Of a stretch of 64,000 nucleotides of DNA, positions 1 through 64,000 are shown one piece after another. Below the pieces are notes generated by a model. The model was given only the letters and a program-made list of their open reading frames with translations. It ran no database searches and had not been told where the DNA came from. Position 1 is the stretch's first letter. Each line of letters begins with the position of its first letter. Source of the DNA: Natronomonas salsuginis (GTDB lineage Archaea; Halobacteriota; Halobacteria; Halobacteriales; Haloarculaceae); the NCBI RefSeq assembly GCF_005239135.1, contig NZ_QKNX01000002.1, positions 186,001 to 250,000 on the forward strand, given 5' to 3'. The position numbers and the translations under genes are program-made.

Positions 1-376
1 GGTCGGCGTCGACCGGCTCGTGCGCGTGGTCACGGGGTTATTCGCCGACACGGACGCCTCGATAACGCTGTTTCACGTCGCAGAACCGGACGAAACCGAC
101 GAGGACGCGCGAACGTTGCTCGACGGCGTCGCCGATCGGCTCACCGACGTCGGCATCGACGAGGAGCGGATCCGGCTCACGATCAGGCGCGGGGACGGAG
201 CGTTGGACTCGATCACCGAGGCCGCCGAATCGGCCGACGCGATCGTCATGGGCGAAACCGATCCCTCGATCGCCACGTTCGTCTTCGGAATGCCGGCCGA
301 GAAGGTGGCGGACAGATTCGTCGGGCCGGTGTTCATCGTCCAGCGAGAGCGGCCGGACGGGATCGAGCGCGATTGA
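1..376 (+). CDS. Universal stress protein UspA family (5' truncated)
   Basis: The reading frame is already open at the left edge (frame beginning at base 2, V-G-V-D), so the first few codons lie outside the window. About 124 residues are visible and end at a TGA. The alternating beta-strand/helix pattern of the Usp fold is clear: VGVD as strand 1, ITLFHV as strand 2, DAIVMGE as strand 4 and PVFIV as the last strand. The usual ATP-binding motif GxxGx9GS is not intact: the residues after VMGE read TDPSIATFVFGMPAEK. A nucleotide-free Usp is therefore likely. The role in stress survival is family knowledge; the ligand is unknown. The internal GTG at base 20 is probably not the true start, because similarity to the family begins before it. 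Confidence 0.85.
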   Translation, partial: VGVDRLVRVVTGLFADTDASITLFHVAEPDETDEDARTLLDGVADRLTDVGIDEERIRLTIRRGDGALDSITEAAESADAIVMGETDPSIATFVFGMPAEKVADRFVGPVFIVQRERPDGIERD

Positions 377-536
377 CCGCCGATCGTCGAAGATCGGTGA
401 TCGATCGGTGTTCCGGGGGCTTTTAACGAACCAGTCGGTTTCGGAGACTCGAACCGACGGTCGGTCGTCTGTTCGCTGGATAGCTTTTTCATTGAAGATT
501 TTCTACACAAGGGCGTTTGAATAGACATTCGAAGGC

Positions 537-543
537 CTTATAC
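537..543 (+). promoter_or_regulatory. TATA-like element of the cold-shock gene
   Basis: CTTATAC lies 27-33 nt upstream of the cspA ATG, in an AT-richer stretch. This spacing suits an archaeal promoter giving a leaderless or nearly leaderless mRNA. It is inferred from position only. Confidence 0.45.
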
Positions 544-569
544 GCGTACTCGGCATTCGTTTATTTGCA

Positions 570-764
570 ATGGCAGACGGAAAAGTTGATTTCTTCAACG
601 ACACTGGCGGCTACGGTTTCATTACGACTGAGGACTCCGACGAGGACGTGTTCTTCCACATGGAAGACGTTGGCGGCGAAGACCTTACCGAAGGCACCGA
701 GATCGAATTCGAAATCGAGGACGCCCCCAAGGGCCCCCGCGCGACGAACGTCGTCCGCGTATAA
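570..764 (+). CDS. cspA: Cold-shock domain protein (CspA family)
   Basis: A 64-residue single-domain OB-fold protein, the usual length for haloarchaeal Csp. The two RNA-binding motifs are present as GGYGFITT (RNP1-like) and VFFHM (RNP2-like), and the C-terminal strand GPRATNVVRV matches the family. The opening MADGKVDFFNDTGGYGF is the standard haloarchaeal start. It binds single-stranded nucleic acid and is thought to act as an RNA chaperone. It is monocistronic: about 190 nt of non-coding DNA precede it and about 200 nt follow before the convergent map gene. Bases 765-972 hold no gene that I can support; a T-rich stretch near 798-814 could act as its terminator. Confidence 0.95.
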   Translation: MADGKVDFFNDTGGYGFITTEDSDEDVFFHMEDVGGEDLTEGTEIEFEIEDAPKGPRATNVVRV

Positions 765-972
765 TCGATTCGAACAGCCGCCCCTGGCGGCACAACAAAC
801 TTCTACGTTTTATTCCGCGCCGAGCGGAACGATCGCATCCGGCGGGACGGTGTCACACCGCGTGTTCGAGAAAGAGCGACCGCTAACGAACCCATCGCCG
901 TAGAACTAGACGCCCGTCTCGAGGACGAACGAGGGGTCCGCGCCCAGAACTAGCGCGGACGTTCGACAGCGA

Positions 973-1866
973 CTACTGCGAGCGCGTCGTCACTTCGCAG
1001 CCGTCCTCGGTGACGATGACAGTGTGCTCCTTTTGACTGACGAGGAATCCATCGTCCTCTTTGAGAACCGGATAGCCGTGGACGACGTTCTGCTGTTTGA
1101 GCCGGCGGAGCGCCATCTCCGCCCGACGGGTGTCGAGCCACCGGCGAGCGAACGGGAGCGTCTTGAACTGCTCGACGATCTGTTCGAGCGCTTGCCTGGC
1201 GTCCCGGTTTCGGACGCTCGCCTCGCGCTCGAGGGCGAAGATCTCCTCGTCGGCCCCCTCGTTGACCTTCCCGCCGCCGTCGGTCGCGAACGGCTCGATG
1301 GCGACGACGTCGCCGACCTCGAGTTCGACGCCCCGCTCGACCGCGCGGTTCGGGATGTTCGGCTCGGTGTGTTGGTCCCAGTGGCCCAGCCCGTGCCCCG
1401 AGAGGTTGACGACTGGATTGTAGCCGTAGCCGTCGATGACGGACTCGATCTCAGCGCCGATCTCGCCGGTCTGGATTCCCGGTTCGACCACCTCGATCGC
1501 GGCCTCGAGCGCCTCCGCGGGCGCTTCGGCGAGCTCGGGATGCCCGGAGAGGTCGACGGTGACGGCGGTGTCGGCGAGCCAGCCGTCCACGTGGACCCCG
1601 ATATCGAGGTTGATCATCTCCTCGCCGAACGTCGAGTCGTCGTCGGGTTCCGGCGTGGCGTGGGCGGCCTCCTCGTCGACGCTGATGTTGACCGGGAACG
1701 CGGGTTCGCCGCCGAGTTCGCGGATTCGATCCTCGGCGTACTCGGCGATAGCGAGGTGGCTCGCGCCGACCTCGACCCGCTCGGCGGTTTCGTCTCGGAC
1801 CCGTGCGAGAATCTCGCCGGCTTCGCGGTGTTTCTCGTACTGCTCGTCGGTGAGATCGACGCTCAT
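973..1866 (-). CDS. map: Methionine aminopeptidase, type II (archaeal)
   Basis: 297 residues, the normal size for archaeal type II MetAP. It removes the N-terminal Met from nascent proteins using a dinuclear metal centre. Metal ligands of the pita-bread fold are visible: the Asp of NLDIGVHVDGW, the Asp of LADTAVTV, the His of LSGHGLGHW, the Glu of IEPFAT, and a late Glu in the C-terminal region (KEHTVIVTEDG). The insert typical of type II enzymes lies between the last two. The start is the ATG at 1866 (MSVDLTDEQYEK), which is where the family begins; the frame stays open upstream without similarity. It is divergent from the DUF63 gene, with 103 nt between starts. Confidence 0.95.
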   Translation of the reverse strand: MSVDLTDEQYEKHREAGEILARVRDETAERVEVGASHLAIAEYAEDRIRELGGEPAFPVNISVDEEAAHATPEPDDDSTFGEEMINLDIGVHVDGWLADTAVTVDLSGHPELAEAPAEALEAAIEVVEPGIQTGEIGAEIESVIDGYGYNPVVNLSGHGLGHWDQHTEPNIPNRAVERGVELEVGDVVAIEPFATDGGGKVNEGADEEIFALEREASVRNRDARQALEQIVEQFKTLPFARRWLDTRRAEMALRRLKQQNVVHGYPVLKEDDGFLVSQKEHTVIVTEDGCEVTTRSQ

Positions 1867-1969
1867 GCCCTGTCGTTCGCTGGGTCGAATGAAAGGGATT
1901 GCGTTCGAATCCGCGCGTGACCCGACGCAATCGCAACGCTTTCGACCGCCGGGACATCCGTTTGAAACA

Positions 1970-2791
1970 GTGGTACTTCCGACCGGCTTCGCGTTGCCCG
2001 CCCTCCCGTATCTCGCGGCGCTCGTCGTCGGGATGGCCGTCGCCCTCGCGGCGGTGAAGCGTCGCAGACCGCCGGTCACCGCCGCGACGGTGACCGCGCT
2101 CGCCCCATGGATGGCCGGCGGCGGCGCGCTGTATGCGCTGTATCAGGCCGGTGTCCCGCCGAAATCGATCGCTCCGCTGTTCGGCTCGCCGGCGGTCTAC
2201 GTGACGACGGGCGTACTCGCCGCACTCGTTTGGGCCGCCGTCGCCGATCGACCGGCCGACACGTGGGAGTCGACAGGAGCGCCGTTCGTGCTGGCCGGCA
2301 GCGGCGGCCTCGTGCTGCTCGCCGCCGTCGCCATCGCTGCCACCCGGCCGACCCCGAACGCGGTGGGCGCGAGCCCCTTCGTCTCGGTCGCGATTTTGCT
2401 CGTCTCGATCGGCGTCGCTGCCGCCGTCTGGACCGGCGTCCGACGCCGCTACGACGTGCATGCGACGGGAACCGTCGGGGCGTTGGCCGTCTTCGCGCAC
2501 ACGCTCGACGGCGTCTCGACGGCCGTCGGCTACGATCTGCTCGGCTTCGGCGAACAGACCCCGCTGTCGCGGATCATCATCGAAGCCAGCGCGGCGTTAC
2601 CGACGGCCGAGCTGATCGGCGCGGGCTGGCTGTTCGCGCTCGTGAAGATGGGGCTCGGCGCGCTCATCGTCGTCCTCTTTGAGGAGTACGTTCGCGCCGA
2701 GCCGGCGGAGGGGTATCTCCTCCTCGGGCTCGTCACCGCAGTCGGACTCGGCCCCGGCGCACACAACCTGCTCCTGTTCGCGATCGCCTAG
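1970..2791 (+). CDS. DUF63 family integral membrane protein
   Basis: 273 residues from a GTG start (VVLPTGFALPAL), chosen because DUF63 proteins begin with a short leader then LP-x-GF-x-LP and the first membrane segment; the next ATG (2032) would cut into that helix. About seven hydrophobic segments are visible. The conserved C-terminal part with DGVSTAVGYDLLGF, EEYVRAEP and GLGPGAHNLLLF is diagnostic of this archaeal family. Function is unknown. The conserved acidic and His residues inside the membrane suggest transport or an intramembrane enzyme, which is only a guess. It is followed 48 nt later by the kinase gene on the same strand. Confidence 0.85.
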   Translation: MVLPTGFALPALPYLAALVVGMAVALAAVKRRRPPVTAATVTALAPWMAGGGALYALYQAGVPPKSIAPLFGSPAVYVTTGVLAALVWAAVADRPADTWESTGAPFVLAGSGGLVLLAAVAIAATRPTPNAVGASPFVSVAILLVSIGVAAAVWTGVRRRYDVHATGTVGALAVFAHTLDGVSTAVGYDLLGFGEQTPLSRIIIEASAALPTAELIGAGWLFALVKMGLGALIVVLFEEYVRAEPAEGYLLLGLVTAVGLGPGAHNLLLFAIA

Positions 2792-2839
2792 GCGAAAGAC
2801 AGAAGCGATCGGGGGGAGTCGGTACACGGTACGCAAGCG

Positions 2840-3682
2840 ATGCACATCGTCTGTGCGGGACACATCAACTGGGACGTTCGGCTCCACGTCGATCGGCTGC
2901 CGACGCCGGACGGCGAGGGGCTGATCAAGCGACGACACGAATCGGGCGGCGGCAGCGCCGCGAACGTCGCGGTCGGCCTCGCCGAGTTGGGCGGGGCGTC
3001 GCACGTTCTCGGCTCGGTCGGCGACGACGAGCGGGGAGCGAAGGCGACGCGACGACTTGAAGATGCGGGCGTCGAACCCCACGTTCGAACCGTCGGGAAG
3101 GCGACGACCGTCAAATACATCCTCGTCGACGAAGCCGGCGACGTCGCCCTGCTCGGAACCGACGGCGCAAACGAATCGTTCGGTGCGGACGACCTCCCGG
3201 TCGCGACCCTCGAGGGAGCGGGTGCGCTCCACTTGACCGGCCAAGACCCAGAGACGGCGGCCGAACTCGCACGGCGAGCGTCGCCCGAAACCGTCGTCAG
3301 CTTCGATCCGGGACGGCGGGCGGCCGACCGGGACTACGATGCCGTCTTCGGACACGTCGATCTACTGTTCGTCAACGCCCGGGAAGCGCAGGCGATCGAC
3401 GTCGACGTGCCGATAATCGTGACGAAGCTCGGTGCGAAGGGCGCGACGTGGGCTGGACCCGACGGCGTCGTCGAGTCGCCTGGAATCGATGTCGAGGCGG
3501 TCGTCGATACAACCGGCGCGGGGGACGCGTTCGCTGCGGGGTTTTTCACCGCCTGGCTCGACGATCGCGATCCGGCCCGCGCACTCCGGGTCGCGAACGC
3601 CTGCGGCGCGCTCGCCGTCGGCGAGGAGGGGCCGGACGCGAACCTCTCGTGGGAGCGGATCGAGACGATGCTCGACCGGTGA
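2840..3682 (+). CDS. PfkB-family sugar kinase, candidate ribose-1-phosphate kinase
   Basis: 280 residues of the ribokinase/PfkB fold. The N-terminal substrate motif GGGSAANVAVGLAELGG and the C-terminal signature DTTGAGDAFAAGF (anion hole plus catalytic Asp) are both intact, so the enzyme should be active. It transfers the ATP gamma-phosphate to a sugar or nucleoside hydroxyl. The substrate is not readable from motifs. The uridine phosphorylase gene starts 38 nt downstream on the same strand, and a PfkB-type kinase acts on ribose 1-phosphate in the pentose bisphosphate pathway described for halophilic archaea; that makes ribose 1-phosphate the best inference. Ribokinase or nucleoside kinase activity are the alternatives. 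Confidence 0.88.
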   Translation: MHIVCAGHINWDVRLHVDRLPTPDGEGLIKRRHESGGGSAANVAVGLAELGGASHVLGSVGDDERGAKATRRLEDAGVEPHVRTVGKATTVKYILVDEAGDVALLGTDGANESFGADDLPVATLEGAGALHLTGQDPETAAELARRASPETVVSFDPGRRAADRDYDAVFGHVDLLFVNAREAQAIDVDVPIIVTKLGAKGATWAGPDGVVESPGIDVEAVVDTTGAGDAFAAGFFTAWLDDRDPARALRVANACGALAVGEEGPDANLSWERIETMLDR

Positions 3683-3720
3683 CCCGACCGACTTTTGAGC
3701 CTCCCCGTCGAGCCACCGAC

Positions 3721-4446
3721 ATGGCAAAGCAACCACACCTGTTGGTCGAATCCGGCGAGCTGGCGGACGTTGCCCTCGTGCCCGGAGATCCGGGGCGCGT
3801 CGACCGGATCGCCGACCACTGCGACGACGCCCGAACCGTCGCCGAGAACCGCGAGTACAAGCTCGTCAACGCGACCTACGAGGGCCGCGAGCTGTCGATC
3901 TGCTCTACGGGTATCGGCTCGCCGTCGGCCGCCATCGCCGTCGAGGAACTGGCCGCGGTCGGCGTCGAGACGTTCATCCGCGTCGGAACGACCGGCGCGC
4001 TCCAGTCGGAGATCGAGATCGGCGACATGGTCGTCGCGACGGGCGCGGCCAAAGACGAGGGGACGACGAAGCGCTACGAAGACGAGACGGTTCCTGCCGT
4101 CCCCGATTACGGCGTGCTCTCGGCGCTGGTCGACGCCGCGGAGACGCGGAACGCGCCCGTTCACGTCGGTCCCATCGCGACGGACGACGCCTTCTACGCC
4201 GAGAGCGACGAGTACGTCGATGGCTGGTCGGAGGCGGGACTACTCTGCGTCGAGATGGAGGCGGCCGCGCTGTTCACGCTCGCCCGCCGGAAGGGGCTCG
4301 CCGCGGGCGCGATCTGTACGGTAGACGGTAATTTGGTCGAGGGGACCCAGAAGGGCGAGACGGACGCCGAGGAGCTCCCCGAGAAGGCGAGAGACAACGT
4401 CGGGCGCGCGATCCGGATCGCGCTCGACGCCGTGACCGAACTGTAG
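3721..4446 (+). CDS. udp: Uridine phosphorylase / nucleoside phosphorylase
   Basis: 241 residues of the PNP/UDP family 1 fold. It cleaves a nucleoside with phosphate to free base and ribose 1-phosphate. Visible motifs are GDPGRVDRIA (phosphate loop), STGIGSPSAAIAVEEL, the second phosphate-binding segment RVGTTGALQ, and CVEMEAAALFTLAR, whose Met-Glu pair contacts the ribose. The start ATG at 3721 (MAKQPHLLVE) fits the family; upstream in-frame sequence belongs to the kinase's other frame. It is probably cotranscribed with the PfkB kinase, which would use its product. It ends 6 nt from the convergent channel gene. Confidence 0.92.
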   Translation: MAKQPHLLVESGELADVALVPGDPGRVDRIADHCDDARTVAENREYKLVNATYEGRELSICSTGIGSPSAAIAVEELAAVGVETFIRVGTTGALQSEIEIGDMVVATGAAKDEGTTKRYEDETVPAVPDYGVLSALVDAAETRNAPVHVGPIATDDAFYAESDEYVDGWSEAGLLCVEMEAAALFTLARRKGLAAGAICTVDGNLVEGTQKGETDAEELPEKARDNVGRAIRIALDAVTEL

Positions 4447-4452
4447 CGGGAC

Positions 4453-5634
4453 TCAGCCTCCGTTTTCCCAGTCGCCCAACAGTTCGTCGACGGCCCGTTC
4501 GGTCTCGTCGGTTCCGAAGGCCGACTCGGCGAGTAGCCGTCCACCCAAGACAGCGGGGCTCAAGACGGCGTCGGCCCCGGCGCGTTTGAGTTTTCGCACG
4601 TTCTCGCGGTCGGTCGCGGCCGCGACGATCCGAAGCGAAGGGTTGAGTTCCCGGGCAGTCAGGATGGCCATCGCGTCCTCGGCGTCGTTGTTCGTAGCGA
4701 CGATGAGCCCGCGGGCGCGCTCGATGTGCAGGCGTCGGAGCGGTTCCTCGTCGCTCGGATCGTCGGTGACGACCTCGTACCCGCGGTCCCGAAGCCGCGT
4801 TGCGTCCTCGGCGTCGCGCACGATGACGACGGCGTCGACGCCGTCGAGCGCCTCGAGGATCGGTTCTGTCAGATCGCCGTAGCCGGTGACGATGTAGTGG
4901 TTCTCCAGTAGGTCGAGTTGTTTGTCGCTCATGTTTCCAAGTGCGGTTGCGAGACGGGCTTCGATCAGCGGGCCGAGCAGCGTACCGAGGGCGACACCGA
5001 AGCTCGCGACCCCGGTCAGCAGGACGGACATCGAAAAGAGCCGCCCGAACTGCGAGGTGGCGGTGAGATCACCGTATCCGACGGTCGAGGCGGTGACGAG
5101 CGTGAAGTAGAACGCGTCCAGAACCGTGTCGACGCCGGTGAACTCCTCACGGAGCGCGTACGTTCCAACGGTGCCGTACACTTGGACGGCGAGGATCGCC
5201 GCGAGGGAGGCGAGTTGGGTCAACGAGAGGTCGACCGTGCGGACGAAATAATCTCGATTGACGAGGACGGTCGGGAGCGCGACGATCGACGTCACGACGA
5301 GCGGGAACGACAGGATGCTCGACTGCGCGAGCCCCTGCAGCCCCGTGATCGGAAGCAGGAAGATGGCCGAGTACCACGCGATCCGATAGCCCCGCTGGAG
5401 GCCGTAGACGCTCAACAGCATCAAAAAGCCGGTCATCGTCCCAGTGAATCCGGCCGTTCGAGCGACGATTTCTGGGATGTACGGGGCCAGCGGTCCCGAG
5501 ATCGCGGTCGCACCGATGTTGACGATGCCGGTGATGACCGAGAGGACGGCGACGAGACCGGTGAGCAAGACCGCAACGCGCGTCCGCAAGAGCGTCGAGG
5601 GGTCGCCGACACCGGTCGTCTGGGTGGCCGCCAT
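4453..5634 (-). CDS. Potassium channel with C-terminal RCK (TrkA-N) domain
   Basis: 393 residues. The N-terminal half has several membrane segments. A pore loop carries the K+ selectivity filter in TASTVGYGDLTAT, followed by the inner helix FSMSVLLTGVASFGVALGTLL. The C-terminal half (from about residue 240) is a Rossmann RCK domain starting HYIVTGYGDLTEPIL, with a TrkA-C-like tail. It is a ligand-gated K+ conductance in the cell membrane, relevant to osmotic and pH balance in a salt-in halophile. The start is the ATG at 5634 (MAATQTTGVG); the upstream extension is non-hydrophobic and lacks family similarity. It is divergent from two TrkA-C-like membrane proteins with a 115-nt shared promoter region. 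Confidence 0.92.
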   Translation of the reverse strand: MAATQTTGVGDPSTLLRTRVAVLLTGLVAVLSVITGIVNIGATAISGPLAPYIPEIVARTAGFTGTMTGFLMLLSVYGLQRGYRIAWYSAIFLLPITGLQGLAQSSILSFPLVVTSIVALPTVLVNRDYFVRTVDLSLTQLASLAAILAVQVYGTVGTYALREEFTGVDTVLDAFYFTLVTASTVGYGDLTATSQFGRLFSMSVLLTGVASFGVALGTLLGPLIEARLATALGNMSDKQLDLLENHYIVTGYGDLTEPILEALDGVDAVVIVRDAEDATRLRDRGYEVVTDDPSDEEPLRRLHIERARGLIVATNNDAEDAMAILTARELNPSLRIVAAATDRENVRKLKRAGADAVLSPAVLGGRLLAESAFGTDETERAVDELLGDWENGG

Positions 5635-5720
5635 TACAGCATCCGCTTGCCAACGTGTCGATAATAAGCCATCGTTCGCGCCCCGGTGCCGCGTCAATGG
5701 GGCCGCAGGTGCCGACAGTA

Positions 5721-5729
5721 GTTTATAAG
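5721..5729 (+). promoter_or_regulatory. TATA box of the TrkA-C-like membrane protein operon
   Basis: GTTTATAAG is centred 25 nt before the ATG at 5750. This predicts a leaderless transcript starting at or next to that ATG, and favours it over the out-of-frame ATG at 5743. Confidence 0.6.
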
Positions 5730-5749
5730 TAGCACCTGAGATATGAGCC

Positions 5750-6961
5750 ATGGCGCAGCCGCTTCCCGTCGAGATCCTCCTCGGGATCTATCTCGGCGTG
5801 TTAACAGGGATGTTCCCCGCCCTCGTCTCGTGGGGACTCGGGTTCATATTCAAGTACGTGACCGGCGTTTCGATTCCCGCACTCGGCGTCGTCGTGCTCG
5901 CTCTGGCGCTGGCGGGGATCAACGGTGGGTTGCTGGCGCTGAACGATCCCGCCGTCATCCAGTCCGGATCCCGGGTTATCGTCGCGTTGATCGTCGTGAT
6001 GATGCTGGCGATGTACGCCCACTCGAAAGGGGACGCGATGGGGGCGTCGGTGCCGAAGCGGCTCTCGCTGAAGAAACTCCGCGAGCGGACGCTATCGAGC
6101 GACGTCGTCGAACTAGTCGGTTCGCGAGGCGAGGTTCGGATCGAAGTCATCGGCGACGTGACCGATATGGAGGGCTACCCGCCGCTGTCCGGGGAAACGC
6201 GCGCGGAGATCCGAAACGGTGACTGGCGGCTGCCTGCGGATCTACCGATATCCGAGCTCGAAACGCGGTTCGCCGACCGGCTTCGGACCGAGCTCGACCT
6301 TGCGGATATCTCCGTGAATATCGACGATCACGGCCGGGCGTCCGTGATCGCGGCCCCGCCGTTATCGGGGATTTCGAAGCGCGTGCCGGCCGGAAAGCGC
6401 GCCGTCTCGGTCGACGCGCTGGTCCCGACCGGGCTGGCCCGAGGCGACGAAGTGACGGTTCTGGCGGGCGAGACCGAGCTCACGGGGACGGTAATCGCCG
6501 CGAAGTCCTGGATAAAAACGGATGAGACGGTGAAAACGGACGGAGGAACGGACGCGTCGACGCCCCCACCGACGACCGCCGCACCCACGACGATCGGCGG
6601 CGACGGGCGCATCACGGTCGCCGTGGATCGGTCCAAGGCGAGCACGCTGTTGGGATCCACCCGAGCGAAGGTCGTGGTCACGGCGCGGGGAACCCACCGG
6701 GAGTTCGAGTTGATCTCGCTGCTTCGTCGCGCTGGCAAGCACTTGCGAACGGTGTCGGTAAAGCCGACGGGGGAGCTAGCCGGCCAGGCGCTCGGGAGCG
6801 CGAACGTGCGGGAATCGTACGACGTCGCCGTCCTCGCGGTCAAACGACCCGACGGCTGGCTCGTCGCGCCCCGCGGTGAGGCCGACCTCCGGGCGGGTGA
6901 CGAGCTGTTCGTGGTCGGAACGCGCGACGCGTTGGACGCGTTCGAGGGGGTGGTTGCGTGA
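5750..6961 (+). CDS. Membrane protein with TrkA-C/RCK-C-like cytoplasmic domains (first of tandem pair)
   Basis: 403 residues. Three hydrophobic segments occupy roughly residues 5-95, then a long soluble region follows. It has a segment with GDVTDMEGYPPLSGETR and LETRFADRLRTEL, a Pro/Thr-rich low-complexity linker near residue 265-285, and a final RCK-C-like module (EFELISLLRRAGKHL ... GELAGQALGSANVRESYDVAVLAVKRPDGW ... LRAGDELFVVGTRDAL) of the sort that senses nucleotides or ions in K+ systems. No pore filter is visible, so it is not itself an obvious channel. The next gene is a paralogue that starts inside its stop codon. Role in K+ homeostasis is inferred from domain and neighbourhood. Confidence 0.75.
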   Translation: MAQPLPVEILLGIYLGVLTGMFPALVSWGLGFIFKYVTGVSIPALGVVVLALALAGINGGLLALNDPAVIQSGSRVIVALIVVMMLAMYAHSKGDAMGASVPKRLSLKKLRERTLSSDVVELVGSRGEVRIEVIGDVTDMEGYPPLSGETRAEIRNGDWRLPADLPISELETRFADRLRTELDLADISVNIDDHGRASVIAAPPLSGISKRVPAGKRAVSVDALVPTGLARGDEVTVLAGETELTGTVIAAKSWIKTDETVKTDGGTDASTPPPTTAAPTTIGGDGRITVAVDRSKASTLLGSTRAKVVVTARGTHREFELISLLRRAGKHLRTVSVKPTGELAGQALGSANVRESYDVAVLAVKRPDGWLVAPRGEADLRAGDELFVVGTRDALDAFEGVVA

Positions 6962-8217
6962 GCCTCGCTGGCGGGCAGTTGGCGCTCGTCGACCAACTCC
7001 TAATCGACGTCGCCAGAGTGACCGTCCTCGTCGTCACCGCCGTGGCGACCGGGATCGTCGCCGGCTTCGTCCATCGCTGGTACGCCGGGACACGCGTTCC
7101 CGATGGCCTGTCGGTGCTCGTCGGCCTGAGCGTCGTCGCGCTGTATCTCAACACCGCCGGCGCGCTCGGTGAGGTGATCGGCGGACAGGTCGAACTGCTC
7201 GCGGTGGAGACGGCGATATTCAACACGGTCACATTCTTGCTCGCGGGCGTGGCGGCGGTCGGTGGGGGCCGACTTGGCGACCGGCTCGGCGTGGGCGTCT
7301 TCGCTGTCTCGGGCGCGAAGAGCCTCGACAGCGACGTCAGTCGGATCGTTCGAACCGTGGGGCGAGTCACGACAGTCCAGCTGCCGGCGGAGATCGCTGA
7401 CATCGACGGCTACGATCCGGTGGATGCGGCGACGAAGGAGAAACTCGCCGATCAGACGCTCGTCTTCCCGCGACGCCTGACGCTCGAAGAGCTTCGGACG
7501 CGGTTCGTCGACCGGCTCCAGACGGACTACGGCGTCGGTCACGTCGACGTCGACTTCGCCGAGGACGCCACGATCGAGTACCTCGCATTGGGCGGGCGCG
7601 AGTCGGGGATCGGCCCGACGCTCCCGCCAGGAAGCGCCGCGCTGGCGGTCCGGGCCGACCCGCCGAACAACGCCAGTCCGGGCGATTTGGTGCAAGTGTG
7701 GACGAGCAGTGACGCCGGATCGAGTCCGAGTTCTGCCCCGGACGCGGATGCGGGGACGGACACAACGGCGGATGCGAACTCGAAACCTCAACGCGTGACG
7801 AACGCCGAGATCCGCGGGACCGCGGGCGACATCGTGACCCTCGCGGTGGACGAATTGGACGCGAATCGCCTCGATACGGATCGCCGCTATCGCCTCGTCA
7901 CACTCCCGGTCGAGGCCCGCGCGGACCGGGAGTTCGCCTCCCAACTCCGAACTGCCGAGGAGACGATGAGGGCCGTGACCATCGGCGAGGGGAGCGCCCT
8001 GGTCGGGGATCCGATCGGCGCGCTCGACGTCGCGATCGTCGCGGTCGGCACCGCGGACGGCGAGATTGCCGCGATCCCGACCCGCCACCGAGAGATCGGC
8101 GTCGGCGACACGCTGTACGCGATCGGTCGACCGGACCGACTGCGGAAAGTGGAAACCGCAGCGAACGCCACGGCGGGGCCCGACGTCCACGCCAGGTCGG
8201 GCGACGGACCGCTGTAA
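6958..8217 (+). CDS. Membrane protein with TrkA-C/RCK-C-like domains (second of tandem pair)
   Basis: 419 residues from a GTG that overlaps the preceding TGA by 4 nt (GTGA), so the two genes are translationally coupled. Three membrane segments lie within residues 8-105. Then comes a soluble region collinear with the upstream neighbour: compare ADIDGYDPVDAATKE and LRTRFVDRLQTDYG here with TDMEGYPPLSGETR and LETRFADRLRTEL there. A low-complexity Ser/Asp/Ala linker (about residues 245-280) again precedes the terminal RCK-C-like module (GEGSALVGDPIGALDVAIVAVGTADG, VGDTLYAIGRPDRL). The pair looks like an ancient tandem duplication and may form a hetero-oligomer. Its biochemical role is not known to me. 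Confidence 0.72.
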   Translation: MSLAGGQLALVDQLLIDVARVTVLVVTAVATGIVAGFVHRWYAGTRVPDGLSVLVGLSVVALYLNTAGALGEVIGGQVELLAVETAIFNTVTFLLAGVAAVGGGRLGDRLGVGVFAVSGAKSLDSDVSRIVRTVGRVTTVQLPAEIADIDGYDPVDAATKEKLADQTLVFPRRLTLEELRTRFVDRLQTDYGVGHVDVDFAEDATIEYLALGGRESGIGPTLPPGSAALAVRADPPNNASPGDLVQVWTSSDAGSSPSSAPDADAGTDTTADANSKPQRVTNAEIRGTAGDIVTLAVDELDANRLDTDRRYRLVTLPVEARADREFASQLRTAEETMRAVTIGEGSALVGDPIGALDVAIVAVGTADGEIAAIPTRHREIGVGDTLYAIGRPDRLRKVETAANATAGPDVHARSGDGPL

Positions 8218-8281
8218 CCGAGCATCGTTCGACGGGCGACGAATCCGTCAGAGCCAAATCCGACGACCCCTGAACCGCCAC

Positions 8282-8617
8282 ATGGCCGACGAACCCATCG
8301 ATCCGAGCGAAATTGGCGAGGGTGACGCCCCGCCGATTGAGGAGGCTCCCTACAAGATCATCTTCGAGGCGAACAAGTGTATCGCGGCCGGCAAGTGCGC
8401 GGAGGTCTCGGCGAACTGGACGATGGACATTATGACTGGGATCGCAAAGCCCGCGGTCTACTTCTTCGACGAATCGGATCTCGAACACAACATCCACGCC
8501 GCGGAGGCGTGTCCGGCGAAGAAGGACCGAGGCGTCATCCACGTCGTCGACCGCCGGACGAACGAGGAGATCGCTCCCGACCCGAACGGCGACGGAACGC
8601 TCTCGGTCGACTGGTGA
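8282..8617 (+). CDS. Ferredoxin, single cluster, three-cysteine ([3Fe-4S]-like) type
   Basis: 111 residues, acidic, with a long N-terminal extension typical of haloarchaeal ferredoxins of this kind. The cluster motif reads CIAAGKC, where the position normally held by the second Cys of CxxCxxC is Ala, and the last ligand is in EACPAK. Only three Cys are therefore available at the site, which suggests a [3Fe-4S] cluster or a [4Fe-4S] cluster with a non-Cys ligand. It is an electron carrier in the cytosol; the partner is unknown. The start ATG at 8282 (MADEPIDPSEI) matches the conserved beginning. It lies 64 nt after the TrkA-C pair and just upstream of tRNA-Leu. Confidence 0.9.
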   Translation: MADEPIDPSEIGEGDAPPIEEAPYKIIFEANKCIAAGKCAEVSANWTMDIMTGIAKPAVYFFDESDLEHNIHAAEACPAKKDRGVIHVVDRRTNEEIAPDPNGDGTLSVDW

Positions 8618-8667
8618 CGTCGGGCGACCGAAACACACATTGATCGCCACGTTGGACGTTCGGGTGC

Positions 8668-8752
8668 GCGAGGGTGGCCGAGTTTGGACAAAGGCGGCGG
8701 ACTTAAGATCCGCTCCCGTAGGGGTCCGTGGGTTCGAATCCCTCCCCTCGCA
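8668..8752 (+). tRNA. tRNA-Leu (anticodon TAA)
   Basis: An 85-nt class II tRNA. The acceptor arm is GCGAGGG paired with CCCTCGC, with discriminator A at 8752. The anticodon stem GCGGA/TCCGC encloses the loop CTTAAGA, giving anticodon TAA at 8704-8706. A long variable arm (CTCCCGTAGGGGT region) is present, as expected for Leu. The T loop is TTCGAAT; its stem has one T-T mismatch. CCA is not encoded. No intron is visible. Its 3' end is copied further downstream. Confidence 0.93.
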
Positions 8753-8753
8753 T
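8731..8753 (+). repeat. Copy 1 of 23-bp direct repeat (3' end of tRNA-Leu)
   Basis: The last 22 nt of the tRNA plus one flanking T recur exactly at 8845-8867, 114 bp away. This is the T-arm to acceptor 3' strand, the segment commonly used as an attachment core by tRNA-targeting integrases. Confidence 0.85.
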
Positions 8754-8756
8754 TCG

Positions 8757-8773
8757 TCAGCTCGAACGAACGT
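8757..8773 (+). repeat. 17-bp direct repeat copy 1
   Basis: TCAGCTCGAACGAACGT occurs here, shortly after the tRNA, and again at 8934-8950. The two copies bracket the duplicated tRNA end, so the locus seems to have been rearranged more than once. Confidence 0.75.
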
Positions 8774-8792
8774 GAGAGCTGTGCGAGTGCGC

Positions 8793-8809
8793 GGGGGATT
8801 CGAACCCTA
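8793..8809 (-). repeat. Inverted tRNA T-arm-like fragment
   Basis: Read on the minus strand this stretch gives TAGGGTTCGAATCCCCC, a T-arm with the TTCGAAT loop, preceded by CTGG and followed by CGCGCAC. It resembles the tRNA 3' end in inverted orientation but is diverged from the Leu copy. No complete tRNA can be folded around it. Confidence 0.5.
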
Positions 8810-8844
8810 CCAGTCGCGCGCAGCGAGCGAGCACGTCTGGTTTT

Positions 8845-8867
8845 GGTTCGAATCCCTCCCCTCGCAT
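8845..8867 (+). repeat. Copy 2 of 23-bp direct repeat (tRNA-Leu 3' end, attachment-site-like)
   Basis: Exact copy of 8731-8753. There is no acceptor 5' strand, D-arm or anticodon arm upstream, so it is a fragment and not a second tRNA gene. It is best explained as a remnant attachment site left by an integrated element that was lost. Confidence 0.75.
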
Positions 8868-8933
8868 AGCGAGGTGCGACCGAAGGGAGCACCTCGAAAC
8901 GAGCGGTGAGCGGTAGCGAACCGCGAGCCTTCC

Positions 8934-8950
8934 TCAGCTCGAACGAACGT
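8934..8950 (+). repeat. 17-bp direct repeat copy 2
   Basis: Second copy of the 17-mer at 8757-8773. It lies just before the broken histidine kinase. The DNA between 8868 and 9012 is otherwise rich in GCGAGCG/GAACGA-like short motifs and holds no gene that I can support. Confidence 0.75.
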
Positions 8951-9012
8951 AAGCCGTGAGCGGCGATACTTCGAGCGAACGCGAGAAGTCTCGGAGGCGA
9001 ACGGCGAACGAA

Positions 9013-9531
9013 CGTAACGATCCAATAAACGACCCACAGCCCGAACCCCTGGCCGTGGACGGGCGGGGTCTCCTCGCCGGACGTGAGCACCGAGCGTTCG
9101 ATGGTCGGCAGTCCCAGGCCGTTATCGGCGACCCGGATGACGACCTCGTCTTCGGTCGTCGACACGTCGACGTCGACGCTCGGCGACGTGCCGGTGTGCT
9201 TGGCGGCGTTGTCGAGAAGTTCCCACAGTGCAGTCTCCAATCAGGGAGCAGTCTCTGCGGTGGCGCACTCGGGAGCCGACACCGCGATCGACGCCGTGGG
9301 ATACCGGTCGGCGAGTTGGGAGACCGCCCGGTCGACGGTGGAAACGACATCGAGTTGCTGGAGCTCGGCCGGAGCGTCGAGGTTCGTCTCGATATCGATT
9401 TCCGTGATGAACCCGAGATCGACGTCGAGGGCCGCTCGCAATCGATCGTCGAACGGTCGATCGGCGTGCATCCGTTCGTAGAGTTTCGAGTGCGCCTCCT
9501 CCCGGTCGAAGGAGCCTCGGCGTTCGGTCAT
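9013..9531 (-). pseudogene. Histidine kinase remnant (GAF start + HATPase), broken
   Basis: The minus strand from the ATG at 9531 begins like a haloarchaeal GAF-type sensor kinase (DRPFDDRLRAALDVDLGFITEIDIETN), then jumps straight to the region that follows the phosphorylated His (LDVVSTVDRAV). The H-box is missing, which implies an internal deletion. A TGA at 9243-9241 interrupts the same frame before LETALWELLDNAAKHTG (N-box), consistent with a CGA-to-TGA change. The HATPase continues through ADNGLGLP and GQGFGLWVVYWIVT and then loses similarity near 9013, where the repeat-rich DNA begins, so the C-terminus is also lost. Three independent lesions make it a pseudogene. Confidence 0.82.
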
Positions 9532-9645
9532 TCGGATGCGCGTCTACGAAGTCGTCCTATTTACACACAGTTACACGCACCGACGCTTGGTTTGACAGCC
9601 GTTTTCACGACGCGCTTTTCAGGGAACGCCCCCTATCGGATCGCA

Positions 9646-10164
9646 ATGAGCGAGGAACTCCCCGACCGAGCCGTCCGGGCGTTCGACGGGCACGACGCCT
9701 TCGATCGCGACGGCCGGTGGTTCGAGGTGACGACGACGCGGTTCGAGGGGCGCGTGACCGCCGACGAGACCGATGACTGGGCGCTGGGCTACACGCTGGA
9801 GGTTCGCGCCCCGATGCTCTCGACGGCGACGGCGGACGAGGTGGGCCCCGCCGTCGAGGACGGCTGGTTCGAAACCTACGAGCTGCGGCTCGAAGACGCC
9901 GGAATGGCGGTTCGACAGGACGTCGAGTTCGAGGATCGACGCGTGTTCGAGGAAGCGGGCGACGCCGTTGCTGTCTTCGCGTTCGAGTGGGAAAACGCCG
10001 GCCAGGTGCCGGGCATCGCGAAGGCGATCACCGAGTACGTCGAGGGGACGTACATGGAGGGTGTCGTTCCCGGCTACGAGTACCGTCCACCGGTCTCTGA
10101 ACTGCTCTCGCGGGCCCGATCCGGGAGCGACGCCGACGGCGGCAGCGGACCGATGCCGCTGTGA
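9646..10164 (+). CDS. DUF5813 family protein
   Basis: 172 residues, strongly acidic, without membrane segments. It matches the haloarchaea-specific DUF5813 pattern: an N-terminal RAFDGHDAF, a central strand-rich part with VTTTRFEG and LEVRAPMLSTATADEV, and VEGTYMEGVVPGYEYRPPV near the end. No catalytic motif is recognisable and the function is unknown. The ATG at 9646 is preceded by an AT-poorer 110-nt gap after the kinase remnant. It is convergent with the GNAT gene, 47 nt apart. Confidence 0.8.
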   Translation: MSEELPDRAVRAFDGHDAFDRDGRWFEVTTTRFEGRVTADETDDWALGYTLEVRAPMLSTATADEVGPAVEDGWFETYELRLEDAGMAVRQDVEFEDRRVFEEAGDAVAVFAFEWENAGQVPGIAKAITEYVEGTYMEGVVPGYEYRPPVSELLSRARSGSDADGGSGPMPL

Positions 10165-10211
10165 GGCGCCCGAGATCGACGAACCCGCCCGACGGATAGC
10201 CTCGACCGCTG

Positions 10212-10793
10212 TCAGCGCCCGGTGTCGTACTTGTACGTCGCCTTATCAGGGTCGATGCCGAAATCTTCGGCCGTCTCCTCGGGGTTCGAATCTGGCTCCG
10301 ACTCGGCTGCGGCCTTGAACCGTTCGCGGAGCCGTTCGGGCATCCGGAACCCGTCGGTCGCAATCGCCATCGGGACCGCGTCGGGATCGAGGTCGAGCCG
10401 TTTCGCGTCGAGGCGGTCGGCGAGCACCTCGGGAAGGTCTGCCTCGCCGACGCCCTCGAAGCCGAACTGGGCAAGGTACTCGTGGGCGCTCGTGAGCGAG
10501 TAGACGCGGTCGAACCCCTCGGCTGCAGCGCCGTCGATGAGCCGTTCGATGACGTGTGCGCCGACGCCTTGGCCCTCCCAGCCATCCAGCACGCCGATGC
10601 TGGTCAGCTCGCAGATCTCCTCGTCGCCGACCTTGTGGACCCTGATGCGTCCGAACCCGGCGCGCGTGTTCGACGCCTCGTCAACGGCGATGACGTAATC
10701 GCGGGATCGAAACGCCGTCTCGTCCAGGCCCATCGCCTCGATGTGCTCCAACAGCCAGGCCTCATCGCGGTTTCTCGCGTCCCGGACGTACAT
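10212..10793 (-). CDS. GNAT family N-acetyltransferase
   Basis: 193 residues. The core GNAT fold is visible: FGRIRVHKVGDEEICELTSIGVLDGWEGQGVGAHVIERLI contains strand 4 and the acetyl-CoA loop of the form Q/RxxGxG/A (here EGQGVGAHV). A C-terminal extension of about 75 residues after AQFGFEGV ends TYKYDTGR. It transfers acetyl from acetyl-CoA to an unidentified amine. The ATG at 10793 (MYVRDARNRDEA) is chosen because similarity begins there, although the frame is open upstream. It is divergent from a glycosyltransferase with 155 nt between starts. Confidence 0.85.
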   Translation of the reverse strand: MYVRDARNRDEAWLLEHIEAMGLDETAFRSRDYVIAVDEASNTRAGFGRIRVHKVGDEEICELTSIGVLDGWEGQGVGAHVIERLIDGAAAEGFDRVYSLTSAHEYLAQFGFEGVGEADLPEVLADRLDAKRLDLDPDAVPMAIATDGFRMPERLRERFKAAAESEPDSNPEETAEDFGIDPDKATYKYDTGR

Positions 10794-10948
10794 GCGACGG
10801 CGTACGAGACGGGGATGCAAAACCGTTCCCCCTCGGAGCGGACGAGGGCGGAGTCGACGACGGGGGCGCGGCGCTCCGTGGGGGAGAGTGTGCGACCACC
10901 GCATCGCGTTCCGGGCCCTTTTTGCCACAGGCCGTCGTCGCCGCTCGT

Positions 10949-12004
10949 ATGCGAATCGCGGTCGTCTTCAGGGATCCGCCCCCGCAATCGACGCGCCCGG
11001 GAGCAGACCGGCTCCGGCGGGTCGCCCAAGCGCTCGACGATCGCGGTCACGAGGTCACCGTCTACTGTCTCCCGTGGTGGGAGCAGGCGGGCCGCCGAAT
11101 CGAGATCAACGGTCTCGACCACGAGGGCGTCACCTTCGAACATCCAGCGCTGTACTACACGCGAGTGCCCGGTCTGCTGGCTCGGCACGATCCGGACGTG
11201 GTCTTCGCGTCCGCATCGCCGCCGGGTGCCGTGATGGCCGCGTGGCTCGGCGCTCGGCTCGCCCGCGTGCCGCTGATCTGCGATTGGTACGGCGACGAAC
11301 CCGACGGTTCGGACTCGCGGTGGCTCGGTCGGGCCGCGAGTCGGCCGACGCGGATCGTCGCTCCCTCGGAGTTCCAGCGGACGCGCGTCCGCGAGCACGG
11401 CGCGACCGCGGAGACCACGGCGGTCATCCCCGACGGGATCGACTTCTCGAGGATCGTCACGACCGATCCCGGCGAACGCCGCGAGATCGCCTACGCCTCC
11501 CGGCTGAACGATGATTCGAACCTCGAGGATCTGCTCTTGGCGCTCGCGGAGCTCAGAAACCGAGACGGCTGGACGGCGACTGTGATCGGGGACGGACCGG
11601 AACGGGCGGCCTACGAGACGCAGGCGCGAGACCTCCGGATCGGCGACCGCGTCGAGTTCGCCGGCGACCTCCCGCGGGAGGAGCGCATCGCCGTCTACCG
11701 CGGCGCGCACACCTTCGTCCAGACCGCCCGACGACAGACGTTCGCCCGGGAACTGCTGTGGGCGTTGGCCTGCGGCTGCGTCGGCGTCGTCGAGATTCAG
11801 GGCGATTCGAGCGCTCACGAACTCGTCGAGCGCCGCGAGCGCGGCATACGGGTAACCGACACGGACGCGCTCGACGAGGCGATCGAGGCGTCGTGGGCGC
11901 TGAAGTTCCGCGACGTCGACGAAACGTTTCAGTCGTTCGACGACGCGGCGATCACGGGAGAGTACGTCGATCTGTTCCGCAGAGTGGGCGTCGAGGCGCG
12001 CTGA
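10949..12004 (+). CDS. Glycosyltransferase, GT4-like (GT-B fold)
   Basis: 351 residues with two Rossmann domains. The N-terminal acceptor domain starts MRIAVVFRDPPPQSTRPGADRLRRVA. The C-terminal donor domain has VIPDGIDFSRI, TVIGDGPERAAYE and LPREERIAVYRGAHTFVQTA, where a typical family member has an E-x7-E motif; here the second acidic segment reads RQTFARELLWALACGCVGVVE. It transfers a sugar from a nucleotide-sugar donor, probably to a cell-surface or lipid acceptor; donor and acceptor cannot be read. No glycosylation cluster surrounds it, so it is an orphan gene here. It is convergent with folCP 9 nt away. Confidence 0.85.
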   Translation: MRIAVVFRDPPPQSTRPGADRLRRVAQALDDRGHEVTVYCLPWWEQAGRRIEINGLDHEGVTFEHPALYYTRVPGLLARHDPDVVFASASPPGAVMAAWLGARLARVPLICDWYGDEPDGSDSRWLGRAASRPTRIVAPSEFQRTRVREHGATAETTAVIPDGIDFSRIVTTDPGERREIAYASRLNDDSNLEDLLLALAELRNRDGWTATVIGDGPERAAYETQARDLRIGDRVEFAGDLPREERIAVYRGAHTFVQTARRQTFARELLWALACGCVGVVEIQGDSSAHELVERRERGIRVTDTDALDEAIEASWALKFRDVDETFQSFDDAAITGEYVDLFRRVGVEAR

Positions 12005-12013
12005 CGGCTCCGA

Positions 12014-14458
12014 TCACCGATCGTCGAACCGGTCGGGATCGGCCGCCGCGGCCGCGGTCTTGACCGCCGCGACGTTCTCGGCGACGTCGTGAACGCGGAT
12101 GATGTCCGCGCCGCGCTCGGCCGCGAGGGCGCTCGCGGCCACGGTCGCGGCGAGGCGCTCTTCCGCGGTCCCCCGATCGACCGCACGGAACATCGATTTT
12201 CGCGAATGCCCGACCAACACCGGACAGCCGAGCGACCGGAACTCGTCGAGTCGTCCGAGCAACTCGAAGTTCTCGGTGGTCGATTTGCCGAAGCCGAGTC
12301 CTGGATCGACGATGATCTGCGAGCGATCCAGCCCCGCCTTCTCGGCGAGCAGTACCCGCTCGGCGAGCGCGTCGATCGTGTCCGTGACCACGTCGTCGTA
12401 CGCGACATTGGCTTCGGGGTCGACGGGGGTTTGGATGGAGTGCATGACGACGACCGGCACGTTGTACTCGGCGGCGACGAGACGCATTTCCGGGTCTTCG
12501 AGGCCGGAGACGTCGTTGAGGATGTCCGCGCCCGCGTCGAGCGCGGCGCGGGCGACGGCCGCTTTTCGCGTGTCGACGGAGACGGCGACGTCGGCCTCGG
12601 CGAGCGCTTCGACGACGGGGACCACCCGCTCGATCTCCTCGTCGATCGGGACCGTCTCCGCTCCGGGACGCGTCGATTCGCCGCCGACGTCGACGATCTC
12701 GGCGCCGGCGTCGATCAGTCGCTCCGCGCGGTCGATCGCGTCGTCGACCGTCTCGTAGCGCCCGCCGTCGTAAAAGGAGTCCGGCGTCACGTTGAGAATA
12801 CCCATGACTGCGGTGTCGTCGCCCCACGGCGTCTCGGACGCTCCGTCGTCGCGGTCGAGTTCGCGCTCGAGAGCGGCGGCGACGGCCGCGAGATCCGATC
12901 CGCCGTCGTGGAGGCGTTCGAGCGCCCGATCGAACTGCGATCGCGTCCCTAGCAACACCGCGTCGACGAGGTCGTGCGACGGTGCGTCGACGGCCGAGAC
13001 CGCACATTCGCCGCCGACCGAGAGGAGTTCGCGCTCGATGCGGTCGGCCTGGGCGGGTCGAACGCGCGCGGTGACGACGCGGTGGACGCCGTCGGCGCTG
13101 TGGCGATCGACCGCCTCGGCAGAGACGTCGGCTCGGCCGAGGAGCTCGGCGGCCGTCTCCCCGTCTGAGATCCGGCCGGTAACGAACGGATGTGACCACC
13201 GACGACGGGCCTCGGCGACGACGAACAGCGACCCACAGACGAGGATCGCATCGTCGGGCTCTGCCGCGTCGAGGGCGTCGTCGAGCGCCGCGGAGACGGT
13301 GTCGAATCGATCGATCGCCCCCGCGCGACCGTCACCTTCGACGATCGCGGCGACGGACTCGGGGGCTTCTGCACGATCGAAGTCAGGACGACAGGCGTAC
13401 ACCGCGTCCGCGGCCGGCAGCGCCGCGACCATCTCCGGAACGTCTTTGTCGCCCATCGCGCCGAACACGAGGTGCAACTCGTCGTACTCGAACGTCGAGA
13501 GCGTCTCCGCGATGCCGGCGCAGCTGCCGGGGTTGTGCGCGCCGTCGAGGACGACGAGCGGGTTGCGATCCATCACCTCGAAGCGGCCGGGCCAGTGGGC
13601 GTTTCGGAGTCCGCGTCCGATGTCGTCGGGCGTGACGCCGCCGATCAGGCGGCAGAGGGCGGCGGCGATCCCGGCGTTCTCGCACTGGTGGCTCCCCAAG
13701 AGCGGCAGCGCGGTCTCGACGCGCCAGCCGTTGCCGTCGATCTCGACGCCCTGTTCGACGCCGGTCCGGCCCCGGTCGACGACGGTCACGTCGGCGTCGT
13801 CGTCCGGCCCGCCGACGCGGAGCGTCTCCCCGGCGGTGGTACGGACGACGTCGAGGGCGGCCCCGGTCGCAGCCGTCACGAGCGGGGCGTCGTCGGGCGC
13901 GATCGCGGCCTTGTCGCGAGCGATCTCTTCGATCGTGTCGCCGAGGAGGTCCGCGTGTTCGAGCGTGACGTTCGTCACCGCGGCGACTTCGGGCGAAAGC
14001 GCGCTCGTCGCGTCGTGTTCGCCGCCGATGCCGACCTCGACGACGGCCACGTCGACGTTCTCCCGGTCGAAAGTTCGGACGGCGAGCGCCGTCACCGCCT
14101 CGAAGAACGTCGGCGGCGCGCCGTCGATCGTCTCCGCGCGCACGTACGGCTCCAGTTCCGCGACGAACTCGCTGACGGCCGCCTTCGTCACCGGACGGCC
14201 GTTGATACGGACCCGCTCTCTGAGATCGTCGAGATGTGGGGACGTGTAGAGCCCGACATCGTAGCCGGCCTCGCGGAGGACCGACTCGACCATCCGGGCG
14301 GTGCTCCCCTTGCCGTTCGAACCGCCGACCTGGACGATCCGGATGTCGTCTCCGGGGGAGCCGAGGTGTTCGAGCAGCCGCCGGGTCGGGGTGACGCCCG
14401 TCCGGGACGGATACCGACGGAGGCCGAACAGGAAGTTCGCCGCCTCGTAGTACTCCAT
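12014..14458 (-). CDS. folCP: Bifunctional folylpolyglutamate/dihydrofolate synthase and dihydropteroate synthase (FolC-FolP fusion)
   Basis: 814 residues with two enzymes in one chain. Residues 1 to about 420 are FolC, with the P-loop GSNGKGST at 46-53, SPHLDDLRERVRING, and a Mur-ligase-type GAHNPGS. Residues 552-814 are dihydropteroate synthase, opening MGILNVTPDSFYDGG, then VDVGGESTRPGAE, VSVDTRKAAVA and VGHSRKSMF. About 115 residues between them match neither enzyme. The chain joins pterin to p-aminobenzoate and then adds glutamate. Fusion of these two activities is known in haloarchaea such as Haloferax volcanii. The ATG at 14458 opens directly at the FolC domain. Confidence 0.95.
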   Translation of the reverse strand: MEYYEAANFLFGLRRYPSRTGVTPTRRLLEHLGSPGDDIRIVQVGGSNGKGSTARMVESVLREAGYDVGLYTSPHLDDLRERVRINGRPVTKAAVSEFVAELEPYVRAETIDGAPPTFFEAVTALAVRTFDRENVDVAVVEVGIGGEHDATSALSPEVAAVTNVTLEHADLLGDTIEEIARDKAAIAPDDAPLVTAATGAALDVVRTTAGETLRVGGPDDDADVTVVDRGRTGVEQGVEIDGNGWRVETALPLLGSHQCENAGIAAALCRLIGGVTPDDIGRGLRNAHWPGRFEVMDRNPLVVLDGAHNPGSCAGIAETLSTFEYDELHLVFGAMGDKDVPEMVAALPAADAVYACRPDFDRAEAPESVAAIVEGDGRAGAIDRFDTVSAALDDALDAAEPDDAILVCGSLFVVAEARRRWSHPFVTGRISDGETAAELLGRADVSAEAVDRHSADGVHRVVTARVRPAQADRIERELLSVGGECAVSAVDAPSHDLVDAVLLGTRSQFDRALERLHDGGSDLAAVAAALERELDRDDGASETPWGDDTAVMGILNVTPDSFYDGGRYETVDDAIDRAERLIDAGAEIVDVGGESTRPGAETVPIDEEIERVVPVVEALAEADVAVSVDTRKAAVARAALDAGADILNDVSGLEDPEMRLVAAEYNVPVVVMHSIQTPVDPEANVAYDDVVTDTIDALAERVLLAEKAGLDRSQIIVDPGLGFGKSTTENFELLGRLDEFRSLGCPVLVGHSRKSMFRAVDRGTAEERLAATVAASALAAERGADIIRVHDVAENVAAVKTAAAAADPDRFDDR

Positions 14459-14480
14459 ACGGATGGGTGTGTGGCGAACG

Positions 14481-14487
14481 GTTTATC
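14481..14487 (-). promoter_or_regulatory. TATA-like element upstream of folCP
   Basis: GTTTATC on the plus strand (GATAAAC on the coding strand) sits 23-29 nt upstream of the folCP ATG, the spacing of a leaderless archaeal promoter. Confidence 0.4.
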
Positions 14488-15223
14488 GCTTTTCGCTTTC
14501 CGTTGCCGTTCTGTCGCGGGTATATAAATAAAAATGTATTTGGTAATAAATGATAGGTAAATTTAATATAACAGCGGTCGGTGAATCGATCTGAAAACGA
14601 GCATGAGCGTCCCGAACAGTCGTCACACAATGCACACTTAATATAAACACTTTTAAACCAAAGTAAGTTACTGACCGACAAAGAGCCTCGAGCAGAACTG
14701 TCATATATACCGTTTTCATATTGGATATAAGTAAACGGCCAGGCTACGCAAGATCGGGAGCGAGCACCAACACTATCAGTGTGGTGTCATCGAACCCGTG
14801 GCCAAATATTTATAAAATACGGCATATATAATTAACTGATAATAAAGCCGAGCATGGGTCCCAGTCCGACGCGATTCGACCGACCGCACGCGTTACCAAA
14901 AGGACACCGAGAGCAGCCGAGATGGGCGAGTGTCTAACGCCGTTATCCTTGTTACGCGCTGGGACTACGCACCGTCGGAGCGGCACGATGCGGACGCGCA
15001 TCCGACCCAGTCGAAACATTATTCGTGTCGATCCACCGATTCGGCAGGGGTCGACGCACACGATCGGGCGGCCGGTGGATCGCTCCGTGACCACGCAACC
15101 GTATCTCATACCGGCTGTTCGCCGAGGTATCGGGCCACTCGAATCGCTTTGTCCGGCCGACAGGGCTACCTGGTATCGTATTTGAGGCGACGAAGTCCGT
15201 TCAGGACCCGAATGATCTTTCGA
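14488..15223. other. Non-coding, AT-rich region between folCP and the first IclR gene
   Basis: No convincing gene lies here. Bases about 14515-14860 are strikingly AT-rich for this chromosome, with runs such as TATATAAATAAAAATG and ATATTTATAAAATAC and several TATA-like sequences. From about 14870 base composition returns to normal. Short open frames near 14922-15247 have no recognisable protein character and lack an acidic bias. A promoter-like sequence at 15006-15026 resembles the one just before the IclR gene but has no gene behind it. The AT-rich part may be a regulatory or foreign-DNA remnant. Confidence 0.6.
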
Positions 15224-15244
15224 TCCAGCCGAAACACTAATTGT
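15224..15244 (+). promoter_or_regulatory. Promoter (BRE/TATA-like) of the first IclR gene
   Basis: CCGAAACACTAATTG fits an archaeal BRE plus TATA arrangement, and its TATA part is 24-30 nt before the ATG at 15266. A related 21-mer (16 of 21 identical) lies at 15006-15026. The repetition raises the possibility that this is also an operator for the regulator itself. Confidence 0.5.
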
Positions 15245-15265
15245 TGAGGGGACGGCGCTAGAGGT

Positions 15266-16018
15266 ATGCCCGATACGCAAAACCGGTCCGTCACGCGCTC
15301 GTTCCGGATCGTGGACGCCCTCTCGAAGCGAAACGGGACAGGCGTCTCCGAACTCTCGTCGGCCGTCGATCTGCCGGTCAGCACGGTCCACGACCACCTG
15401 CAGGCGCTCCGCTCGACGGGACACGTCGTCAAGGAGGGCACCGAGTACCGGATCTCGACGCGGTTTCTGGAGCTCGGCCACCGGGATCGCCGCCAGCGCG
15501 AGATCTACACCGCGGTCGCCGACGAGCTGTCGACCGCCGCCGAGGAGACGGGCGAACAGGCGACGCTGATCGTCGAGGAGGGGGGCGACGGCGTGCTGTT
15601 GGCGGTCGCCGAGGGCGAGCAGGCGGTCGATCTGCCGGCGTATCCCGGCGCTCGGGTGCCGCTGTACGCGAACGCGGGCGGGAAGGCGATCCTCGCGCAC
15701 GTCTCGCCCGAGCGTCTCGACGAACTCCTCGACCGGCAGGCGTTCGAGCCGATCACGAAGCGAACCACCACCGACCGCGACGTCCTACTCGAGCAGCTCG
15801 ACACCGCCCGCGAACGGGGGTACGCGATCGATAGGGGGGAGCGAATCGTGGGGTTCGTCTGCGTCGCCGTTCCGGTGCTCGATCGGGGGGACACCGTCCG
15901 CGGATCGATCTGCGTCTGCGGCCCCGAGAGCCGGATGGGGGCGGCGCGGCGCGAGGAGATCCTCTCGACCATCCGCCGGGTGGCGAACATCACGCAGGTG
16001 AACATGGACTACGTGTGA
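15266..16018 (+). CDS. IclR-family transcriptional regulator (1)
   Basis: 250 residues: an N-terminal winged helix-turn-helix (residues about 8-65, with GVSELSSAVDLPVSTVHDHLQAL) and a C-terminal GAF-like effector domain (ARVPLYANAGGKAILAHVSPERLDELL, GFVCVAVPVL, ICVCGPESRM). IclR proteins usually bind a small organic acid or acyl derivative and control catabolic genes. It is followed 110 nt downstream by an acyl-CoA dehydrogenase on the same strand, the most likely target together with the surrounding acyl-CoA genes. The ATG at 15266 is supported by a well-placed TATA-like box. Confidence 0.92.
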   Translation: MPDTQNRSVTRSFRIVDALSKRNGTGVSELSSAVDLPVSTVHDHLQALRSTGHVVKEGTEYRISTRFLELGHRDRRQREIYTAVADELSTAAEETGEQATLIVEEGGDGVLLAVAEGEQAVDLPAYPGARVPLYANAGGKAILAHVSPERLDELLDRQAFEPITKRTTTDRDVLLEQLDTARERGYAIDRGERIVGFVCVAVPVLDRGDTVRGSICVCGPESRMGAARREEILSTIRRVANITQVNMDYV

Positions 16019-16096
16019 TCGGTCCGTCGTGGCCGAAGAGGCGTGGCCGCCCCGACGCGGTGAGCGCACGTGACCGACGCAGCGTGTGAACCCACA

Positions 16097-16105
16097 CCAA
16101 TTATG
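16097..16105 (+). promoter_or_regulatory. TATA-like element of the acyl-CoA dehydrogenase gene
   Basis: CCAATTATG is centred 27-28 nt upstream of the ATG at 16129, consistent with a leaderless transcript independent of the IclR gene. Confidence 0.45.
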
Positions 16106-16128
16106 ACCGTCGGTGCCGATGTGGGCGT

Positions 16129-17253
16129 ATGACGATAGCGAGCGAACGACAGCTCATCGCCGAAACCGTCGCGGAGTTCGTCGAGCGCGAGGTGCGCCCG
16201 GCGGCCGCCGAGGCCGACGAGACGCAGACGTTCCCGGAGGACGTCTGGGACGGGCTGGCCGAACTGGATCTGACCGGGCTCACCGTCCCCGAGGAGTACG
16301 GCGGGTTCGACGCCGACCAACTGACCTACAGCATCGTCAACGAGGAGCTGGCTCGGGGGGACCTCTCGGTCGCAACGGCGCTGTCGGTCCACTGTCTGGC
16401 GACCTCGTGTATCCGGCAGTTCGGCACCGACGCGCACAGGGAGGCGTGGCTCCCCGACATGGCGGCGGGACGGCCGGTCGGGGCGTTCGCGCTCTCGGAA
16501 CCGGACGCGGGCTCGAACCCCGCCGGGATGACGACGCAAGCCCGCAAGGAGGGCGACGAGTACGTCATCGACGGCACGAAACAGTGGATCACGAACGGCC
16601 AGCGCTCGGACGTCGTCATCCTCTTTGCGAAGACGGATCGAGACGATCCCGACACGGTGACCCAGTTCCTCGTCCCGAAGGACACCGACGGCCTGGCGGT
16701 CGGCAAGAAGGAGGACAAACTGGGACTCAGAGCCAGCGACACGACGACGCTGCTGTTCGACGGCGCGCGGATCCCTGTCGAGAACCGCCTGACAGAGGTC
16801 GGTGACGGGCTGAAGGCGGCGTTTTCGATCCTCACGGGCGGGCGAATCGCCATCGCAAGCCAGGCGGTCGGCGTCGCCCAGGCCGCCCTCGACGCCGCCG
16901 TCGAGTACGCCGACGAGCGCGAGCAGTTCGGCAAACCCATCGCCGGCCACCAAGCGATCGCGCACAAACTCGCCGACATGGCGACCGACGTGCGGGCGTC
17001 CCGGCTGTTGACGCGGGACGCGGCCGAAAAGAACGAGGACGGCGTCGATCCGATGGCCGCGAGCATGGCGAAGTACTTCGCTAGCGAAACGGCCGTCGAC
17101 GTCGCGACCGAGGCCGTGCAGGTCCACGGCGGCTACGGCTACACCAAGGACTTCGACGTGGAACGGTTTTACCGGGACGCGAAGATCACGACGATCTACG
17201 AGGGGACCTCCGAGATCCAAAAGGACATCATCTCGCGACACCTCGGCGAGTGA
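16129..17253 (+). CDS. Acyl-CoA dehydrogenase (1)
   Basis: 374 residues, the usual size. It oxidises an acyl-CoA to the 2-enoyl-CoA with FAD and passes electrons to an electron-transfer flavoprotein. The three-part fold is visible: N-terminal helices, the middle beta domain with FALSEPDAGSNPAGM (FAD and substrate loop) and QWITNGQ, then the C-terminal helices with VQVHGGYGYTKDFDVERFYRDAKITTIYEGTSEIQ. The catalytic base Glu of YEGTSEIQ is intact, as in short/medium-chain types. Chain-length preference is not readable. The gene is convergent with the 3-hydroxyacyl-CoA dehydrogenase, 15 nt apart; together they cover two steps of beta-oxidation. Confidence 0.93.
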   Translation: MTIASERQLIAETVAEFVEREVRPAAAEADETQTFPEDVWDGLAELDLTGLTVPEEYGGFDADQLTYSIVNEELARGDLSVATALSVHCLATSCIRQFGTDAHREAWLPDMAAGRPVGAFALSEPDAGSNPAGMTTQARKEGDEYVIDGTKQWITNGQRSDVVILFAKTDRDDPDTVTQFLVPKDTDGLAVGKKEDKLGLRASDTTTLLFDGARIPVENRLTEVGDGLKAAFSILTGGRIAIASQAVGVAQAALDAAVEYADEREQFGKPIAGHQAIAHKLADMATDVRASRLLTRDAAEKNEDGVDPMAASMAKYFASETAVDVATEAVQVHGGYGYTKDFDVERFYRDAKITTIYEGTSEIQKDIISRHLGE

Positions 17254-17268
17254 GGTGTCGGCGGGGGC

Positions 17269-18132
17269 TCACTCGTAGCTGTAGAACCCTTGGCCGGTCT
17301 TCTTGCCGAGATCGCCCGCCTCGACCTTTCGCTTGAGCAGGTACGCGGGCGTGTACCTGTCGCCCAACTCCTCGTGAAGCGTCTCCGTCGCGTGCAAGCA
17401 GATGTCGAGACCGATGTGGTCGGCGAGTTCGAGGGGTCCCATCGGGACGTTCGTGCCGAGTTTCATCCCGCTGTCGATGTCCGCTTTCGACGCGACGCCT
17501 TCGTCGTACGCGCGGACCCCTTCGTTGATCCACGGCATCAGGATGCGGTTGGCGACGAACCCCGGCTTGTCGTCCGATTCCCACGTCTCCTTGTCGAGGT
17601 CCTCGGCGAACGCGTGCGCCATCTCGACGATACCGTCGTCGGTTTTCTCGCCGCGGACGACCTCGACGCCCTTCATCACCGGAACCGGGTTCATGAAGTG
17701 GAGGCCGACGACCGATTCGGGGCGCTCTGTCGCGGCGGCGATGGTCGTGATCGATAACGTCGAGGTGTTCGTCGCGAGGACAGCGTCGTCCGCGGCGATG
17801 TCGTCGAGATCCGAGAAGATATCGCGCTTGACGTCGATCTCTTCGAGTGCGGCCTCGACGATGAGATCACAGTCAGAGAGGTCGTCGAGTTCGGTGGTAC
17901 CGACGATCCGGTCCTCGATCGCGGCCGCCTCCGAGTCGGTGAGCGTGTCGCTTCTGACCAGCCGTTCGAGACTCTCCGCGATCGTCTCGAATCCGTTCTC
18001 GACGTACGTCTCCTCGATGTCGCGCATGACGACGTCGTAGCCGGAGGTGGCGGCGACCTGTGCGATTCCGCTTCCCATCGTGCCGGCGCCGACGACGCCC
18101 ACGCGGTCGATCGAATTTAGTCCGGGTGTCAT
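17269..18132 (-). CDS. 3-hydroxyacyl-CoA dehydrogenase (3-hydroxybutyryl-CoA type)
   Basis: 287 residues, the length of the single-function enzyme. It oxidises 3-hydroxyacyl-CoA to 3-ketoacyl-CoA with NAD. The NAD-binding Rossmann motif GAGTMGSGIAQ is near the N-terminus. The catalytic region has NTSTLSIT and GLHFMNPVPVMKGVEVV (catalytic His), followed by Glu-containing helices, and the C-terminal domain has GFVANRILMPWINEG and MGPLELADHIGLD. The start ATG at 18132 (MTPGLNSIDRVGVVGAG) is preferred over an upstream in-frame ATG at 18192 because it leaves a short normal leader and a TATA-like GATTAAG lies at 18156-18162. Confidence 0.93.
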   Translation of the reverse strand: MTPGLNSIDRVGVVGAGTMGSGIAQVAATSGYDVVMRDIEETYVENGFETIAESLERLVRSDTLTDSEAAAIEDRIVGTTELDDLSDCDLIVEAALEEIDVKRDIFSDLDDIAADDAVLATNTSTLSITTIAAATERPESVVGLHFMNPVPVMKGVEVVRGEKTDDGIVEMAHAFAEDLDKETWESDDKPGFVANRILMPWINEGVRAYDEGVASKADIDSGMKLGTNVPMGPLELADHIGLDICLHATETLHEELGDRYTPAYLLKRKVEAGDLGKKTGQGFYSYE

Positions 18133-18155
18133 CGTCGACACTTTGGGGAGTTTTC

Positions 18156-18162
18156 GATTAAG
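18156..18162 (-). promoter_or_regulatory. TATA-like element of the 3-hydroxyacyl-CoA dehydrogenase gene
   Basis: GATTAAG (CTTAATC on the coding strand) lies 24-30 nt upstream of the ATG at 18132 and supports that start. Confidence 0.45.
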
Positions 18163-18250
18163 CGTTCCGGAACGTCCAAGATCGTCGAACATATCCGAAA
18201 TAAGACACGAAGAGCAACGCTTTTGCGGATCGCTGGAGTGTGTTCGCCCA

Positions 18251-19948
18251 ATGTTTGGTGACGACGACCTCGAAACGATCCGCGACCGAAAAGCGGAGTG
18301 GGAGGAAGAAACGCTAGATCCGTTCTTGGAGCACGGGGAGCGAAGAGAGCGGTTCGCGACCGTCTCGAACCACGAAGTCGACCGGCTCTACACCCCGGAA
18401 GACATCGCCGATATCGACTTCGAGGAGGACATCGGCTTCCCCGGCGACTCCCCGTACACCCGCGGCCCGTATCCGACGATGTATCGCGGCCGGACGTGGA
18501 CGATGCGACAGTTCGCCGGGTTCGGCACGGCCGAGGAGACCAACGAGCGCTTTCACTACCTGATCGACGAGGGGCAGACGGGGCTCTCGACCGCCTTCGA
18601 CATGCCGAGCCTCATGGGGATCGACTCCGATCACCCGATGAGCGAGGGCGAGGTCGGCAAGGAGGGCGTCGCCGTCGACACGCTTCGGGACATGGAGATC
18701 CTCTTCGACGGGATCGACATCGGCGAGGTCTCGACCTCATTCACGATCAACCCCTCCGCGGCGGTCGTCTACGCGATGTACATCGCGCTGGCGGACGAGC
18801 AGGGCGTCCCCCGCGACCAGATCCGCGGCACCTTCCAAAACGACATGCTCAAGGAGTTTATCGCGCAGAAGGAGTGGGTGATCCCGCCCGAACCCTCGCT
18901 CGACGTCGTGACCGACACCATCGAATTCGCCGTCGAGGAGACGCCGAAGATCCACCCGGTCTCCATCTCTGGGTACCACATCCGCGAGGCCGGCTCGACG
19001 GCTGCCCAAGAGGCCGCCTTCACGCTCGCGGACGGCTTCGCGTACGTCGAAGACTGTCTCGACCGGGGGCTCGACGTGGACGACTTCGCGCCGCTGCTCT
19101 CGTTTTTCTTCAACTCCCACAACTCCATCTTCGAGGAGATCGCGAAGTTCCGCGCCTGCCGCCGGATCTACGCGAACGTGATGGAGGAGTGGTACGGGGC
19201 GGAAAAGGAGGCCTCGAAGCGGATGAAGTTCCACACGCAGACGGCGGGGCAGAGCCTGACGGCCCAACAGCCGCTCAACAACATCGTCCGCGTGACGATC
19301 CAGGCGCTCGCCGCGGTGATGGGCGGGACGCAGTCGCTGCACACGAACAGCTACGACGAGGCGCTGGCGCTGCCGAGCGAGGAGGCGGTTCGGGTGGCGC
19401 TGCGGACCCAACAGATCATCGCCGACGAGTCGGGCGCGGCTGACATCGTCGATCCGATGGGCGGCTCCTTCGCCATCGAGAAGCTGACCAACGAGATGGA
19501 GGCCGAGATCATGGCCTACATCGAGGAGATCAAGGAGATGGGCGACGGATCGGTCCGCGACGGCGTCTTGAAAGGGATCCCGGACGGCTACTTCCACCGC
19601 GAGATCCAGGAGGCCGCCTACGAGTATCAACAGCGCGTCGATGCCGGTGAGGAGACCGTCGTCGGGGTGAACAAATACGAGATCGAGGAGGACACCGAAC
19701 CCGAACTCCTCCACGTCGACGCGGAGACGCGCGACCGCCAGCTCGAACGGCTCGAAGCCGTCAAAGAGGAGCGCGACGACGACGCGGTCGAGGCGTGTCT
19801 GGACGCGGTGCGCGAGGCCATCGAGAACGACGAGAACGTCATGCCACCGATCATCGACGCCGTGAAGGCGTACGCGACGATGGGCGAAATCATGGCGGTG
19901 TTCGAGGACCACCACGGCGCGTATCAGGAGACGCTCGTTACGGTCTAA
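18251..19948 (+). CDS. Methylmalonyl-CoA mutase-type large (catalytic) subunit
   Basis: 565 residues, the size of the archaeal catalytic subunit that lacks its own B12 domain; the B12-binding small subunit is not in this window. It interconverts methylmalonyl-CoA and succinyl-CoA by radical rearrangement. The substrate-binding region TRGPYPTMYRGRTWTMRQ is followed by GLSTAFDMPSLMGIDSDHP, and the barrel end has LTAQQPLNNIVRVTIQALAAVMGG and DPMGGS. The Tyr in GPYPTMY corresponds to the Tyr of methylmalonyl-CoA mutase rather than the Ile of 2-hydroxyisobutyryl-CoA mutase, but isobutyryl-CoA mutase cannot be excluded. The acidic C-terminal tail is haloarchaeal. It would finish propionyl-CoA use begun by the carboxylase at 23969-27449. 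Confidence 0.9.
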   Translation: MFGDDDLETIRDRKAEWEEETLDPFLEHGERRERFATVSNHEVDRLYTPEDIADIDFEEDIGFPGDSPYTRGPYPTMYRGRTWTMRQFAGFGTAEETNERFHYLIDEGQTGLSTAFDMPSLMGIDSDHPMSEGEVGKEGVAVDTLRDMEILFDGIDIGEVSTSFTINPSAAVVYAMYIALADEQGVPRDQIRGTFQNDMLKEFIAQKEWVIPPEPSLDVVTDTIEFAVEETPKIHPVSISGYHIREAGSTAAQEAAFTLADGFAYVEDCLDRGLDVDDFAPLLSFFFNSHNSIFEEIAKFRACRRIYANVMEEWYGAEKEASKRMKFHTQTAGQSLTAQQPLNNIVRVTIQALAAVMGGTQSLHTNSYDEALALPSEEAVRVALRTQQIIADESGAADIVDPMGGSFAIEKLTNEMEAEIMAYIEEIKEMGDGSVRDGVLKGIPDGYFHREIQEAAYEYQQRVDAGEETVVGVNKYEIEEDTEPELLHVDAETRDRQLERLEAVKEERDDDAVEACLDAVREAIENDENVMPPIIDAVKAYATMGEIMAVFEDHHGAYQETLVTV

Positions 19949-20009
19949 GCGCGGAGGTCCCGAGAGCCGTCAGCTAGTTTCGACACAGTCGAAAATTATC
20001 CGGTCAGTA

Positions 20010-20795
20010 TTAGAACGGGAACAGCGACTCGGCGTCGGGATCGCGAACGATTAGTTCGATCTCGTGGCCGTCCTGATCTTTCGTGAACGCGTACATGTCG
20101 TCGCAGGATTCGGGGTCTCGGTAGTCCTCCGCTTCGCGGATCATCAGTTGCTCCCAGTCGTCGTGGAGGTCGTCGAGTCGAATGCAGAGATGTCCCCAGC
20201 CGTCGGCTTCGGTGTAGGTGCGGCCGTCGTAGTTGTACGTCAACTCGACGCTCATCGCCTCGTCGGGGGCGTCCTCGGGGTCGACAAAGTAGTTCGCGAA
20301 CGTGTCGGCCTCCCAGCGGCGCGTCTCGACGTAGTCGAACTTCCGGACCCAGTATCCGAGGGCCTCGTCGGCGTCCTCGACGCGGATCATCGTGTGATCG
20401 AGGCTCCAGGGCGAGCCGTGGTCGCGCTCGACGAGTTCGATCTCGTGGCCGTCGGGATCCTTCACGAAGGCGTACCGGCCGCCGCAGGACTCGGGATCGC
20501 GGTAGTCGTCGACACCGCCCGCCATCAGCTCGTCGTAGGCGGCCTCGAGGTCGCGAACCCTGACGGCGATATGTCCCCAGGCGTCGCCGATCTCGATCTC
20601 CTCTTGGCCCTTGTTGCTCGTCAGCTCCACCATCGCCTCGGCGTCGCCCATGTCCTCCGGGCCCATGTAGACGATGATGAAGCCGTCGCCGTCGTGGCGA
20701 TCTTTCAGCTCGTAGTCGAGGTGGGTTTCGTACCAGTCGATCGACGCGTCGATGTCCGCGACGCGAATCATCGTGTGATCGAGTTCGCCTGTCAT
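20010..20795 (-). CDS. Two-domain glyoxalase/VOC family protein
   Basis: 261 residues made of two tandem VOC modules of about 125 residues each. Module 1 opens LDHTMIRVADIDASIDWYETHL and ends DPDGHEIELVERD; module 2 opens LDHTMIRVEDADEALGYWVRKF and ends DQDGHEIELIVRD. Each carries the His near the start and the Glu near the end that ligate the metal, plus a central His in the WGHI/WGHL segment. Glyoxalase I (lactoylglutathione-lyase-like) is the usual annotation, but VOC proteins also include methylmalonyl-CoA epimerases and dioxygenases. Its place beside the mutase makes an acyl-CoA role conceivable. It is divergent from the second IclR gene across a region with two inverted repeats. Confidence 0.85.
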   Translation of the reverse strand: MTGELDHTMIRVADIDASIDWYETHLDYELKDRHDGDGFIIVYMGPEDMGDAEAMVELTSNKGQEEIEIGDAWGHIAVRVRDLEAAYDELMAGGVDDYRDPESCGGRYAFVKDPDGHEIELVERDHGSPWSLDHTMIRVEDADEALGYWVRKFDYVETRRWEADTFANYFVDPEDAPDEAMSVELTYNYDGRTYTEADGWGHLCIRLDDLHDDWEQLMIREAEDYRDPESCDDMYAFTKDQDGHEIELIVRDPDAESLFPF

Positions 20796-20868
20796 GTACG
20801 GAACGTCCGTCGGCCGGGCACAAAAACGTAGTGCGTTCACGGCAGGGGGACCACGGAAAGGTGAGTTC

Positions 20869-20890
20869 ATAACAGAGTTATTGCTGTTAT
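20869..20890. promoter_or_regulatory. Inverted repeat ATAACAG-N8-CTGTTAT, candidate operator
   Basis: A perfect 7-bp inverted repeat with an 8-bp spacer, total 22 bp, lies in the divergent region between the VOC gene (start 20795) and the IclR gene (start 21069). The symmetry and size fit a dimeric HTH regulator. Which regulator binds is unknown. Confidence 0.5.
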
Positions 20891-20926
20891 GCACGGGCCG
20901 GTCGGGACGTAGCGTGAGTGAGCTGA

Positions 20927-20980
20927 CACATATACTGTGAGCTATCGTCGGATGGACGGTGAAAAGATTCAGTATATGTG
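20927..20980. promoter_or_regulatory. Perfect 11-bp inverted pair CACATATACTG ... CAGTATATGTG
   Basis: The left arm is 20927-20937 and the right arm 20970-20980, with 32 bp between them. The arms are 43 bp apart start to start, close to four helical turns, so both face the same side of the DNA. They sit between the divergent VOC and IclR genes and upstream of the IclR TATA box at 21038. This is a good candidate for a cooperative operator. Confidence 0.55.
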
Positions 20981-21037
20981 GATGGTCGGACGTTTTATCC
21001 GTTGGAATTTCATCTGAATAAATACGGATCGGAGATA

Positions 21038-21045
21038 TTTATAAA
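21038..21045 (+). promoter_or_regulatory. TATA box of the second IclR gene
   Basis: TTTATAAA is centred 27 nt upstream of the ATG at 21069, the ideal spacing for a leaderless haloarchaeal mRNA. Confidence 0.65.
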
Positions 21046-21068
21046 GCACCGGGCCGAAACAGACGAGT

Positions 21069-21836
21069 ATGATTCGGAAATCGTCGTCCCGGCAGGTCAA
21101 GTCGGTCCGAACTGGATTCAGGATTATCGAGATCCTTCAGAACCACGACGGGGCTGGACTCGACGACGTTGCGCGACAGCTCGGGTTGGCGAAGAGCACC
21201 ATCCACAACTACCTCTCGACGCTGGAGTCGATGGGCTACGTCGTCGAACGCGGCGGTGACTACCACCTCGGTCTGCGCTTTCTGACCCACGGGATGGCGG
21301 CGAAGAGCCGACTCCGGATCCGGAGTGCGGTCGGGGAGGCGCTCTCGGACCTGGCGGCGTCGGTCGAACAGCCCGCCTGGTGGGTGGTCGAAGAAAACGG
21401 TCGCGGTCTGTTCGTCGAATCGGCGGTGCAGGAGGGTGGAACGCCGGTGTACGGCCGCGTCGGGAAGCGATCGTACCTCCACACGCACGCGCCGGGCAAG
21501 GCAATTTTGGCGGCGCTCCCCGACGCGTACGTCGAGGAGATCATCGAGTACCACGGCCTACCGGTGCACACCAAGGAGACGATCGACGATGGACCCCGAC
21601 TCACAGCGGAACTCGACCGGATCCGTGAGCGCGGATACGCCGTCAGCAACGACGAGGCGGCGCTGGGGATCCAGTCAGTCGGGGTGGCCTTCGACGGCCC
21701 CGTGGCCGGCGGCCAGGGAATCGGGATCTTCGGCTACTCACACGACTTCAGCACCCCGCCGGACCGCGAGGTGACCGCAGCGCTCGACCGGGCGGTCGCG
21801 TCGATCGAGAGCGCGATCGACGCGGAGGAGGACTGA
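21069..21836 (+). CDS. IclR-family transcriptional regulator (2)
   Basis: 255 residues with an N-terminal winged helix (VKSVRTGFRIIEILQNHDGAGLDDVARQL and LAKSTIHNYLSTLESMGYV) and an IclR effector domain (GKRSYLHTHAPGKAILAAL, ALGIQSVGVAFDG). It is a paralogue of the IclR protein at 15266 but only distantly similar in sequence. The acyl-CoA synthetase-like gene starts 1 nt after its stop, so the two are cotranscribed. It probably regulates the acyl-CoA genes around it and perhaps itself through the inverted repeats upstream. The effector is unknown. Confidence 0.92.
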   Translation: MIRKSSSRQVKSVRTGFRIIEILQNHDGAGLDDVARQLGLAKSTIHNYLSTLESMGYVVERGGDYHLGLRFLTHGMAAKSRLRIRSAVGEALSDLAASVEQPAWWVVEENGRGLFVESAVQEGGTPVYGRVGKRSYLHTHAPGKAILAALPDAYVEEIIEYHGLPVHTKETIDDGPRLTAELDRIRERGYAVSNDEAALGIQSVGVAFDGPVAGGQGIGIFGYSHDFSTPPDREVTAALDRAVASIESAIDAEED

Positions 21837-21837
21837 G

Positions 21838-23445
21838 ATGCGTACCGATCCATCCCCGGACGGCGTCGACACGCTCGGCGGCGCGCTCGAGTGGAAGGCC
21901 CGGGAGACCGCCGACGACCCGTTCGTCCGGTACCACGACGAGCGGGTGACGTACGGCGACCTCGATCGGCGAGTCAACGCCGTCGCGAACGGTCTCTCGG
22001 CGCGGGGAATCGAGGCGGGCGAGACGGTCTGTCTGTTCATGTACAACTCGATGGAGTACGTGTATCTCTACTTCGCGCTGGCGAAGCTCGGTGCCGTCGT
22101 CGCCCCGATCGACACGCGCTTCACCGGCGAGACGCTCGCGGCGGCGCTCGCGAAATCCGAGGCCGAGGCGATCTTCGTCGACGAGCGGACCCGGGCCGCC
22201 TACGACTCGGTCCGAACCGACGTGCCCAACGTCACAACCGAGTACTTCGTCGGGAACCACTCGGGGGAGCGATCCTACCGCGCATTTGACACACTCCTCG
22301 ACGGCGACGAGAGCGCGCCGACCGGCGATCCCGGACAGGCCGACACGGTCTCGGTCACGTTCGTCCAGCGGCGCGCGACCGAGCAGCCGAAGGGGGTGCG
22401 TCTCCCGCAGTACTCGTACGTCAACACGGGCTGGGAGGTCGCGACCGAACTCTTCGAGTTCGAACCATCGGACCGTATCTTCACGACGCTACCGCTGTAC
22501 AGCATCTTCACGTTCCAACTCGGGATCGTCGGCGCGCTGTTTGCGGACGCGGAATTCGTTTTCTCGGACCCGTTCGACCCCGACACCTACTGGCGACAGG
22601 TCAACGACTGCGAGGCGACGGTGATTCTCTACTTGGGGCGGCTCCTCTCGGTGTTGAACAGCCAACACGTCGGCTCCGAGCCGATGGAGAACCCGGTGGA
22701 GATGGCGATCGGGCACGGGTTCGGGTTCGGCACCGACGAGACGCTCATCCGGGAGTTCGAGGCGCGCTTCGATATCACCGTACTGGAGGGGTACGGGATC
22801 ACCCAGACGTCGACGATCGCCACGTACAATACGCCCGAGGACCGCCGGATCGGCAGCTCCGGGAAGGCGGTCTCGTACGCCGACGTCGAGATCGTGGATG
22901 AGGACGACTGGCCGGTCGACACCGGCGAATCGGGCGAGATCGTCATCCGACCGAAGCGGCCGAACACGATGTTGCAGGGGTATCTCAACGAACCGGAGCA
23001 GACCGTCAACGTCTGTCGCAACCAATGGATCCACAGCGGCGACATCGGGTACAAGGACGAGGATGGCTTCGTCCACTTCATCGCCAACGAGGACAACTCG
23101 ATATACCGTGGCCGGATCGCCGGTCGCGTCTCCTCGCTCGAGATCGAAGGCGTCATCGACACGCACCCGAGCGTCCGCGAATCGGTTGTCGTCGGAGTCG
23201 AGAACCAGCGCGGAACCGAGGAGATCAAGGCCGTCGTCGTGCCCGAGGATGACGAGGCGCTGAGCCCGATCGACGTGTACCGACACTGCAAACAGTCGTT
23301 GCCGTATCTCAAGGTGCCCCGCTACGTCGAGATCCACGCCGAGCTTCCGCGGAGTCCCACCGGAAAAATCAGACGGAGGAACCTCCGTGAGACGGGAATT
23401 GACGCCGCGTGGGACCGAGAGGCAGGATACGAGTTCAGCCGGTAG
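21838..23445 (+). CDS. Adenylate-forming enzyme-like protein with degenerate ATP loop (acyl-CoA synthetase homologue)
   Basis: 535 residues aligning along the full length of acyl-CoA synthetases of the CaiC/long-chain type. However, the signature ATP loop (normally TSGTTGxPKG) reads VQRRATEQPKG at residues 176-186. The A5 motif reads GYGITQT instead of GYGxTE. In the C-terminal hinge region WIHSGDIG replaces WxxTGD, and the Arg of the usual RxxDxI motif is absent (ANEDNSIYRG). The catalytic Lys equivalent K510 in SPTGKIRRR is kept. Adenylation may be lost or altered. It is cotranscribed with the IclR gene, so a ligand-sensing or accessory role is possible. Confidence 0.8.
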   Translation: MRTDPSPDGVDTLGGALEWKARETADDPFVRYHDERVTYGDLDRRVNAVANGLSARGIEAGETVCLFMYNSMEYVYLYFALAKLGAVVAPIDTRFTGETLAAALAKSEAEAIFVDERTRAAYDSVRTDVPNVTTEYFVGNHSGERSYRAFDTLLDGDESAPTGDPGQADTVSVTFVQRRATEQPKGVRLPQYSYVNTGWEVATELFEFEPSDRIFTTLPLYSIFTFQLGIVGALFADAEFVFSDPFDPDTYWRQVNDCEATVILYLGRLLSVLNSQHVGSEPMENPVEMAIGHGFGFGTDETLIREFEARFDITVLEGYGITQTSTIATYNTPEDRRIGSSGKAVSYADVEIVDEDDWPVDTGESGEIVIRPKRPNTMLQGYLNEPEQTVNVCRNQWIHSGDIGYKDEDGFVHFIANEDNSIYRGRIAGRVSSLEIEGVIDTHPSVRESVVVGVENQRGTEEIKAVVVPEDDEALSPIDVYRHCKQSLPYLKVPRYVEIHAELPRSPTGKIRRRNLRETGIDAAWDREAGYEFSR

Positions 23446-23460
23446 AAGGTTGGATTTCGG

Positions 23461-23925
23461 TTACTGACTGTCCGGACGCTTCAACGACAGCGCCGTTCGC
23501 TCGAACGAGCAGACGAGCGGCTCCTCGGGGTCGTTCACCTTGAACACCTCGACGCGCATAGTCACGATTCCGCGCTCGCCGTCGCTGGTCTCGTGTTTGT
23601 CCATCACCGTCGACTGGACGCGGATCGTGTCGCCGTGGAACACCGGTTCGGGGTGCTCGATGTCGTCGTACGAGAGGTTGGCGACGATGGTACCATCGGT
23701 GGTGTCGGGGATCGTGATCCCGACCGCCAGGCTCATCGTGTAGAGCCCGTTGACGAGGCGCTCGCCGAAATCGGTGTCGGCGGCGAACTCGGCATCCAGA
23801 TGGAGCGGCTGCTGGTTCATCGTCATGTCGCAGAACGTCTGGTTGTCGGCCTCCGAGACGGTGCGTCGCTTGTCGTGTTCGATGGTCTCGCCGACCTCGA
23901 ACTCCTCGTAGTAGCGTCCGGTCAT
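23461..23925 (-). CDS. MaoC-family (hot-dog) dehydratase
   Basis: 154 residues of the MaoC/(R)-hydratase fold. The hydratase signature is present in the form DNQTFCDMTMNQQPLHLDAEFA, with the Asp/Asn and His of the active site, followed by VNGLYTMSLAVGI. Such proteins hydrate 2-enoyl-CoA to 3-hydroxyacyl-CoA or act on branched unsaturated acyl-CoA. It is the last gene of the minus-strand run with the carboxylase subunits and an acyl-CoA dehydrogenase, so it probably supplies the hydration step there. Its stop is 16 nt from the convergent ligase-like gene. Confidence 0.88.
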   Translation of the reverse strand: MTGRYYEEFEVGETIEHDKRRTVSEADNQTFCDMTMNQQPLHLDAEFAADTDFGERLVNGLYTMSLAVGITIPDTTDGTIVANLSYDDIEHPEPVFHGDTIRVQSTVMDKHETSDGERGIVTMRVEVFKVNDPEEPLVCSFERTALSLKRPDSQ

Positions 23926-23968
23926 CGCGTCTCCCCCCGTCTCCGCGTCGTGGTCGTGCCGTAGTTCA

Positions 23969-25705
23969 TCATAGTACCGTTCCGTGCTTCTTGTCCGGGC
24001 GATCCTTCTCGACGCTCTCGTAGAACGCGAAGCGGTTCTCCAACTCCCGGCGCAGCGTGCTCGGCGGGACGACCTCGTCGATGACGACCTCGCTCGCCAT
24101 CCGCCGGGCGTCGATGTCCTCGCGGTACTCCTCGCGAAGCTCCTGCTCGCGCCGCTTTCGCTCCTCCTCGTCGTCGATTTCGGCGAGTTTTCTGGCGTAG
24201 ACGGCGTTGATCGCCGCCTCGGGCCCCATGATCGCGATCTCGCCGGATGGGAGCGCGAGCGTCGACTCGGGATCGTACGCCGGGCCGCTCATGGCGTAAA
24301 TGCCCGCGCCGTAGGCCTTCCGAACCACGACGCACTGTTTCGGCACCGTGGCCGACGACGTGGCGTAGATCATCTTCTTACCCTGTTCGAGGATCCCCTC
24401 CTTTTCGACCTGCGAACCGGCCATGAAGCCCGGCGTGTCCGCGAGGTACAGAAGCGGGATGTTGTAGGCGTCGCAGGTCCAGATGAACCCCGCGGCCTTC
24501 TCCGCCGAGTCGGGGAAGATCGCCCCCGCACGGTGGGCCGGCTGGTTGGCGACGATGCCGACGGGGCGACCGTCGATACGCGCGAAGCCGGTCAGGATCT
24601 CCTTGCCGTACTCCGGTCGGAGTTCGAACCAGGAATCGGCGTCGACGACCCGGTCGATCAGATCGAGCATATCGTAGCCGCGGTTCGGCTCTTGGGGGAT
24701 GACACCATCGATCCCCTTCGGCGGTTTCGCGGGATCGACCGGATCGGCCCGCGGCGGTTTCTCGTCGCTGTTGTCGGGGAGGTAGCCGACGAGCGTGGCG
24801 ACAAGCTCACGGGCGTGCTCCTCGTCGTCGGCGACGAGATCCGCGCTCCCGGAGTACGTCGCGTGTACGTCCGGACCGCCCAAATCCTCGAGGCTGATCT
24901 TCTCGCCGGTCACCATCTCGACCATCCGCGGGCTGGCGATCGCCATCGAACTCATCCCGCGGACCATGATCGTGAAGTCGGCGAATACGGGCGTGTAGGC
25001 GGCCCCGGCGATGCAGGGGCCGTACAGCACGCAGATCTGTGGGACCCGCCCCGACAGCATCGAATGGTTGTAGTAGTACTTGCCGACACCCTCGCGGTTG
25101 GCGAAGAAGCCGGTCTGTTGGTCGATCCGACCGCCGGAGGAGTCCATGAGATACAACACCGGCTGACCGGTCTTGAGCGCGCGCTGTTGCATCCGGAGGA
25201 ACTTCTCGACGCCCTTCGCGGCCATGCTCCCGCGTTTGACCGTGTAGTCGTTGGCCATGAAGTGGAGGTCGCGGCCCTCGAAATCCGCGGCCCCGGTGAT
25301 CATGCCGTCGGCGGGGAGCACGTCGTCCGCGTCGAACTCCGCGAACTTCCCGTCCTCGAAGAGGAGCCCGTCGTCGAACCACAGATCGATCCGGTCGCGG
25401 ACGAACTTCTTGCCCTGTTCGGGCAGCTGTTTTTTGTACTTTTCCTTGCCACCGGATTCGATCTCCTCGATCTCCTCCCAGAGGCGCTCCTCGCGTTCGG
25501 TGGGGCCGAGGTCGAGATCCGGTTCCGGCTCGGGCGCGTCCTCGCTGCCGAACTCGCCGTCACCGTCGCCATCGTAGCTCGCGTGGCCGAGTTCCTCGCC
25601 ACCGGTGGTGAGGACGGTCACGTCGTCTTCGAACCGTTCGGCGAGCGCCGCCGCGACCGCCCGTGCCTGTTCTACCGCCATCTCGTCCGATACTCTGACT
25701 TTCAT
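23969..25705 (-). CDS. Acyl-CoA carboxylase, carboxyltransferase subunit
   Basis: 578 residues. It moves the carboxyl group from carboxybiotin to an acyl-CoA such as propionyl- or methylcrotonyl-CoA. Both halves of the crotonase-like fold are visible: the N-terminal half with LMDSSGGRIDQQTGFFANREGVG and YGPCIAGAAYTPVFAD, and the C-terminal half with LTGFARIDGRPVGIVANQP, YLADTPGFMAGSQVEKEGI and YGAGIYAMSGPAYDP. The first ~65 residues (small alpha/beta segment then a Glu/Asp/Pro-rich linker) precede the usual start of the family. The biotin carboxylase gene is 7 nt upstream. The pattern DSSGGR and IDQQ resembles methylcrotonyl-type as much as propionyl-type, so the substrate is left open. Confidence 0.92.
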   Translation of the reverse strand: MKVRVSDEMAVEQARAVAAALAERFEDDVTVLTTGGEELGHASYDGDGDGEFGSEDAPEPEPDLDLGPTEREERLWEEIEEIESGGKEKYKKQLPEQGKKFVRDRIDLWFDDGLLFEDGKFAEFDADDVLPADGMITGAADFEGRDLHFMANDYTVKRGSMAAKGVEKFLRMQQRALKTGQPVLYLMDSSGGRIDQQTGFFANREGVGKYYYNHSMLSGRVPQICVLYGPCIAGAAYTPVFADFTIMVRGMSSMAIASPRMVEMVTGEKISLEDLGGPDVHATYSGSADLVADDEEHARELVATLVGYLPDNSDEKPPRADPVDPAKPPKGIDGVIPQEPNRGYDMLDLIDRVVDADSWFELRPEYGKEILTGFARIDGRPVGIVANQPAHRAGAIFPDSAEKAAGFIWTCDAYNIPLLYLADTPGFMAGSQVEKEGILEQGKKMIYATSSATVPKQCVVVRKAYGAGIYAMSGPAYDPESTLALPSGEIAIMGPEAAINAVYARKLAEIDDEEERKRREQELREEYREDIDARRMASEVVIDEVVPPSTLRRELENRFAFYESVEKDRPDKKHGTVL

Positions 25706-25712
25706 TCGTGAC

Positions 25713-27449
25713 TCACTCCAAGACCACCAGCGTATCGCCCATGTTCACCGAGTCGCCCTCCGAAACTGGGACCTCGGCGATTGTACCGCCGGTTTCGGCG
25801 AACACGTCGTTTTCCATCTTCATCGCTTCGAGCACACAGACGACGTCGCCCGCCGAAACGGTGTCGCCTTCGGATCGTTCGAGCGAGAGGATCGTCCCCT
25901 GCATCTCCGCGGTGATCGCACCCGCCTCGACGACACCGCTCTCGTCGCCCCCGGAACCGTCGCCCGAAGCCGCCACGACGCCGTCCTCGACGAGCACGTC
26001 GAACCGCCGTCCGTCGACCTCGACCGCCAGCGTCCGCGCGGAGGGAGGCTGGGCGTTCGCGCTCGTCTCGGCGGCACCCCACCGCTCGACGGCCGCCGCC
26101 AGCCGCTCCGCGTCGAGTTCCTCGTCGAGGTACTTCGTCGTGTGTTCGCCCCGTCTAAAGGCGTCGTCGTCGAGCATCAGCCGGTGGAACGGGATCGTCG
26201 TGTGCACGCCCTCGACCTCGAAGTGCTTCAGCGCGCGCTCGGAGCGGCGGAAACAGCGATCCCGATCGGGAGCGTGGACGATCAGCTTCGCGATCATCGA
26301 ATCGTAGTCGCCGCCGATGTCGTCCGCCTGCGAGACCGCGTGGTCGAGCCGGACCCCGACGCTCGACGGCGGGTCGTACGTTTCGAGGCGTCCGGGCGTC
26401 GGGGCGAACTCCTTCGCGGGGTTTTCGGCGTTGATCCGGAACTCGATCGCGTGGCCGTCGAACTCGACGTCGTCCTGACCGAAGTCGAGTTCCTCGCCCG
26501 CGGCGATCCGGATCTGCCAAGCCACGATGTCGATTCCGGTGATCTCCTCCGAAACCGTGTGTTCGACCTGAATCCGGGTGTTGACCTCCATGAAGTAGAA
26601 CTCGCCGTCTTCGACGAGGAACTCGACCGTCCCGGCATTGGTGTAGCCGGCCTCGCCGACGCCCCGGCGGGCGGCCTCGCCGATATCCTCGCGCAGCGCC
26701 GCCGTGAGCGATGGGCTCGGCGCTTCCTCGATGACCTTCTGGTGGCGGCGCTGGAGCGAACAATCCCGCTCGCCGAGGTGGCGGACGTTGCCGTGTTCGT
26801 CCGCGAGCACCTGCACCTCGATGTGCTTCGGCGAATCGAGATACTTCTCGACGTAGACGGAGTCGTTTCCGAAGTACGCCTCGCCCTCTCTCCGTGCGGT
26901 TTCGAGGGCGTCCTCGACCTCGTCGGGGCCGCGAACGATCTTCATGCCGCGGCCGCCGCCGCCGCCTTCGGCCTTGATTGCGATCGGATAGCCGTACTCC
27001 TCGCCGAGTTCGGCGACTTCCTCGGGCGTCTCGACGGGGTCGTTCGTCCCCGGAACGACCGGAACCCCGGCCGCGTCCATCACCGTTCGAGCCTTCGTCT
27101 TCTCCCCCAACCGCTCCATCGTGTCGCTCTCGGGGCCGACCCAGGTGAGCCCCTCGGCGGCCTCGACGCGTCTGGCGAACTCGGCGTTCTCGGCGAGGAA
27201 GCCGTAACCGGGGTGGATCGCATCGGCACCGGCCCGTTTCGCCGTTTCGACGATCGTCTCGCCGTCGAGATACGAGTCGGCGGCGGGCGCGGGTCCAACG
27301 TTGTACGCCTCGTCGGCGTACTCGACGTGGCCGGCGTTTCGGTCGGCGTCGCTGTATATCGCGACTGTCTCGACGCCAAGCTCTTCGCAGGCGGCCATCA
27401 CGCGGATCGCGATCTCCCCGCGGTTCGCGACGAGTAGTTTCTCGAACAT
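25713..27449 (-). CDS. Acyl-CoA carboxylase biotin carboxylase/biotin carrier subunit
   Basis: 578 residues: biotin carboxylase at about 1-445, a linker, and a biotin carrier domain at about 505-578. Visible are [12 protein letters not shown] at the start, the glycine-rich ATP loop [12 protein letters not shown], the catalytic region [16 protein letters not shown], and the biotinylation site EAMKMEN with Lys544. It carboxylates its own biotin with ATP and bicarbonate for transfer by the partner encoded 7 nt downstream. In haloarchaea such subunits serve propionyl-CoA or methylcrotonyl-CoA carboxylases. The operon order here is acyl-CoA dehydrogenase, this gene, carboxyltransferase, MaoC, all on the minus strand with gaps of 3, 7 and 43 nt. 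Confidence 0.95.
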
Positions 27450-27452
27450 GGT

Positions 27453-28619
27453 TCAGTACGATCTGGGGAAGCCGATCTCCTGGCTGATGTGGTTGTACGC
27501 CATCTGCTGGGTGACGGGCGCGAGCCGCGTCAGGTTGATCTCGCGCCACCAGCGCTCGACGTCGTACTCGGTGGCGTACCCCCAGCCGCCGAAGGCCTGC
27601 ATCGACTGTTTGACCGTCTCGATACCGGCCTCGACGGCGGTCGCCTTCGCGACGTTCGTCTCGTACCCGCAGGGCTCGTCCTGATCGTAGAGCCACTCCG
27701 CCTTCCGTCGCATCTGGGCGGCCGCCTCCATGCGCGCGTATGGCTTCGCGATCGGGAACGACACGGCCTGATGGGTGCCGATCGGCGTGCCGAACACCTC
27801 GCGGTCGTTGGCGTAATCGATCGCGGTGTGGGCCGCGAGCTTTCCGATCCCGGTCGCCGCCGCGGCGAACCCGATCCGTTCGGGGTTGAGCGTGCTGACG
27901 AGCGCGTCCCACCCGTCGCCACGGTCGCCCAGCAGGTTCTCTTCGGGAACGCGGACGTCCTCGAAGAACACCTCACAGGACTTCGAGTAGTTGATCGCGT
28001 GTTTCTCGATCGGGGAGACGTCGATCCCCGGCGAGTCCATGTCGACGACGAACAGACTGATGCCATCGGTACCGCGATCGACCTCCTCGCGTGGGGTCGT
28101 GCGCGTGACGAGGATCATATTGTCGGCGCGGTCCGAGAACGTGATCCACGCCTTCTGGCCGTTGAGGACGTACTCGTCACCGTCCTTCTCCGCGCGCGTC
28201 GAGACGTTGAGCGTGTTCGTCCCCGCCTCGGGCTCGGTGATACCGATCGAGAAGTTTCGATCGCCGGTCGCGATGTCGGTCAGATACGTTTCCTTCTGCT
28301 CGTCGGTGCCGTGTTTATTCAACCCGACCGTGGCCATGCCGGCGGTCAACACCAGATACCACGTGCCGGCCATCCCACAGCCCTCCGCACACAGCGTCTC
28401 CATCGCCAGGCCGAGTTCGGCCATCCCCATGTCGGCGCCGCCGTACTCCTCGGGGACGAGGAGGCCGTGAAAGCCCGCTTCGCCGAGTTCGTCCCAAAAA
28501 TCGGTGGCGAACTCGCCGTTCTCTTCTCTCTCCCGCCAGTATGCTGGGCCGAACTCCGTCGCGATCTCCGTTGCCGTCGAGGCGATCATCGAGTGTTCGG
28601 CACTCGTCTCGAATGTCAT
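27453..28619 (-). CDS. Acyl-CoA dehydrogenase (2), atypical C-terminus
   Basis: 388 residues, first gene of the carboxylase operon. The fold is complete: GLLVPEEYGGADMG, the FAD loop SIGITEPEAGTNTLN, KAWITFSDRADNMILV and QAFGGWGYATEYDVERWWRE. The C-terminus reads NLTRLAPVTQQMAYNHIS and then GFPRSY. The YEGT motif that supplies the base in short-chain enzymes is therefore replaced by an R-x-AP-type segment, seen in a separate acyl-CoA dehydrogenase branch. If active, it probably uses another acidic residue. An isovaleryl-CoA-like or other branched-chain substrate would suit a neighbouring methylcrotonyl-type carboxylase; this is inference. Confidence 0.9.
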   Translation of the reverse strand: MTFETSAEHSMIASTATEIATEFGPAYWREREENGEFATDFWDELGEAGFHGLLVPEEYGGADMGMAELGLAMETLCAEGCGMAGTWYLVLTAGMATVGLNKHGTDEQKETYLTDIATGDRNFSIGITEPEAGTNTLNVSTRAEKDGDEYVLNGQKAWITFSDRADNMILVTRTTPREEVDRGTDGISLFVVDMDSPGIDVSPIEKHAINYSKSCEVFFEDVRVPEENLLGDRGDGWDALVSTLNPERIGFAAAATGIGKLAAHTAIDYANDREVFGTPIGTHQAVSFPIAKPYARMEAAAQMRRKAEWLYDQDEPCGYETNVAKATAVEAGIETVKQSMQAFGGWGYATEYDVERWWREINLTRLAPVTQQMAYNHISQEIGFPRSY

Positions 28620-28652
28620 GGTCGTTCCTCGTCTGTATTCGGTCGTTCATAC

Positions 28653-28660
28653 CATTTAGT
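28653..28660 (-). promoter_or_regulatory. TATA-like element of the carboxylase operon
   Basis: CATTTAGT on the plus strand (ACTAAATG on the coding strand) lies 34-41 nt upstream of the ATG at 28619, which would give a leader of roughly 10 nt. Confidence 0.4.
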
Positions 28661-28670
28661 AGTTTGTGTC

Positions 28671-28681
28671 CGGACGGTCCG
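28671..28681. promoter_or_regulatory. Palindrome CGGACGGTCCG in the divergent promoter region
   Basis: An 11-bp perfect palindrome around a single central base lies between the divergent carboxylase operon and ABC transporter operon, close upstream of the former's TATA-like box. It is short and GC-rich, so chance is possible; GTCCGG also recurs 30 nt further right. Confidence 0.3.
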
Positions 28682-28730
28682 ACGGTGGATTGCGTCCGGG
28701 GACGCGGCCGAAACACGGATCGAGCGAATG

Positions 28731-28740
28731 ATTTAAATAA
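28731..28740 (+). promoter_or_regulatory. TATA box of the ABC transporter operon
   Basis: ATTTAAATAA is centred about 35 nt upstream of the ATG at 28770. The expected transcription start near 28762 would exclude the earlier in-frame ATG at 28743 and supports 28770 as the start. Confidence 0.6.
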
Positions 28741-28769
28741 CTATGTTCGTATGTACTGACCGTAATAGC

Positions 28770-30101
28770 ATGAACATAGATGACAATACTCCAGACACTG
28801 ACGCTCACAGTCGACGGGGATTCCTCGGTAAAGCTGGTGGAGCAGCCGCAGCGGCCACGGCAGTCGGACTGGCGGGCTGTTCCGGCAACGGCAACGGCAG
28901 CAACGGAAACGGCGGCAACGGAAACGGCGGCAACGGCAACGGCGGCAACGGCGGCAACGGCAACGGCGGCATCGGTGAGGTTGACATTCCCGCGCTCTAC
29001 GACCTGAGTGGCGCGACGTCGGACGTCGGTCGGCCGACCGGGATCGGCTCGCGGGACGCGATCGCCTGGCTCAACGAGAGCGATGAGATCGACTTCCAGA
29101 TCGCCCACGACTGGGTCGACTACGCCTACGAGGTGCCCCAGGCACAGCAGAACTACTCCAGTTACACGTCGGGCGACGAGCCGCCGATCATCATCGGCTG
29201 GGGGACCGCCGACACGGAGGCGCTGGCCAGCGACGTGGCCGCCGACGAGATCGTCTACATCTCCGCGTCGTACTCCGACGACCTGCTCGGCGAGGAGACG
29301 CCGTACAACTTCTTCGCGAATCTCGATTACACCAGCCAGGGGCGTGCGCACGTGAAGTGGATCGCCGACAACGACCCGGACGCGACGGTCGCGTACATCC
29401 ACAACACGACCCCGTTCGGTGAGGCCCCCGTCGAAGGCGGAGAGGCCTACGCCGAGGAGCTCGGGCTCGATGTCGTCGACAGCATCGCCCTCGAACTCTC
29501 CGCTAACAGTGCCGACACGCAGGTCCAGCGGGCCGAGAACAACGGCGTCGACTACCTCATCCACCAGAACACGGCGGCACCGATGCAGGTGCTCTTGAGC
29601 TCGATCGAGGAGCGAGGCGCCGACATCGAGGTGATGGGGCTCACCTGGACTGTGGACGAGTTCCGCGCCCAGGAGGCACCCGACCTGTTCGAGGGCGTCA
29701 GATACGTCAACTCGAACATCTCGTTCGCGCAGGCGATGAATTCGGACGCCGACGGCTGGCAGATCATCGAGGAGTCGTTCGAGCGGGAGGGCCACAGCAT
29801 GGACAACCCCGAGATCGCGAACATCAACTACGTGCGCGGCGTCGTCCACGCGCTGTTGGCCGTCGAGGGTGTTCGACACGCCCAGGAGATGGGCCTCGAT
29901 CCGAGCAGCGGCGCGGACATCCGCGAGGCGCTCATCGATATCGACGACTTCGACGCCTGGGGGCTGTTGCCCGAGACCTACGACTACCAGGACGGCGACC
30001 GCCGACCGACGATGAACGGCCAGACCTACGTGGTCGAGGACGGCGAGATGGTCCCCGACGAGATGGTCGAACTCGAGCGCCGCGAGGACTGGCTCCCGTA
30101 A
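28770..30101 (+). CDS. Branched-chain-type ABC transporter substrate-binding lipoprotein (Tat-exported)
   Basis: 443 residues. The N-terminus has the twin-arginine motif SRRGFLGKAGG, a short hydrophobic stretch and the lipobox LAGC with Cys37. A low-complexity Gly/Asn linker (residues about 39-67) then lifts the binding domain off the membrane. The rest is a periplasmic-binding type I (LivJ-like) fold: LSGATSDVGRPTGIGSRDAIAWLNE, IIIGWGTADTEALASDVAAD, VAYIHNTTPFGEAPVEGGEAYAEELG. Start 28770 is preferred over 28743 because of the TATA position. It heads an operon with two ATPases, an acyl-CoA synthetase and two permeases. The ligand may be a carboxylic acid rather than an amino acid, given the embedded synthetase. 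Confidence 0.92.
   Translation: MNIDDNTPDTDAHSRRGFLGKAGGAAAAATAVGLAGCSGNGNGSNGNGGNGNGGNGNGGNGGNGNGGIGEVDIPALYDLSGATSDVGRPTGIGSRDAIAWLNESDEIDFQIAHDWVDYAYEVPQAQQNYSSYTSGDEPPIIIGWGTADTEALASDVAADEIVYISASYSDDLLGEETPYNFFANLDYTSQGRAHVKWIADNDPDATVAYIHNTTPFGEAPVEGGEAYAEELGLDVVDSIALELSANSADTQVQRAENNGVDYLIHQNTAAPMQVLLSSIEERGADIEVMGLTWTVDEFRAQEAPDLFEGVRYVNSNISFAQAMNSDADGWQIIEESFEREGHSMDNPEIANINYVRGVVHALLAVEGVRHAQEMGLDPSSGADIREALIDIDDFDAWGLLPETYDYQDGDRRPTMNGQTYVVEDGEMVPDEMVELERREDWLP
28884..28970 (+). repeat. GGCAAC-based tandem repeat coding for the Gly/Asn linker
   Basis: Imperfect tandem units of GGCAACGGC/GGCGGCAAC encode alternating Gly and Asn in the lipoprotein linker. Units are near identical, so the copy number is likely to vary between strains by slippage. 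It is protein-coding and not an independent element. Confidence 0.8.
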
Positions 30102-30102
30102 G

Positions 30103-30942
30103 ATGAGTGAAACCGAATCGAGCGGCGAAGCGACGGGCGAGGAGGAGGCGCCGGTCGTCGAACTCGACAACGCCGAGATCGTATACGATCGGAACTTCCT
30201 GGCCGTCCAGGGCGTTTCGATGAAAGCCGACCGCGGCGACATCGTCGCGCTGCTCGGCCCGAACGGGGCCGGGAAGTCCACGATCCTGAAGATGATCTCC
30301 GGCATCGGGCGCTCCGAGCGCGGCGAGGTGACCCGCGGCGACGTCTACTACGAGGGCGAGAAGGTCACGAACTTCCAGACGAAGGAGATGGTCGATCGCG
30401 GGGTCACCCACATCCTCGAGGGACGGCGGGTCTTTCCGGACCTGACCGTCGAGGAGAACCTTCGGTGTGGACTGTACCGCGAGGGGCGGCGAATCAGATA
30501 CGATAAATCGGACTACGAGCTCGCCTTCGAGTACTTCCCGCAGCTCGAGGACCTCCTCGACGTGCAGGCGGGGTACACGAGCGGCGGCGAGCAGCAGATG
30601 CTCGTCATCGCGCGGGCGCTGATCCACCGTCCGAACCTCCTTTTGCTGGACGAGCCGTCGCTCGGCCTCGCCCCGAAACTCGTCCAGGACATCTACGAGA
30701 CCCTCAGGGAGATCAACCGTGAGGAGGAGATCACGATGATCATCGCCGACCAGAACGCACAGCGGACCCTCGAGATCGCCGACTACGGCTACGTCCTCGA
30801 GAACGGCCAGATCGAACTTAACGACCCGGCGGACGTGCTGGTGAACCGCGAGGAGATCAAGGAGTTCTACCTCGGCACCAGCAGCGAGGAGAGCCGATAC
30901 TCTGACATCCGCCACTACAAGATACGGAAGCGCTACACGTGA
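30103..30942 (+). CDS. livF: ABC transporter ATPase, LivF-type
   Basis: 279 residues of ABC ATPase. Walker A is GPNGAGKST, the signature is TSGGEQQ, and Walker B is LLLLDEPSLGLAP, followed by the switch region IIADQNAQ, in which Gln-Asn replaces the usual His of the H-loop as is common in LivF proteins. It powers import by the two permeases encoded downstream. The start lies 1 nt after the stop of the binding-protein gene, and the ORF ends 4 nt before the second ATPase. A longer N-terminal acidic tail (ESSGEATGEEEAP) is haloarchaeal. Confidence 0.93.
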   Translation: MSETESSGEATGEEEAPVVELDNAEIVYDRNFLAVQGVSMKADRGDIVALLGPNGAGKSTILKMISGIGRSERGEVTRGDVYYEGEKVTNFQTKEMVDRGVTHILEGRRVFPDLTVEENLRCGLYREGRRIRYDKSDYELAFEYFPQLEDLLDVQAGYTSGGEQQMLVIARALIHRPNLLLLDEPSLGLAPKLVQDIYETLREINREEEITMIIADQNAQRTLEIADYGYVLENGQIELNDPADVLVNREEIKEFYLGTSSEESRYSDIRHYKIRKRYT

Positions 30943-30946
30943 ACAC

Positions 30947-31783
30947 ATGAGCACTCAGGACACACCAAAGACAGGCGGCGGTGCGGGGATCAGGGGCGGC
31001 CCGTACGTCTCGCCCGACGATGCCGTGCTCGGCTGTCGCAACGTAACGAAGACCTTCGGCGCGATCACCGCCTGCGACGACATTTCGATCGGGATCGACG
31101 AGGGGGAGTGGGTGTCGATCGTCGGCCCGAACGGGGCCGGCAAGACGACGCTTTTGAACGTCCTCAACGGGTTTTACGACCCCGATCCGGGCGGCGAGAT
31201 CTTCTTCGAAGCCGAGGACGTGACTGCCGATCGAGCGTTCAAGCGAGCGCGGAAGGGACTCGGGCGGACGTTCCAGGGGCTCGAACTGTTCGAGGAGGAG
31301 GACGTCCTTGAGAACGTCATGACAGTACAGGCCGTCAAGGAACGGCCGAACCTCCTCTCGGCGCTCGCGTTCTACGGAACCGGACGAAAGGTCGAAGCAC
31401 AAAACATGCGGCGCGTCGAGGAGATCATCGACTATCTCGAACTCTGGGAGTACCGTCACAGCACCGTGTCGAGCCTCCCACTCGGCATCCAGCGCCGGGT
31501 CGATCTCGCACGGACGCTCGCGCTCGATCCCGACGTGCTGTTGCTCGACGAGGCGATGAGCGGGCTCACCTTCGACGAGAAGTACGACATGGTCCGGTTT
31601 CTGGCCGACCTCAACGAGGAGGAGGGGCTGACGCTCGTTATGATCGAACACGACCTCGAGGTCGTCACCGACGTCTCCGAGCGGATGATCGTCCTTCACA
31701 AGGGTGGCGTCATCGCCCGCGGTCCGCCGGACGATGTGACGAGCGATCCCGAAGTCAGAAATATCTACACGGGGGTGGACTGA
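30947..31783 (+). CDS. livG: ABC transporter ATPase, LivG-type
   Basis: 278 residues. Walker A is GPNGAGKTT, the signature region is LPLGIQRRVDLART (the LivG-type variant without SGG), Walker B is VLLLDEAMSGLTF, and the H-loop is VMIEHDLEVV. It pairs with the LivF-type subunit as the second nucleotide-binding domain. It differs from classical LivG by AMSG in place of EPxAG after Walker B, a variant seen in transporters that travel with acyl-CoA synthetase genes. The synthetase ATG follows its stop by 1 nt. Confidence 0.93.
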   Translation: MSTQDTPKTGGGAGIRGGPYVSPDDAVLGCRNVTKTFGAITACDDISIGIDEGEWVSIVGPNGAGKTTLLNVLNGFYDPDPGGEIFFEAEDVTADRAFKRARKGLGRTFQGLELFEEEDVLENVMTVQAVKERPNLLSALAFYGTGRKVEAQNMRRVEEIIDYLELWEYRHSTVSSLPLGIQRRVDLARTLALDPDVLLLDEAMSGLTFDEKYDMVRFLADLNEEEGLTLVMIEHDLEVVTDVSERMIVLHKGGVIARGPPDDVTSDPEVRNIYTGVD

Positions 31784-31784
31784 G

Positions 31785-33836
31785 ATGACGAACGCCGAAG
31801 AGGGGCTCGCCGAACCCGAGGTCGACGTCGGCGACGGGCCGACGATCGACCGGATCGTCGAACCGCCAGAGGGCGACATCGAGATCGTCGAGGACACCGC
31901 GCTCCCCGAAGTGCTCTTGGACCACGTCCAGGAGAACGGCGACGACACCGCGCTCCGGTGGAAACAGTTCGGCGTCTGGCAGGAGTTCACCTGGCGGGAG
32001 TACTACGACCGCGTCAAGTACTTCGCCATGGGGCTCGAAACCCTGGGATTCGATGAGGGCGACATCCTCTTTACGATCGGCTACAACCGCCCCCACCAGC
32101 TGTGGGCGTGGATGGGCGCACAGACGCTCGGCGGGATGGCCGCGCCGAACTACGAGGACATGTTGCCCGAAGCGATCGGCAATCAGCTCGAACTCCTCTC
32201 GCCGAAGGTCGCCTACGCCGAGGATCAAGAGATGGTCGACAAACTCCTGCAGGTCGCCGACCGAGCGCCGTCCCTAGAGGCGATCGTCTACCGCGACGAG
32301 AAGGGGATGTTCCGGTACGAGGACACGGCCGTGCCGGTCATGAGTTACGAGGAGATCGAAGCTCGCGGCAAGGAGCGTTTCGACAGCGGCGAGGTGACCA
32401 ACTCCGACCTCGAAACGCGCATTCGCGATGTCGATCCCCACGAACCGGCGATGCTGCCGCCGACGTCCGGGACGACTGGCATGCCGAAGCGCGTCCAGCT
32501 GTCGCACTTCAACTTCGTCAACCTCGCGAACGCCGCGATCGAGATCGATCCGCTCCCGGAGGGGTCGGACTACTTCTCGTATCTGCCGATGGCGTGGATC
32601 GGCGAGCAGATGATCCTCATGGCGGCGGCATTCTTGGGCGGTTGGACAGCCAACTTCCCCGAGGAGGCCGAAACCGAAAGCGAGGACCTCCGCGAGATCG
32701 GCCCAGAGATCATCTTCTCCTCACCGGGGGCCTACGAGAGCTGGGTCGCCGATATCAAAGCGAAGGTCGAGAACACGACCCGACTGAAGCGGTGGGTCTA
32801 CGAGAAGGCGATGGACATCGGCGAGCGCTACGCCCAGTACGTCAGCGGCGACAAGCGAGACGAGGAGCCGCCGGCGACGCTCCGGTTCGCACACTGGGCG
32901 GCCTACTGGACGGCCTACCGCCCGATCCTCGACAAGATCGGCCTCAAGCGGGCCAAGAACGTCTACACTGGCGGCGGCCCGCTCGGCGAGGACCACTTCC
33001 AGTACTACCACGCGCTCGGCGTGCCCTTGAAACAGATCTGGGGACAGTCCGAGGTCTGCGGGTTCGTGACGATGCACAGAGACGACGACATCCAGGTCGA
33101 GACCGTCGGCGAGGTGTTCCCGAACGTCCGCGTTGGGATCACGCCGGAGGGTGAACTCGTCGTCCGCGGTCCCGTCGTCACCTCGGGCTACTACAACCAG
33201 CCCGAAAAGACCGCGGAGGCCCTCGACGGTGAGTGGCTCCACACGGACGACTTCGGGGCGATCACCGACGACGGCCACATCAAGGTGTTCGACCGCATGG
33301 ACGACGTGATGGAGCTGACCGACGGCACTGCGGTCGCGCCGATCAGCGTCGAGACGAAGCTCAAATTCAACCCCTATATCAAGGAGGCGCTCATTGTCGG
33401 CGACGGCCGCGACTCGCTCGCCGCCGTGTTGAACATCCGCTTCGACAACGTGGCCGAATGGGCGGACCAGCGGGACATCCAGTACGCGGGGTACAAGGAT
33501 CTCACACAGAAGGAGCCGGTGCTCGAACTCCTCCGCGGCGTCGTCGCGGATACGAACGAGCGGCTCGAGGGACCGAGCATCGATCGGTTCGTCATCCTGT
33601 TCAAGGAGTTCGACGCCGACGACGGAGAAATGACACGAACCGGTAAGATCAGGCGCGAAATCGTGACGAACAGATACGACGAGTTGATCGAAGGGATCTA
33701 CAGCGGCGAGGAGACGGTCGAGATGGACGTAACGATAACGTATCAGGACGGCAGAGAATCGCGCGAGCGCGGCGAGATGACCGTCGTCGATCTGACCGAA
33801 CCCGACGCGCTCGTCGAGGGTGAGATCGATGGTTAA
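31785..33836 (+). CDS. Long-chain acyl-CoA synthetase-type AMP-forming ligase, inside the ABC operon
   Basis: 683 residues, the size of long-chain fatty acyl-CoA synthetases. It converts a carboxylic acid, ATP and CoA into acyl-CoA plus AMP. The ATP loop reads PPTSGTTGMPKRVQLSH, A5 reads QIWGQSEVCG, the A7 segment is LHTDDFGAITDDGHI, the A8 segment is VFDRMDDVMELTDG, and the C-terminal Lys is in TRTGKIRRE. All key motifs are present, so it should be active. It sits between the ATPase and permease genes and overlaps the next gene by 8 nt, so it is made together with the transporter. This suggests coupled import and activation of an organic acid (vectorial acylation); the substrate is unknown. 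Confidence 0.93.
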   Translation: MTNAEEGLAEPEVDVGDGPTIDRIVEPPEGDIEIVEDTALPEVLLDHVQENGDDTALRWKQFGVWQEFTWREYYDRVKYFAMGLETLGFDEGDILFTIGYNRPHQLWAWMGAQTLGGMAAPNYEDMLPEAIGNQLELLSPKVAYAEDQEMVDKLLQVADRAPSLEAIVYRDEKGMFRYEDTAVPVMSYEEIEARGKERFDSGEVTNSDLETRIRDVDPHEPAMLPPTSGTTGMPKRVQLSHFNFVNLANAAIEIDPLPEGSDYFSYLPMAWIGEQMILMAAAFLGGWTANFPEEAETESEDLREIGPEIIFSSPGAYESWVADIKAKVENTTRLKRWVYEKAMDIGERYAQYVSGDKRDEEPPATLRFAHWAAYWTAYRPILDKIGLKRAKNVYTGGGPLGEDHFQYYHALGVPLKQIWGQSEVCGFVTMHRDDDIQVETVGEVFPNVRVGITPEGELVVRGPVVTSGYYNQPEKTAEALDGEWLHTDDFGAITDDGHIKVFDRMDDVMELTDGTAVAPISVETKLKFNPYIKEALIVGDGRDSLAAVLNIRFDNVAEWADQRDIQYAGYKDLTQKEPVLELLRGVVADTNERLEGPSIDRFVILFKEFDADDGEMTRTGKIRREIVTNRYDELIEGIYSGEETVEMDVTITYQDGRESRERGEMTVVDLTEPDALVEGEIDG

Positions 33837-34743
33837 CGTCGCGACCCTCTTCGAGGTCGTCGTCACCGGGATCGGTCTCGGCGCGGTGTACGCCCTCGTC
33901 GCGATCGGGTTCTCGCTCATCTACAAGGTGACGGGTGTACTCAACTTCGCGCAGGGACAGCTCGCGCTGCTCGGCGCATACCTCGTGGTCGTCCTCACCA
34001 CCCCGCTTTTGATCGCGGTCGAACTGCCGGCCGCGGCGGCGATCGTGGTGACGCTGATCTTCGGGTTGCTGCTCGGTGTCGTCCTCGAGCGGGTGATATT
34101 TCGACACTTCATCGGGGAGCCGGTGCTCTCCGTGATCATCGTCACGCTCGCGCTCGGCGGGATCATCACCGGCGGCGTCAGGTTTCTGATCGGCCCCCAA
34201 TACCGGGCGTACCCCGACGCCCTGCGGCCGGACTGGAGCCTGCCGCTCCCGTTCGGCGTGGATCTGAGCGCGTCGTTCACTCTCGGCGTCGTCCTGTCGC
34301 TCGTGGTCGTGATCGCGCTCATGCTGTTCTTCAGATACACGGTAATCGGCTCGATCCTCCGTGCCGGCGCGAGCGACCAGCAGGCCGCGATGGTGCTCGG
34401 CATCTCGATCGAGCGGACGATCCTGTTGTCGTGGGCGCTCTCGATCGCCATCACGTCGATCGGCGGCCTGCTCTTTGCGATGTCGGCTGGCGGTGCGGGA
34501 TTCACGATCGAAGCGGTCGGGATCCTGATCTTCGCCGCTGTCGTCTTCGGCGGGCTCGACAGCATTCCGGGCGCGTTCTTGGGATCGCTCGTCGTCGGAC
34601 TAATACAGCAACTCGGCGCGTACTACGCCGAGCCGGTGATCGGCGCTGGCGTCGGGCAGGTGCTGCCGATGGTGTTCCTGCTCGTCGTTATCCTGGTCAA
34701 GCCGTACGGACTCTTCGGAACCGAACGAATAGAGAGGCTCTAA
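33829..34743 (+). CDS. livH: ABC transporter permease, LivH-type
   Basis: 304 residues with about eight membrane helices. The LivH hallmarks are GLGAVYALVAIGFSLIYKVTGVLNFAQGQ near the start, the cytoplasmic ATPase-contact loop around LRAGASDQQAAMVLGISIER, and FAAVVFGGLDSIPGAFLGSLVVG. The ATG at 33829 lies within the end of the synthetase gene (8-nt overlap), implying translational coupling; a GTG 9 nt earlier is the alternative. It forms the membrane channel with the LivM-type subunit encoded next. Confidence 0.92.
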   Translation: MVNVATLFEVVVTGIGLGAVYALVAIGFSLIYKVTGVLNFAQGQLALLGAYLVVVLTTPLLIAVELPAAAAIVVTLIFGLLLGVVLERVIFRHFIGEPVLSVIIVTLALGGIITGGVRFLIGPQYRAYPDALRPDWSLPLPFGVDLSASFTLGVVLSLVVVIALMLFFRYTVIGSILRAGASDQQAAMVLGISIERTILLSWALSIAITSIGGLLFAMSAGGAGFTIEAVGILIFAAVVFGGLDSIPGAFLGSLVVGLIQQLGAYYAEPVIGAGVGQVLPMVFLLVVILVKPYGLFGTERIERL

Positions 34744-34745
34744 TC

Positions 34746-34817
34746 ATGTCACAGAACGCACGGTACACACGGATCGAATCGACGTCGACTGCCACGGCGG
34801 CCGGGAGGTGCGTCTGA
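34746..34817 (+). CDS. Small 23-codon ORF in front of livM (leader peptide or shifted N-terminus)
   Basis: ATG at 34746 starts 2 nt after the livH stop and runs 23 codons to a TGA at 34815-34817 that overlaps the livM ATG by one base (TGATG). Termination-reinitiation could couple livM to it. Alternatively it is the original N-terminus of LivM separated by a frameshift, because LivM proteins often have a soluble N-terminal tail of this size. Neither is proven; the peptide (MSQNARYTRIES...) resembles no family known to me. Confidence 0.4.
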   Translation: MSQNARYTRIESTSTATAAGRCV

Positions 34818-35851
34818 TGCCCTGCGGTGAGTACTTCACCTCCTATGCGGACCGGATGGGACTGGTCCGCTGGCGCATCGAGCGCGTCGCCTTCGTCCTC
34901 GGGTTGCCGATCCCGTTTCTCATCCCCTTCGTGCTCGGTGGCGGGATGGTCTCGATGATCACCCGCATCTACATCTTCATCATCGCCATACTGGGGTTAC
35001 ACGTCATCCTCGGCTACGCCGGGGAGATCGTCCTCGCGCAGGGGGCGTTCATGGCGATCGGCGCGTACACGTCGACGCGACTCGTCGCCGAGGCGGGCGT
35101 CGGGATCATCCCCGGGATGCTCGTCGGCGGGCTGTTGACCGCCTTCGTCGCCGTCCTGTTCGGCCTGCCGTCGTGGCGCGTCAAGGGCTTTTACATCGCC
35201 ATTTCGACGCTCGCGCTGCAGTTCATCGCGCTGTGGTTCCTTCAGAACAATCAGTTGGCGTTCATCCACGGCGGGTCCCAGCAGAATCTCCCCCGCGACG
35301 TCGGGCTGATCGGGGAGTACGTCACCATCAGCTCGCCGACCGAGCAGTACTTCTTCATCCTCGCGGCCTTGGCGGTGTTCGCGCTGGTAACCTTCAACCT
35401 CAGCCGGACGGGGATCGGGCGGATGTTCCGCGGGATCCACGAGAACGACCTCTCGTCGGCCGTGTTGGGGATCAACGTCTTCCGGAACAAGCTGCTCGCG
35501 TACGCGATCGGCGGCTTCATGATCGGCGCGGCCGGTGCGCTGTATTCGCTGTACATCGGCTTCATCAGCCCCGGGTACTTCACGATCGAGCTCACTCTAG
35601 AGCACTACGTGATGTTGTTGCTCGGTGGGATGGGCCGCGTCTGGGGCGTCGTCCTCGGCGTCTCGATCGTGACGATCGTCGAAGAGGAGATCCGGAATTT
35701 CCTAGTGGCCTACGCGTCGGACGCGACGGCCCTCGAACCGGTGTTCTTCGGTATCCTCATCATCGTCGTCCTCGCCGTCGAGCCGAAGGGGCTGTTGGCG
35801 GGGCTCGGACAGATCAAAGACTACCTGCGGAAGTGGCCCTACGCCTACTGA
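34817..35851 (+). CDS. livM: ABC transporter permease, LivM-type
   Basis: 344 residues with eight to ten membrane helices. LivM features include LHVILGYAGEIVLAQGAFMAIGAY, the loop LSRTGIGRMFRGIHENDLSSAVLGINVFRNKLLAYAIG split around the contact helix, and LLGGMGRVWGVVLG. The ATG at 34817 was chosen over the in-frame GTG at 34808 because it overlaps the preceding small ORF stop as TGATG; the difference is three residues. The last helix is followed by a short basic tail (KDYLRKWPYAY). It completes the importer whose genes start at 28770. Confidence 0.92.
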   Translation: MPCGEYFTSYADRMGLVRWRIERVAFVLGLPIPFLIPFVLGGGMVSMITRIYIFIIAILGLHVILGYAGEIVLAQGAFMAIGAYTSTRLVAEAGVGIIPGMLVGGLLTAFVAVLFGLPSWRVKGFYIAISTLALQFIALWFLQNNQLAFIHGGSQQNLPRDVGLIGEYVTISSPTEQYFFILAALAVFALVTFNLSRTGIGRMFRGIHENDLSSAVLGINVFRNKLLAYAIGGFMIGAAGALYSLYIGFISPGYFTIELTLEHYVMLLLGGMGRVWGVVLGVSIVTIVEEEIRNFLVAYASDATALEPVFFGILIIVVLAVEPKGLLAGLGQIKDYLRKWPYAY

Positions 35852-35976
35852 CGGGCACTTCCTCCCGGCGGGGGTCGCGCTCCGTCGGGAGACCGAATGT
35901 CGCGTCGAACCGGACCCGCAGCCACATCGAGGGCAGAAGCGAACCGCCGCCGTCACCGTGACCGGCGTGCCCGACA

Positions 35977-35984
35977 CATATATT
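35977..35984 (+). promoter_or_regulatory. TATA box of the UspA gene
   Basis: CATATATT is centred 28 nt upstream of the ATG at 36009. It gives the UspA-amidohydrolase pair its own promoter, separate from the ABC operon. Confidence 0.55.
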
Positions 35985-36008
35985 TGTGATGCGCGATCAC
36001 ACGTGTGT

Positions 36009-36392
36009 ATGTACACCATCGTCGCCGGTGTCGACACCGACACGGATCGGGCGCGCCGAGTCGCAGAGGAGATCACAGGGCTGCCGATCGACGACGTTCA
36101 CGTGATTCTCACCCACTCGTTCGAGAAGAATCCCGAAGGTGCCTCGATCGATCAGGTCGGTGCCGCGCGGAAGGCCCGTAACCTGCTGGAATCACACGGT
36201 ATCGAAGTCTCGTTCGAGGAGCGAAGCGGCAACCCGGCGACGATCGTCAATGCCGTCGCCGACGACGCCGACGCCGACCTGATCTGCGTCGCGGGGCGCG
36301 AGCGGAGCCCGGCAGGCAAGGCCGTCTTCGGCAGCGTAACGCAGGACGTCATCCTGAACACCGACCGTCCGGTGCTCGTCTGCGGGAACTGA
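36009..36392 (+). CDS. Universal stress protein UspA family
   Basis: 127 residues, one Usp domain. Strand 1 is YTIVAGVD, and the C-terminal nucleotide-binding segment reads VAGRERSPAGKAVFGSVTQDVILNTDRPVLV, a good match to the GxxGx9G[ST] ATP motif apart from the first spacing. It therefore resembles ATP-binding Usp proteins, unlike the one at the left edge. The ATG at 36009 follows a well-placed TATA box; an upstream in-frame start at 35958 is unlikely. The amidohydrolase gene starts 3 nt after its stop, so they are cotranscribed. Usp genes often accompany transporters as nucleotide sensors, which may apply here. Confidence 0.9.
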   Translation: MYTIVAGVDTDTDRARRVAEEITGLPIDDVHVILTHSFEKNPEGASIDQVGAARKARNLLESHGIEVSFEERSGNPATIVNAVADDADADLICVAGRERSPAGKAVFGSVTQDVILNTDRPVLVCGN

Positions 36393-36395
36393 GCG

Positions 36396-37253
36396 ATGTC
36401 GGAGAGGCCCGACGATGGATTCGCGCCGGCGATCGATGCCCACGTCCACCTGTTCCCGGAACGGCTCGCGAGTGCGATCCAGCGGACGCTCACCGACGCG
36501 GCCGGCTGGGAGTTCGAGTACGCCATCGACCGACCATCGATGGAATCGACGCTGGTCGACGCCGGCGTCGAGCGATACGTCGCGTTGCCGTACGCGCACA
36601 AGGCCGGTGTGGCGGTCGGGCTCAACGAGTGGCTCGCCGCGGAGGCGGCCGACTCCGACCGACTCATCCCGTTCGCGACGGTTCATCCCGACGACGACGG
36701 GGTCGGCGAGATCGTCCGGGAGGCGTTCGAGGCCGGCGCTCGGGGCCTGAAGTTTCACTGCCCGGTACAGGAGTGTGCGCCGGCGGATCCGCGGATCGAA
36801 TCCGCGCTCGAGGTTGCCGTCGAGTACGACCGGCCGATCACCTACCACGGGGGCACCGCGCCGATGTATGAGGACGACCCGAACGTCGGGGCCGATCGCT
36901 TCGCCGAAGTGGTCGAGTCGTTCCCCGACCTCCGGGTCAACTGCGCGCACATGGGCACCTATGAGGTCGACGCGTTCGTCGAGATGGCCCGCGAACACGA
37001 GAACGTCTACCTCGACACGACGTTCGCGATGTCGACGGAGGCCGAGGAGATAATGGGGTTCGACCCTTCGAGCATCGACGACGAGGTGTTCGAGACGCTC
37101 TCGGGATCGATCATGTACGGGAGCGACTTCCCGAACATCCCCTACCCCTACCGGGCGGAGCGGGCCGAACTGCTCGGACGGGACCTGTCGGCGGAGACGT
37201 ATCGGGACATCTTCTACCGGACGGCGATCGACTTCCTCGGGCTCGACGATTAG
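36396..37253 (+). CDS. Amidohydrolase family metal-dependent hydrolase/decarboxylase (amidohydrolase_2)
   Basis: 285 residues of the amidohydrolase_2 TIM barrel. Metal-site motifs are DAHVHLF near the N-terminus (HxH), GLKFHCPVQ and ITYHGGTA (His ligands), NCAHMGTYE, and the late Asp in YGSDFPNIPY. Members of this branch hydrolyse or decarboxylate aromatic or alicyclic carboxylates, including ACMSD and resorcylate-type decarboxylases. It is cotranscribed with UspA and lies between the acid importer and CoA-ligase-like genes, so a role in breaking down the imported acid is plausible. Its stop codon overlaps the convergent ligase-like gene by 3 nt. Confidence 0.88.
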   Translation: MSERPDDGFAPAIDAHVHLFPERLASAIQRTLTDAAGWEFEYAIDRPSMESTLVDAGVERYVALPYAHKAGVAVGLNEWLAAEAADSDRLIPFATVHPDDDGVGEIVREAFEAGARGLKFHCPVQECAPADPRIESALEVAVEYDRPITYHGGTAPMYEDDPNVGADRFAEVVESFPDLRVNCAHMGTYEVDAFVEMAREHENVYLDTTFAMSTEAEEIMGFDPSSIDDEVFETLSGSIMYGSDFPNIPYPYRAERAELLGRDLSAETYRDIFYRTAIDFLGLDD

Positions 37254-38413
37254 TACCGCTCGTCGAAGACGCCCGGCTCCTCCAGGTCGTCGACGAGCGT
37301 GAGTTCGTCCGGCGAGATGACGAGCCGGCTGGCGAGCGCCTCGGCGAGTTCGGCCTCGTCGGCGGTGCCCTCACAGACGATCTCGAGGTGGTCCGTCGAC
37401 TCGGGGCGCGTCACCCGGACCGCGAACTCCCCGGTCAGCCCGTCGAAGGCGGCGAGGACGGCGGGGATGCTCTCCGGATACACCTTCACACCCTTGACCT
37501 TCAGCCGGTCGTCGGTTCGGCCGATGACGCCGTCGGGGAGGACGAGGTCGTCTCCTCGCCGCTCCAACTCGGCGAGATCGCCCGTCCGGAACCGGACCAG
37601 CGGGAACCCCTCCTTGCGACGATGGGTGACCACGACCTCCCCGCGCTCGCCGAGCGGGAGGGGCTCGCCGCTGTCGGGGTCGACGATCTCGACGATCGCG
37701 TAATCGGTGGCGACGCGGAGGCCGTTTTCCGCGTCGGTCTCGGCGGCGATCGGGAGGACGTGACGGGTGCCGAAGTAGTCGATCGCCGTCTCGCAGTCGA
37801 GTGCGTCTTTGACCTCCTCGCGGTAGCCGGGGATCGAGGTGAACGGTTCGCCGCCGCCGACCAAGACGTCGACGGACGCGCCCGCCTCGGCGATCTTCAG
37901 CGCGAAGCTCGGGTTGCCGACCAGCACGTCGACGTCGTACTCGGAGATGAAGCCGGCCGCCTGCTCGGAGTCGCCCGGACCGACCGGGAACACTTCAGCG
38001 CCGAGTTCCTCGAGGCCGCGCTGGAGCAGAATCCCGGTCCCGAAGAGGTGGTACCCGAACGTGTTGAGGACGCGATCGCCCGGTTTGATCCCCGCCGCCT
38101 CGAAGAGGTCGGCGTTGACCTCCGCCTCGTAGTCGAGGTCCGCGCGGGTGTCGAACATCGGCGCGAGATCGTCGCCGAGCGGCGAAAACGAGATCATCGC
38201 GCCCTCGGTGTACAGCGATCCCTCGGGACCGTGCGCGTCGAAGTCGGCCTTCAGGTCGCCCGATTCGGTGAAGGGAATCGACTGAAAGTCAGCCCACGAA
38301 CCGAGATCGGTCGGATCGACGTCGGCCTCGGCGAACGCCTCGGCGTAGAGGTCGTGTTCGGCCGCCCGCTCCAGTTGCTCCTCGAGGTCGGCAAGCACCG
38401 TGCTGTCGTACAT
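37250..38413 (-). CDS. Phenylacetate-CoA-ligase-like (PaaK/F390 synthetase family) protein with degenerate ATP loop
   Basis: 387 residues aligned along the PaaK family: GIKPGDRVLNTFGYHLFGTGILLQRGLEELG, FISEYDVDVLVGNPSFALKIAE, VRFRTGDLAEL, IGRTDDRLKVKGVKVYPESI. The segment corresponding to the ATP loop SSGTTGKPT reads FSPLGDDLAP, and the second nucleotide segment (normally YGLSE) reads YFGTRH. Both adenylation motifs are thus lost while the fold remains. It may bind an acid or acyl-CoA without activating it, or use another chemistry. The ATG at 38413 (MYDSTVLADLEEQ) is the family start. It is the only minus-strand gene next to the amidohydrolase. Confidence 0.8.
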   Translation of the reverse strand: MYDSTVLADLEEQLERAAEHDLYAEAFAEADVDPTDLGSWADFQSIPFTESGDLKADFDAHGPEGSLYTEGAMISFSPLGDDLAPMFDTRADLDYEAEVNADLFEAAGIKPGDRVLNTFGYHLFGTGILLQRGLEELGAEVFPVGPGDSEQAAGFISEYDVDVLVGNPSFALKIAEAGASVDVLVGGGEPFTSIPGYREEVKDALDCETAIDYFGTRHVLPIAAETDAENGLRVATDYAIVEIVDPDSGEPLPLGERGEVVVTHRRKEGFPLVRFRTGDLAELERRGDDLVLPDGVIGRTDDRLKVKGVKVYPESIPAVLAAFDGLTGEFAVRVTRPESTDHLEIVCEGTADEAELAEALASRLVISPDELTLVDDLEEPGVFDERY

Positions 38414-38514
38414 ACGATGGGATGTACTCACCGCACACATAAAGAAATTTCCCAGCGGCCGGGCGTGCGGCCGACGTTTTTCTGGGGCTCGGCACAAAGA
38501 CGTCCCGAAGTGAC

Positions 38515-40512
38515 CTACCGCGCGTTCTCGATGTTGTCGAGCGCGTCGGGGTTCTCGATCGAGGAGAGGTCACCCAGACCCTCGCCGGTGTAGGTCGCCT
38601 CGACCGCCCGGCGGATGATCTTCCCGGACTGCGTTTTCGGGAACTCGTCGACGAATAGGATCTCGCGCGGGCGGAACGGCTTGCCCTGTTCCTCGCCGAC
38701 GAGTTCGCGGATCTCCTCGCGCAACCCGTCGGTCTCCTCGACGCCCTCCTCGACGATCACGTACAGCACGACCGCCGTCCCCGTCGTGTCGTCCGGGACC
38801 CCGACCGCTGCCGCCTGATTCACGTCCACGTGCTCCATCGCCGCGCCCTCGATCTCGGCGGGGCCGACCTTCCGCCCCGCCACGTTCAACACGTCGTCCG
38901 CACGGCCGTGCAGGAACCAGAAGCCGTCTTCGTCCTTTTGCGCCCAGTCACCGTGGTTCCACATCGGCGGCTTCTGGAACGCCGACCAGTACTCGTGAAG
39001 ATAGCGGTCGTCGCCGCCCCACAGCGACTTCGTCATCGCGGGGTTCGAGTCGCGGGCGACGAGATACCCGCGCTCGTGAGCGTCTCTGACCGATTCGCCC
39101 GTCTCGTCGACGATGTCGACCGCCATCCCCAGTCCGGGGCCGCCCAGCGTGCAGGGCTTCAGCGGCTGGGTCGGCAGCGGCGACAGGAAACAGCCGAAGA
39201 TCTCCGTCCCCCCGGAGATGTTGATGATCGGCGTGTCGCCGCCGCCGACGCGCTCGTAGTACCACAGCCACGACTCGGGGTCCCACGGCTCGCCCGTCGA
39301 GCCGAGGATCCGAAGCGAGGACAGATCGTGGCCCTCGACCCACTCGTCACCCTGCTTGCGCAGCGCGCGGATCGCCGTCGGGGAGATGCCGAACTGCGTG
39401 ATCCCGTGGCGGTCGATGAGCTCCCAGAAGCGGTCCGGCTGGGGGTGATCCGGCGCGCCCTCGTACATCACCATCGTGCCGCCGAAGGTGTGCGTCCCGA
39501 TGAGCGTCCACGGACCCATCATCCAGCCGATGTCCGACACCCAGCAGAACCGATCGGCGGGTTTGAGATCGAAGCTAAAGTGCAGCTCCTTGGCGGGCTG
39601 GAGCTGTGCGCCCGCGTGGGTGTGGACGATCCCCTTCGGCTTGCCGGTCGTCCCCGAGGAGTACAACAGCATGCACTCCTGATCGCTCGGCAGCGATTTC
39701 GTCTCGTACTCGTCCGATCGAGTCGCGATGGCGTCGGCCCACCACGCGTCGCGCGCGTCGTCGAAGGGAATCTCGAGATCGCTGTCGTCGTCGCTCGCGC
39801 CGAGCCGATCGAAGACGACCGTGTGTTCGACGTGGCCGACCTCGTCGATCGCCTCGTCGGCGGCGTCTTTGAGCGTGATCTCGCCGCCGCGTCGGTAGAA
39901 GCCGTCGCCCGTGAACAGCACCGAGCATTCGGAGTCCTCGATCCGGGTCGCGGTCGCGTCGACGCCGAAGCCCGAGAAGATCGGGACGGCGATCGCGCCG
40001 GCTTTGAAACAGCCGTAGAGGATCGAGATGACCTCGGGGACCATCGGCATATACAGCCCGACGGTGTCGCCGGTGTTGATGCCCACCGATTCGAGATAGT
40101 TGGCGACCTGGTTCGACTGACGCTTGAGCTCGTGGTAGGTGAGCTCTCGCACCGTGCCGTCCTCGCCCTCCCAGATGCAGGCCACTTTGTTGCGCCGCTC
40201 GGCGTCGAGCGCGGCGTGTCGGTCGACGGTGTTGTGTGCGACGTTCAGTTCGCCGCCGGGGTACCACTTCGTGAACTGGGGGCCGTCGGTGTCGTCGCGG
40301 ACCGCGTCGTAGTCCTCGTAGAAGTCGATCCCGAGGTAGTCGGGGAGTTCGTCCCAGAACCACTCGATTTCGGTCGTCGTCCGCTCGATGAGTTCGTCGT
40401 AGTCGGCGATGCCGTACTCGTCCATGAACGCCGCCACGTTCGTCGATTCGGCGAACCCCGAGTCCGGCTCGTGGACGATCTCGTCGCGGAGCGCCTCGAT
40501 ATTTTCTGTCAT
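38515..40512 (-). CDS. acs: Acetyl-CoA synthetase (AMP-forming) or close homologue
   Basis: 665 residues, the full length of Acs-type enzymes. It activates acetate or another short acid to its CoA thioester. The N-terminal Acs domain (FWDELPDYLGIDF, FTKWYPGGELNVAHNTVDRH) is followed by the intact ATP loop YSSGTTGKPKGIVHTHAG, the segment NISGGTEIFGCFLSPLP, WNHGDWAQKDEDGFWFLHGRADDVLNVAGRKVGPAEIE, and the catalytic, acetylatable Lys in KTQSGKIIRR. Where Acs has a Trp that limits chain length (YTAPTAIR-region), this protein has GISPTAIRAL, so propionate or similar acids are possible. A 101-nt gap separates it from the PaaK-like gene downstream. Confidence 0.92.
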   Translation of the reverse strand: MTENIEALRDEIVHEPDSGFAESTNVAAFMDEYGIADYDELIERTTTEIEWFWDELPDYLGIDFYEDYDAVRDDTDGPQFTKWYPGGELNVAHNTVDRHAALDAERRNKVACIWEGEDGTVRELTYHELKRQSNQVANYLESVGINTGDTVGLYMPMVPEVISILYGCFKAGAIAVPIFSGFGVDATATRIEDSECSVLFTGDGFYRRGGEITLKDAADEAIDEVGHVEHTVVFDRLGASDDDSDLEIPFDDARDAWWADAIATRSDEYETKSLPSDQECMLLYSSGTTGKPKGIVHTHAGAQLQPAKELHFSFDLKPADRFCWVSDIGWMMGPWTLIGTHTFGGTMVMYEGAPDHPQPDRFWELIDRHGITQFGISPTAIRALRKQGDEWVEGHDLSSLRILGSTGEPWDPESWLWYYERVGGGDTPIINISGGTEIFGCFLSPLPTQPLKPCTLGGPGLGMAVDIVDETGESVRDAHERGYLVARDSNPAMTKSLWGGDDRYLHEYWSAFQKPPMWNHGDWAQKDEDGFWFLHGRADDVLNVAGRKVGPAEIEGAAMEHVDVNQAAAVGVPDDTTGTAVVLYVIVEEGVEETDGLREEIRELVGEEQGKPFRPREILFVDEFPKTQSGKIIRRAVEATYTGEGLGDLSSIENPDALDNIENAR

Positions 40513-41064
40513 GATCGATTGTCCGGCGGTTTTCGTCGAACGGTCATTACTCTAACGGTGAGCGGGGGTTCGGCGTCCGCTGTCGCCGGTTCCGCGGATA
40601 CCAGACGAACGAGTTTGACGGAGGGACCTGAATCGGTATTTTGTGACAGAAATAATTAAATAAGATATAAACATACGAAATAAGTCATATAAATTGAGGA
40701 TTATTAAGAGCCATCCAGTTCCGTTGAAATCCACAACAGTTCGTAATTAAACGACTTAGGTATTACAAATTATATACAGTTACGACCGAGACGAGTTCAT
40801 AAATAATTGAAACAGGTGAGTAATAAAACACGACGACGAGCGTCTGGCAAAGCCTTTTAAATGTATAAATAGGCAATACGTAGAAATCGGATCGATGGCG
40901 ACGGATCGCTCACACGCGGCAGTTGCGAAGTTGAACGCCACATACCAATTTAAATGTATAAAAATATATCTTATATAAATCACGTCAGCGTGCGGCCATC
41001 GTCATTCACGCGGGTAGACGAGAGCGCAACGCACGCGGGAAGGACGAGACGACCGGCGAACCGA
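40513..41064. other. AT-rich intergenic region upstream of acs
   Basis: No gene that I can support lies here. From about 40620 to 40985 the DNA is very AT-rich, with many TATA-like runs and stop codons in all frames. A 14-bp direct repeat TTTAAATGTATAAA occurs at 40856-40869 and 40949-40962. The flanks (40513-40610 and 40985-41064) have normal composition. Both neighbouring genes are on the minus strand, so the region is downstream of nothing and upstream of acs; it may hold promoters or be a remnant of foreign DNA. Confidence 0.55.
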
Positions 41065-41904
41065 TCAGTAGTGGCTTCGCTCGACGTCCCGGACAGCCTC
41101 GATCCGCTTTTCGATCGGCGGGTGGGTCGCGAAGAGCCGTTCGAGCGCGGACCGCTCGCCGCCGAAGATGCACAGCGCGGCGACGTTGTCGCTCATGTCG
41201 GCGTCGCCCCGCTTGCCGGCGCTGGAGATCTTCTGCAGCGCCCGCGCCATCGCGTCGCCGCCGACGTGCTGGGCGGCGTCGGCGTCGGCGACGTACTCGC
41301 GGTACCGCGAGATCGCGAGCACGAACACCATCGCGACGGTCTGGACGAGGATGCTGGCGAGGTAGCCGAGGACGATGTTCCCGATGCCGCCGTCTCGCGA
41401 GAAGGCGATGGCGAAGTACGCCGCCATCCCGAGCATCGAGGCGATCGATTGCCCCATCACCATCGTGATCACGTCGCGGTTGTCGATGTGCGCGAGTTCG
41501 TGGGCGAGCACACCTTCGAGTTCGTCGTCGTTCAACAGCCGGATCAGCTCCGAGGAGACGACGACGACGCCCGCGCCGCGGCGGCCGACCGCGAACGCGT
41601 TCGGGACGCCCATGTCGGCGACCATCAGCCGGGGCTTGTCGAGGTTCATGTCGTCGGCGATCCCCTCGACGGCGCGGTGGATGCCCGGATAGCGGTCCTC
41701 GGGCATGTCCTCGGCACCGACGCTCCACAGCGCGACCTTCTTGCCGACGAGGTACTGAAAGCCGGCGAAACCGATCGTGCCCAGGAGGACGATCGGCACT
41801 CCGACGCCGAAGGCCTCGACGGCGACGATGGCCACGAGCGCGTAGAAGGCGAAGAGCACGCTCCCGACGACCGCCATTCTGGCTTTGAGTCCGACGTGTT
41901 GCAT
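41065..41904 (-). CDS. htpX: HtpX-family membrane zinc metalloprotease (M48)
   Basis: 279 residues. Two N-terminal membrane helices (residues about 10-50) precede the zinc site HELAHIDNRD with HExxH at 135-139; the third ligand Glu lies in SRYREYVADADAA. Two further hydrophobic segments sit between them. It degrades misfolded membrane proteins, with the active site on the cytoplasmic side. The end has the typical ATHPPIEKRIEAVRDVE motif. The ATG at 41904 (MQHVGLKARMAVV) is the best start. It is divergent from dapA with 270 nt between starts; that gap contains no other gene that I can support. Confidence 0.93.
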   Translation of the reverse strand: MQHVGLKARMAVVGSVLFAFYALVAIVAVEAFGVGVPIVLLGTIGFAGFQYLVGKKVALWSVGAEDMPEDRYPGIHRAVEGIADDMNLDKPRLMVADMGVPNAFAVGRRGAGVVVVSSELIRLLNDDELEGVLAHELAHIDNRDVITMVMGQSIASMLGMAAYFAIAFSRDGGIGNIVLGYLASILVQTVAMVFVLAISRYREYVADADAAQHVGGDAMARALQKISSAGKRGDADMSDNVAALCIFGGERSALERLFATHPPIEKRIEAVRDVERSHY

Positions 41905-42174
41905 GTGGCCGTTGTCAACGGGCCAGGACCTCAAATGGCTTCTGGCTCGGGGGAACTCAAAACGCCTAAGTCGCTTGCCGACGCCCGTTCGTGTGTGCGA
42001 CACCGCGTGCCCGCCAGCCAGCCCGACGCTGCCGGTGGCGAGCGCGCCGTCCCGACCGCCTTTTCGAAACCCAAACGTTCGTAGAACGGTCTGCGGCGGG
42101 CATGGCATCCTCGTCGCAGGTCGGCTCCGGACGCATCGCTTTCGACAGTTCAGCGAACCCCAACTGACACCACA

Positions 42175-43059
42175 ATGACCCACGACACATTCACCGGCGT
42201 GTTCCCCGCGATGACCACGCCGTTCGACGACGACGAGCGCATCGACCACGACACCCTCCGCGACCACGCCCAACGGCTCGAAACCGCGGGCGTCGACGGG
42301 CTCGTTCCCGTCGGCACGACCGGCGAATCGGCCACGATGACCCACGACGAGCACATCGAGGTCGTCGAGACGGTCGTCGACGCGGTCGAGGACGTCCCGG
42401 TCATCGCCGGCTCCGGATCGAACAACACCCGCGAAGCGATCGACCTCTCCGAGCGCTCCGCCGACGCCGGCGCGGACGGCTTGCTTCTCATCTCGCCGTA
42501 CTACAACAACCCCGAACCGGCCGGCATGGAACACCACTTCCGGACGATCGCCGACGCGGTCGATCTCCCACAGGTCATCTACAACGTCCCGAGCCGAACC
42601 GGACGAGACATCGCGATCGAGACGGCTGTCTCGCTGGCCTCCCACGAGAACATCGTGGGATACAAGGCTGCAAGCGGGGATCTCAACCGGATCAACGAGG
42701 TAATCGAGCGAACCAGAAGCGAAAACTTCGGCGTGCTATCGGGCGACGACGCGCTCACCCTACCGATCATCGCACAGGGTGGCACCGGCTGCATCAGCGT
42801 CTCGGCGAACGTCGAACCCGAGCGCACGGTCGCGCTGGTCGGCGCGGCCTTAGAGAACGACTTCGACCGCGCCCGAGAGCTCCAATACGAACTCGGCGAC
42901 CTCTTCCGGACGCTGTTCGTCGAGACGAACCCGATCCCGATCAACGAGGCGATGGAGATCCGGGGGATCCACTCGGCGACGATGCGGTCGCCGCTCAGCC
43001 CACTCCAGCCCGAGCACCGCGAGCGACTCGAGGCGGTCCTCGACGAGCTCGAACGATGA
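42175..43059 (+). CDS. dapA: 4-hydroxy-tetrahydrodipicolinate synthase
   Basis: 294 residues, TIM-barrel aldolase of the DapA/NAL family. It condenses pyruvate with aspartate semialdehyde in lysine synthesis. The Schiff-base Lys164 is in VGYKAASGD, the catalytic Tyr136 in QVIYNVPSRTGRD, and the substrate loop is PVGTTGESATM. The start has GVFPAMTTPFDDD as in true DapA. dapB follows and overlaps its stop (ATGA), so they form an operon. A sugar-acid aldolase is an alternative for this superfamily, but the dapB partner makes DapA secure. Confidence 0.95.
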   Translation: MTHDTFTGVFPAMTTPFDDDERIDHDTLRDHAQRLETAGVDGLVPVGTTGESATMTHDEHIEVVETVVDAVEDVPVIAGSGSNNTREAIDLSERSADAGADGLLLISPYYNNPEPAGMEHHFRTIADAVDLPQVIYNVPSRTGRDIAIETAVSLASHENIVGYKAASGDLNRINEVIERTRSENFGVLSGDDALTLPIIAQGGTGCISVSANVEPERTVALVGAALENDFDRARELQYELGDLFRTLFVETNPIPINEAMEIRGIHSATMRSPLSPLQPEHRERLEAVLDELER

Positions 43060-43796
43060 ACCTCGTCGTCATCGGCGCGACCGGCCGAACCGGCAGCGAG
43101 ATCGTCGCAGAGGCCAGTGGCCGCGGTCACGACGTGGTCGGCGTCGCCACGTCCGCAGACACCGTCGAGGACGTGCGCGTCTACCCGGACGACGAGCTCC
43201 CGCGACTCCTCGAGGACGCCGACGCGGCGATCGACTTCACCGTTCCCGCGGCGACGCGAGAACACGTCGAACGCGTCGTCGAGGCGGGCGTACCCTACGT
43301 CGTTGGGACGACGGGTTTCGGCGAGGCGGGACTCGATGCGCTTCGGGGGGCCAGCAAATCGATCCCCGTGCTCAAGGCGTCGAACTTCGCCCGCGGCGTC
43401 CAGGCGCTCCTTCGGCTGGTCGAAGCCGGCGTCGAGGCACTACCGGAGTACGACATCGAACTCACGGAAACCCACCACAGTGGGAAGCGAGACGCTCCGA
43501 GCGGTACCGCGAACACGATCCTCGACGTCGTCGATTCGGCGGCTCGCTCGAAACTGGATCGGACCCACGGCCGGGAGGGTGAGCACAAACGCGAGAAATC
43601 GGAGGTCGGTGTCCACGTCCGACGCGCCGGCACCGTCCGAGGCGAGCACGAACTCCTCCTGGCGGGAAACGACGAGGTCCTGACGCTGACCCACCGCGCC
43701 GAATCCAGACGCGTGTTCGCCGCGGGTGCCGTCGACGCGGCCGAGTGGCTCGCCGACGCGGACGCCGGTTGGTACGCGTTCGGCGACGTGCTGTGA
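43056..43796 (+). CDS. dapB: 4-hydroxy-tetrahydrodipicolinate reductase
   Basis: 246 residues. The Rossmann start VVIGATGRTGSEIV binds NAD(P)H; the mid-part has DFTVPAATREHVE and VGTTGF; the substrate domain has ETHHSGKRDAPSGTA, which contains the catalytic His-His and the Lys/Ser/Thr that hold the dicarboxylate. It reduces the DapA product. It overlaps dapA by 4 nt. The usual haloarchaeal partners (dapD, lysA, dapF, dapE) do not follow; the next gene is on the other strand, so the lysine genes are split in this genome or elsewhere. Confidence 0.95.
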   Translation: MNLVVIGATGRTGSEIVAEASGRGHDVVGVATSADTVEDVRVYPDDELPRLLEDADAAIDFTVPAATREHVERVVEAGVPYVVGTTGFGEAGLDALRGASKSIPVLKASNFARGVQALLRLVEAGVEALPEYDIELTETHHSGKRDAPSGTANTILDVVDSAARSKLDRTHGREGEHKREKSEVGVHVRRAGTVRGEHELLLAGNDEVLTLTHRAESRRVFAAGAVDAAEWLADADAGWYAFGDVL

Positions 43797-43811
43797 ACCC
43801 GGCGGCGGCGA

Positions 43812-45569
43812 TCACTCGGTCGGATTGACGAACTCGACGCCGGTGATCGAAAACCGGGCGCCGCCGTCGACACCGTGCGTCACCGCGATGTCCCACCCGT
43901 GGGCGTCGGCGATCTGCTGTACGATCCGGAGTCCGAACCCCGTCCCCTCCTCGAACGTCGAGTAGCCCGCTTCAAACACTCGCTCGCGCTCATCTACCGG
44001 GATTCCTGGCCCGTCGTCCTCGACGTAGAATCCATCGTCGAGGTCGCCAACGATGACCGACACGGCTGGTCCACCGTGGTCGACGGCGTTTCGGAGAAGG
44101 TTTTCGAGCAGTTGCTGGAGGCGGCCGCGGTCGGCCCGAACCATCCCGTCGAACGCCGCCTCGACGGTCGCCTCTGCCGTCTCGACGTTCTGCCAACATC
44201 TGTCCGCGAGCGTCGCGATGTCGACCGGTTCCGTCTCGTCGATTCGGTCGCCTTGCCGAGCCAGCGTGAGCAAGTCCGCGATCAACTCGCCCATCCGATC
44301 GAGCGCGTGGTCGACGTCGTCGAGGTGGCTGCTGTCACACTCCTCGCGAGCGAGTTCCAGCCGCCCCGCTGCCACGCTCAGCGGGCTCCGGAGATCGTGG
44401 GAGACGACGCTCGCGAACTCGTCGAGCCGATCGCGCTCGTGTTGGAGTTCGCGCTCGCGCTCCGTTCGCTCGGTGATGTCCCGAAGGACGCCGGCGGTTC
44501 CCCGAAACTCGCCGTCGTCGTCGGGTAACAGCGCCATGTGATTCTCCGTCGGGACGCGCCGTCCGTTCGCGGTGATTCGGGTGAGTTCCCACGTCGTCGC
44601 CCGTCGATCGTCGTCCCACAGCAGTCCTCGGATGACCGACTGACCGCGTTCGAGATCCTCGTCCGACACCACCCTCGAGACGTGTTCACCGACGATCTCC
44701 GAGCGCTGATAGCCGGTTTCGGCGACGAACGCGTCGTTGACGAACGTGTAGCACCCTTCGGCGTCCAGCGCGTAGATCGGATCGCCGAGCGCCTCGATGA
44801 TCGTCTCGTAGCGTTCGCGCTCGCGCTCGCGCGCTCTCCGCTCGGTGAGATCACGCCCGGTGCAGACGTACTCGCCGTGGACGGTCGTCGCGATGGTGTG
44901 GGACTTCGTGAACGTAGCGCCGTCGGCGCGGAGCCCGGTCGTCGTCCCACTCCAGCGCCCGCGTCGTTCGACCTCCGGGAAGATCACGTCGTTGAGTTCG
45001 GGGATCTGCTCCTCGTGATACACTTCCTCCCAGTGCTTGCCGACCATCTCCTCGGGATCGTAGTCGTGGATATCGGCGTAGGCCCGATTCACGTAGATGA
45101 AATGGCCGGACTCGTCGAGGATGCTGATTCCCTCCTGGACGGTTTCGATGGCATCGAGGTGGCGTTGGCGCTCGCGCTGGGCGCGCGCCTTCTCGACGGC
45201 GATCCGGATCCGATTCGCCAGGACGGTGTACTGTTCGGCGCCGCCCTCCTTCTGGAGGTACCCGGTGACGCCCGCCGAGATGGCGTCGCTCGCTATCTCC
45301 TCGGAGCCCTTGCCGGTAAAGAGGATAAACGGGAGGTCGGGATAGTCCTCGCGAACGGTTTCGAGAAACTCGATGCCGTCGTGTTCGCCCATGTCGTGGT
45401 CGGACACCACGCAGTCGACGCGGCTCTCGGCGAGATACGCGAGCCCTTCGTCGGCGCTCCTGGCCGTCTCGACGCTGAACTGATCGTTTTTTCGTTCGAG
45501 AAACGTCGCCGTCATCTCGGCGAAATCGAGCATGTCGTCGACGTGGAGTATCCGAACGGGCTCCGTCAT
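43812..45569 (-). CDS. Hybrid sensor: receiver-PAS-PAS-histidine kinase
   Basis: 585 residues. Residues 1-125 are a response-regulator receiver with phospho-acceptor Asp57 in VVSDHDM and the Lys in FTGKGSEE. Two PAS domains follow (about 140-260, ILDESGHFIYVNRAYADI, and about 265-385, ALDAEGCYTFVNDAF). Then comes the kinase: H-box FASVVSHDLRSPLSV, N-box LLENLLRNAVDHGG, and the G boxes DDGPGIP and GTGFGLRIVQQ. No membrane segment is present, so it is a cytosolic sensor, perhaps of redox or light, as in the bat-like haloarchaeal kinases. The ATG at 45569 has a TATA-like box at the right distance. The cognate output is unknown. Confidence 0.93.
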   Translation of the reverse strand: MTEPVRILHVDDMLDFAEMTATFLERKNDQFSVETARSADEGLAYLAESRVDCVVSDHDMGEHDGIEFLETVREDYPDLPFILFTGKGSEEIASDAISAGVTGYLQKEGGAEQYTVLANRIRIAVEKARAQRERQRHLDAIETVQEGISILDESGHFIYVNRAYADIHDYDPEEMVGKHWEEVYHEEQIPELNDVIFPEVERRGRWSGTTTGLRADGATFTKSHTIATTVHGEYVCTGRDLTERRARERERERYETIIEALGDPIYALDAEGCYTFVNDAFVAETGYQRSEIVGEHVSRVVSDEDLERGQSVIRGLLWDDDRRATTWELTRITANGRRVPTENHMALLPDDDGEFRGTAGVLRDITERTERERELQHERDRLDEFASVVSHDLRSPLSVAAGRLELAREECDSSHLDDVDHALDRMGELIADLLTLARQGDRIDETEPVDIATLADRCWQNVETAEATVEAAFDGMVRADRGRLQQLLENLLRNAVDHGGPAVSVIVGDLDDGFYVEDDGPGIPVDERERVFEAGYSTFEEGTGFGLRIVQQIADAHGWDIAVTHGVDGGARFSITGVEFVNPTE

Positions 45570-45592
45570 TGTCAGATAACGTCTCTTCGGAA

Positions 45593-45599
45593 GTATAAC
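45593..45599 (-). promoter_or_regulatory. TATA-like element of the hybrid kinase gene
   Basis: GTATAAC (GTTATAC on the coding strand) lies 24-30 nt upstream of the kinase ATG. Confidence 0.5.
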
Positions 45600-45649
45600 C
45601 GTTCTGGCGTGGATTGAAACCGGAGTAGATCCGAAGGCGTGCGCTCGGC

Positions 45650-46423
45650 TCAGAGGTCGTCGACTTCGTAGGCGAGCCCCGCGTCCCGAAGCGCGTCGGT
45701 GACGCGACCCGCGAGATCCGTCGTGGCGACGACGACCACGTCCAGTCCGCGACCCGCCGCGTCGGCGGCGACCTCGCCTGCGGCGAACGTGACGTCGGGG
45801 GTGGCGTCGGACGCTCTGAGTACCGCGACCGCTTCGACGCCAGCGGCGGCGACCACGTCGGCCGCACGGGCGGCCTCGGCCAGCGTCTTCGAGCCGTGGG
45901 GGGAACCCGAGCGGATCGGTGCGACCTGAAAGACGGTCACCTCGCCGGGATCGAGATCGATGATGCCGGCGAACCCGGTGACGCCGACGACGGCCCCCGC
46001 CTCCGCGTCGGTGGTCGCCACGCCGGTCGCCGGTCCGCCGCCGCCGGGCGTGGCGTGGAGCAAGCCGTCCTCGATCGACAGCGAGACCGTGTCGCCGGCC
46101 TCGATACCGGCAGTCGCGAAGGCGGCGTCCTCCTGCATACTGCCGAGGACGTCCTCGGTGACGTGATCGGCGAACCGGCGCACGTCGGAGGCCTGCTGGA
46201 ACAGCCAATCGACTCCCTGCTTTGTCACCCGGTACCGCGAGCGCGCCTCCTTGTCGACGAAGTCCTCGTCGACGAGTTCGCGGATGTACTCCGAGACCGC
46301 CTGGCTCGTCACGCCGACCGCCTCGGCGATCTCCCCTTGGTTCACCGCCGGCTGCCGTTCGGCGATCTCGACGAGCACGCGGAACTTCGTCGCGGACCGC
46401 TTGTTGTCGAGGACGTCGACCAT
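45650..46423 (-). CDS. HTH transcriptional regulator, haloarchaeal (MarR-like N-terminus, uncharacterised C-terminus)
   Basis: 257 residues. The N-terminal 75 residues are a winged helix (ATKFRVLVEIAERQPAVNQGEIAEAVGVTSQAVSEY and RYRVTKQGVDWLFQQ, quoted in parts), similar to the DUF7839 group. The C-terminal part is glycine/alanine-rich with repeated beta segments (AGAVVGVTGFAGIIDLDPGEVTVFQVAPIRSG) and no known ligand motif. It is likely a sequence-specific regulator sensing an unknown signal. It is divergent from a phosphoesterase gene, 109 nt between starts, with a palindromic TATA box at 46444-46453. Confidence 0.8.
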   Translation of the reverse strand: MVDVLDNKRSATKFRVLVEIAERQPAVNQGEIAEAVGVTSQAVSEYIRELVDEDFVDKEARSRYRVTKQGVDWLFQQASDVRRFADHVTEDVLGSMQEDAAFATAGIEAGDTVSLSIEDGLLHATPGGGGPATGVATTDAEAGAVVGVTGFAGIIDLDPGEVTVFQVAPIRSGSPHGSKTLAEAARAADVVAAAGVEAVAVLRASDATPDVTFAAGEVAADAAGRGLDVVVVATTDLAGRVTDALRDAGLAYEVDDL

Positions 46424-46443
46424 ACCACCACGTCGGGTCGGTC

Positions 46444-46453
46444 GTTTATAAAC
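46444..46453 (-). promoter_or_regulatory. Palindromic TATA box GTTTATAAAC
   Basis: It is centred 25 nt upstream of the regulator ATG (46423) on the minus strand, as expected for a leaderless transcript. Being a palindrome it could also serve as an operator for the regulator. Confidence 0.55.
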
Positions 46454-46532
46454 ACCCGCGACTCGACCGCCGGTGGGCGGGTCGGGAGAGCGATCCCATC
46501 AGCGCTTTGTCCGCGGCGACCGATCGGCCGGT

Positions 46533-47243
46533 ATGGAGTTCGATCCCCGCGATCGAGCGGTCTACCTCCCAGAGACGGGGACGCTCGTCTGTGCGGACCT
46601 CCACGTCGGGCGGGACGCGACCTCGGACGTCGAGTTCCGCGTCGGCGAACACGAGGACCTCACGGAGCGATTCGAGGCTCTCCTCGACCGATACGACCCG
46701 GCGGAGGTGGTCGTCGCCGGGGACCTCTTGCACTCGTTCGATCGGATTCCGACGGGGGCGACGGCGACGGTCCGCGCGCTCGCCGGGATCGCGGCGGATT
46801 CGGGCTGTCGGATGGTCGTGACGCCCGGCAATCACGACACGATGCTCGAAGAGCTGTGGGACGGTCAGATCGAAACCGAGTGCGCCGTCGGCGAGGAGGC
46901 GGACGCGGACGACAGTTCGGTCGTCGTCACGCACGGGCACGTCGAACCCGAGAGCGATGCCGCGTGGTACGTCGTCGGACACGACCACCCGACGATCGAG
47001 ATCGAGGGCGTCCGTCGGCCCTGTTACCTGTACGGTCCCGACCAGTACGACGGGTCGGGTGTGTTGATGCTCCCGTCGTTTAGTCGTCTTCCCGCTGGAA
47101 TCCGCGTGAACGGGCTGTCAGCGTCGGAGTTCCAGTCGCCGCTCGTCACCGACGTCGGCTCGCTCCGCCCGATCGTCCACGACGCCGACGGCGACGGGGT
47201 TCACGAGTTTCCGCCGCTGCGACAGCTTCGGCGGTTCTTGTGA
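46533..47243 (+). CDS. Metallophosphoesterase, SbcD-like archaeal family
   Basis: 236 residues of the calcineurin-like phosphoesterase fold. All metal motifs are present in order: CADLHVG (DxH), VVAGDLLHSF (GD), TPGNHDTM (GNHD), VVTHGHVEP (H) and VVGHDHP (GHxH). This compact single-domain type, annotated as SbcD-related in archaea, is often linked to DNA-repair helicases elsewhere; none is adjacent here. It presumably hydrolyses a phosphodiester in nucleic acid or a nucleotide. The ATG at 46533 gives MEFDPRDRAVYLPE; the in-frame extension upstream lacks similarity. Confidence 0.9.
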   Translation: MEFDPRDRAVYLPETGTLVCADLHVGRDATSDVEFRVGEHEDLTERFEALLDRYDPAEVVVAGDLLHSFDRIPTGATATVRALAGIAADSGCRMVVTPGNHDTMLEELWDGQIETECAVGEEADADDSSVVVTHGHVEPESDAAWYVVGHDHPTIEIEGVRRPCYLYGPDQYDGSGVLMLPSFSRLPAGIRVNGLSASEFQSPLVTDVGSLRPIVHDADGDGVHEFPPLRQLRRFL

Positions 47244-47322
47244 ACGGGGCGCACCGTCTCGTCCACCCGGTAACACCGATGTCAGGGCGAACTCAAGTGC
47301 CCCAAGCTCCTACTAGCTGGTA

Positions 47323-48306
47323 ATGGCACCCTCACCACCACCGACCCCCGGCATTCACCACGTGACGTGCATCGCGAGCGATCCCCAACGAAATCTCGAC
47401 TTCTGGGTGGAGACGCTCGGGCTCCGGCTCGCGAAGCGATCGATCAACCAGGACGACCCAAGCACCTACCACTTCTTCTTCACGGACGCGGAGGGTAACC
47501 CGGGAACGAGCATGACGTTCTTCCCGTGGGGAGACATCTCTCAGGGGAAAGTCGGCTCCGGACAGGTCGCCCGGACGGCGTTCCGCGTCCCCGAGGGGAG
47601 CCTCGACTTCTGGGAAGCGCGCTTCGACGAGTACGGCGTCGCGTACGGCGACCGCGTCGAGCGGTTCGGGGAAACGGTCCTTCTCTTCGAGGACCCCGAC
47701 GGCCTCCCCGTCGAGCTGGTCGAAGTCGAGATTCCTGACGACGACCCGACCATCCCGTGGACGGAGTTTATCGCCGAGGACGCGGCGATCCGGGGGTTCC
47801 ACTCGGTGACGCTGTGGCTCGCCGACCCCGAACCGACGGAGGGGCTGCTGGAGACGATGGGCTTCGAAGCGCAGGGCACCGAGGAGTCGCCCGGCGACAC
47901 CCCCGGCGACGAGCGGACGCGGTTCGCGGCCGAGGGGCCCGTCGGGAAGTACGTCGACGTACTCCCGACCATCGAGGGCGGCCGACAGGGCGCGGGGATG
48001 GTCCACCACGTCGCCTTCCAGACGCCGACCGACGAGGAGCAGCTGGCGATGCGCAAGGCCGCCCAGTCGGCCGGACTGCGCCCGACCGATCAGATCGATC
48101 GACACTGGTTCCGGTCCGTCTACTTCCGCGAGTTCGGCGGCGTGCTGTTCGAGCTCGCCACGAACGTCCCCGGATACGACAGCGACGAGCCGCTCGACGA
48201 ACTCGGCGAGCAGCTCGTCCTCCCGGGGAAGTTCGAGGGCCGCCGCGAGGAGATCGAACGGGGGCTGGCGGATGTGACCGTGCCGCGCGCCGACGCGGAC
48301 GACTGA
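47323..48306 (+). CDS. Ring-cleaving dioxygenase-like VOC family protein (MhqO-like)
   Basis: 327 residues with four VOC beta-alpha-beta modules in two halves. Metal ligands are visible as the His in GIHHVTCIA near the start, the His in MVHHVAFQT in the second half, and the Glu in VLFELATNVPGY. This arrangement matches type I extradiol or hydroquinone-cleaving dioxygenases of the MhqO group, which act on catechols or hydroquinones with Fe(II). Substrate is unknown. It stands alone, 79 nt after the phosphoesterase, and is convergent with the dehydrogenase gene. Annotations as glyoxalase would be generic. Confidence 0.88.
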   Translation: MAPSPPPTPGIHHVTCIASDPQRNLDFWVETLGLRLAKRSINQDDPSTYHFFFTDAEGNPGTSMTFFPWGDISQGKVGSGQVARTAFRVPEGSLDFWEARFDEYGVAYGDRVERFGETVLLFEDPDGLPVELVEVEIPDDDPTIPWTEFIAEDAAIRGFHSVTLWLADPEPTEGLLETMGFEAQGTEESPGDTPGDERTRFAAEGPVGKYVDVLPTIEGGRQGAGMVHHVAFQTPTDEEQLAMRKAAQSAGLRPTDQIDRHWFRSVYFREFGGVLFELATNVPGYDSDEPLDELGEQLVLPGKFEGRREEIERGLADVTVPRADADD

Positions 48307-48319
48307 ACGGGGACGGCGG

Positions 48320-49231
48320 CTACTCGCTGATCCTCGCTTCCGAGCCCGACAGCATCTCGTATACCTGCATGACGCCGGAGTTGTCGTCTCTGCCCATCCC
48401 GTTCTGTACCATCGTCTTGTAGAGTTCGTGAATCAGCGCCGTCTGCGGCATCGGCGAGCCGAACGCCTCGCCCGCGTCGGTGGCGATCCGGAGGTCCTTG
48501 TACTGGTACTCGGCGAAGAATCCGGGATCGAAGTCGCCGCGGATCATGCTTGGCGCGCGGTTGTCGAGCGCCCAACAGCCCGCCGCACCGCCACTGATCG
48601 CGTCGACGACGGCGTCGAGATCGGCCCCCGCGTTGTCGGCGAAGACGAGCGCCTCGCTGACCGCGGCCATCTGCGCGGAGACGACGATCTGGTTGCACGC
48701 CTTCGTCGTCTGGCCGGCACCGCTTGGGCCGCAGTGCGTCACCGTCTCGCCCATCACCTCGAGCACGTCCCGTTGTGCGTCGAGGGCGTCCTCCGGGCCG
48801 CCGACCATGATCGAGAGCGTCCCCTCGATCGCGCCGACCTCCCCGCCCGAGATCGGCGCGTCGAGCATCGCAACGCCCTCCTCTGCGAGGCAATCGGCGA
48901 CCGATTCGGCGGTCGTCGGCGAGATCGTCGAGTGGTCGATAACCGTCATACCGTCGGCTACGCCATCGATCACGGGGCTCTGCTCGGATCCCTCGCCGAG
49001 GACGACGTTTTCCACATCTGGCGAATCGGGGAGACACAGGAGAACGACGTCGCTTTTCTCGGCAAGTTGGGCGGGCGAGCCGCCGTCCTCGCCGCCGTAC
49101 TCGACGAGCTCCGCGGTGGGGTCATCCGAGCGGTTGTGACCGACGACGCGGTATCCCGCGTCGAGCAGGTTCTTCGCCATCGGGAGGCCCATGATTCCGA
49201 GTCCGACGAACCCGACTGTTTTGTCCGGCAT
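48320..49231 (-). CDS. NAD(P)-dependent beta-hydroxyacid dehydrogenase (3-hydroxyisobutyrate/tartronate semialdehyde type)
   Basis: 303 residues. The dinucleotide motif GFVGLGIMGLPMAKNLL begins the protein, then VLLCLPDSPDV, DAPISGGEVGAIEGTLSIMVGG (substrate-binding), and the catalytic Lys in GPSGAGQTTKACNQIV. The C-terminal helical domain with FAEYQYKDLRIATDAGEAFG completes the family pattern. It oxidises 3-hydroxyisobutyrate (valine breakdown) or reduces tartronate semialdehyde; the motif does not separate these. The ATG at 49231 fits. It follows the FAD oxidoreductase gene on the same strand by 59 nt. Confidence 0.92.
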   Translation of the reverse strand: MPDKTVGFVGLGIMGLPMAKNLLDAGYRVVGHNRSDDPTAELVEYGGEDGGSPAQLAEKSDVVLLCLPDSPDVENVVLGEGSEQSPVIDGVADGMTVIDHSTISPTTAESVADCLAEEGVAMLDAPISGGEVGAIEGTLSIMVGGPEDALDAQRDVLEVMGETVTHCGPSGAGQTTKACNQIVVSAQMAAVSEALVFADNAGADLDAVVDAISGGAAGCWALDNRAPSMIRGDFDPGFFAEYQYKDLRIATDAGEAFGSPMPQTALIHELYKTMVQNGMGRDDNSGVMQVYEMLSGSEARISE

Positions 49232-49290
49232 GACTGATACCTGCCGCCGAGTCGGGAATAAATCTATGCCCGCGGGCGGGCCGTTCGGCG

Positions 49291-50541
49291 CTACCGATCC
49301 AATACGGCGTCGGCCGCCAGCTTCCCGCTCTCCAACGCGCCCTGAATCGACGACCACCGGGTGTAATCGCCGGCCAAGAAGACCTCGCCGTCGGGCGCGT
49401 CGACGCTCGGCAGCTCCTCGCGGAAGCCGGGGGGCTGAGGAAACTGCGCGAAGTCGACGCGATCGACGGCAACGACCTCGAACTCGCCGAAGTGGTTCGC
49501 CGGAAACCACGCCGCGAGCGCGTCCCTGACGACTCGGCCGAGTTCGGCGTCGGACTCCTCGCGCGATCCGAGAAAGGTCGCGCTCAGGAGCTGTCTGCCC
49601 TCCGGAGCGTACTCGGACGCGGCGGCGCTCATCGGGGCGACGGTGTTCGGCTCGTCGTCGACCGCGTTGAGGACGATCCGCGATCCCGTGTCGAGCGACT
49701 GGTGTTCCGGGAGCGTGCAGTGGACGGTCACGCAGGCTTTCGATCCGGTGGGCGTGCCGACGCCGGTCAGTTCGCCGGCGGTTTTCGGGTCCGTTGCGAC
49801 GACGACGGCGTCGGGTGATCGGGGGCCGGCGCTGGTGTCGACGCGAGGGCCGTCGGCGTCGATGGCGGTGACGGCGGCATCCGTTTCGATCGTCGCGCCG
49901 GCCGACTCTGCGCGCGCGCGGAGCTGGTCGGCGATCGCGCCCATGCCGTCGGCGGGGACCACTGTTTTGCCGTCCGAGAGCGCCTTGAACGTGTACTCGA
50001 AGACCGATGCCGACGTGCCCAGCGACCGATCGAGCGTGATTCCGCCGTAGAAGGGTGCCGCGAAGCGCTCGACGAACGCCGTGGAGAACCCCCGATCGGC
50101 GAGGTACTCCAGAATCGTCAGTCCACCGTCGTCATCGAGGAGCTCCGTCCAGCCGACGCGGTCGAGCTCCCGCTGCAGCTGAAAGAGCCGGAGTTTGTCC
50201 GCGGTCCGGACGTCGCGGTTCAACAGCGTGGGAAGCGCTGACCGGGGAGCGGCGAGCGGATCCGCGAGCGTCGAGCGGCGGTTCGGTCGGGCGATCGTCG
50301 CCCCAAGGGCGAACGGCCGAAGATCGAGCGCGTCGTAGTCGAGCTCCCGGCGCGCCGCGGGATAGGCGGTGGAGAGCACCTGGAACCCCCGGTCGAGCGT
50401 ATACCCGTCGACGACGCGCGAGCGGACTCGGCCGCCGACGCGCGGTTCGGCCTCGAACAGTTCGACTTCGGCCCCCGATTCAGCGAGGTGGCGCGCGGCG
50501 ACGAGTCCGGCAAGCCCACCACCTGCGACGGCGACGTGCAT
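49291..50541 (-). CDS. FAD-dependent oxidoreductase (amine oxidase / protoporphyrinogen oxidase-like)
   Basis: 416 residues. The FAD-binding motif is AGGGLAGLVAARHLAESGAEVELFEA, followed by GGRVRSRVVDGYTLDRGFQVL. The C-terminus has the second FAD-binding segment VFLAGDYTRWSSIQGALESGKLAA. The closest general types are NAD(P)-binding amine oxidases and phytoene-desaturase-like or protoporphyrinogen-oxidase-like proteins; there is no adjacent carotenoid or haem gene. The substrate is therefore unknown. The ATG at 50541 starts directly before the FAD motif. It is divergent from the threonine-synthase-like gene, 101 nt between starts. Confidence 0.9.
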   Translation of the reverse strand: MHVAVAGGGLAGLVAARHLAESGAEVELFEAEPRVGGRVRSRVVDGYTLDRGFQVLSTAYPAARRELDYDALDLRPFALGATIARPNRRSTLADPLAAPRSALPTLLNRDVRTADKLRLFQLQRELDRVGWTELLDDDGGLTILEYLADRGFSTAFVERFAAPFYGGITLDRSLGTSASVFEYTFKALSDGKTVVPADGMGAIADQLRARAESAGATIETDAAVTAIDADGPRVDTSAGPRSPDAVVVATDPKTAGELTGVGTPTGSKACVTVHCTLPEHQSLDTGSRIVLNAVDDEPNTVAPMSAAASEYAPEGRQLLSATFLGSREESDAELGRVVRDALAAWFPANHFGEFEVVAVDRVDFAQFPQPPGFREELPSVDAPDGEVFLAGDYTRWSSIQGALESGKLAADAVLDR

Positions 50542-50642
50542 GGGGCGGCTTCGTGCGGGACCGACAAACAGGTTTCCGTGTCGGCGATCCGCCGCGGATC
50601 GCGAAGGACAGGGCTTTGCCGGCGGCGGACGAACAGACGGGT

Positions 50643-51821
50643 ATGAGTGCGTTCGAGGGATTTCATTGCACCGACTGTGGGGCGACGACCGACGGCGATG
50701 ACGCGACGCGCTGTCCCGACTGTGGCGGCTCCTTGGATGCCCGCTACGATCTGGACGAACTCGACCTGTCGCGCGAGATGCTCGCCGAGCGCTCGGGCGG
50801 TTGGAAGCACCGCGAGCTGTTGCCGGTCGTCCCGTCGGGAATGGGCGAGGGCGACACCCCGCTCGTCGAGGCCCCCCGGCTGGCCGACGAACTGGGCATC
50901 GAGCGCGTTCTGATCAAAAACGAGGCGCACAACCCCACCGGATCGGTCACCGATCGGGGGCTGGCGCTCGTCGCCGAGACCGCCGCCCGCGCCGACGCGG
51001 ACACCCTCGCGCTGGCGACGAGCGGCGACGGTGGGCAATCGGCGTCGGCGTACGCCGCTCGCGCCGGGCTGACCTCGCGATCGTTCGTTCCGAGTCGAAC
51101 ACCGTTCATGGCCAAGGCGATGATCAACGTCCACGGGGGCGACATGCGTGTCGTTGAGGGGCGATTCGACGATGCGCGGGAGGCCTACGAGGACGCGAGA
51201 GAGTCGATGCCAGCGGCCGAAAAGGAGACGTGGTTCCCGGCCGGCCCGTTCGACTCGCCGTTTAGACACGAGGGAGCGAAACCGATCTACTACGAGGTCG
51301 CCGAGCAATTGGAGTGGACGGCGCCCGACGCCATCGTGACACCGGTCGGTCACGGTGCCACGCTCGCCGGCATCTGGAAGGGCGCGCGGGAGTTCGAATC
51401 GGTCGGCGTCATCGAGGGTACGCCCACGTTGTACGCCGCCCAGCCGGACGGCTGTGCGCCCGTCGTCGAGGCGCTCGAAACCGACGCCGATCCCGTGCCG
51501 TGGGAGGTTCCGGACACGGTCGTCGGCAGTCTCGAGATACCCGATCCGGCGGGCGGCCTGGCCGCGGTCGAGGCGGTTCGCGCCAGCGGCGGGTCCGGGG
51601 TCGCCGTCGACGATCAGGACCTCCTCGACAGCGCCGCGACGGTCGCCCAACACGGGGGGCTCGAGATCTCTATCGCCTGCGGAGCGGCCACGGCCGGCGC
51701 GTGGGAACTCGCCGAGAACGGCGCGTTCGACGCCGACGACACCGTCGTGCTTCTCAATACCGCGGCCGGAAACAAGGACGCCGATATCATCCGTAGTCGG
51801 CTCATGAGCCGCGGGATCTGA
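50643..51821 (+). CDS. Threonine synthase-like protein lacking the PLP lysine
   Basis: 392 residues. An N-terminal zinc ribbon (Cys9, Cys12, Cys24, Cys27) is followed by a fold-type II PLP-enzyme body: EGDTPLVEAPRLADELG, KNEAHNPTG, VTPVGHGATLAGIWKG. Where threonine synthase and relatives have SFKDRG, with the Lys that binds PLP, this protein has SVTDRG, with Thr103 in that place. The following PLP-phosphate loop is also changed: TSGDGGQSASAYAARAG instead of SSGNTG. The protein keeps the scaffold but probably cannot form the internal aldimine. It may be regulatory, structural, or bind an amino acid. The codons at 50943-50957 read TCG GTC ACC GAT CGG, so the change is in the DNA as given. Confidence 0.85.
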   Translation: MSAFEGFHCTDCGATTDGDDATRCPDCGGSLDARYDLDELDLSREMLAERSGGWKHRELLPVVPSGMGEGDTPLVEAPRLADELGIERVLIKNEAHNPTGSVTDRGLALVAETAARADADTLALATSGDGGQSASAYAARAGLTSRSFVPSRTPFMAKAMINVHGGDMRVVEGRFDDAREAYEDARESMPAAEKETWFPAGPFDSPFRHEGAKPIYYEVAEQLEWTAPDAIVTPVGHGATLAGIWKGAREFESVGVIEGTPTLYAAQPDGCAPVVEALETDADPVPWEVPDTVVGSLEIPDPAGGLAAVEAVRASGGSGVAVDDQDLLDSAATVAQHGGLEISIACGAATAGAWELAENGAFDADDTVVLLNTAAGNKDADIIRSRLMSRGI

Positions 51822-51894
51822 GGCGGTGGTCCGACCGGGATCGGCGATCGATCCGACCGTGAAGGTAATGATAACTGGGAACATACCTCGCGCA

Positions 51895-52869
51895 ATGTCA
51901 GTCGAGCGCATCCAGAGAGTGATCCGGTCGTTCGGATCCACGCGGCTCCTTCCAGTCGCGGGGATGTGTCTCAGCGTTCTTTTGTTCCCGAAAGTCGCGC
52001 CGATGTGGGTGCTGCACGTCCTCGGCGGAATCACTGGATTCCTCAACGCGATCGCCAGCAACCTCCTGTGGGAGCTGGCCAACAGGGAGTGGCTCGCCGG
52101 CGCGGCGGTCGTCGGGGGGTACATACGGGAGGCGCTCGGGGAGATCGAGGCCGAACGGGAGTTCACCGAGGCCGAACGGGACGCCCTCGAGGTGTTCGCA
52201 GCGGACGTCCGCGCGATGACCGTTCACCGCGGGGCGAACGTCAACACGAACGCGCCAGTCCTCTCGGTGAGGGCCAACGACACCGAACAACTCGCGCAGA
52301 TACGAACGCGGTACCGAGAGACAGTCATGTCCGTCCCGAACTACGACGAGATGTACGACAGCGGGTTCGATCGGAGTTTCGCCGCCGAGTTCGGCGACGA
52401 CCTCGCGGCCGTCGTCGAGGGCGGAACGCAGTTCTCCCGCCCGGTTCGTCAGTTACTCGTCACCCAGACGTCGACGTCCATCGAAGAACGAGAGCGACAT
52501 CTCGACGCGCTCACGGTCGAACGGAGCTCCGTGGAGAGCGCCAGGAGGCACCTCGAAGAAACCGACCGGCTCCTCGAACGAACGGAGCCGCGACGCCTCA
52601 TCCACAGTTCGTTCGAGGAGCTACTCGAATACGATCGAGACATCCGCGCGGCGACGGAGTCGTACCAGCAGTTGCTCGAAGCGCGCCAACGCGAGCTCCA
52701 CGCGAACAGCCGGTCACTCCGGCGCCGGTCGAAGCGGACGTTCTTTCAGGAGTACCTCTACCAGGCGCTCGACACGCCGTTTCCAGTCCTCGCCGCGACG
52801 CTGGATCGGCTCCGAACGTTGGGCGACCGGCAGCGGGCGGTCGTCGATTCGATCGCGCGCCGATACTGA
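51895..52869 (+). CDS. Haloarchaeal membrane-anchored coiled-coil protein, function unknown
   Basis: 324 residues. One or two hydrophobic segments lie at about residues 18-62 (LLPVAGMCLSVLLFP and LHVLGGITGFLNAIA). The remainder is a hydrophilic, charged helix-rich region with heptad-like spacing (ESARRHLEETDRLLERT, EYDRDIRAATESYQQLLEARQRELHANS). The pattern resembles haloarchaeal DUF7260-type proteins, though I am not certain of that family. No catalytic motif is seen. The ATG at 51895 (MSVERIQRVIRSFG) is chosen over upstream in-frame starts at 51826 and 51871, which add no conserved sequence. It stands alone before the toxin-antitoxin pair. Confidence 0.7.
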   Translation: MSVERIQRVIRSFGSTRLLPVAGMCLSVLLFPKVAPMWVLHVLGGITGFLNAIASNLLWELANREWLAGAAVVGGYIREALGEIEAEREFTEAERDALEVFAADVRAMTVHRGANVNTNAPVLSVRANDTEQLAQIRTRYRETVMSVPNYDEMYDSGFDRSFAAEFGDDLAAVVEGGTQFSRPVRQLLVTQTSTSIEERERHLDALTVERSSVESARRHLEETDRLLERTEPRRLIHSSFEELLEYDRDIRAATESYQQLLEARQRELHANSRSLRRRSKRTFFQEYLYQALDTPFPVLAATLDRLRTLGDRQRAVVDSIARRY

Positions 52870-52931
52870 TCGGTGGACGATAGAAGGGTACGAGTCGAGA
52901 CGGTGTGATGGGTAAGCCAATAATTTCGGGG

Positions 52932-52940
52932 AATATTTTT
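52932..52940 (+). promoter_or_regulatory. TATA box of the antitoxin-toxin pair
   Basis: AATATTTTT lies 26-34 nt upstream of the antitoxin ATG at 52966 in a locally AT-rich stretch; it predicts a leaderless or nearly leaderless bicistronic mRNA. Confidence 0.55.
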
Positions 52941-52965
52941 GTCTGTACCCACAGTAGATCACAGT

Positions 52966-53196
52966 ATGTCCGATGCGACACTCGACGACCGAGGGCGTCT
53001 GACGCTACCAAAGGAGATGCGCGAGCGGTACGGGGACCGCTACCACATCGTCGAGGTTCACGACGCGATCAAGTTGATCCCGGTCGCCGACGACCCGCTC
53101 GACACACTCCGAGACGAGTTTTCTGGCGTTGAGAAGACGGCAGAGGAACTTCTCGATGAGGCTCGCGAAGCGGCGCTGGACGAGGCGGGACGCTGA
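52966..53196 (+). CDS. AbrB/MazE-type antitoxin (VapB-like)
   Basis: 76 residues. The N-terminal 45 residues form a SpoVT/AbrB swapped-hairpin DNA-binding domain (TLDDRGRLTLPKEMRERYG, VEVHDAIKLIPV). The C-terminal helix (KTAEELLDEAREAALDEAGR) is the expected toxin-binding part. It would neutralise the PIN toxin encoded immediately downstream and repress the shared promoter. The start at 52966 is favoured by a TATA element; a TTG at 52939 is the only earlier option. Confidence 0.9.
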   Translation: MSDATLDDRGRLTLPKEMRERYGDRYHIVEVHDAIKLIPVADDPLDTLRDEFSGVEKTAEELLDEAREAALDEAGR

Positions 53197-53571
53197 ATGT
53201 ACGCGGAAACCGATTTCCTCCTCGCGCTCATCAAAGACGAAGGCTGGCTCGGCGAAGGTGCCGAAACGGTGTACCGAAATCATCGTGACGAACTGTGGAC
53301 GTCGCAGTTTACGCTCATTGAACTACTCTTGGTCGCCTACCGGGAAGACAGGGATACGGAACGAGTCGTCGCCAACGCCGCCAATCTCGTGGATGTTCGC
53401 GGCGACGTTGAGACGGTCGTCACGGCGGCAGCGTACGTCGAGGATGACGAGTTCACGCCCTTCGACGCGCTTCACATCGTCGAGTCGGACGGTGACACCA
53501 TCGTCTCCAGCGACGGCGCGTATGAGGGGTTCGCCCCTCGCCTCGACCTGAAGAGCGTGACCGAGGAATAA
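53197..53571 (+). CDS. PIN-domain ribonuclease toxin (VapC-like)
   Basis: 124 residues of the PIN fold. The four acidic metal-binding residues are recognisable: Asp6 (MYAETD), Glu42 (TLIELL), Asp90 (PFDALH) and Asp106 (SSDGAYE). It is a Mg-dependent RNase, presumably cutting tRNA or another RNA to slow growth when unchecked. Its ATG directly follows the antitoxin TGA with no gap. All catalytic residues are intact, so the pair is likely functional. It lies 42 nt upstream of rfcL on the same strand, so read-through into rfcL is possible. Confidence 0.9.
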   Translation: MYAETDFLLALIKDEGWLGEGAETVYRNHRDELWTSQFTLIELLLVAYREDRDTERVVANAANLVDVRGDVETVVTAAAYVEDDEFTPFDALHIVESDGDTIVSSDGAYEGFAPRLDLKSVTEE

Positions 53572-53613
53572 CGCTCCGCAACCACTAAACGCGTCTCCCA
53601 CCTTCCCTCGACA

Positions 53614-55095
53614 ATGAGCGATTGGACGGAGAAATACCGCCCGACGACGCTGTCGGAGGTCCGCGGCAACGACAAGGCCCGCGACGCCCTGAACGCGTGG
53701 GCCGACACCTGGGACGAACACGGCGAGGCGGTCGTCATCCACGGCTCGCCGGGGGTCGGCAAGACGTCCGCAGCCCACGCGCTCGCCAGCGACATGGGGT
53801 GGCCCGTCCTCGAAATGAACGCCTCCGACGCGCGGACGAAAGACGAGATCGAACGCTTCGCGGGACGGGCGGCGGCCAACACGACGCTCGGAAGCGAGCG
53901 ACAGCTCATCATTCTCGACGAGGCGGACAACCTCCACCAGCACAAGGATCGAGGGGGAGCCGCCGCGATGACCCGGCTCGTCAAGGGCGCGACCCAGCCA
54001 GTCGTCCTTATCGCCAACGAGTACTACGACATGTCCTCGGGGCTCAGGAGCGCCTGCCGAGAGATCGAGTTCCGCGACATCTCCGCGCGCTCGATCGTTC
54101 CCGTTCTCCGCGATATCTGCCGACAGGAGGGCGTCGAGTTCGACGAGGCGGTGCTCAAGCGGATCGCCGAGGCGAACCGCGGCGACCTTCGAGGCGCGAT
54201 CAAGGACATGCAGGCTCGCGAGAAGGACGGCGAGATACGCGCGGAGGGCAGCGAGGGCGAGCGCGACCGAACGGAGAATATCTTCTCGTTTCTCGACGCC
54301 GTGTTGAAAGAGCAATCTGCCGAGGAGGCACTCCAGACGGCCTACGCCGTCGACGAGACGCCCGACGATCTGCTCCAGTGGATCGAGGACAAGGTGCCGA
54401 AGGTCTACGAGGGCGACGAACTGGCCGACGCCTACGAACACCTCGCGAACGCCGACGTGTGGCTCGGGCGCGTCCGCGCGACGCAGAACTACACGTACTG
54501 GCGCTACGCGACGGACAACGTCGCGGCGGGCGTCGCCGCGGTCAGGCAGTCAGATCGCGGCGGCTGGACGCGCTACGGCGGCGCGCCCTATCGCTCCTCG
54601 CGGGACGCGACGCGCGATCACATCGCCGAACGGATCGCCACGACCGCGGGTGTCTCGACGGCGACCGCGCGACGGGAGATCATGCCGTATCTCGCCGCCA
54701 TGACCCACCACTGTCGCAACCGAGATCTCACAGTTCGGATGACCGCCCGCTACGACCTCGACGCCGAACACGTCTCCTTTCTCACCGGCTCGGGGAAGAC
54801 GACGAACAAGGTGCAGGGGATCGTCGAAGAGGCCAGAGAGCGGACCGAAGCCGAGACCGTCGAACACTCGGAGGGCGCGTTCGCGGGTGGTGAGTTCTCC
54901 GAGACCGACGACGAAGGCGGCGACGAGACTGGAGACGAGAGCGCGGGGACGCTCGCGGCGTTCGGCACGAACGACTCGGACGACGGAACGGGTGCCGATA
55001 TCGACGAGGCGACAGAAGACGAATCGTCGGCCACCGAACGCGCCGAGGCGGCCGAGGAGGACGATGGGCAGTCCGGACTCTCGGATTTCATGTAA
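53614..55095 (+). CDS. rfcL: Replication factor C large subunit
   Basis: 493 residues. It belongs to the clamp loader that opens PCNA rings on DNA with ATP. The AAA+ module has Walker A GSPGVGKT at 44-51, Walker B LIILDEADN, and sensor/arginine-finger region YDMSSGLRSACREIEF. The C-terminal collar ends with a long Asp/Glu-rich tail, and the last residues QSGLSDFM form a PCNA-interacting (PIP-box) motif. This domain order and length are typical of archaeal RfcL. The opening MSDWTEKYRPTTLSEVRGN is the family start. Confidence 0.95.
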   Translation: MSDWTEKYRPTTLSEVRGNDKARDALNAWADTWDEHGEAVVIHGSPGVGKTSAAHALASDMGWPVLEMNASDARTKDEIERFAGRAAANTTLGSERQLIILDEADNLHQHKDRGGAAAMTRLVKGATQPVVLIANEYYDMSSGLRSACREIEFRDISARSIVPVLRDICRQEGVEFDEAVLKRIAEANRGDLRGAIKDMQAREKDGEIRAEGSEGERDRTENIFSFLDAVLKEQSAEEALQTAYAVDETPDDLLQWIEDKVPKVYEGDELADAYEHLANADVWLGRVRATQNYTYWRYATDNVAAGVAAVRQSDRGGWTRYGGAPYRSSRDATRDHIAERIATTAGVSTATARREIMPYLAAMTHHCRNRDLTVRMTARYDLDAEHVSFLTGSGKTTNKVQGIVEEARERTEAETVEHSEGAFAGGEFSETDDEGGDETGDESAGTLAAFGTNDSDDGTGADIDEATEDESSATERAEAAEEDDGQSGLSDFM

Positions 55096-55282
55096 CGCAC
55101 CGCGGCGACGGACTCGGCTCAGTTCCGCTCCGAGGAGGTATCCAATTCGGGCGTCGACCTCGGTCGTTGCGTCGAACACGAGCCGTGAGGTATTTCGCCA
55201 CGACTGCGGAGTGTGGATCGTCGTTCACAGCGAACCCGACAGCTGTCGAGCCGAGGATCGATCGAACAGCTGTCTGACTAAT

Positions 55283-57538
55283 TCAATCGTCGTCCTGTGC
55301 ATCGACGACGGCGACGCCGGCGAGGTTGACGATATCTTTGACCTCGTCGCCGCGCTGGAGGACGTGGACGGGTTTGTCCATGCCGACGAGCATCGGGCCG
55401 ATGGCTTCGGCTCCGCCGAGTCGCTGCAAGAGCTTGTACGCGATGTTGCCCGCCTCCAGGTTCGGAAACACCAACACGTTCGCCGGCTCGTCGAGGTCGG
55501 AGAACCCGTACGTGCCCTCGAGCATCTCCTCGACGACAGCAGTGTCGGCCTGCATTTCGCCGTCCACTGGGAAGTCGACTGCCGGATCCTCGCGCAGCCG
55601 ACGTGCGGCCTCGCGGGGCTTTCGCGTTCCCTCGTTGTCGACGCTGCCGAAATCCGAGTACGACAACAGCGCGGCCCGCGGTTCGACGTTGAACCGTCGG
55701 GCGAGGTTTGCCGTCTGCTTCGTCACCTCGGTGAGGATATCCTCGTCGGGGGTCTGATTGACGGTGGCGTCGGCGACGAAGACGACGCGGTTTTTGAACG
55801 TCAGCATGTACACGCCCGCGGCGTACTCCGAGTCGGCGTCCGTGCCGACGATCTGCAATGGCGGCCGAAGCGCCGAGGGGTAGTGGTGCATCAGCCCGGT
55901 CAGCATCGCGTCGGCGTCGCCCATCTCCACCATCACGCTCCCGAGATAGTTGCCGTCTTCGATGAGTTCGTCCGCCTCGCGTCGGGTGACGCCCTTCCGC
56001 TGGCGAAGCTCGTACAGTCGCTCCGCGTACGGCGAGAGGTTCCCCTCCTCGGGGTCGACGATCTCGGGCTCGAAATCGAGGCCGAGTCGCTCGGCGTGCG
56101 CCCAGACCTCGTCCCGGTCGCCGATGAGCACGGGTTCGGCGATGCCTTGGTCGACCAGCTGATAGGCCGCCCGGACCATCTTCTCGTCGTCGCCCTCGGC
56201 GAGGACGAGGCGTTTGGGATCGCTTTTGGCCTTGTTGAGCACGACCCGCATCATCTCTCTGGACTTCCCCAACCGCGCCTCGAGCCGTTCGGCGTACCGT
56301 TCGAGGTCGAGTTCCGTCCGAGCGCAGTCGCTGTCGATCGCCGCCTTTGCGACGGCGGGGGCGACTTCGAATAGCACGCGCGGGTCGAGCGGTTTGGGGA
56401 TGATGTACTCGGGGCCGAACTGGAGCGGTTGGTCGCCGTAGGCTTTGACGACGGCGTCGGGGACGTCCTGTTTGGCGAGGTCGGCCAGCGCCTCGGCGGC
56501 CGCCACTTTCATCGCCTCGTTGATCTCCGTCGCCCGCACGTCGAGCGCGCCGCGGAAGATGAACGGGAAGCCGAGTACGTTGTTCACCTGATTCGGATAA
56601 TCCGAGCGTCCCGTTGCCATGATCACCGTGTCGTCGCGGGCCTGCTTTGCGTCCTCGTAGCTGATTTCCGGATCGGGGTTCGCCATGGCGAAGATGACGG
56701 GATCGTCGGCCATCGAGCGGACCATCTCCTCGGAGACGATCCCCCCGACCGACAGCCCGGCGAACACGTCCGCACCCGCCATCGCGTCCGCGAGGTCTCC
56801 CCCGGGGACCGGACTCGCGAACTCCCGTTTGAACTCGTTGACGTCGCCTGATTCGGCGCGCTCCTCGGTGATGATCCCCGAGGAGTCACACATCGTGATG
56901 TTGTTCGCGTCCACGCCGAGCGTGACGTAAAACCGCGCCGTCGCGATGGCGGACGCCCCCGCGCCGGAGAAGACGATCTGGAGTTCGTCGAGCGATTTGC
57001 CGGTGATCTCGGCGGCGTTCAACAGCGCCGCCCCGGAGATGATCGCCGTGCCGTGTTGGTCGTCGTGAAACACCGGGATGTCCATCTCCTCACGCAGCCG
57101 TGACTCGATCTCAAAACACTCCGGTGCTTTGATGTCTTCGAGGTTGATCCCCCCGAACGTCGGCTCCATCGCGCTGACCGACGTGATGATGTCCTCGGGA
57201 TCGTGCTGGTCGAGTTCGATGTCGAAGACGTCGATGTCAGCGAAGCGCTTGAACAATACGCCCTTGCCCTCCATCACGGGTTTGGATGCTTGCGCGCCGA
57301 TATCGCCGAGACCCAATACAGCGGTCCCGTTCGAGACGACGCCGACCATGTTCCCTTTGCTCGTGTAGGTGTACGCCTCCTCGGGGGTTTTCGCGATCTC
57401 GTTGCACGGGGCCGCAACGCCCGGTGAGTACGCCAGCGACAGATCCCGTTGGGTGTTCGTCGGCTTTGTGGTCGAAATTTCGATCTTCCCCGGCGGGTCG
57501 ATCCGGTGATACTCCAGTGAATCCTCGTCCAATCCCAT
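55283..57538 (-). CDS. maeB: NADP-dependent malic enzyme with phosphotransacetylase-like domain (MaeB type)
   Basis: 751 residues. The malic-enzyme half (about 1-420) has [15 protein letters not shown] with the catalytic Tyr region, [13 protein letters not shown], and the NADP fold [15 protein letters not shown]. The C-terminal half (about 430-751) is a phosphotransacetylase-like domain ([28 protein letters not shown]), which in MaeB enzymes is usually regulatory, binding acetyl-CoA. It decarboxylates malate to pyruvate, supplying NADPH, and links to the acetyl-/propionyl-CoA metabolism encoded upstream. The ATG at 57538 ([12 protein letters not shown]) matches the family; bases 55096-55282 downstream are non-coding. 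Confidence 0.95.
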
Positions 57539-57651
57539 GGAGGTACCCCGCACAGAGACCTCAAAAAGCTACTCACCGAGACCCGTCATGACTGTCTGGT
57601 TCCGTCCGGAGATATTCGAGGAAAACGGACAACTGACGCCCGGTTTCGGGA

Positions 57652-57659
57652 GATATATC
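57652..57659 (+). promoter_or_regulatory. TATA box of the heme A synthase gene
   Basis: GATATATC is centred 28 nt upstream of the ATG at 57684, as for a leaderless mRNA. Confidence 0.55.
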
Positions 57660-57683
57660 ACGATCCGGTACCGAGATTGAACC

Positions 57684-58520
57684 ATGGACACTCGACGGTT
57701 ACTGCTCGTGACCGCGGTCACGACGGCCATCACGGCACTGGTCGGCGTCATCACGGCGACATCCGGCGCGGGACTGACCTGCGAAGCCCGGTGGCCGCTG
57801 TGTGACGGTGCGGTCTTCGGGCTCTTCCCGGCGAACTTTATGTCGTTCATCGAATGGTTCCACCGCCTCGTCGCGATGATCACCGGCTTTTTCATCATCG
57901 GCTCGGCGGTTGCCACGTGGCGTGGCGGCGAGAGCCGCCGCGTCCGATTCGCGACGCTCGCGGCGTTGCTCTTGACGCCGCTACAGGTCGTCTTCGGGGC
58001 GTTCACCGTCCTCGTCTATGAGTTCGTCTTCGGCTACTCGGTGCTCGTGTTGACGATCCACTTCGGGCTTGCGTCACTCATTCTCGGACTGCTCGTCGCC
58101 GCGACCGTGTGGGCGTACGCTGACGTGTCGTCGGTATCGCCGACCGGAATCCAGCGAGCCGGCACGATCGCACTCCTCGGGTTCCCGATCATGGTCGTGC
58201 TCACGCCCCGGCTGTTCTTCGCGTTCGGTGAGATCATACAGTTCACCTACTACGCGATCGGCTTCGCGATGTTCTCGTCGCTCGCGATCGTCGCGCTGTT
58301 GGGCCGCGAGCTCGGCCTCCGGGACGTCTCCATCGCCGGGGCCGCCGCGGCGATACTCGTCATCGCCGAACTCATCGTTGCTCGGCAGGCCTTCGGCGAC
58401 GCTGGCCAGCTCCTGATCGTCGGCCTCTCGATTGCCACGTTCGTGCTGACACTCGGTGCGGTGTGGCGCCTTCGGTCGCTCGGTGGCATGCCGAGGACCT
58501 CCCCGCTTTCGAGCGATTGA
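57684..58520 (+). CDS. ctaA: Heme A synthase (CtaA/COX15 family)
   Basis: 278 residues with about eight membrane helices. It oxidises the C8 methyl of heme O to give heme A for the terminal oxidase. Haem-ligand His residues are visible in IEWFHRLVAMITG and in LTIHFGLASLILG. The Cys pair CEARWPLC in the first outside loop matches the conserved cysteines of CtaA proteins from aerobes. The ATG at 57684 gives MDTRRLLLVTAVTTAITALVG. It is divergent from malic enzyme; no oxidase subunit gene is in the window. Confidence 0.93.
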   Translation: MDTRRLLLVTAVTTAITALVGVITATSGAGLTCEARWPLCDGAVFGLFPANFMSFIEWFHRLVAMITGFFIIGSAVATWRGGESRRVRFATLAALLLTPLQVVFGAFTVLVYEFVFGYSVLVLTIHFGLASLILGLLVAATVWAYADVSSVSPTGIQRAGTIALLGFPIMVVLTPRLFFAFGEIIQFTYYAIGFAMFSSLAIVALLGRELGLRDVSIAGAAAAILVIAELIVARQAFGDAGQLLIVGLSIATFVLTLGAVWRLRSLGGMPRTSPLSSD

Positions 58521-58603
58521 GGGACGAATCGTCTACTGACGGGGCCGCCGAAACGCTCGCCGCCCCACCAACGCTTAACCGGAAGCGGATCGTTACAGGG
58601 CGT

Positions 58604-58882
58604 ATGAGCGATAGACTCTCCGACGACGAGATCGACGCTGAGCTCCCCGACGGCTGGACGCGCGACGGCGACGAGATCGTTCGCACGTTCGAGTTCGACT
58701 CCTATCTCGAAGGCGTCGGGTTCGCCTCGGGTGCGGGCGGCCTCGCCGAGGAGGCGTTTCACCACCCCGAGATGAGGATCGGGTGGCGCGAGGTCGAGGT
58801 TCGGCTGACGACGCACGACGCGGGGGGAATCACTAAGAAGGACCTCGACCTCGCGGCCCGGTTCAACGAGTTGGCGGGCTGA
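58604..58882 (+). CDS. Pterin-4a-carbinolamine dehydratase
   Basis: 92 residues, the compact PCD/DCoH fold. The active-site motif is FHHPEMRIGWREVEVRLTTHDAGG (read in parts: HHP, then THDAGG-ITKKD), with the conserved His residues. It dehydrates 4a-hydroxytetrahydropterins, protecting or recycling pterin cofactors; archaeal versions may also assist pterin chemistry in folate or molybdopterin metabolism. The ATG at 58604 gives MSDRLSDDEIDAELPDGW, the usual family start. It ends 1 nt from the convergent LUD gene. Confidence 0.93.
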   Translation: MSDRLSDDEIDAELPDGWTRDGDEIVRTFEFDSYLEGVGFASGAGGLAEEAFHHPEMRIGWREVEVRLTTHDAGGITKKDLDLAARFNELAG

Positions 58883-58883
58883 T

Positions 58884-61070
58884 TCAACGCGACTGTCGCG
58901 GATCCAACAGCCGAATCGGATGCGGCGCACCGTCGGCCGTCAGCGCCGCGATCTGCTCGCCACAGGAGGTGCCGCTCGCGACCACGGGACCACTGTCGGG
59001 GAGCTGTTCGTCGAGTCGCGACCCGACATCCATGCTGAGCTCGTAGTACTCCGACTTGTAGCCGAAGCTTCCGGCCATCCCGCAACACTCGATGTCGGTC
59101 GTCGAGACGTCGTAGCCGGCCCGATCGAGGACCTCCGTCGTGTACGCGTCCAACCCGAGCGTTCGCTGTTGGCAGTGGCTGTGATAGGTGATCTCCTCGT
59201 CGACAGCCGTCGGGAGCGTGTCGATCTTGGCACCGTTTTCCAGCAGTCCGTAGACGTACTCGAAGAGCTCGTAACTCCCGTCAGAGAGGCGCGAGTACGA
59301 GCGTTCCGGGAGGAGCCGTTCGTACTCGGTTCGGAACATCGCCAGATCCGACGGCTCGACGACGACGATATCGCGGTCGGCGTCGAGGTGTTCGGCCAGT
59401 GCCGCGTACACCGCGCTCGCCTTCTCGTCGGCGGTGTCGATCATCCCCTGCGATAGCGGCGCTCTGCCGCTTTCGGGGACCGCTGGCACGCGAACCGCGA
59501 CGCCGAGCGCTTCGAGCACTCGGACGGCGGCCTTTCCGCGCTCGGGGCTGAAATAGTTCGTGTAGAGGTCCGGATACAGCACGGCCTCCCGATCCGAATC
59601 GGGGTTCGCCCGACGGCGGCCGGCGGCCCACTCGACGAGCGTCTCGTCGGCGAGCGTCGGCAGCGAGCGGCGACTGTCGATCCCGACGAACCGATCGAGG
59701 AGTCGCTGCACCGCGCTCGATTCGATCGCGGCGTTCGAGAGTCCGGGGGCAATCGAACCGAGTTTGGCGAACGTCTCGATGTTGCCGAAGAGCCGCTTTT
59801 GAACGTCGAGCCCCTCGGGTTCGGCGTCGGGCGTGAGGCCGTCGACGAGGAAGTCGAACGATTCGGACTCGTTCGACCGGTTGAGCCGGTCGCGCACGAC
59901 GGTGTTGATCCAGGGGATGTCGATCTTGACCGGGCACTTGTTGACACACTGCGAACAGCCGGTACAGAGGTCGTTCATGTCAGCCGCCGAATCGAGCCCG
60001 TGAACGCCGGCCTCCCAGCCGGTCCCGATGCCACCGGAGTACGTCTCGCCGCCGAAGGCGTGGCCGCCGACGGACTGGAAGTTCGCACAGGCGTTTGAAC
60101 AGGCCCCACACCGGATGCAGTACAGCGTCTCGCGTAGCTGATCGTCCTCGCGCATCGCCATCCGGCCGTTGTCGATCAACACGAGGTGGAACTCCCGGTC
60201 GTCGGGCTGGCCGTACTCGCCGGTGTCGAAGTCGAGCGACGGCGTCTCGACCGGCGGTGTGAGAAGCGTGAGATACGCGCCGATCTCCTGACCGGTACCG
60301 GTTCGAGCGATCAACTCGAGGAACGGCCGGAGATCGGAGACGGTCGGAATCAGCTTCTCGATTCCCGTGACTGCGACGTGCGTCGGGGGCGTGACCGCCG
60401 TCTTTCGGGCGTTGCCCTCGTTCGTGACGATCGAGATCGTGCCCGTCTCGGTGACGACGAAGTTCGCGCCGGTCAGTCCGACGTCGGCCTCACGGATCCG
60501 CTCGCCGACCCGCTCGCGGGCGAACTCGGTGAGTTCGTGAGGATCCTCAGAGAGCGGTTCGTCGAGATCGAAGTACTCGTTGAACAGCTCGGCGATGTCC
60601 GGCGGCGAGCGGTGCATCGCCGGCGCGATGAGATGGGAGGGGGTCTCGTCGGCCACCTGAATCACGAACTCGCCGAGATCGGTTTCGGTGACCTCGTAGC
60701 CCGCGCCCTCGAGGTGGTGGTTCAGCTCCAGCTCCTCGGTCGTCATCGACTTGCTCTTGACGAGGTGTTCGGCGTCCTGTTCGTCCATGACGCCCTCGAT
60801 ATAGCGGTTCGCGTCCTCGGCGTCCTGTGCCACGTAAACGTGCCCGCCGTTTTCCTCGACCGCTTCCGTCACCTCCTCGATGCGCTCGGGGAGCGAGGCG
60901 ATCGCCTCCTCTTTGATCCGTCGAGTCTCCGCTCGAAGCTCCTCGTAGGAGTCGAACGCCGCGATCGCGTCGCTAGCGTTGTCGCTGAGGTTCCGGGCGT
61001 TCTTCCCGATGTTCTCGCCGTCGACGCCCATGATGCGCCGGATCTCGGCGGCTTTCTCGCTTCGGCTCAT
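58884..61070 (-). CDS. Fused LUD-domain iron-sulfur protein and CCG-domain protein (LutB-LutA/LldF-LldE fusion)
   Basis: 728 residues. Residues about 1-290 are an LUD domain (VKSKSMTTEELELNHHLEGAGYEV, LTGANFVVTETGTISIVTNEGNARK). Residues about 310-400 hold two [4Fe-4S] motifs, CIRCGACSNAC and CTGCSQCVNKCPV. The C-terminal 230 residues contain a Cys-Cys-Gly region (YHSHCQQRTLG, DIECCGMAGSFG), as in LutA/LldE and HdrB proteins. Bacteria carry the two parts as separate genes. It is likely part of a membrane-associated L-lactate-oxidising complex with the LUD partner encoded next to it. Its ATG overlaps the partner's stop (ATGA). Confidence 0.93.
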   Translation of the reverse strand: MSRSEKAAEIRRIMGVDGENIGKNARNLSDNASDAIAAFDSYEELRAETRRIKEEAIASLPERIEEVTEAVEENGGHVYVAQDAEDANRYIEGVMDEQDAEHLVKSKSMTTEELELNHHLEGAGYEVTETDLGEFVIQVADETPSHLIAPAMHRSPPDIAELFNEYFDLDEPLSEDPHELTEFARERVGERIREADVGLTGANFVVTETGTISIVTNEGNARKTAVTPPTHVAVTGIEKLIPTVSDLRPFLELIARTGTGQEIGAYLTLLTPPVETPSLDFDTGEYGQPDDREFHLVLIDNGRMAMREDDQLRETLYCIRCGACSNACANFQSVGGHAFGGETYSGGIGTGWEAGVHGLDSAADMNDLCTGCSQCVNKCPVKIDIPWINTVVRDRLNRSNESESFDFLVDGLTPDAEPEGLDVQKRLFGNIETFAKLGSIAPGLSNAAIESSAVQRLLDRFVGIDSRRSLPTLADETLVEWAAGRRRANPDSDREAVLYPDLYTNYFSPERGKAAVRVLEALGVAVRVPAVPESGRAPLSQGMIDTADEKASAVYAALAEHLDADRDIVVVEPSDLAMFRTEYERLLPERSYSRLSDGSYELFEYVYGLLENGAKIDTLPTAVDEEITYHSHCQQRTLGLDAYTTEVLDRAGYDVSTTDIECCGMAGSFGYKSEYYELSMDVGSRLDEQLPDSGPVVASGTSCGEQIAALTADGAPHPIRLLDPRQSR

Positions 61071-61591
61071 TGTTCGACCACCAGCACGTGGACCTCCTTC
61101 GGTCCGTGGACGCCCTCGACGAGTTCGCCCATATCGGCGGTGGCACTCGGTCCCGTCGCGAGGACGCGGCTGGCACCCGGCCCGCCGCTCTCTCTCGCGT
61201 CCCGGATCGCGGACTCGAAGCGGTCGAACGCCGCCGCGAGATCGGGGACGATGTCCGCGGCGTCGAGCACCACGACGTGACGCGGCGGATAGAGGCTCAC
61301 CAGTTCGTCGCCGCCGGCTCGGGACTCGATGGAGATCGTCCCGTAGTTCGCGAGCCCGACTTCGGCCCGCGCGACGCCGGTTTGGGCCGTCCGGAAATCC
61401 TCGACCGACGGGTCGGTGTCGACGGCCGTGTCTTCGAGCGTGACCGATTCCAACGTGAGCGGCGCGCCGATCGCGGGCTCGACGAGGCGTTCCGAGAGGG
61501 CCTCCTCGAACCCGGCAACGTCCGTTCGGGTGCAGCTATCGACCGTCTCCAGTGCGGAGTCGGCGAACTGCGCCACGAGGTCCATACTCAT
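61067..61591 (-). CDS. LUD-domain protein (LutC/LldG-like)
   Basis: 174 residues with the LUD fold: VARAEVGLANYGTISIESRAGGDELVSLYPPRHVVVLDAADIV and the late ATGPSATADMGELVEGVHGPKEVHVLVVE, a C-terminal motif of the LutC group. It is the third component of the lactate-utilisation set; the first gene of a two-gene operon, with stop and start overlapping by 4 nt. Start at ATG 61591 (MSMDLVAQF) is chosen; ATG 61585 and a GTG at 61597 are alternatives that change only a few residues. No lactate permease is adjacent. Confidence 0.88.
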   Translation of the reverse strand: MSMDLVAQFADSALETVDSCTRTDVAGFEEALSERLVEPAIGAPLTLESVTLEDTAVDTDPSVEDFRTAQTGVARAEVGLANYGTISIESRAGGDELVSLYPPRHVVVLDAADIVPDLAAAFDRFESAIRDARESGGPGASRVLATGPSATADMGELVEGVHGPKEVHVLVVEQ

Positions 61592-61719
61592 ACACACGAC
61601 AATGAACCGGACTGTCTTGGTGTTTATCCCGCCACGGCGATGCGGTCGGTAGGATCTTGGGACCGTCGGCGGCGAATCGGACCGACGGCTATTTGCGCCG
61701 GGGCGTACAGGGCCGACGT

Positions 61720-62160
61720 ATGAGTCTCCGGACGGCCGTCGCGGCCCCGTTCCGCGAGGAGGGGGGAACGGAGTTGGGCGAGAGCGCGTTCGTCGTCGCG
61801 CTCTCGTTGGATCGCGATTGGTTCTCGCCGGACCAGGCGAAGCGACTCGTCGACGTGGCCGCCAGCGAGGGGTTGCTCGAGCGGGCGGACGGCACGCTCA
61901 CGGCGCGGTTCGATCCCCAAACGGTCGAGATTCCCGAGGGGTTCGAACCCGACGAGTCGATCCTCATGGAGCGGTCCACGTTCGAGCGGGTGCTCGGCGC
62001 GGTCGTCGAATCGGGCGAAGAAAAGCAGACGGCAGTCGCCGGAATCAACGGCCTCCAATCGGAGCTCGCCGTCACCGTCGAGGCGGCGGCCGTCCTCTAC
62101 GCACACCGTCGGGGGGTCGACGTGCAGGAACTCGCGAACGCGGCGCGACGGGAGCTATAA
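61720..62160 (+). CDS. DUF2240 family protein
   Basis: 146 residues. It matches the archaeal DUF2240 pattern: FVVALSLDRDWFSPDQAKRLVDVAASEGLL, then RFDPQTVEIPEGFEPDESIL and a C-terminal helical part with AAAVLYAHRRGVDVQELANAARRE. The helix-rich arrangement hints at a small nucleic-acid or protein-binding module, but no function is established to my knowledge. The ATG at 61720 is well placed. The next gene starts 1 nt after its stop, suggesting cotranscription. Confidence 0.85.
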   Translation: MSLRTAVAAPFREEGGTELGESAFVVALSLDRDWFSPDQAKRLVDVAASEGLLERADGTLTARFDPQTVEIPEGFEPDESILMERSTFERVLGAVVESGEEKQTAVAGINGLQSELAVTVEAAAVLYAHRRGVDVQELANAARREL

Positions 62161-62161
62161 C

Positions 62162-62581
62162 ATGGTCGTCGATGAACTCACCGACGGGAAGCGTCTGGGA
62201 CAGTTGCTCGCCTCGGAGATCCACGGCCACGAGCGCGGTGTGTTCGAACGCCTCGGGGTCGTCGATGCCGACACCGATGTCGAACCGAGCGACGAAGGAG
62301 CGTTCGCGTACGCGATCGCGGTAGGGAGCGGCGACCGGGGCGACGGCGGAAACGACGACTGGATCGCGGACGCGTACATTCACCCCGACCGACTGCGCGT
62401 GGAGTTCAGCGCGTCCCCCGACGTTGCCGCCGCCGCCGGGCGGGAAGCGGGGCTTCGGACGCGGCCGAAAGCCGTCGATCCGCCGCGAACGCTCGTGTTC
62501 GTCGAGAGCGGGGCCGAGGTGAAAGCCGCGCTACGCGTCGTCCGCGCGGTCGCGGCGGAGCGTTTCGAGACGAAGCGGTAG
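62162..62581 (+). CDS. Conserved haloarchaeal-type protein, function unknown
   Basis: 139 residues, acidic N-terminus, alpha/beta character with segments ELTDGKRLGQLLASEIHGHE, FAYAIAVGSG, DDWIADAYIHPDRLRVEFS and TLVFVESGAEVKAALRVV. I do not recognise the family. It is directly downstream of the DUF2240 gene and probably in the same operon. Its 3' end overlaps the convergent HAD gene by 51 nt, so one of the two stops may be longer than in relatives; both frames stay open to their own stop codons. Confidence 0.7.
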   Translation: MVVDELTDGKRLGQLLASEIHGHERGVFERLGVVDADTDVEPSDEGAFAYAIAVGSGDRGDGGNDDWIADAYIHPDRLRVEFSASPDVAAAAGREAGLRTRPKAVDPPRTLVFVESGAEVKAALRVVRAVAAERFETKR

Positions 62582-63217
62582 CGAATCGAACTCCTCGCGA
62601 CGGATCGTCGCATCGGCGTCCGGATGCGGACCGGGGCCGTCGTCGTACTGTACCTGCACGGTGAGCAGGCCGGCCGCGGACGCGCCAACGATATCCCGTT
62701 CGGGGTGGTCGCCAACGTAGACCGTCTCCTCGGGGCGAACGGCCAGTTCGTCGGTGATCGCCTCGAAACCGCGACGGTCGGGTTTCGGAGCCCCGATCGG
62801 TCCGGTCACGACGACGGCGTCGAAGGCGTCGCTCCAGCCCAATCGCCGGAGTTTGTCGTGTTGGGTTTCGCCGGGGCCGTCGGTCAACAAACCGACCCGG
62901 TAGCGCGCTTGGAGCGTCGAGAGGACCGCCTCGACGCCCTCGATCGGGGCGAGCGCGTCACCGATGGTCTCGCGGTACGCGCGTGTCAGTTCTGGCGCAT
63001 CCGAGCCGACGAGCGACTCGAACACTGGGAGCCGACTCTCAGTGCCGCTGTGTTCGCTGTGCGCCTCCAGATACGCCTCCCGACCGAACGTCAGCGGAAC
63101 CGATGCGCGATCGGCCGCGGTTTCCAAGAGGCTCGTTCGGTCGGCCTCGGTGACGGCGAGCGTGTCGTCGAGATCGAACACGACGGCGGTGAACACGGGC
63201 GTCAGTTGGTCGGCCAT
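62531..63217 (-). CDS. HAD superfamily hydrolase
   Basis: 228 residues. All HAD motifs are present: motif I VVFDLDDTLAVTEADR (nucleophile and acid Asp), motif II VGLLTDGPG, motif III Lys in GAPKPDRRGFE, and motif IV VYVGDHPERDIVGA. The cap domain lies between motif I and II. It is a small-molecule phosphatase; a phosphoglycolate or pyrophosphatase-like role cannot be separated by motif. The ATG at 63217 gives MADQLTPVFTAVVFDLDD. The C-terminal 17 codons overlap the convergent gene. Confidence 0.92.
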   Translation of the reverse strand: MADQLTPVFTAVVFDLDDTLAVTEADRTSLLETAADRASVPLTFGREAYLEAHSEHSGTESRLPVFESLVGSDAPELTRAYRETIGDALAPIEGVEAVLSTLQARYRVGLLTDGPGETQHDKLRRLGWSDAFDAVVVTGPIGAPKPDRRGFEAITDELAVRPEETVYVGDHPERDIVGASAAGLLTVQVQYDDGPGPHPDADATIRREEFDSLPLRLETLRRDRADDA

Positions 63218-63273
63218 CGATATATATTGTCCGACGCGCGGCTGACGCGTTCCGGGAGACGCGAACGGGAGCG

Positions 63274-63280
63274 TTTTTAC
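63274..63280 (+). promoter_or_regulatory. TATA-like element of pyrF
   Basis: TTTTTAC lies 23-29 nt upstream of the pyrF ATG at 63303, a leaderless spacing. Confidence 0.5.
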
Positions 63281-63302
63281 TCGATCCCCGAGTGGCGAAC
63301 GT

Positions 63303-64000
63303 ATGGGCTTTTTCGACGATCTCGAAGCGCGCATCGAGGCGACCGACAGCGTCGTCTCGGTCGGGCTCGATCCGGACCCCGACCGGCTGCCGGCGTTTCT
63401 CGATTCTGAACTTCCACGATGGGCGTTCAACCGCCGTGTCATCGACGCAACCCACGAGCACGCCGCCTGTTACAAGCCGAACGCCGCGTTCTACGAAGAC
63501 GGCGACGGCTGGCGCGCGCTCGAGGAGACGATCGCGTACGCCCACGGCAAGGGCGTTCCCGTCCTGCTCGACGCCAAGCGCGGCGACATCGGGAACACGG
63601 CGCGTCAGTACGCGAAACTGCTCGATGAGAGCGGACTCGACGCCGACGCCATCACGCTCAACCCCTACATGGGGCGAGACACGCTGGAGCCGTACCTCTC
63701 CCGTTCGGAGAAGGGCGTCTTCGTCCTCTGCCGGACTTCGAACCGCGGCGGCTCTGACTTTCAGGACCTCGATATCGGCAACGACAAGCCGTTGTATCAG
63801 TACGTCGCCCAGCGTTGTGCGGCGTGGAACGATCACGACAACGTCGGCCTCGTCGTCGGCGCGACCGCCCCCGAGGAACTGGAGACGCTCCGCGATCTCG
63901 TCGACCTCCCGTTTCTCGTCCCTGGCGTCGGCGCGCAGGGCGGCGACGCGGAGGCGGCCGTCGAGTTCGGCCTCGCCGACGGCGTCGGACTGGTCAACTC
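63303..64000 (+). CDS. pyrF: Orotidine 5'-phosphate decarboxylase (3' truncated by window end)
   Basis: 232 codons are visible and the frame is open at the right edge. It decarboxylates OMP to UMP. The opening GLDPDPDRLP and the catalytic core LLDAKRGDIGNTARQYA contain the Asp-Lys-Asp charge network typical of OMP decarboxylase; VPGVGAQGGD near the edge is the phosphate-binding loop. The length and the N-terminal extension match the ~270-residue archaeal/mycobacterial-type PyrF. It is divergent from the HAD gene. Confidence 0.93.
   Translation, partial: MGFFDDLEARIEATDSVVSVGLDPDPDRLPAFLDSELPRWAFNRRVIDATHEHAACYKPNAAFYEDGDGWRALEETIAYAHGKGVPVLLDAKRGDIGNTARQYAKLLDESGLDADAITLNPYMGRDTLEPYLSRSEKGVFVLCRTSNRGGSDFQDLDIGNDKPLYQYVAQRCAAWNDHDNVGLVVGATAPEELETLRDLVDLPFLVPGVGAQGGDAEAAVEFGLADGVGLVN

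Follow-up and report, generated by a model that had tools for sequence, protein, structure and literature searches.

What does a LIV-type ABC importer carry when its operon also encodes an acyl-CoA synthetase? The question is raised by a locus of Natronomonas salsuginis that lies in a 64,000-nucleotide stretch of DNA (positions 186,001 to 250,000 of contig NZ_QKNX01000002.1; hereafter the window). We consider it probable that this locus encodes an ATP-driven uptake and activation system for a hydrophobic carboxylic acid. In window coordinates, the features on which the argument draws are:

23461..27449, minus strand: MaoC hydratase, acyl-CoA carboxylase beta and alpha (context)
27453..28619, minus strand: acyl-CoA dehydrogenase ACD2, divergent from the operon
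~28732..28739, plus strand: TATA-like element TTTAAATA, conserved in two same-genus genomes
28770..30101, plus strand: Tat lipoprotein, a substrate-binding protein (SBP) of the LIV family (Peripla_BP_6; domain search, motifs, structure model)
30103..30942, plus strand: LivF-like ABC ATPase (ABC_tran match)
30947..31783, plus strand: LivG-like ABC ATPase (ABC_tran and BCA_ABC_TP_C matches)
31785..33836, plus strand: FadD-type acyl-CoA synthetase (AMP-binding and AMP-binding_C_3, motif alignment)
33829..34743, plus strand: LivH-like permease (BPD_transp_2)
34746..34817, plus strand: 23-aa mini-ORF bridging LivH and LivM
34817..35851, plus strand: LivM-like permease (BPD_transp_2)
36006..36392, plus strand: accessory UspA-family protein (domain search; 12/19 related haloarchaeal loci)
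36396..37253, plus strand: accessory Amidohydro_2 metal-dependent hydrolase or decarboxylase-like protein, AmdH (18/19 related haloarchaeal loci)
37250..38422, minus strand: PaaK-like protein without P-loop and C-terminal Lys

The genes of the operon run SBP-LivF-LivG-FadD-LivH-LivM on the plus strand and supply every part of a LIV/HAAT importer in one cluster (a Peripla_BP_6 SBP, two BPD_transp_2 permeases and two ABC ATPases). An operon of this composition had been proposed in the initial annotation, and domain matches, motifs, spacing and conserved order bear it out. The tight spacing described there holds as far as LivH, with gaps of 1, 4 and 1 nt at SBP/LivF, LivF/LivG and LivG/synthetase and an 8-nt overlap of synthetase and LivH, but not for LivM, which starts 73 nt past the LivH stop. 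That interval is occupied by the 23-aa ORF, a candidate translational-coupling leader, and the operon genes are presumably co-transcribed. The TATA-like TTTAAATA, in the divergent ACD2/SBP intergenic region, precedes the SBP start by about 30 nt, and its retention in two relatives favours a start at 28770. UspA, which begins 154 nt past LivM, may on account of this gap form its own transcription unit. While UspA and the amidohydrolase do follow downstream as first described, the PaaK-like gene said to accompany them is encoded on the minus strand, outside the operon.

The cluster is not a product of chance, since all 19 further haloarchaeal loci share the six-gene order and a LIV component lies on the same strand within 3.5 kb of the synthetase in all 80 bacterial loci kept. 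Across the class, the synthetase is present in 20 of 391 genomes; in one locus (L046) SBP and LivM are each in two pieces. AmdH occurs in 20/20 synthetase-positive genomes as against 46/371 synthetase-negative ones, a strong but not exclusive link to the module. The suggestion that similar ABC-ligase clusters occur in bacteria is likewise upheld by these 80 loci, whose synthetases, retrieved in a broad scan, are 35–42% identical to that of the window and come from Bacillota, Chloroflexota, Deinococcota, Pseudomonadota and other phyla. The haloarchaeal FadDs form a single clade on a long stem, and the window operon thus belongs to the haloarchaeal branch of a LIV+FadD module that is widespread but for the most part uncharacterised. 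Bacterial operons such as those of Thermus have the same components, with the synthetase between or beside LivG and LivH and commonly a P-loop-less PaaK-like gene (32 of the 48 complete bacterial loci with room beyond LivF). Their order is LivG-FadD-LivH-LivM-SBP-LivF, in contrast to the haloarchaeal one, and the haloarchaeal loci add Amidohydro_2 and often UspA. Bacterial neighbourhoods include acyl-CoA dehydrogenases, ETF, hydratases and CoA transferases. In three Thermus contigs the LIV-FadD operon is preceded by sites that match, with 1–2 mismatches, the FadR consensus given in the consulted part of PMC5597230. They fall in an intergenic region shared with a divergent gene that is rpmH-like by eye, Table 2 of that paper contains no entry that we recognised as this operon, and the sites play no part in the argument.

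Both domains of the synthetase score above the Pfam cut-offs (AMP-binding, 180.3 bits against 29.9; AMP-binding_C_3, 38.8 bits against 20.8). Its catalytic motifs are intact: S228-G-T-T231, E423, D489, R504 and K621, which we take to be the P-loop (SGTTG), A5 Glu, Asp, Arg and C-terminal Lys motifs, are invariant in 17 of 17 aligned synthetases. The best NCBIfam models are long-chain FadD11/FadD, but the synthetase stays below the curated score of FadD11/FadD15-like equivalogs (FadD11, 240.9 bits against a cut-off of 950), and because no specific curated cut-off is reached among the 25 models listed, acyl chain length cannot be read from the sequence.

The PaaK-like protein presents a different picture. 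At an identity of at least 61% it is found in exactly the same 20 of the 391 haloarchaeal genomes as the synthetase, a set that differs from that of ordinary PaaK. Its fold matches the PaaK ligases 2y27 and 2y4o across the whole chain (Z 34.0, 377 residues), but the window protein lacks the P-loop (SSGTTG), the motif A5 Glu and the C-terminal Lys, and it scores 200.5 against a cut-off of 700 for the haloarchaeal PaaK NCBIfam model. The P-loop is absent from all haloarchaeal and all assessable bacterial copies (37/39; L066 and L068 have no residues aligned at that position). Ordinary haloarchaeal PaaK controls retain it in five of seven cases, one further control (L166) being not assessable; the last, L168, also lacks the P-loop, which weakens a clean split between controls and module copies; the genome match of this control (G140, 42% identity) contains a single in-frame stop. 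The P-loop motif of PaaK itself is confirmed in the accessible portion of PMC13186573, which does not treat the module. As far as its sequence can tell, and given the conserved P-loop loss, the protein is a conserved, module-specific pseudo-ligase rather than a second ligase. It would act as a non-catalytic partner, for example as a subunit with a structural or regulatory role in the synthetase, or as a carrier of acyl-adenylate or acyl-CoA. Within the literature searched, partly in the form of excerpts, we found neither a description of such a conserved pseudo-ligase nor the LIV+FadD module.

The SBP carries a twin-arginine motif (SRRGFLG) and a lipobox (LAGC), both seen on inspection, has a Gly/Asn-rich linker, and matches Peripla_BP_6 at 122.7 bits. 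Its predicted structure (pLDDT 84) is closest in fold to 3lkb (Z 49.7), 3eaf (Z 48.4) and 4n03 (Z 43.2), the next row standing at 39.7. The title of the third describes a fatty acid ABC transporter binding protein; the comparison with it rests on fold and on a related SBP. The first represents the SBP of the LIV-FadD operon in Thermus (match to the L054 SBP, E 1.5e-235), and its title reports bound valine. One profile search included Thermus SBPs, which inflated the 3lkb score, and was excluded from the evidence. This valine complex of a module SBP comes near to what the initial annotation had named as telling against its proposal. None of the 43 module SBPs retains Glu226 of LivJ, which contacts the amino group of the ligand, and none has an acidic residue at that column (T in the window SBP); the remaining LIV SBPs of the genome, compared at the same column, also lack it, so its loss does not discriminate. 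Ten LivJ residues, presumably those of the ligand pocket, all differ in the window SBP. As a whole, E. coli LivKHMGF/LivJ has the same architecture and families but no CoA ligase, and the window proteins fall far below the curated LivF/G/H/M cut-offs.

Uptake coupled to CoA trapping is the reading we favour, because it fits the operon and its conservation across many phyla, the synthetase with its intact motifs, and what has been published on ligand binding by LIV-type SBPs. In this genome two further LIV loci likewise adjoin acyl-CoA activation genes. In the sections of PMC3223731 available to us, the ligands of most LIV-type SBPs of Rhodopseudomonas palustris are aromatic, fatty and dicarboxylic acids, and two SBPs for fatty and dicarboxylic acids adjoin an operon with an acyl-CoA ligase. 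There the closely related SBPs RPA3723-3725 stand beside pimFABCDE and, as in the window, an ABC transporter is linked to a ligase, PimA, whose substrate range matches these SBPs; the ligase belongs to an adjacent operon whereas that of the window is inside the transporter operon, and the likeness is one of gene arrangement. RB-TnSeq in beta-proteobacteria, according to the accessible part of PMC12543098, found predicted ABC transporters, not necessarily of this module, to be required for pimelate and C7–C8 fatty acids. The Tat-exported lipoprotein would pick up the acid outside, LivH/M and LivF/G would move it inward, and the co-transcribed synthetase would convert it at the membrane to a CoA thioester, which would be trapped and supplied to acyl-CoA dehydrogenase and the enzymes of beta-oxidation. 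An aromatic acid is a less likely substrate than an aliphatic one of the medium-chain, methyl-branched or alicyclic type. The initial proposal of a carboxylic acid trapped as CoA ester is partly supported on these grounds, with the valine-bound 3lkb against it.

Beyond ACD2 and the carboxylase genes, the window holds a methylmalonyl-CoA-mutase-like gene and, in all, two acyl-CoA dehydrogenases near the operon. Two candidate pointers to the substrate were dropped: a propionyl-CoA route, as elsewhere the genome encodes another carboxylase beta subunit and a mutase paired with an epimerase, and a carboxylase is close to the module in 2 of 19 haloarchaeal loci, and AmdH, which elsewhere adjoins a different LIV importer and carboxylase genes (L137, L138) and gave no match in a PDB sequence search.

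The valine complex lends itself to another reading, in which the importer carries branched-chain amino (or keto) acids and a recruited ligase recovers isovalerate, isobutyrate and 2-methylbutyrate from catabolism, transport and activation acting on different molecules of one pathway. Such catabolism would suit the dehydrogenases, carboxylase and mutase-like gene of the window, and an Azospirillum locus adjoins isobutyryl- and isovaleryl-CoA dehydrogenase genes. We nevertheless regard this reading as unlikely: the Thermus SBPs are 23–24% identical to that of the window and differ from it at pocket columns (WGT[AG]DTE against Y[AS]TG and, at the Glu226 column, T or N against H), ligands co-purified with binding proteins are not necessarily physiological, the synthetase best matches long-chain models, and a carboxylase near so few of the loci fits it poorly. 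An importer of aromatic or aryl-alkanoic acids (of the benzoate, phenylacetate or phenylpropanoid type) might be read from the PaaK-family partner and from the Amidohydro_2 neighbour, whose family includes ring-acid decarboxylases, and several LIV-type SBPs of known structure do bind aromatic acids. These, however, rank below 3lkb, 3eaf and 4n03 (rows 10–39), the PaaK-like protein has lost its ATP-binding loop, falls short of the PaaK cut-off and follows a distribution other than that of ordinary PaaK, and among those genes near the operon that were searched no ring oxygenase or reductase was recognised, which together make an aromatic substrate highly unlikely.

Acyl-CoA ligases are abundant in this genome (17 AMP-binding matches at E 1e-50 or better), and any physical interaction between synthetase and transporter is hypothetical; the synthetase might then be a general fatty-acid ligase, a functionally uncoupled passenger. 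Its same-strand embedding in every haloarchaeal and bacterial locus compared leaves this scarcely credible. At the other extreme, importer, FadD and P-loop-less PaaK homologue might form one membrane complex for transport-coupled acylation, LivH/M handing the acid to a synthetase docked on the ATPases with the pseudo-ligase as scaffold or carrier, a decidedly unlikely arrangement that, if true, would be an ABC-driven counterpart of E. coli FadL/FadD vectorial acylation common to bacteria and haloarchaea.

Uptake of fatty and branched acids by haloarchaea is poorly understood, and archaeal lipid debris is one potential source of such acids. If the module imports and activates a hydrophobic acid, as we think probable, many bacterial and archaeal genes named 'branched-chain amino acid transporter' probably carry organic acids instead, and the built-in ligase would flag which of them do, making the module a sequence test for organic-acid-carrying LIV systems.

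The operon and its surroundings comprise the following features, in window coordinates:

18239-19948, farther upstream of the operon: methylmalonyl-CoA-mutase-like gene, the second such large subunit of the genome
23969-27449, upstream of the operon: second acyl-CoA carboxylase of the genome
28770-30101, plus strand: substrate-binding protein (SBP), operon gene 1 of 6
30103-30942, plus strand: LivF, operon gene 2
30947-31783, plus strand: LivG, operon gene 3
31785-33836, plus strand: FadD-type acyl-CoA synthetase, operon gene 4
33829-34743, plus strand: LivH, operon gene 5
34817-35851, plus strand: LivM, operon gene 6

The tight spacing described in the initial annotation holds for the first five genes (gaps of 1, 4 and 1 nt, with synthetase and LivH overlapping by 8 nt) but not for LivM, which lies 73 nt from LivH. 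This gap holds a 23-aa mini-ORF (34746-34817, plus strand) that opens 2 nt past the end of LivH and runs into the LivM ATG. Comparable mini-ORFs, opening 1-5 nt past the LivH stop and reaching or overlapping the LivM start, occur in 17 of the 19 related haloarchaeal loci, the exceptions being L029, where it is absent, and L046, where it ends before LivM. Their sequence is weakly conserved, and the mini-ORF looks like a candidate translational-coupling leader. The SBP carries a twin-arginine motif and a lipobox, and a TATA-like TTTAAATA, kept in two same-genus genomes, lies ~30 nt 5' of its ATG. UspA and then the amidohydrolase (Amidohydro_2) do follow, as had been proposed; they lie on the plus strand, after 154 nt. 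The PaaK-like gene, said to continue the series, is on the minus strand with an acetate/acyl-CoA ligase gene. Divergent genes upstream encode an acyl-CoA dehydrogenase (ACD2), both carboxylase subunits (alpha and beta), and MaoC. Elsewhere in the genome are another carboxylase beta gene (41% identical) and a mutase accompanied by an epimerase. Sequence composition and family hits point to a haloarchaeal source. At 52939-53571, an AbrB-like small gene directly followed by a PIN-like one (both identified by eye) is possibly a toxin-antitoxin pair.

The synthetase was found in 20 of the 391 genomes of the class, including the window's own (E ≤ 1e-60). All 19 other loci keep the order SBP-LivF-LivG-FadD-LivH-LivM on a single strand, counting L046, where SBP and LivM each fall into two pieces. 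Over the stretches covered, the operon is accompanied by the PaaK-like gene in 19/19, the amidohydrolase in 18/19, UspA in 12/19, the acyl-CoA dehydrogenase in 4/19 and the carboxylase in 2/19. The PaaK-like and amidohydrolase genes do not face the same way in every locus, and their presence is therefore not merely inherited synteny. PaaK-like proteins at 61-100% identity occur in 20/20 synthetase-positive genomes and 0/371 others (Fisher p ~6e-34, shared ancestry ignored). Four genomes hold a 51-54% relative; its neighbours there include another AMP ligase, beta-oxidation-like genes and, in two of the four, another LIV transporter. The remaining matches (≤42% identity) are for the most part ordinary PaaK. 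The amidohydrolase is present in 20/20 synthetase-positive genomes versus 46/371 others (p ~2e-17). Its association recurs with another transporter: at L137 and L138, from genomes lacking the synthetase, its neighbours are carboxylase genes and a LIV importer other than that of the operon.

In PaaK, the P-loop is the SSGT-type motif, as PMC13186573 also states. Where SSGTTG is expected, the window protein reads SFSPLGDDLAP, and the motif is absent from all 19 aligned haloarchaeal PaaK-like sequences, from L034 and likewise from the four 51-54% relatives. Among seven other haloarchaeal PaaK homologues used as controls, five carry SSGT[TS]G, one was unreadable and one (42% identity) lacks it. 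Bacterial PaaK-like proteins beside LIV-FadD operons also lack the P-loop (0/37 assessable, two of the 39 having no residues aligned there), mostly showing xSPGPxxxP instead. The A5 Glu is mostly substituted; the C-terminal GK is absent from the haloarchaeal proteins and retained in most proteobacterial ones. The predicted model (pLDDT 76.8) has a PaaK fold along its whole length (2y4o, Z 34.0, 377 residues, rmsd 3.7), its least confident parts including residues 80-82 at the replaced loop. Judged by its motifs, the PaaK-like protein is not intact; as a partner that lacks the ATP loop, it presumably has some role in the module. The synthetase, by the same standard, is intact, with SGTT, Glu423, Asp489, Arg504 and Lys621 invariant in 17 aligned sequences. 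Its last ~40 residues, past AMP-binding_C_3 (33700-33836, containing TITYQDGRES), fall outside the FadD11 model and also occur in the bacterial module synthetases of this alignment; they could possibly form a docking tail.

That similar ABC-ligase clusters exist in bacteria was borne out. A tblastn search over plasmids gave 95 records with synthetase relatives, all <60% identical, and in all five loci inspected (Deinococcus, Azospirillum, Polaromonas, Marinovum, Nitratireductor) the synthetase lay inside a LIV operon. A species-genome scan, whose two peptide patterns from module synthetases bias it toward module members, confirmed at least 570 relatives. The best 80 of these were all bacterial (35-42% identical), with a same-strand LIV component ≤3.5 kb from the synthetase in 80/80 and complete LivF, G, H and M in 60/80 within the stretch examined. 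Of the 48 bacterial loci with a complete LIV set and ≥3 kb beyond LivF, 32 had the PaaK-like gene and 16, including all five Thermaceae, did not; the pseudo-ligase is therefore common in, but not essential to, the bacterial module. A quick, midpoint-rooted tree of 105 synthetases placed all 20 haloarchaeal members in a single clade with a long stem.

What speaks most strongly against a pure acid importer is the top match of the SBP model (pLDDT 84.3): 3lkb (Z 49.7), which serves as binding protein in the Thermus version of the module, is titled as having bound valine. If co-purified or modelled, however, this valine need not be physiological. The next matches are 3eaf from Aeropyrum (Z 48.4) and 4n03 (Z 43.2), titled a fatty acid ABC transporter substrate-binding protein, followed from Z 39.7 by others that include, lower down, leucine-, aromatic-acid-, urea- and amide-binding proteins. 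The window SBP differs from LivJ/LivK at all ten positions compared, which we take to be ligand-pocket residues, Glu226 of LivJ included, and the Glu226 column is not acidic in any of the 43 module SBPs. The loss of Glu226 is nevertheless weak evidence on the substrate, because the genome's other LIV SBPs are likewise without it. Published analogues comprise LIV-annotated SBPs of R. palustris whose ligands are mostly aromatic, fatty and dicarboxylic acids, mostly not leucine, isoleucine or valine; among them, RPA3723/3724 bind fatty and dicarboxylic acids and adjoin the pim operon with its PimA acyl-CoA ligase (PMC3223731). RB-TnSeq in Ralstonia and Cupriavidus found predicted ABC transporters, possibly members of this module, required for pimelate and C7-C8 fatty acids (PMC12543098). 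We infer that the imported substrate is an acid and that its import is coupled to CoA activation.

Within its own genome the operon has company. Of five LIV-type loci, one on contig C2 (L160) has an Acs-like ligase immediately upstream of the SBP, and another there (L161) combines a LIV importer and ligase with CoA-transferase-like and hydratase-like genes (by eye); with the window operon this makes three of five, so that in this genome LIV importers are more often linked to CoA activation than not. The system is the haloarchaeal representative of a type found widely across bacterial genomes, with characterised analogues. The operon is conserved, its synthetase is intact and its partner has lost the ATP loop; this conserved pseudo-ligase is both its least expected component and its best experimental handle.

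Follow-up and report, generated by a model that had tools for sequence, protein, structure and literature searches.

In textbooks, PLP enzymes exemplify proteins whose active-site lysine is indispensable. Within fold type II (the tryptophan-synthase-beta fold), the eudicot pseudoenzyme TSB-like, a tryptophan synthase beta homologue, has lost its own catalysis and allosterically activates a partner enzyme; it carries two key active-site substitutions (E190A and D386E) and has been handled with added PLP (PMC12727527). This precedent indicates that fold type II can serve as a partner-activating pseudoenzyme. In trypanosomatids, a catalytically dead deoxyhypusine synthase paralogue is reported to be retained as the activator of a live partner (PMC3663545). 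Among the haloarchaea, one of the H. volcanii genes annotated as threonine synthase, thrC3 (HVO_2969), yields an auxotroph (PMC4300041). Our literature searches, which covered few subscription journals and dealt with Natronomonas, with PLP pseudoenzymes and with thrC paralogues of haloarchaea, brought up no description of the family reported here or of recurrent loss of the Schiff-base lysine in haloarchaeal ThrC-like proteins.

Here we analyze a homologue of threonine synthase (ThrC) that lacks this lysine. It is encoded in the window, a stretch of 64,000 nucleotides from the genome of Natronomonas salsuginis (2.9 Mb, 99.9% complete). Like TSB-like, the protein and its lysine-less haloarchaeal relatives are fold type II PLP-enzyme homologues that appear to have been kept after losing catalysis. 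They differ from TSB-like in having lost the entire cofactor site and in that our analysis turned up no partner; moreover, TSB-like is one paralogue, whereas in haloarchaea orthologues at a single locus have undergone the loss repeatedly. The trypanosomatid protein is a looser parallel, having an unrelated fold and an established partner, in contrast to the haloarchaeal protein.

A threonine synthase fold without the Schiff-base lysine

The open reading frame at 50643–51821 (+ strand) encodes a ThrC-like protein of 392 aa. It shares with threonine synthases (EC 4.2.3.1; TIGR00260, PRK08197) fold type II, the zinc ribbon, the NPTG..DRG motif and, by alignment, the substrate-side arginine and lysine. 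Its N-terminal part corresponds to the zinc ribbon of ThrC, and PALP is the sole Pfam domain (219 bits, residues 68–373); the lack of a DNA-binding domain distinguishes the protein from PLP-fold transcription regulators of the MocR type. A phmmer search of solved structures placed threonine synthases on top (2zsj, 1uim and 2d1f). Threonine synthases are also the solved folds nearest to the AlphaFold2 model, which is confident along its full length (pLDDT 95.3, pTM 0.94).

Residues 97–106 translate as NPTGSVTDRG. Alignment to 2zsj and 1uim sets Thr103 (codon 50949–50951, + strand) against the SFKDRG lysine of the solved threonine synthases, which is K61 in T. thermophilus numbering (1uim). The alignment to 1uim also equates residues 127/129 with T85/N87, 208 with R160, 236–240 with the phosphate loop 188–192, 296 with A240 and 373 with T317. 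By this correspondence with T. thermophilus ThrC, in which R160 is the substrate-phosphate residue, column 296 would be the ring-stacking position and T373 the pyridine-nitrogen partner.

We compared 153 family members, of which 78 have lysine at column 103 (K+) and 75 do not (K−). The K+ cofactor site is uniform, with F102 and K103, SAGNAG, K212, YPTGGGVG, G296 and DPGAS, and the window protein departs from it at several places (all features on the + strand). Its "asparagine loop" (residues 126–132; 51018–51038) reads TSGDGGQ, where the K+ form is SAGNAGQ; columns 127, 129 and 130 are altered in K− lineages. Alanine at 212 (51276–51278) replaces a second lysine found in 78/78 K+ members versus 3% of K−. 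The PLP phosphate loop (234–240; 51342–51362) is PVGHGAT instead of PTGGGVG, and G237 is left in 1% of K− members. Residues 296–305 (51528–51557) are SLEIPDPAGG instead of GIEIPDPGAS; G296, G303, A304 and S305, which vary little or not at all among K+ members, are altered in K−, where 303–305 most often becomes AGG. On the other hand, the zinc-ribbon cysteines C9, C12, C24 and C27 (50667–50723) are intact in the window protein and invariant in the K+ members and in Natronomonas. K158 (51114–51116; K116 of T. thermophilus ThrC) stands at 99% in both K+ and K−, and R208 (51264–51266) is kept in 100% of K+ and 95% of K−. The first-pass annotation, which had read the site as lysine-less, the PLP phosphate loop as altered and the zinc ribbon and fold as intact, was thus correct on each point. 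The protein ends in a family-specific tail, DIIRSRLMSRGI (51783–51818), that is missing from canonical ThrC; its residues R384, S385, L387, M388 and G391 are conserved in 96%–100% of K− members.

Sequencing or assembly error, or chance, can be ruled out as the source of Thr103, since all Natronomonas copies that cover column 103 are K− (T, V, A or L) and the loss is common to the whole genus. The protein also falls under both curated ThrC cut-offs, TIGR00260 (141.6 vs. 167.1) and PRK08197 (281.2 vs. 303). Judged by the lysine, the phosphate loop and these cut-offs, it is not a threonine synthase and resembles a pseudoenzyme of that kind. Three K− members (L012, L093 and L138) score above the PRK08197 "threonine synthase" cut-off of 303 (349, 354 and 316 bits) without the lysine, so this cut-off alone is no test for it, and lysine-less proteins that pass are probably named as enzymes in databases.

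A canonical threonine synthase in the same genome

The genome encodes five PALP proteins, namely the window protein, a canonical ThrC, IlvA (threonine ammonia-lyase), a cysteine-synthase-like protein and TrpB. The canonical ThrC, which the first-pass annotation had suggested looking for, lies at G000:C1:844892-846013 and scores 292 bits against TIGR00260 (cut-off 167). In our tree, canonical haloarchaeal ThrC clusters with its counterparts from other archaea in the phylum, and the window's family forms a fully supported haloarchaeal clade of its own, apart from canonical ThrC. Threonine synthesis is therefore covered elsewhere, and we can rule out that the window protein is the cell's only threonine synthase. 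Other haloarchaeal ThrC-like paralogues (L168, L170, L064 and L065) kept the lysine and have odd cofactor loops (TVSHGN; GVLKDRA with MGDGCT).

Repeated loss of the lysine at one locus

We drew family members from 146 genomes belonging to the order and 20 belonging to the genus, and added others picked by means of a DNA-pattern census that covered 392 genomes. Lysine occupies column 103 in 0/75 K− members; the residues found there are T, A, L, V, R, S, D, E, H and others. Both states occur within the window's own family, f1: the lysine is present, at the same locus, in g58, g63, g65 and one g7 genome, and absent in g1, g3, g4, g6, another g7 genome and one g59 genome (TFEDRG). Almost all of the genus Natronomonas has kept the gene; it is missing from some genomes of the order and is thus dispensable there.

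One conceivable history is a single ancient K− paralogue clade, and the first-pass annotation had proposed asking whether lysine-less orthologues form a clade under purifying selection. The orthologues proved to be widespread and constrained, but the single clade did not stand. It was rejected by an AU test on an alignment with all cofactor-site columns taken out (p 2.7e-8, at a cost of 188 log-likelihood units), and a 41-row K− clade seen in our first careful tree, which we do not claim, dissolved with denser sampling. On the denser 106-row tree, parsimony gives six changes, and well-supported branches force at least four. Regain of the lysine is implausible, as all K+ sequences agree at a dozen cofactor-site positions; with losses only, the count is eight on the maximum-likelihood tree and 8–11 across 100 bootstrap trees, the exact number being soft, given weak support for several of the deeper branches and a bootstrap that had not converged. 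Several losses are recent, with a K+ sister in the same genus (L011/L012/L015 vs. L022, L093 vs. L080 and L095 vs. L141). These trees show some eight or more independent losses of the lysine within the haloarchaeal ThrC-like family.

The divergent neighbor of the window gene (49291–50541, − strand) encodes an FAD-dependent oxidoreductase of the HpnE/phytoene-desaturase-like type, with weak similarity to HpnE and carotenoid desaturases. At the 46 K− and 27 K+ loci with both genes on the DNA retrieved, it and the ThrC-like gene are always arranged head-to-head, with no exception seen; at the remaining loci the oxidoreductase was not found on that DNA. Many f4 genomes have both states, often with the K− copy at the oxidoreductase locus and the K+ copy elsewhere. 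The shared locus of K+ and K− copies implies that many K− genes are in-place orthologues and not a separate dead paralogue. Second K+ copies away from the oxidoreductase locus (L109, L113, L104, L111, L139, L140, L158, L159, L058 and L059) occur in f4, g59 and two Natronomonas-like genomes and form their own clade, which suggests a mobile or transferred paralogue.

A metallophosphoesterase gene recurs near K+ and K− copies alike, as do genes for the FAD oxidoreductase and for an MntR-like regulator, a membrane protein and a LysE/RhtB-like exporter, the last three lying 3′ of the ThrC-like gene in both kinds of genome (L106:4219-4920, L100:171-833 and equivalents). We set this neighborhood aside as a pathway clue, since its recurrence around both states amounts to conserved gene order. 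No thr gene is linked to the ThrC-like gene at the locus, and the neighbors, which show no obvious pathway, yielded no partner protein; the FAD oxidoreductase is a possible functional partner. The first-pass annotation had suggested a regulator that senses threonine or homoserine phosphate. This would agree with the kept counterparts of the substrate-side lysine and arginine, but finds no support in the domain content, which includes no DNA-binding domain, or in the neighborhood, which includes no thr gene. Further along the window (52939–53571, + strand), AbrB-like and PIN-like small genes stand in tandem, with the look of a VapBC-type toxin–antitoxin pair, just before the RFC large-subunit gene.

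Changes that accompany the loss

Loss of the lysine goes together with changes in cofactor-site columns that are otherwise invariant (e.g., A127T, K212A, G237x, G303x and A304G). Columns 103, 127, 212, 215, 237 and 303 are altered in all, or all but one, of the 12 lineages that we tabulated, and columns 304 and 305 in nine. The overlap between lineages is greater than expected: of ∼95 columns near-invariant in K+, the g11 group (three members) changed 11 and L093 changed eight, with five in common versus 0.9 expected (P 4e-4), and most other lineage pairs behave similarly. The end residues are alike at some positions (threonine at 127, glycine at 304 and 305 in most K− lineages) and vary by lineage at 103 and 237. 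This pattern is in keeping with the cofactor having been released first and the pocket then filled or reshaped convergently. Spread of a single K− cassette by recombination would be another route to shared changes, but L093 and L012 show no clear recombination tract; L138 is too diverged to judge.

A substitute for the lost lysine could in principle come from another lysine, as the first-pass annotation had warned. No newly conserved lysine column appeared among the 75 K− members: K92, K158, K213, K246 and K378 are common to K+ and K−, and K55 is a Natronomonas-level feature outside the PALP domain. Internal-aldimine PLP chemistry is thus almost certainly absent from the K− protein. Holding PLP non-covalently, so as to buffer or sense it, would do without a lysine, and T373 is indeed kept in most Natronomonas copies. 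We nevertheless regard this as very improbable, because the phosphate loop is broken, with almost no K− member retaining its central glycine; column 296 is E or S in several K− lineages, and T373 itself is gone in several.

Constraint on the lysine-less proteins

Much of the protein outside the cofactor site is preserved, with 48/100 columns conserved in K+ still at least 90% identical in K−, family-specific ones included. The residues kept in K− and common to ThrC are K92, D104, R105, K158, R208 and Q267; Q132, R152, N162, R174, C271, E298, E341 and the R-S-x-L-M-x-x-G motif of the C-terminal tail are family-specific and kept in at least 95% of K− members. Among the kept residues, several of D104, R105, Q132, K158, R208 and Q267 are expected near the pocket, and the replacements at the cofactor site converge on small or polar residues. 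Both observations would suit an enzyme with new, PLP-independent chemistry in the emptied pocket, such as acid/base catalysis or phosphate-ester lysis on an ancestor-like substrate. Such an enzyme would be expected to share a new catalytic group and none is visible, as no one polar residue is fixed across K− at column 103 (T, A, L, V, R, D and E among others) or 237 (H, S, T, D, E and R), and we consider this explanation unlikely.

The K− genes could also be in slow decay, the enzyme being redundant beside canonical ThrC and its remnants having survived in many lineages only by chance. In favor of this, branches leading to K− members are longer and nearest pairs give a higher dN/dS (0.26 in K− vs. 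0.15 in K+), reaching 0.65 in a few K− pairs; zinc-ribbon cysteines are also gone in half or so of the K− copies in f4 (L101, L106, L108 and others), and the absence of the gene from some genomes points the same way. Between two Natronomonas genomes, dN/dS is 0.085 for canonical ThrC and 0.22 for the window protein. But these values are far below 1, and in filtered all-pairs comparisons the two states are close (0.19 in K− vs. 0.18 in K+), so that K− genes are constrained, slightly less than K+ genes. Decay is also hard to square with the open frames of practically all K− copies, with near-universal retention in Natronomonas and with family-specific columns at 95%–100% across the 75 K− members, and random decay would not predict the similar end residues of separate losses (A127T, A304G and S305G). 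As a general account, decay is therefore improbable; the faster evolution of K− genes and the lost zinc ribbon in part of f4 suggest that some K− lineages may be decaying.

The alignments establish that a protein otherwise intact and constrained has lost the Schiff-base lysine along with the remainder of its cofactor cup. An essential lysine lost with no replacement, together with purifying selection (open frames, dN/dS about 0.19–0.26), characterizes a pseudoenzyme. The description "conserved pseudoenzyme," offered in the first-pass annotation, has good support: lysine-less orthologues are widespread and constrained, the genome encodes a canonical ThrC at another site, and no further lysine has become conserved. 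The K− protein very probably still has a function.

Discussion

We think it probable, from comparative sequence evidence, that the window protein is a PLP-free, non-catalytic descendant of a haloarchaeal ThrC-like enzyme, still at the ancestral locus and with a retained PLP-independent role. The gene was not discarded despite repeated loss of the lysine, so the protein probably has a job that does not need PLP chemistry. The likeliest form of that job would be the one of a small-molecule-binding or allosteric partner subunit, a reading suggested by sequence and by analogy to which we give a little less than an even chance.

The simplest course of events would be that the ancestral ThrC-like enzyme already had a second, PLP-independent role before the losses. 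Catalysis would have been dispensable beside canonical ThrC, and the PLP role could then have been dropped, with K− lineages retaining the PLP-independent role alone. This role would use the substrate-side pocket (K158, R208, D104/R105, Q132 and Q267) plus a family-specific surface or the C-terminal tail, and its working mode might be likened to that of plant TSB-like acting on TSA. More tentatively, the second function may have been there from the start and outweighed catalysis: at least eight lineages would then have emptied the site and arrived at a similar pocket (A127T, A304G and S305G) in the service of a shared ligand or allosteric role.

If so, nature would have run one experiment several times over, the conversion of a PLP enzyme into a sensor or subunit. 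The lysine was lost repeatedly among orthologues at the same locus, in some cases recently. Recent losses with K+ kin in the same genus supply matched K+/K− pairs, in which the path from enzyme to pseudoenzyme, the changes that accompany it and the function that remains can be followed. Haloarchaea include culturable, genetically tractable members, which makes the question directly testable.
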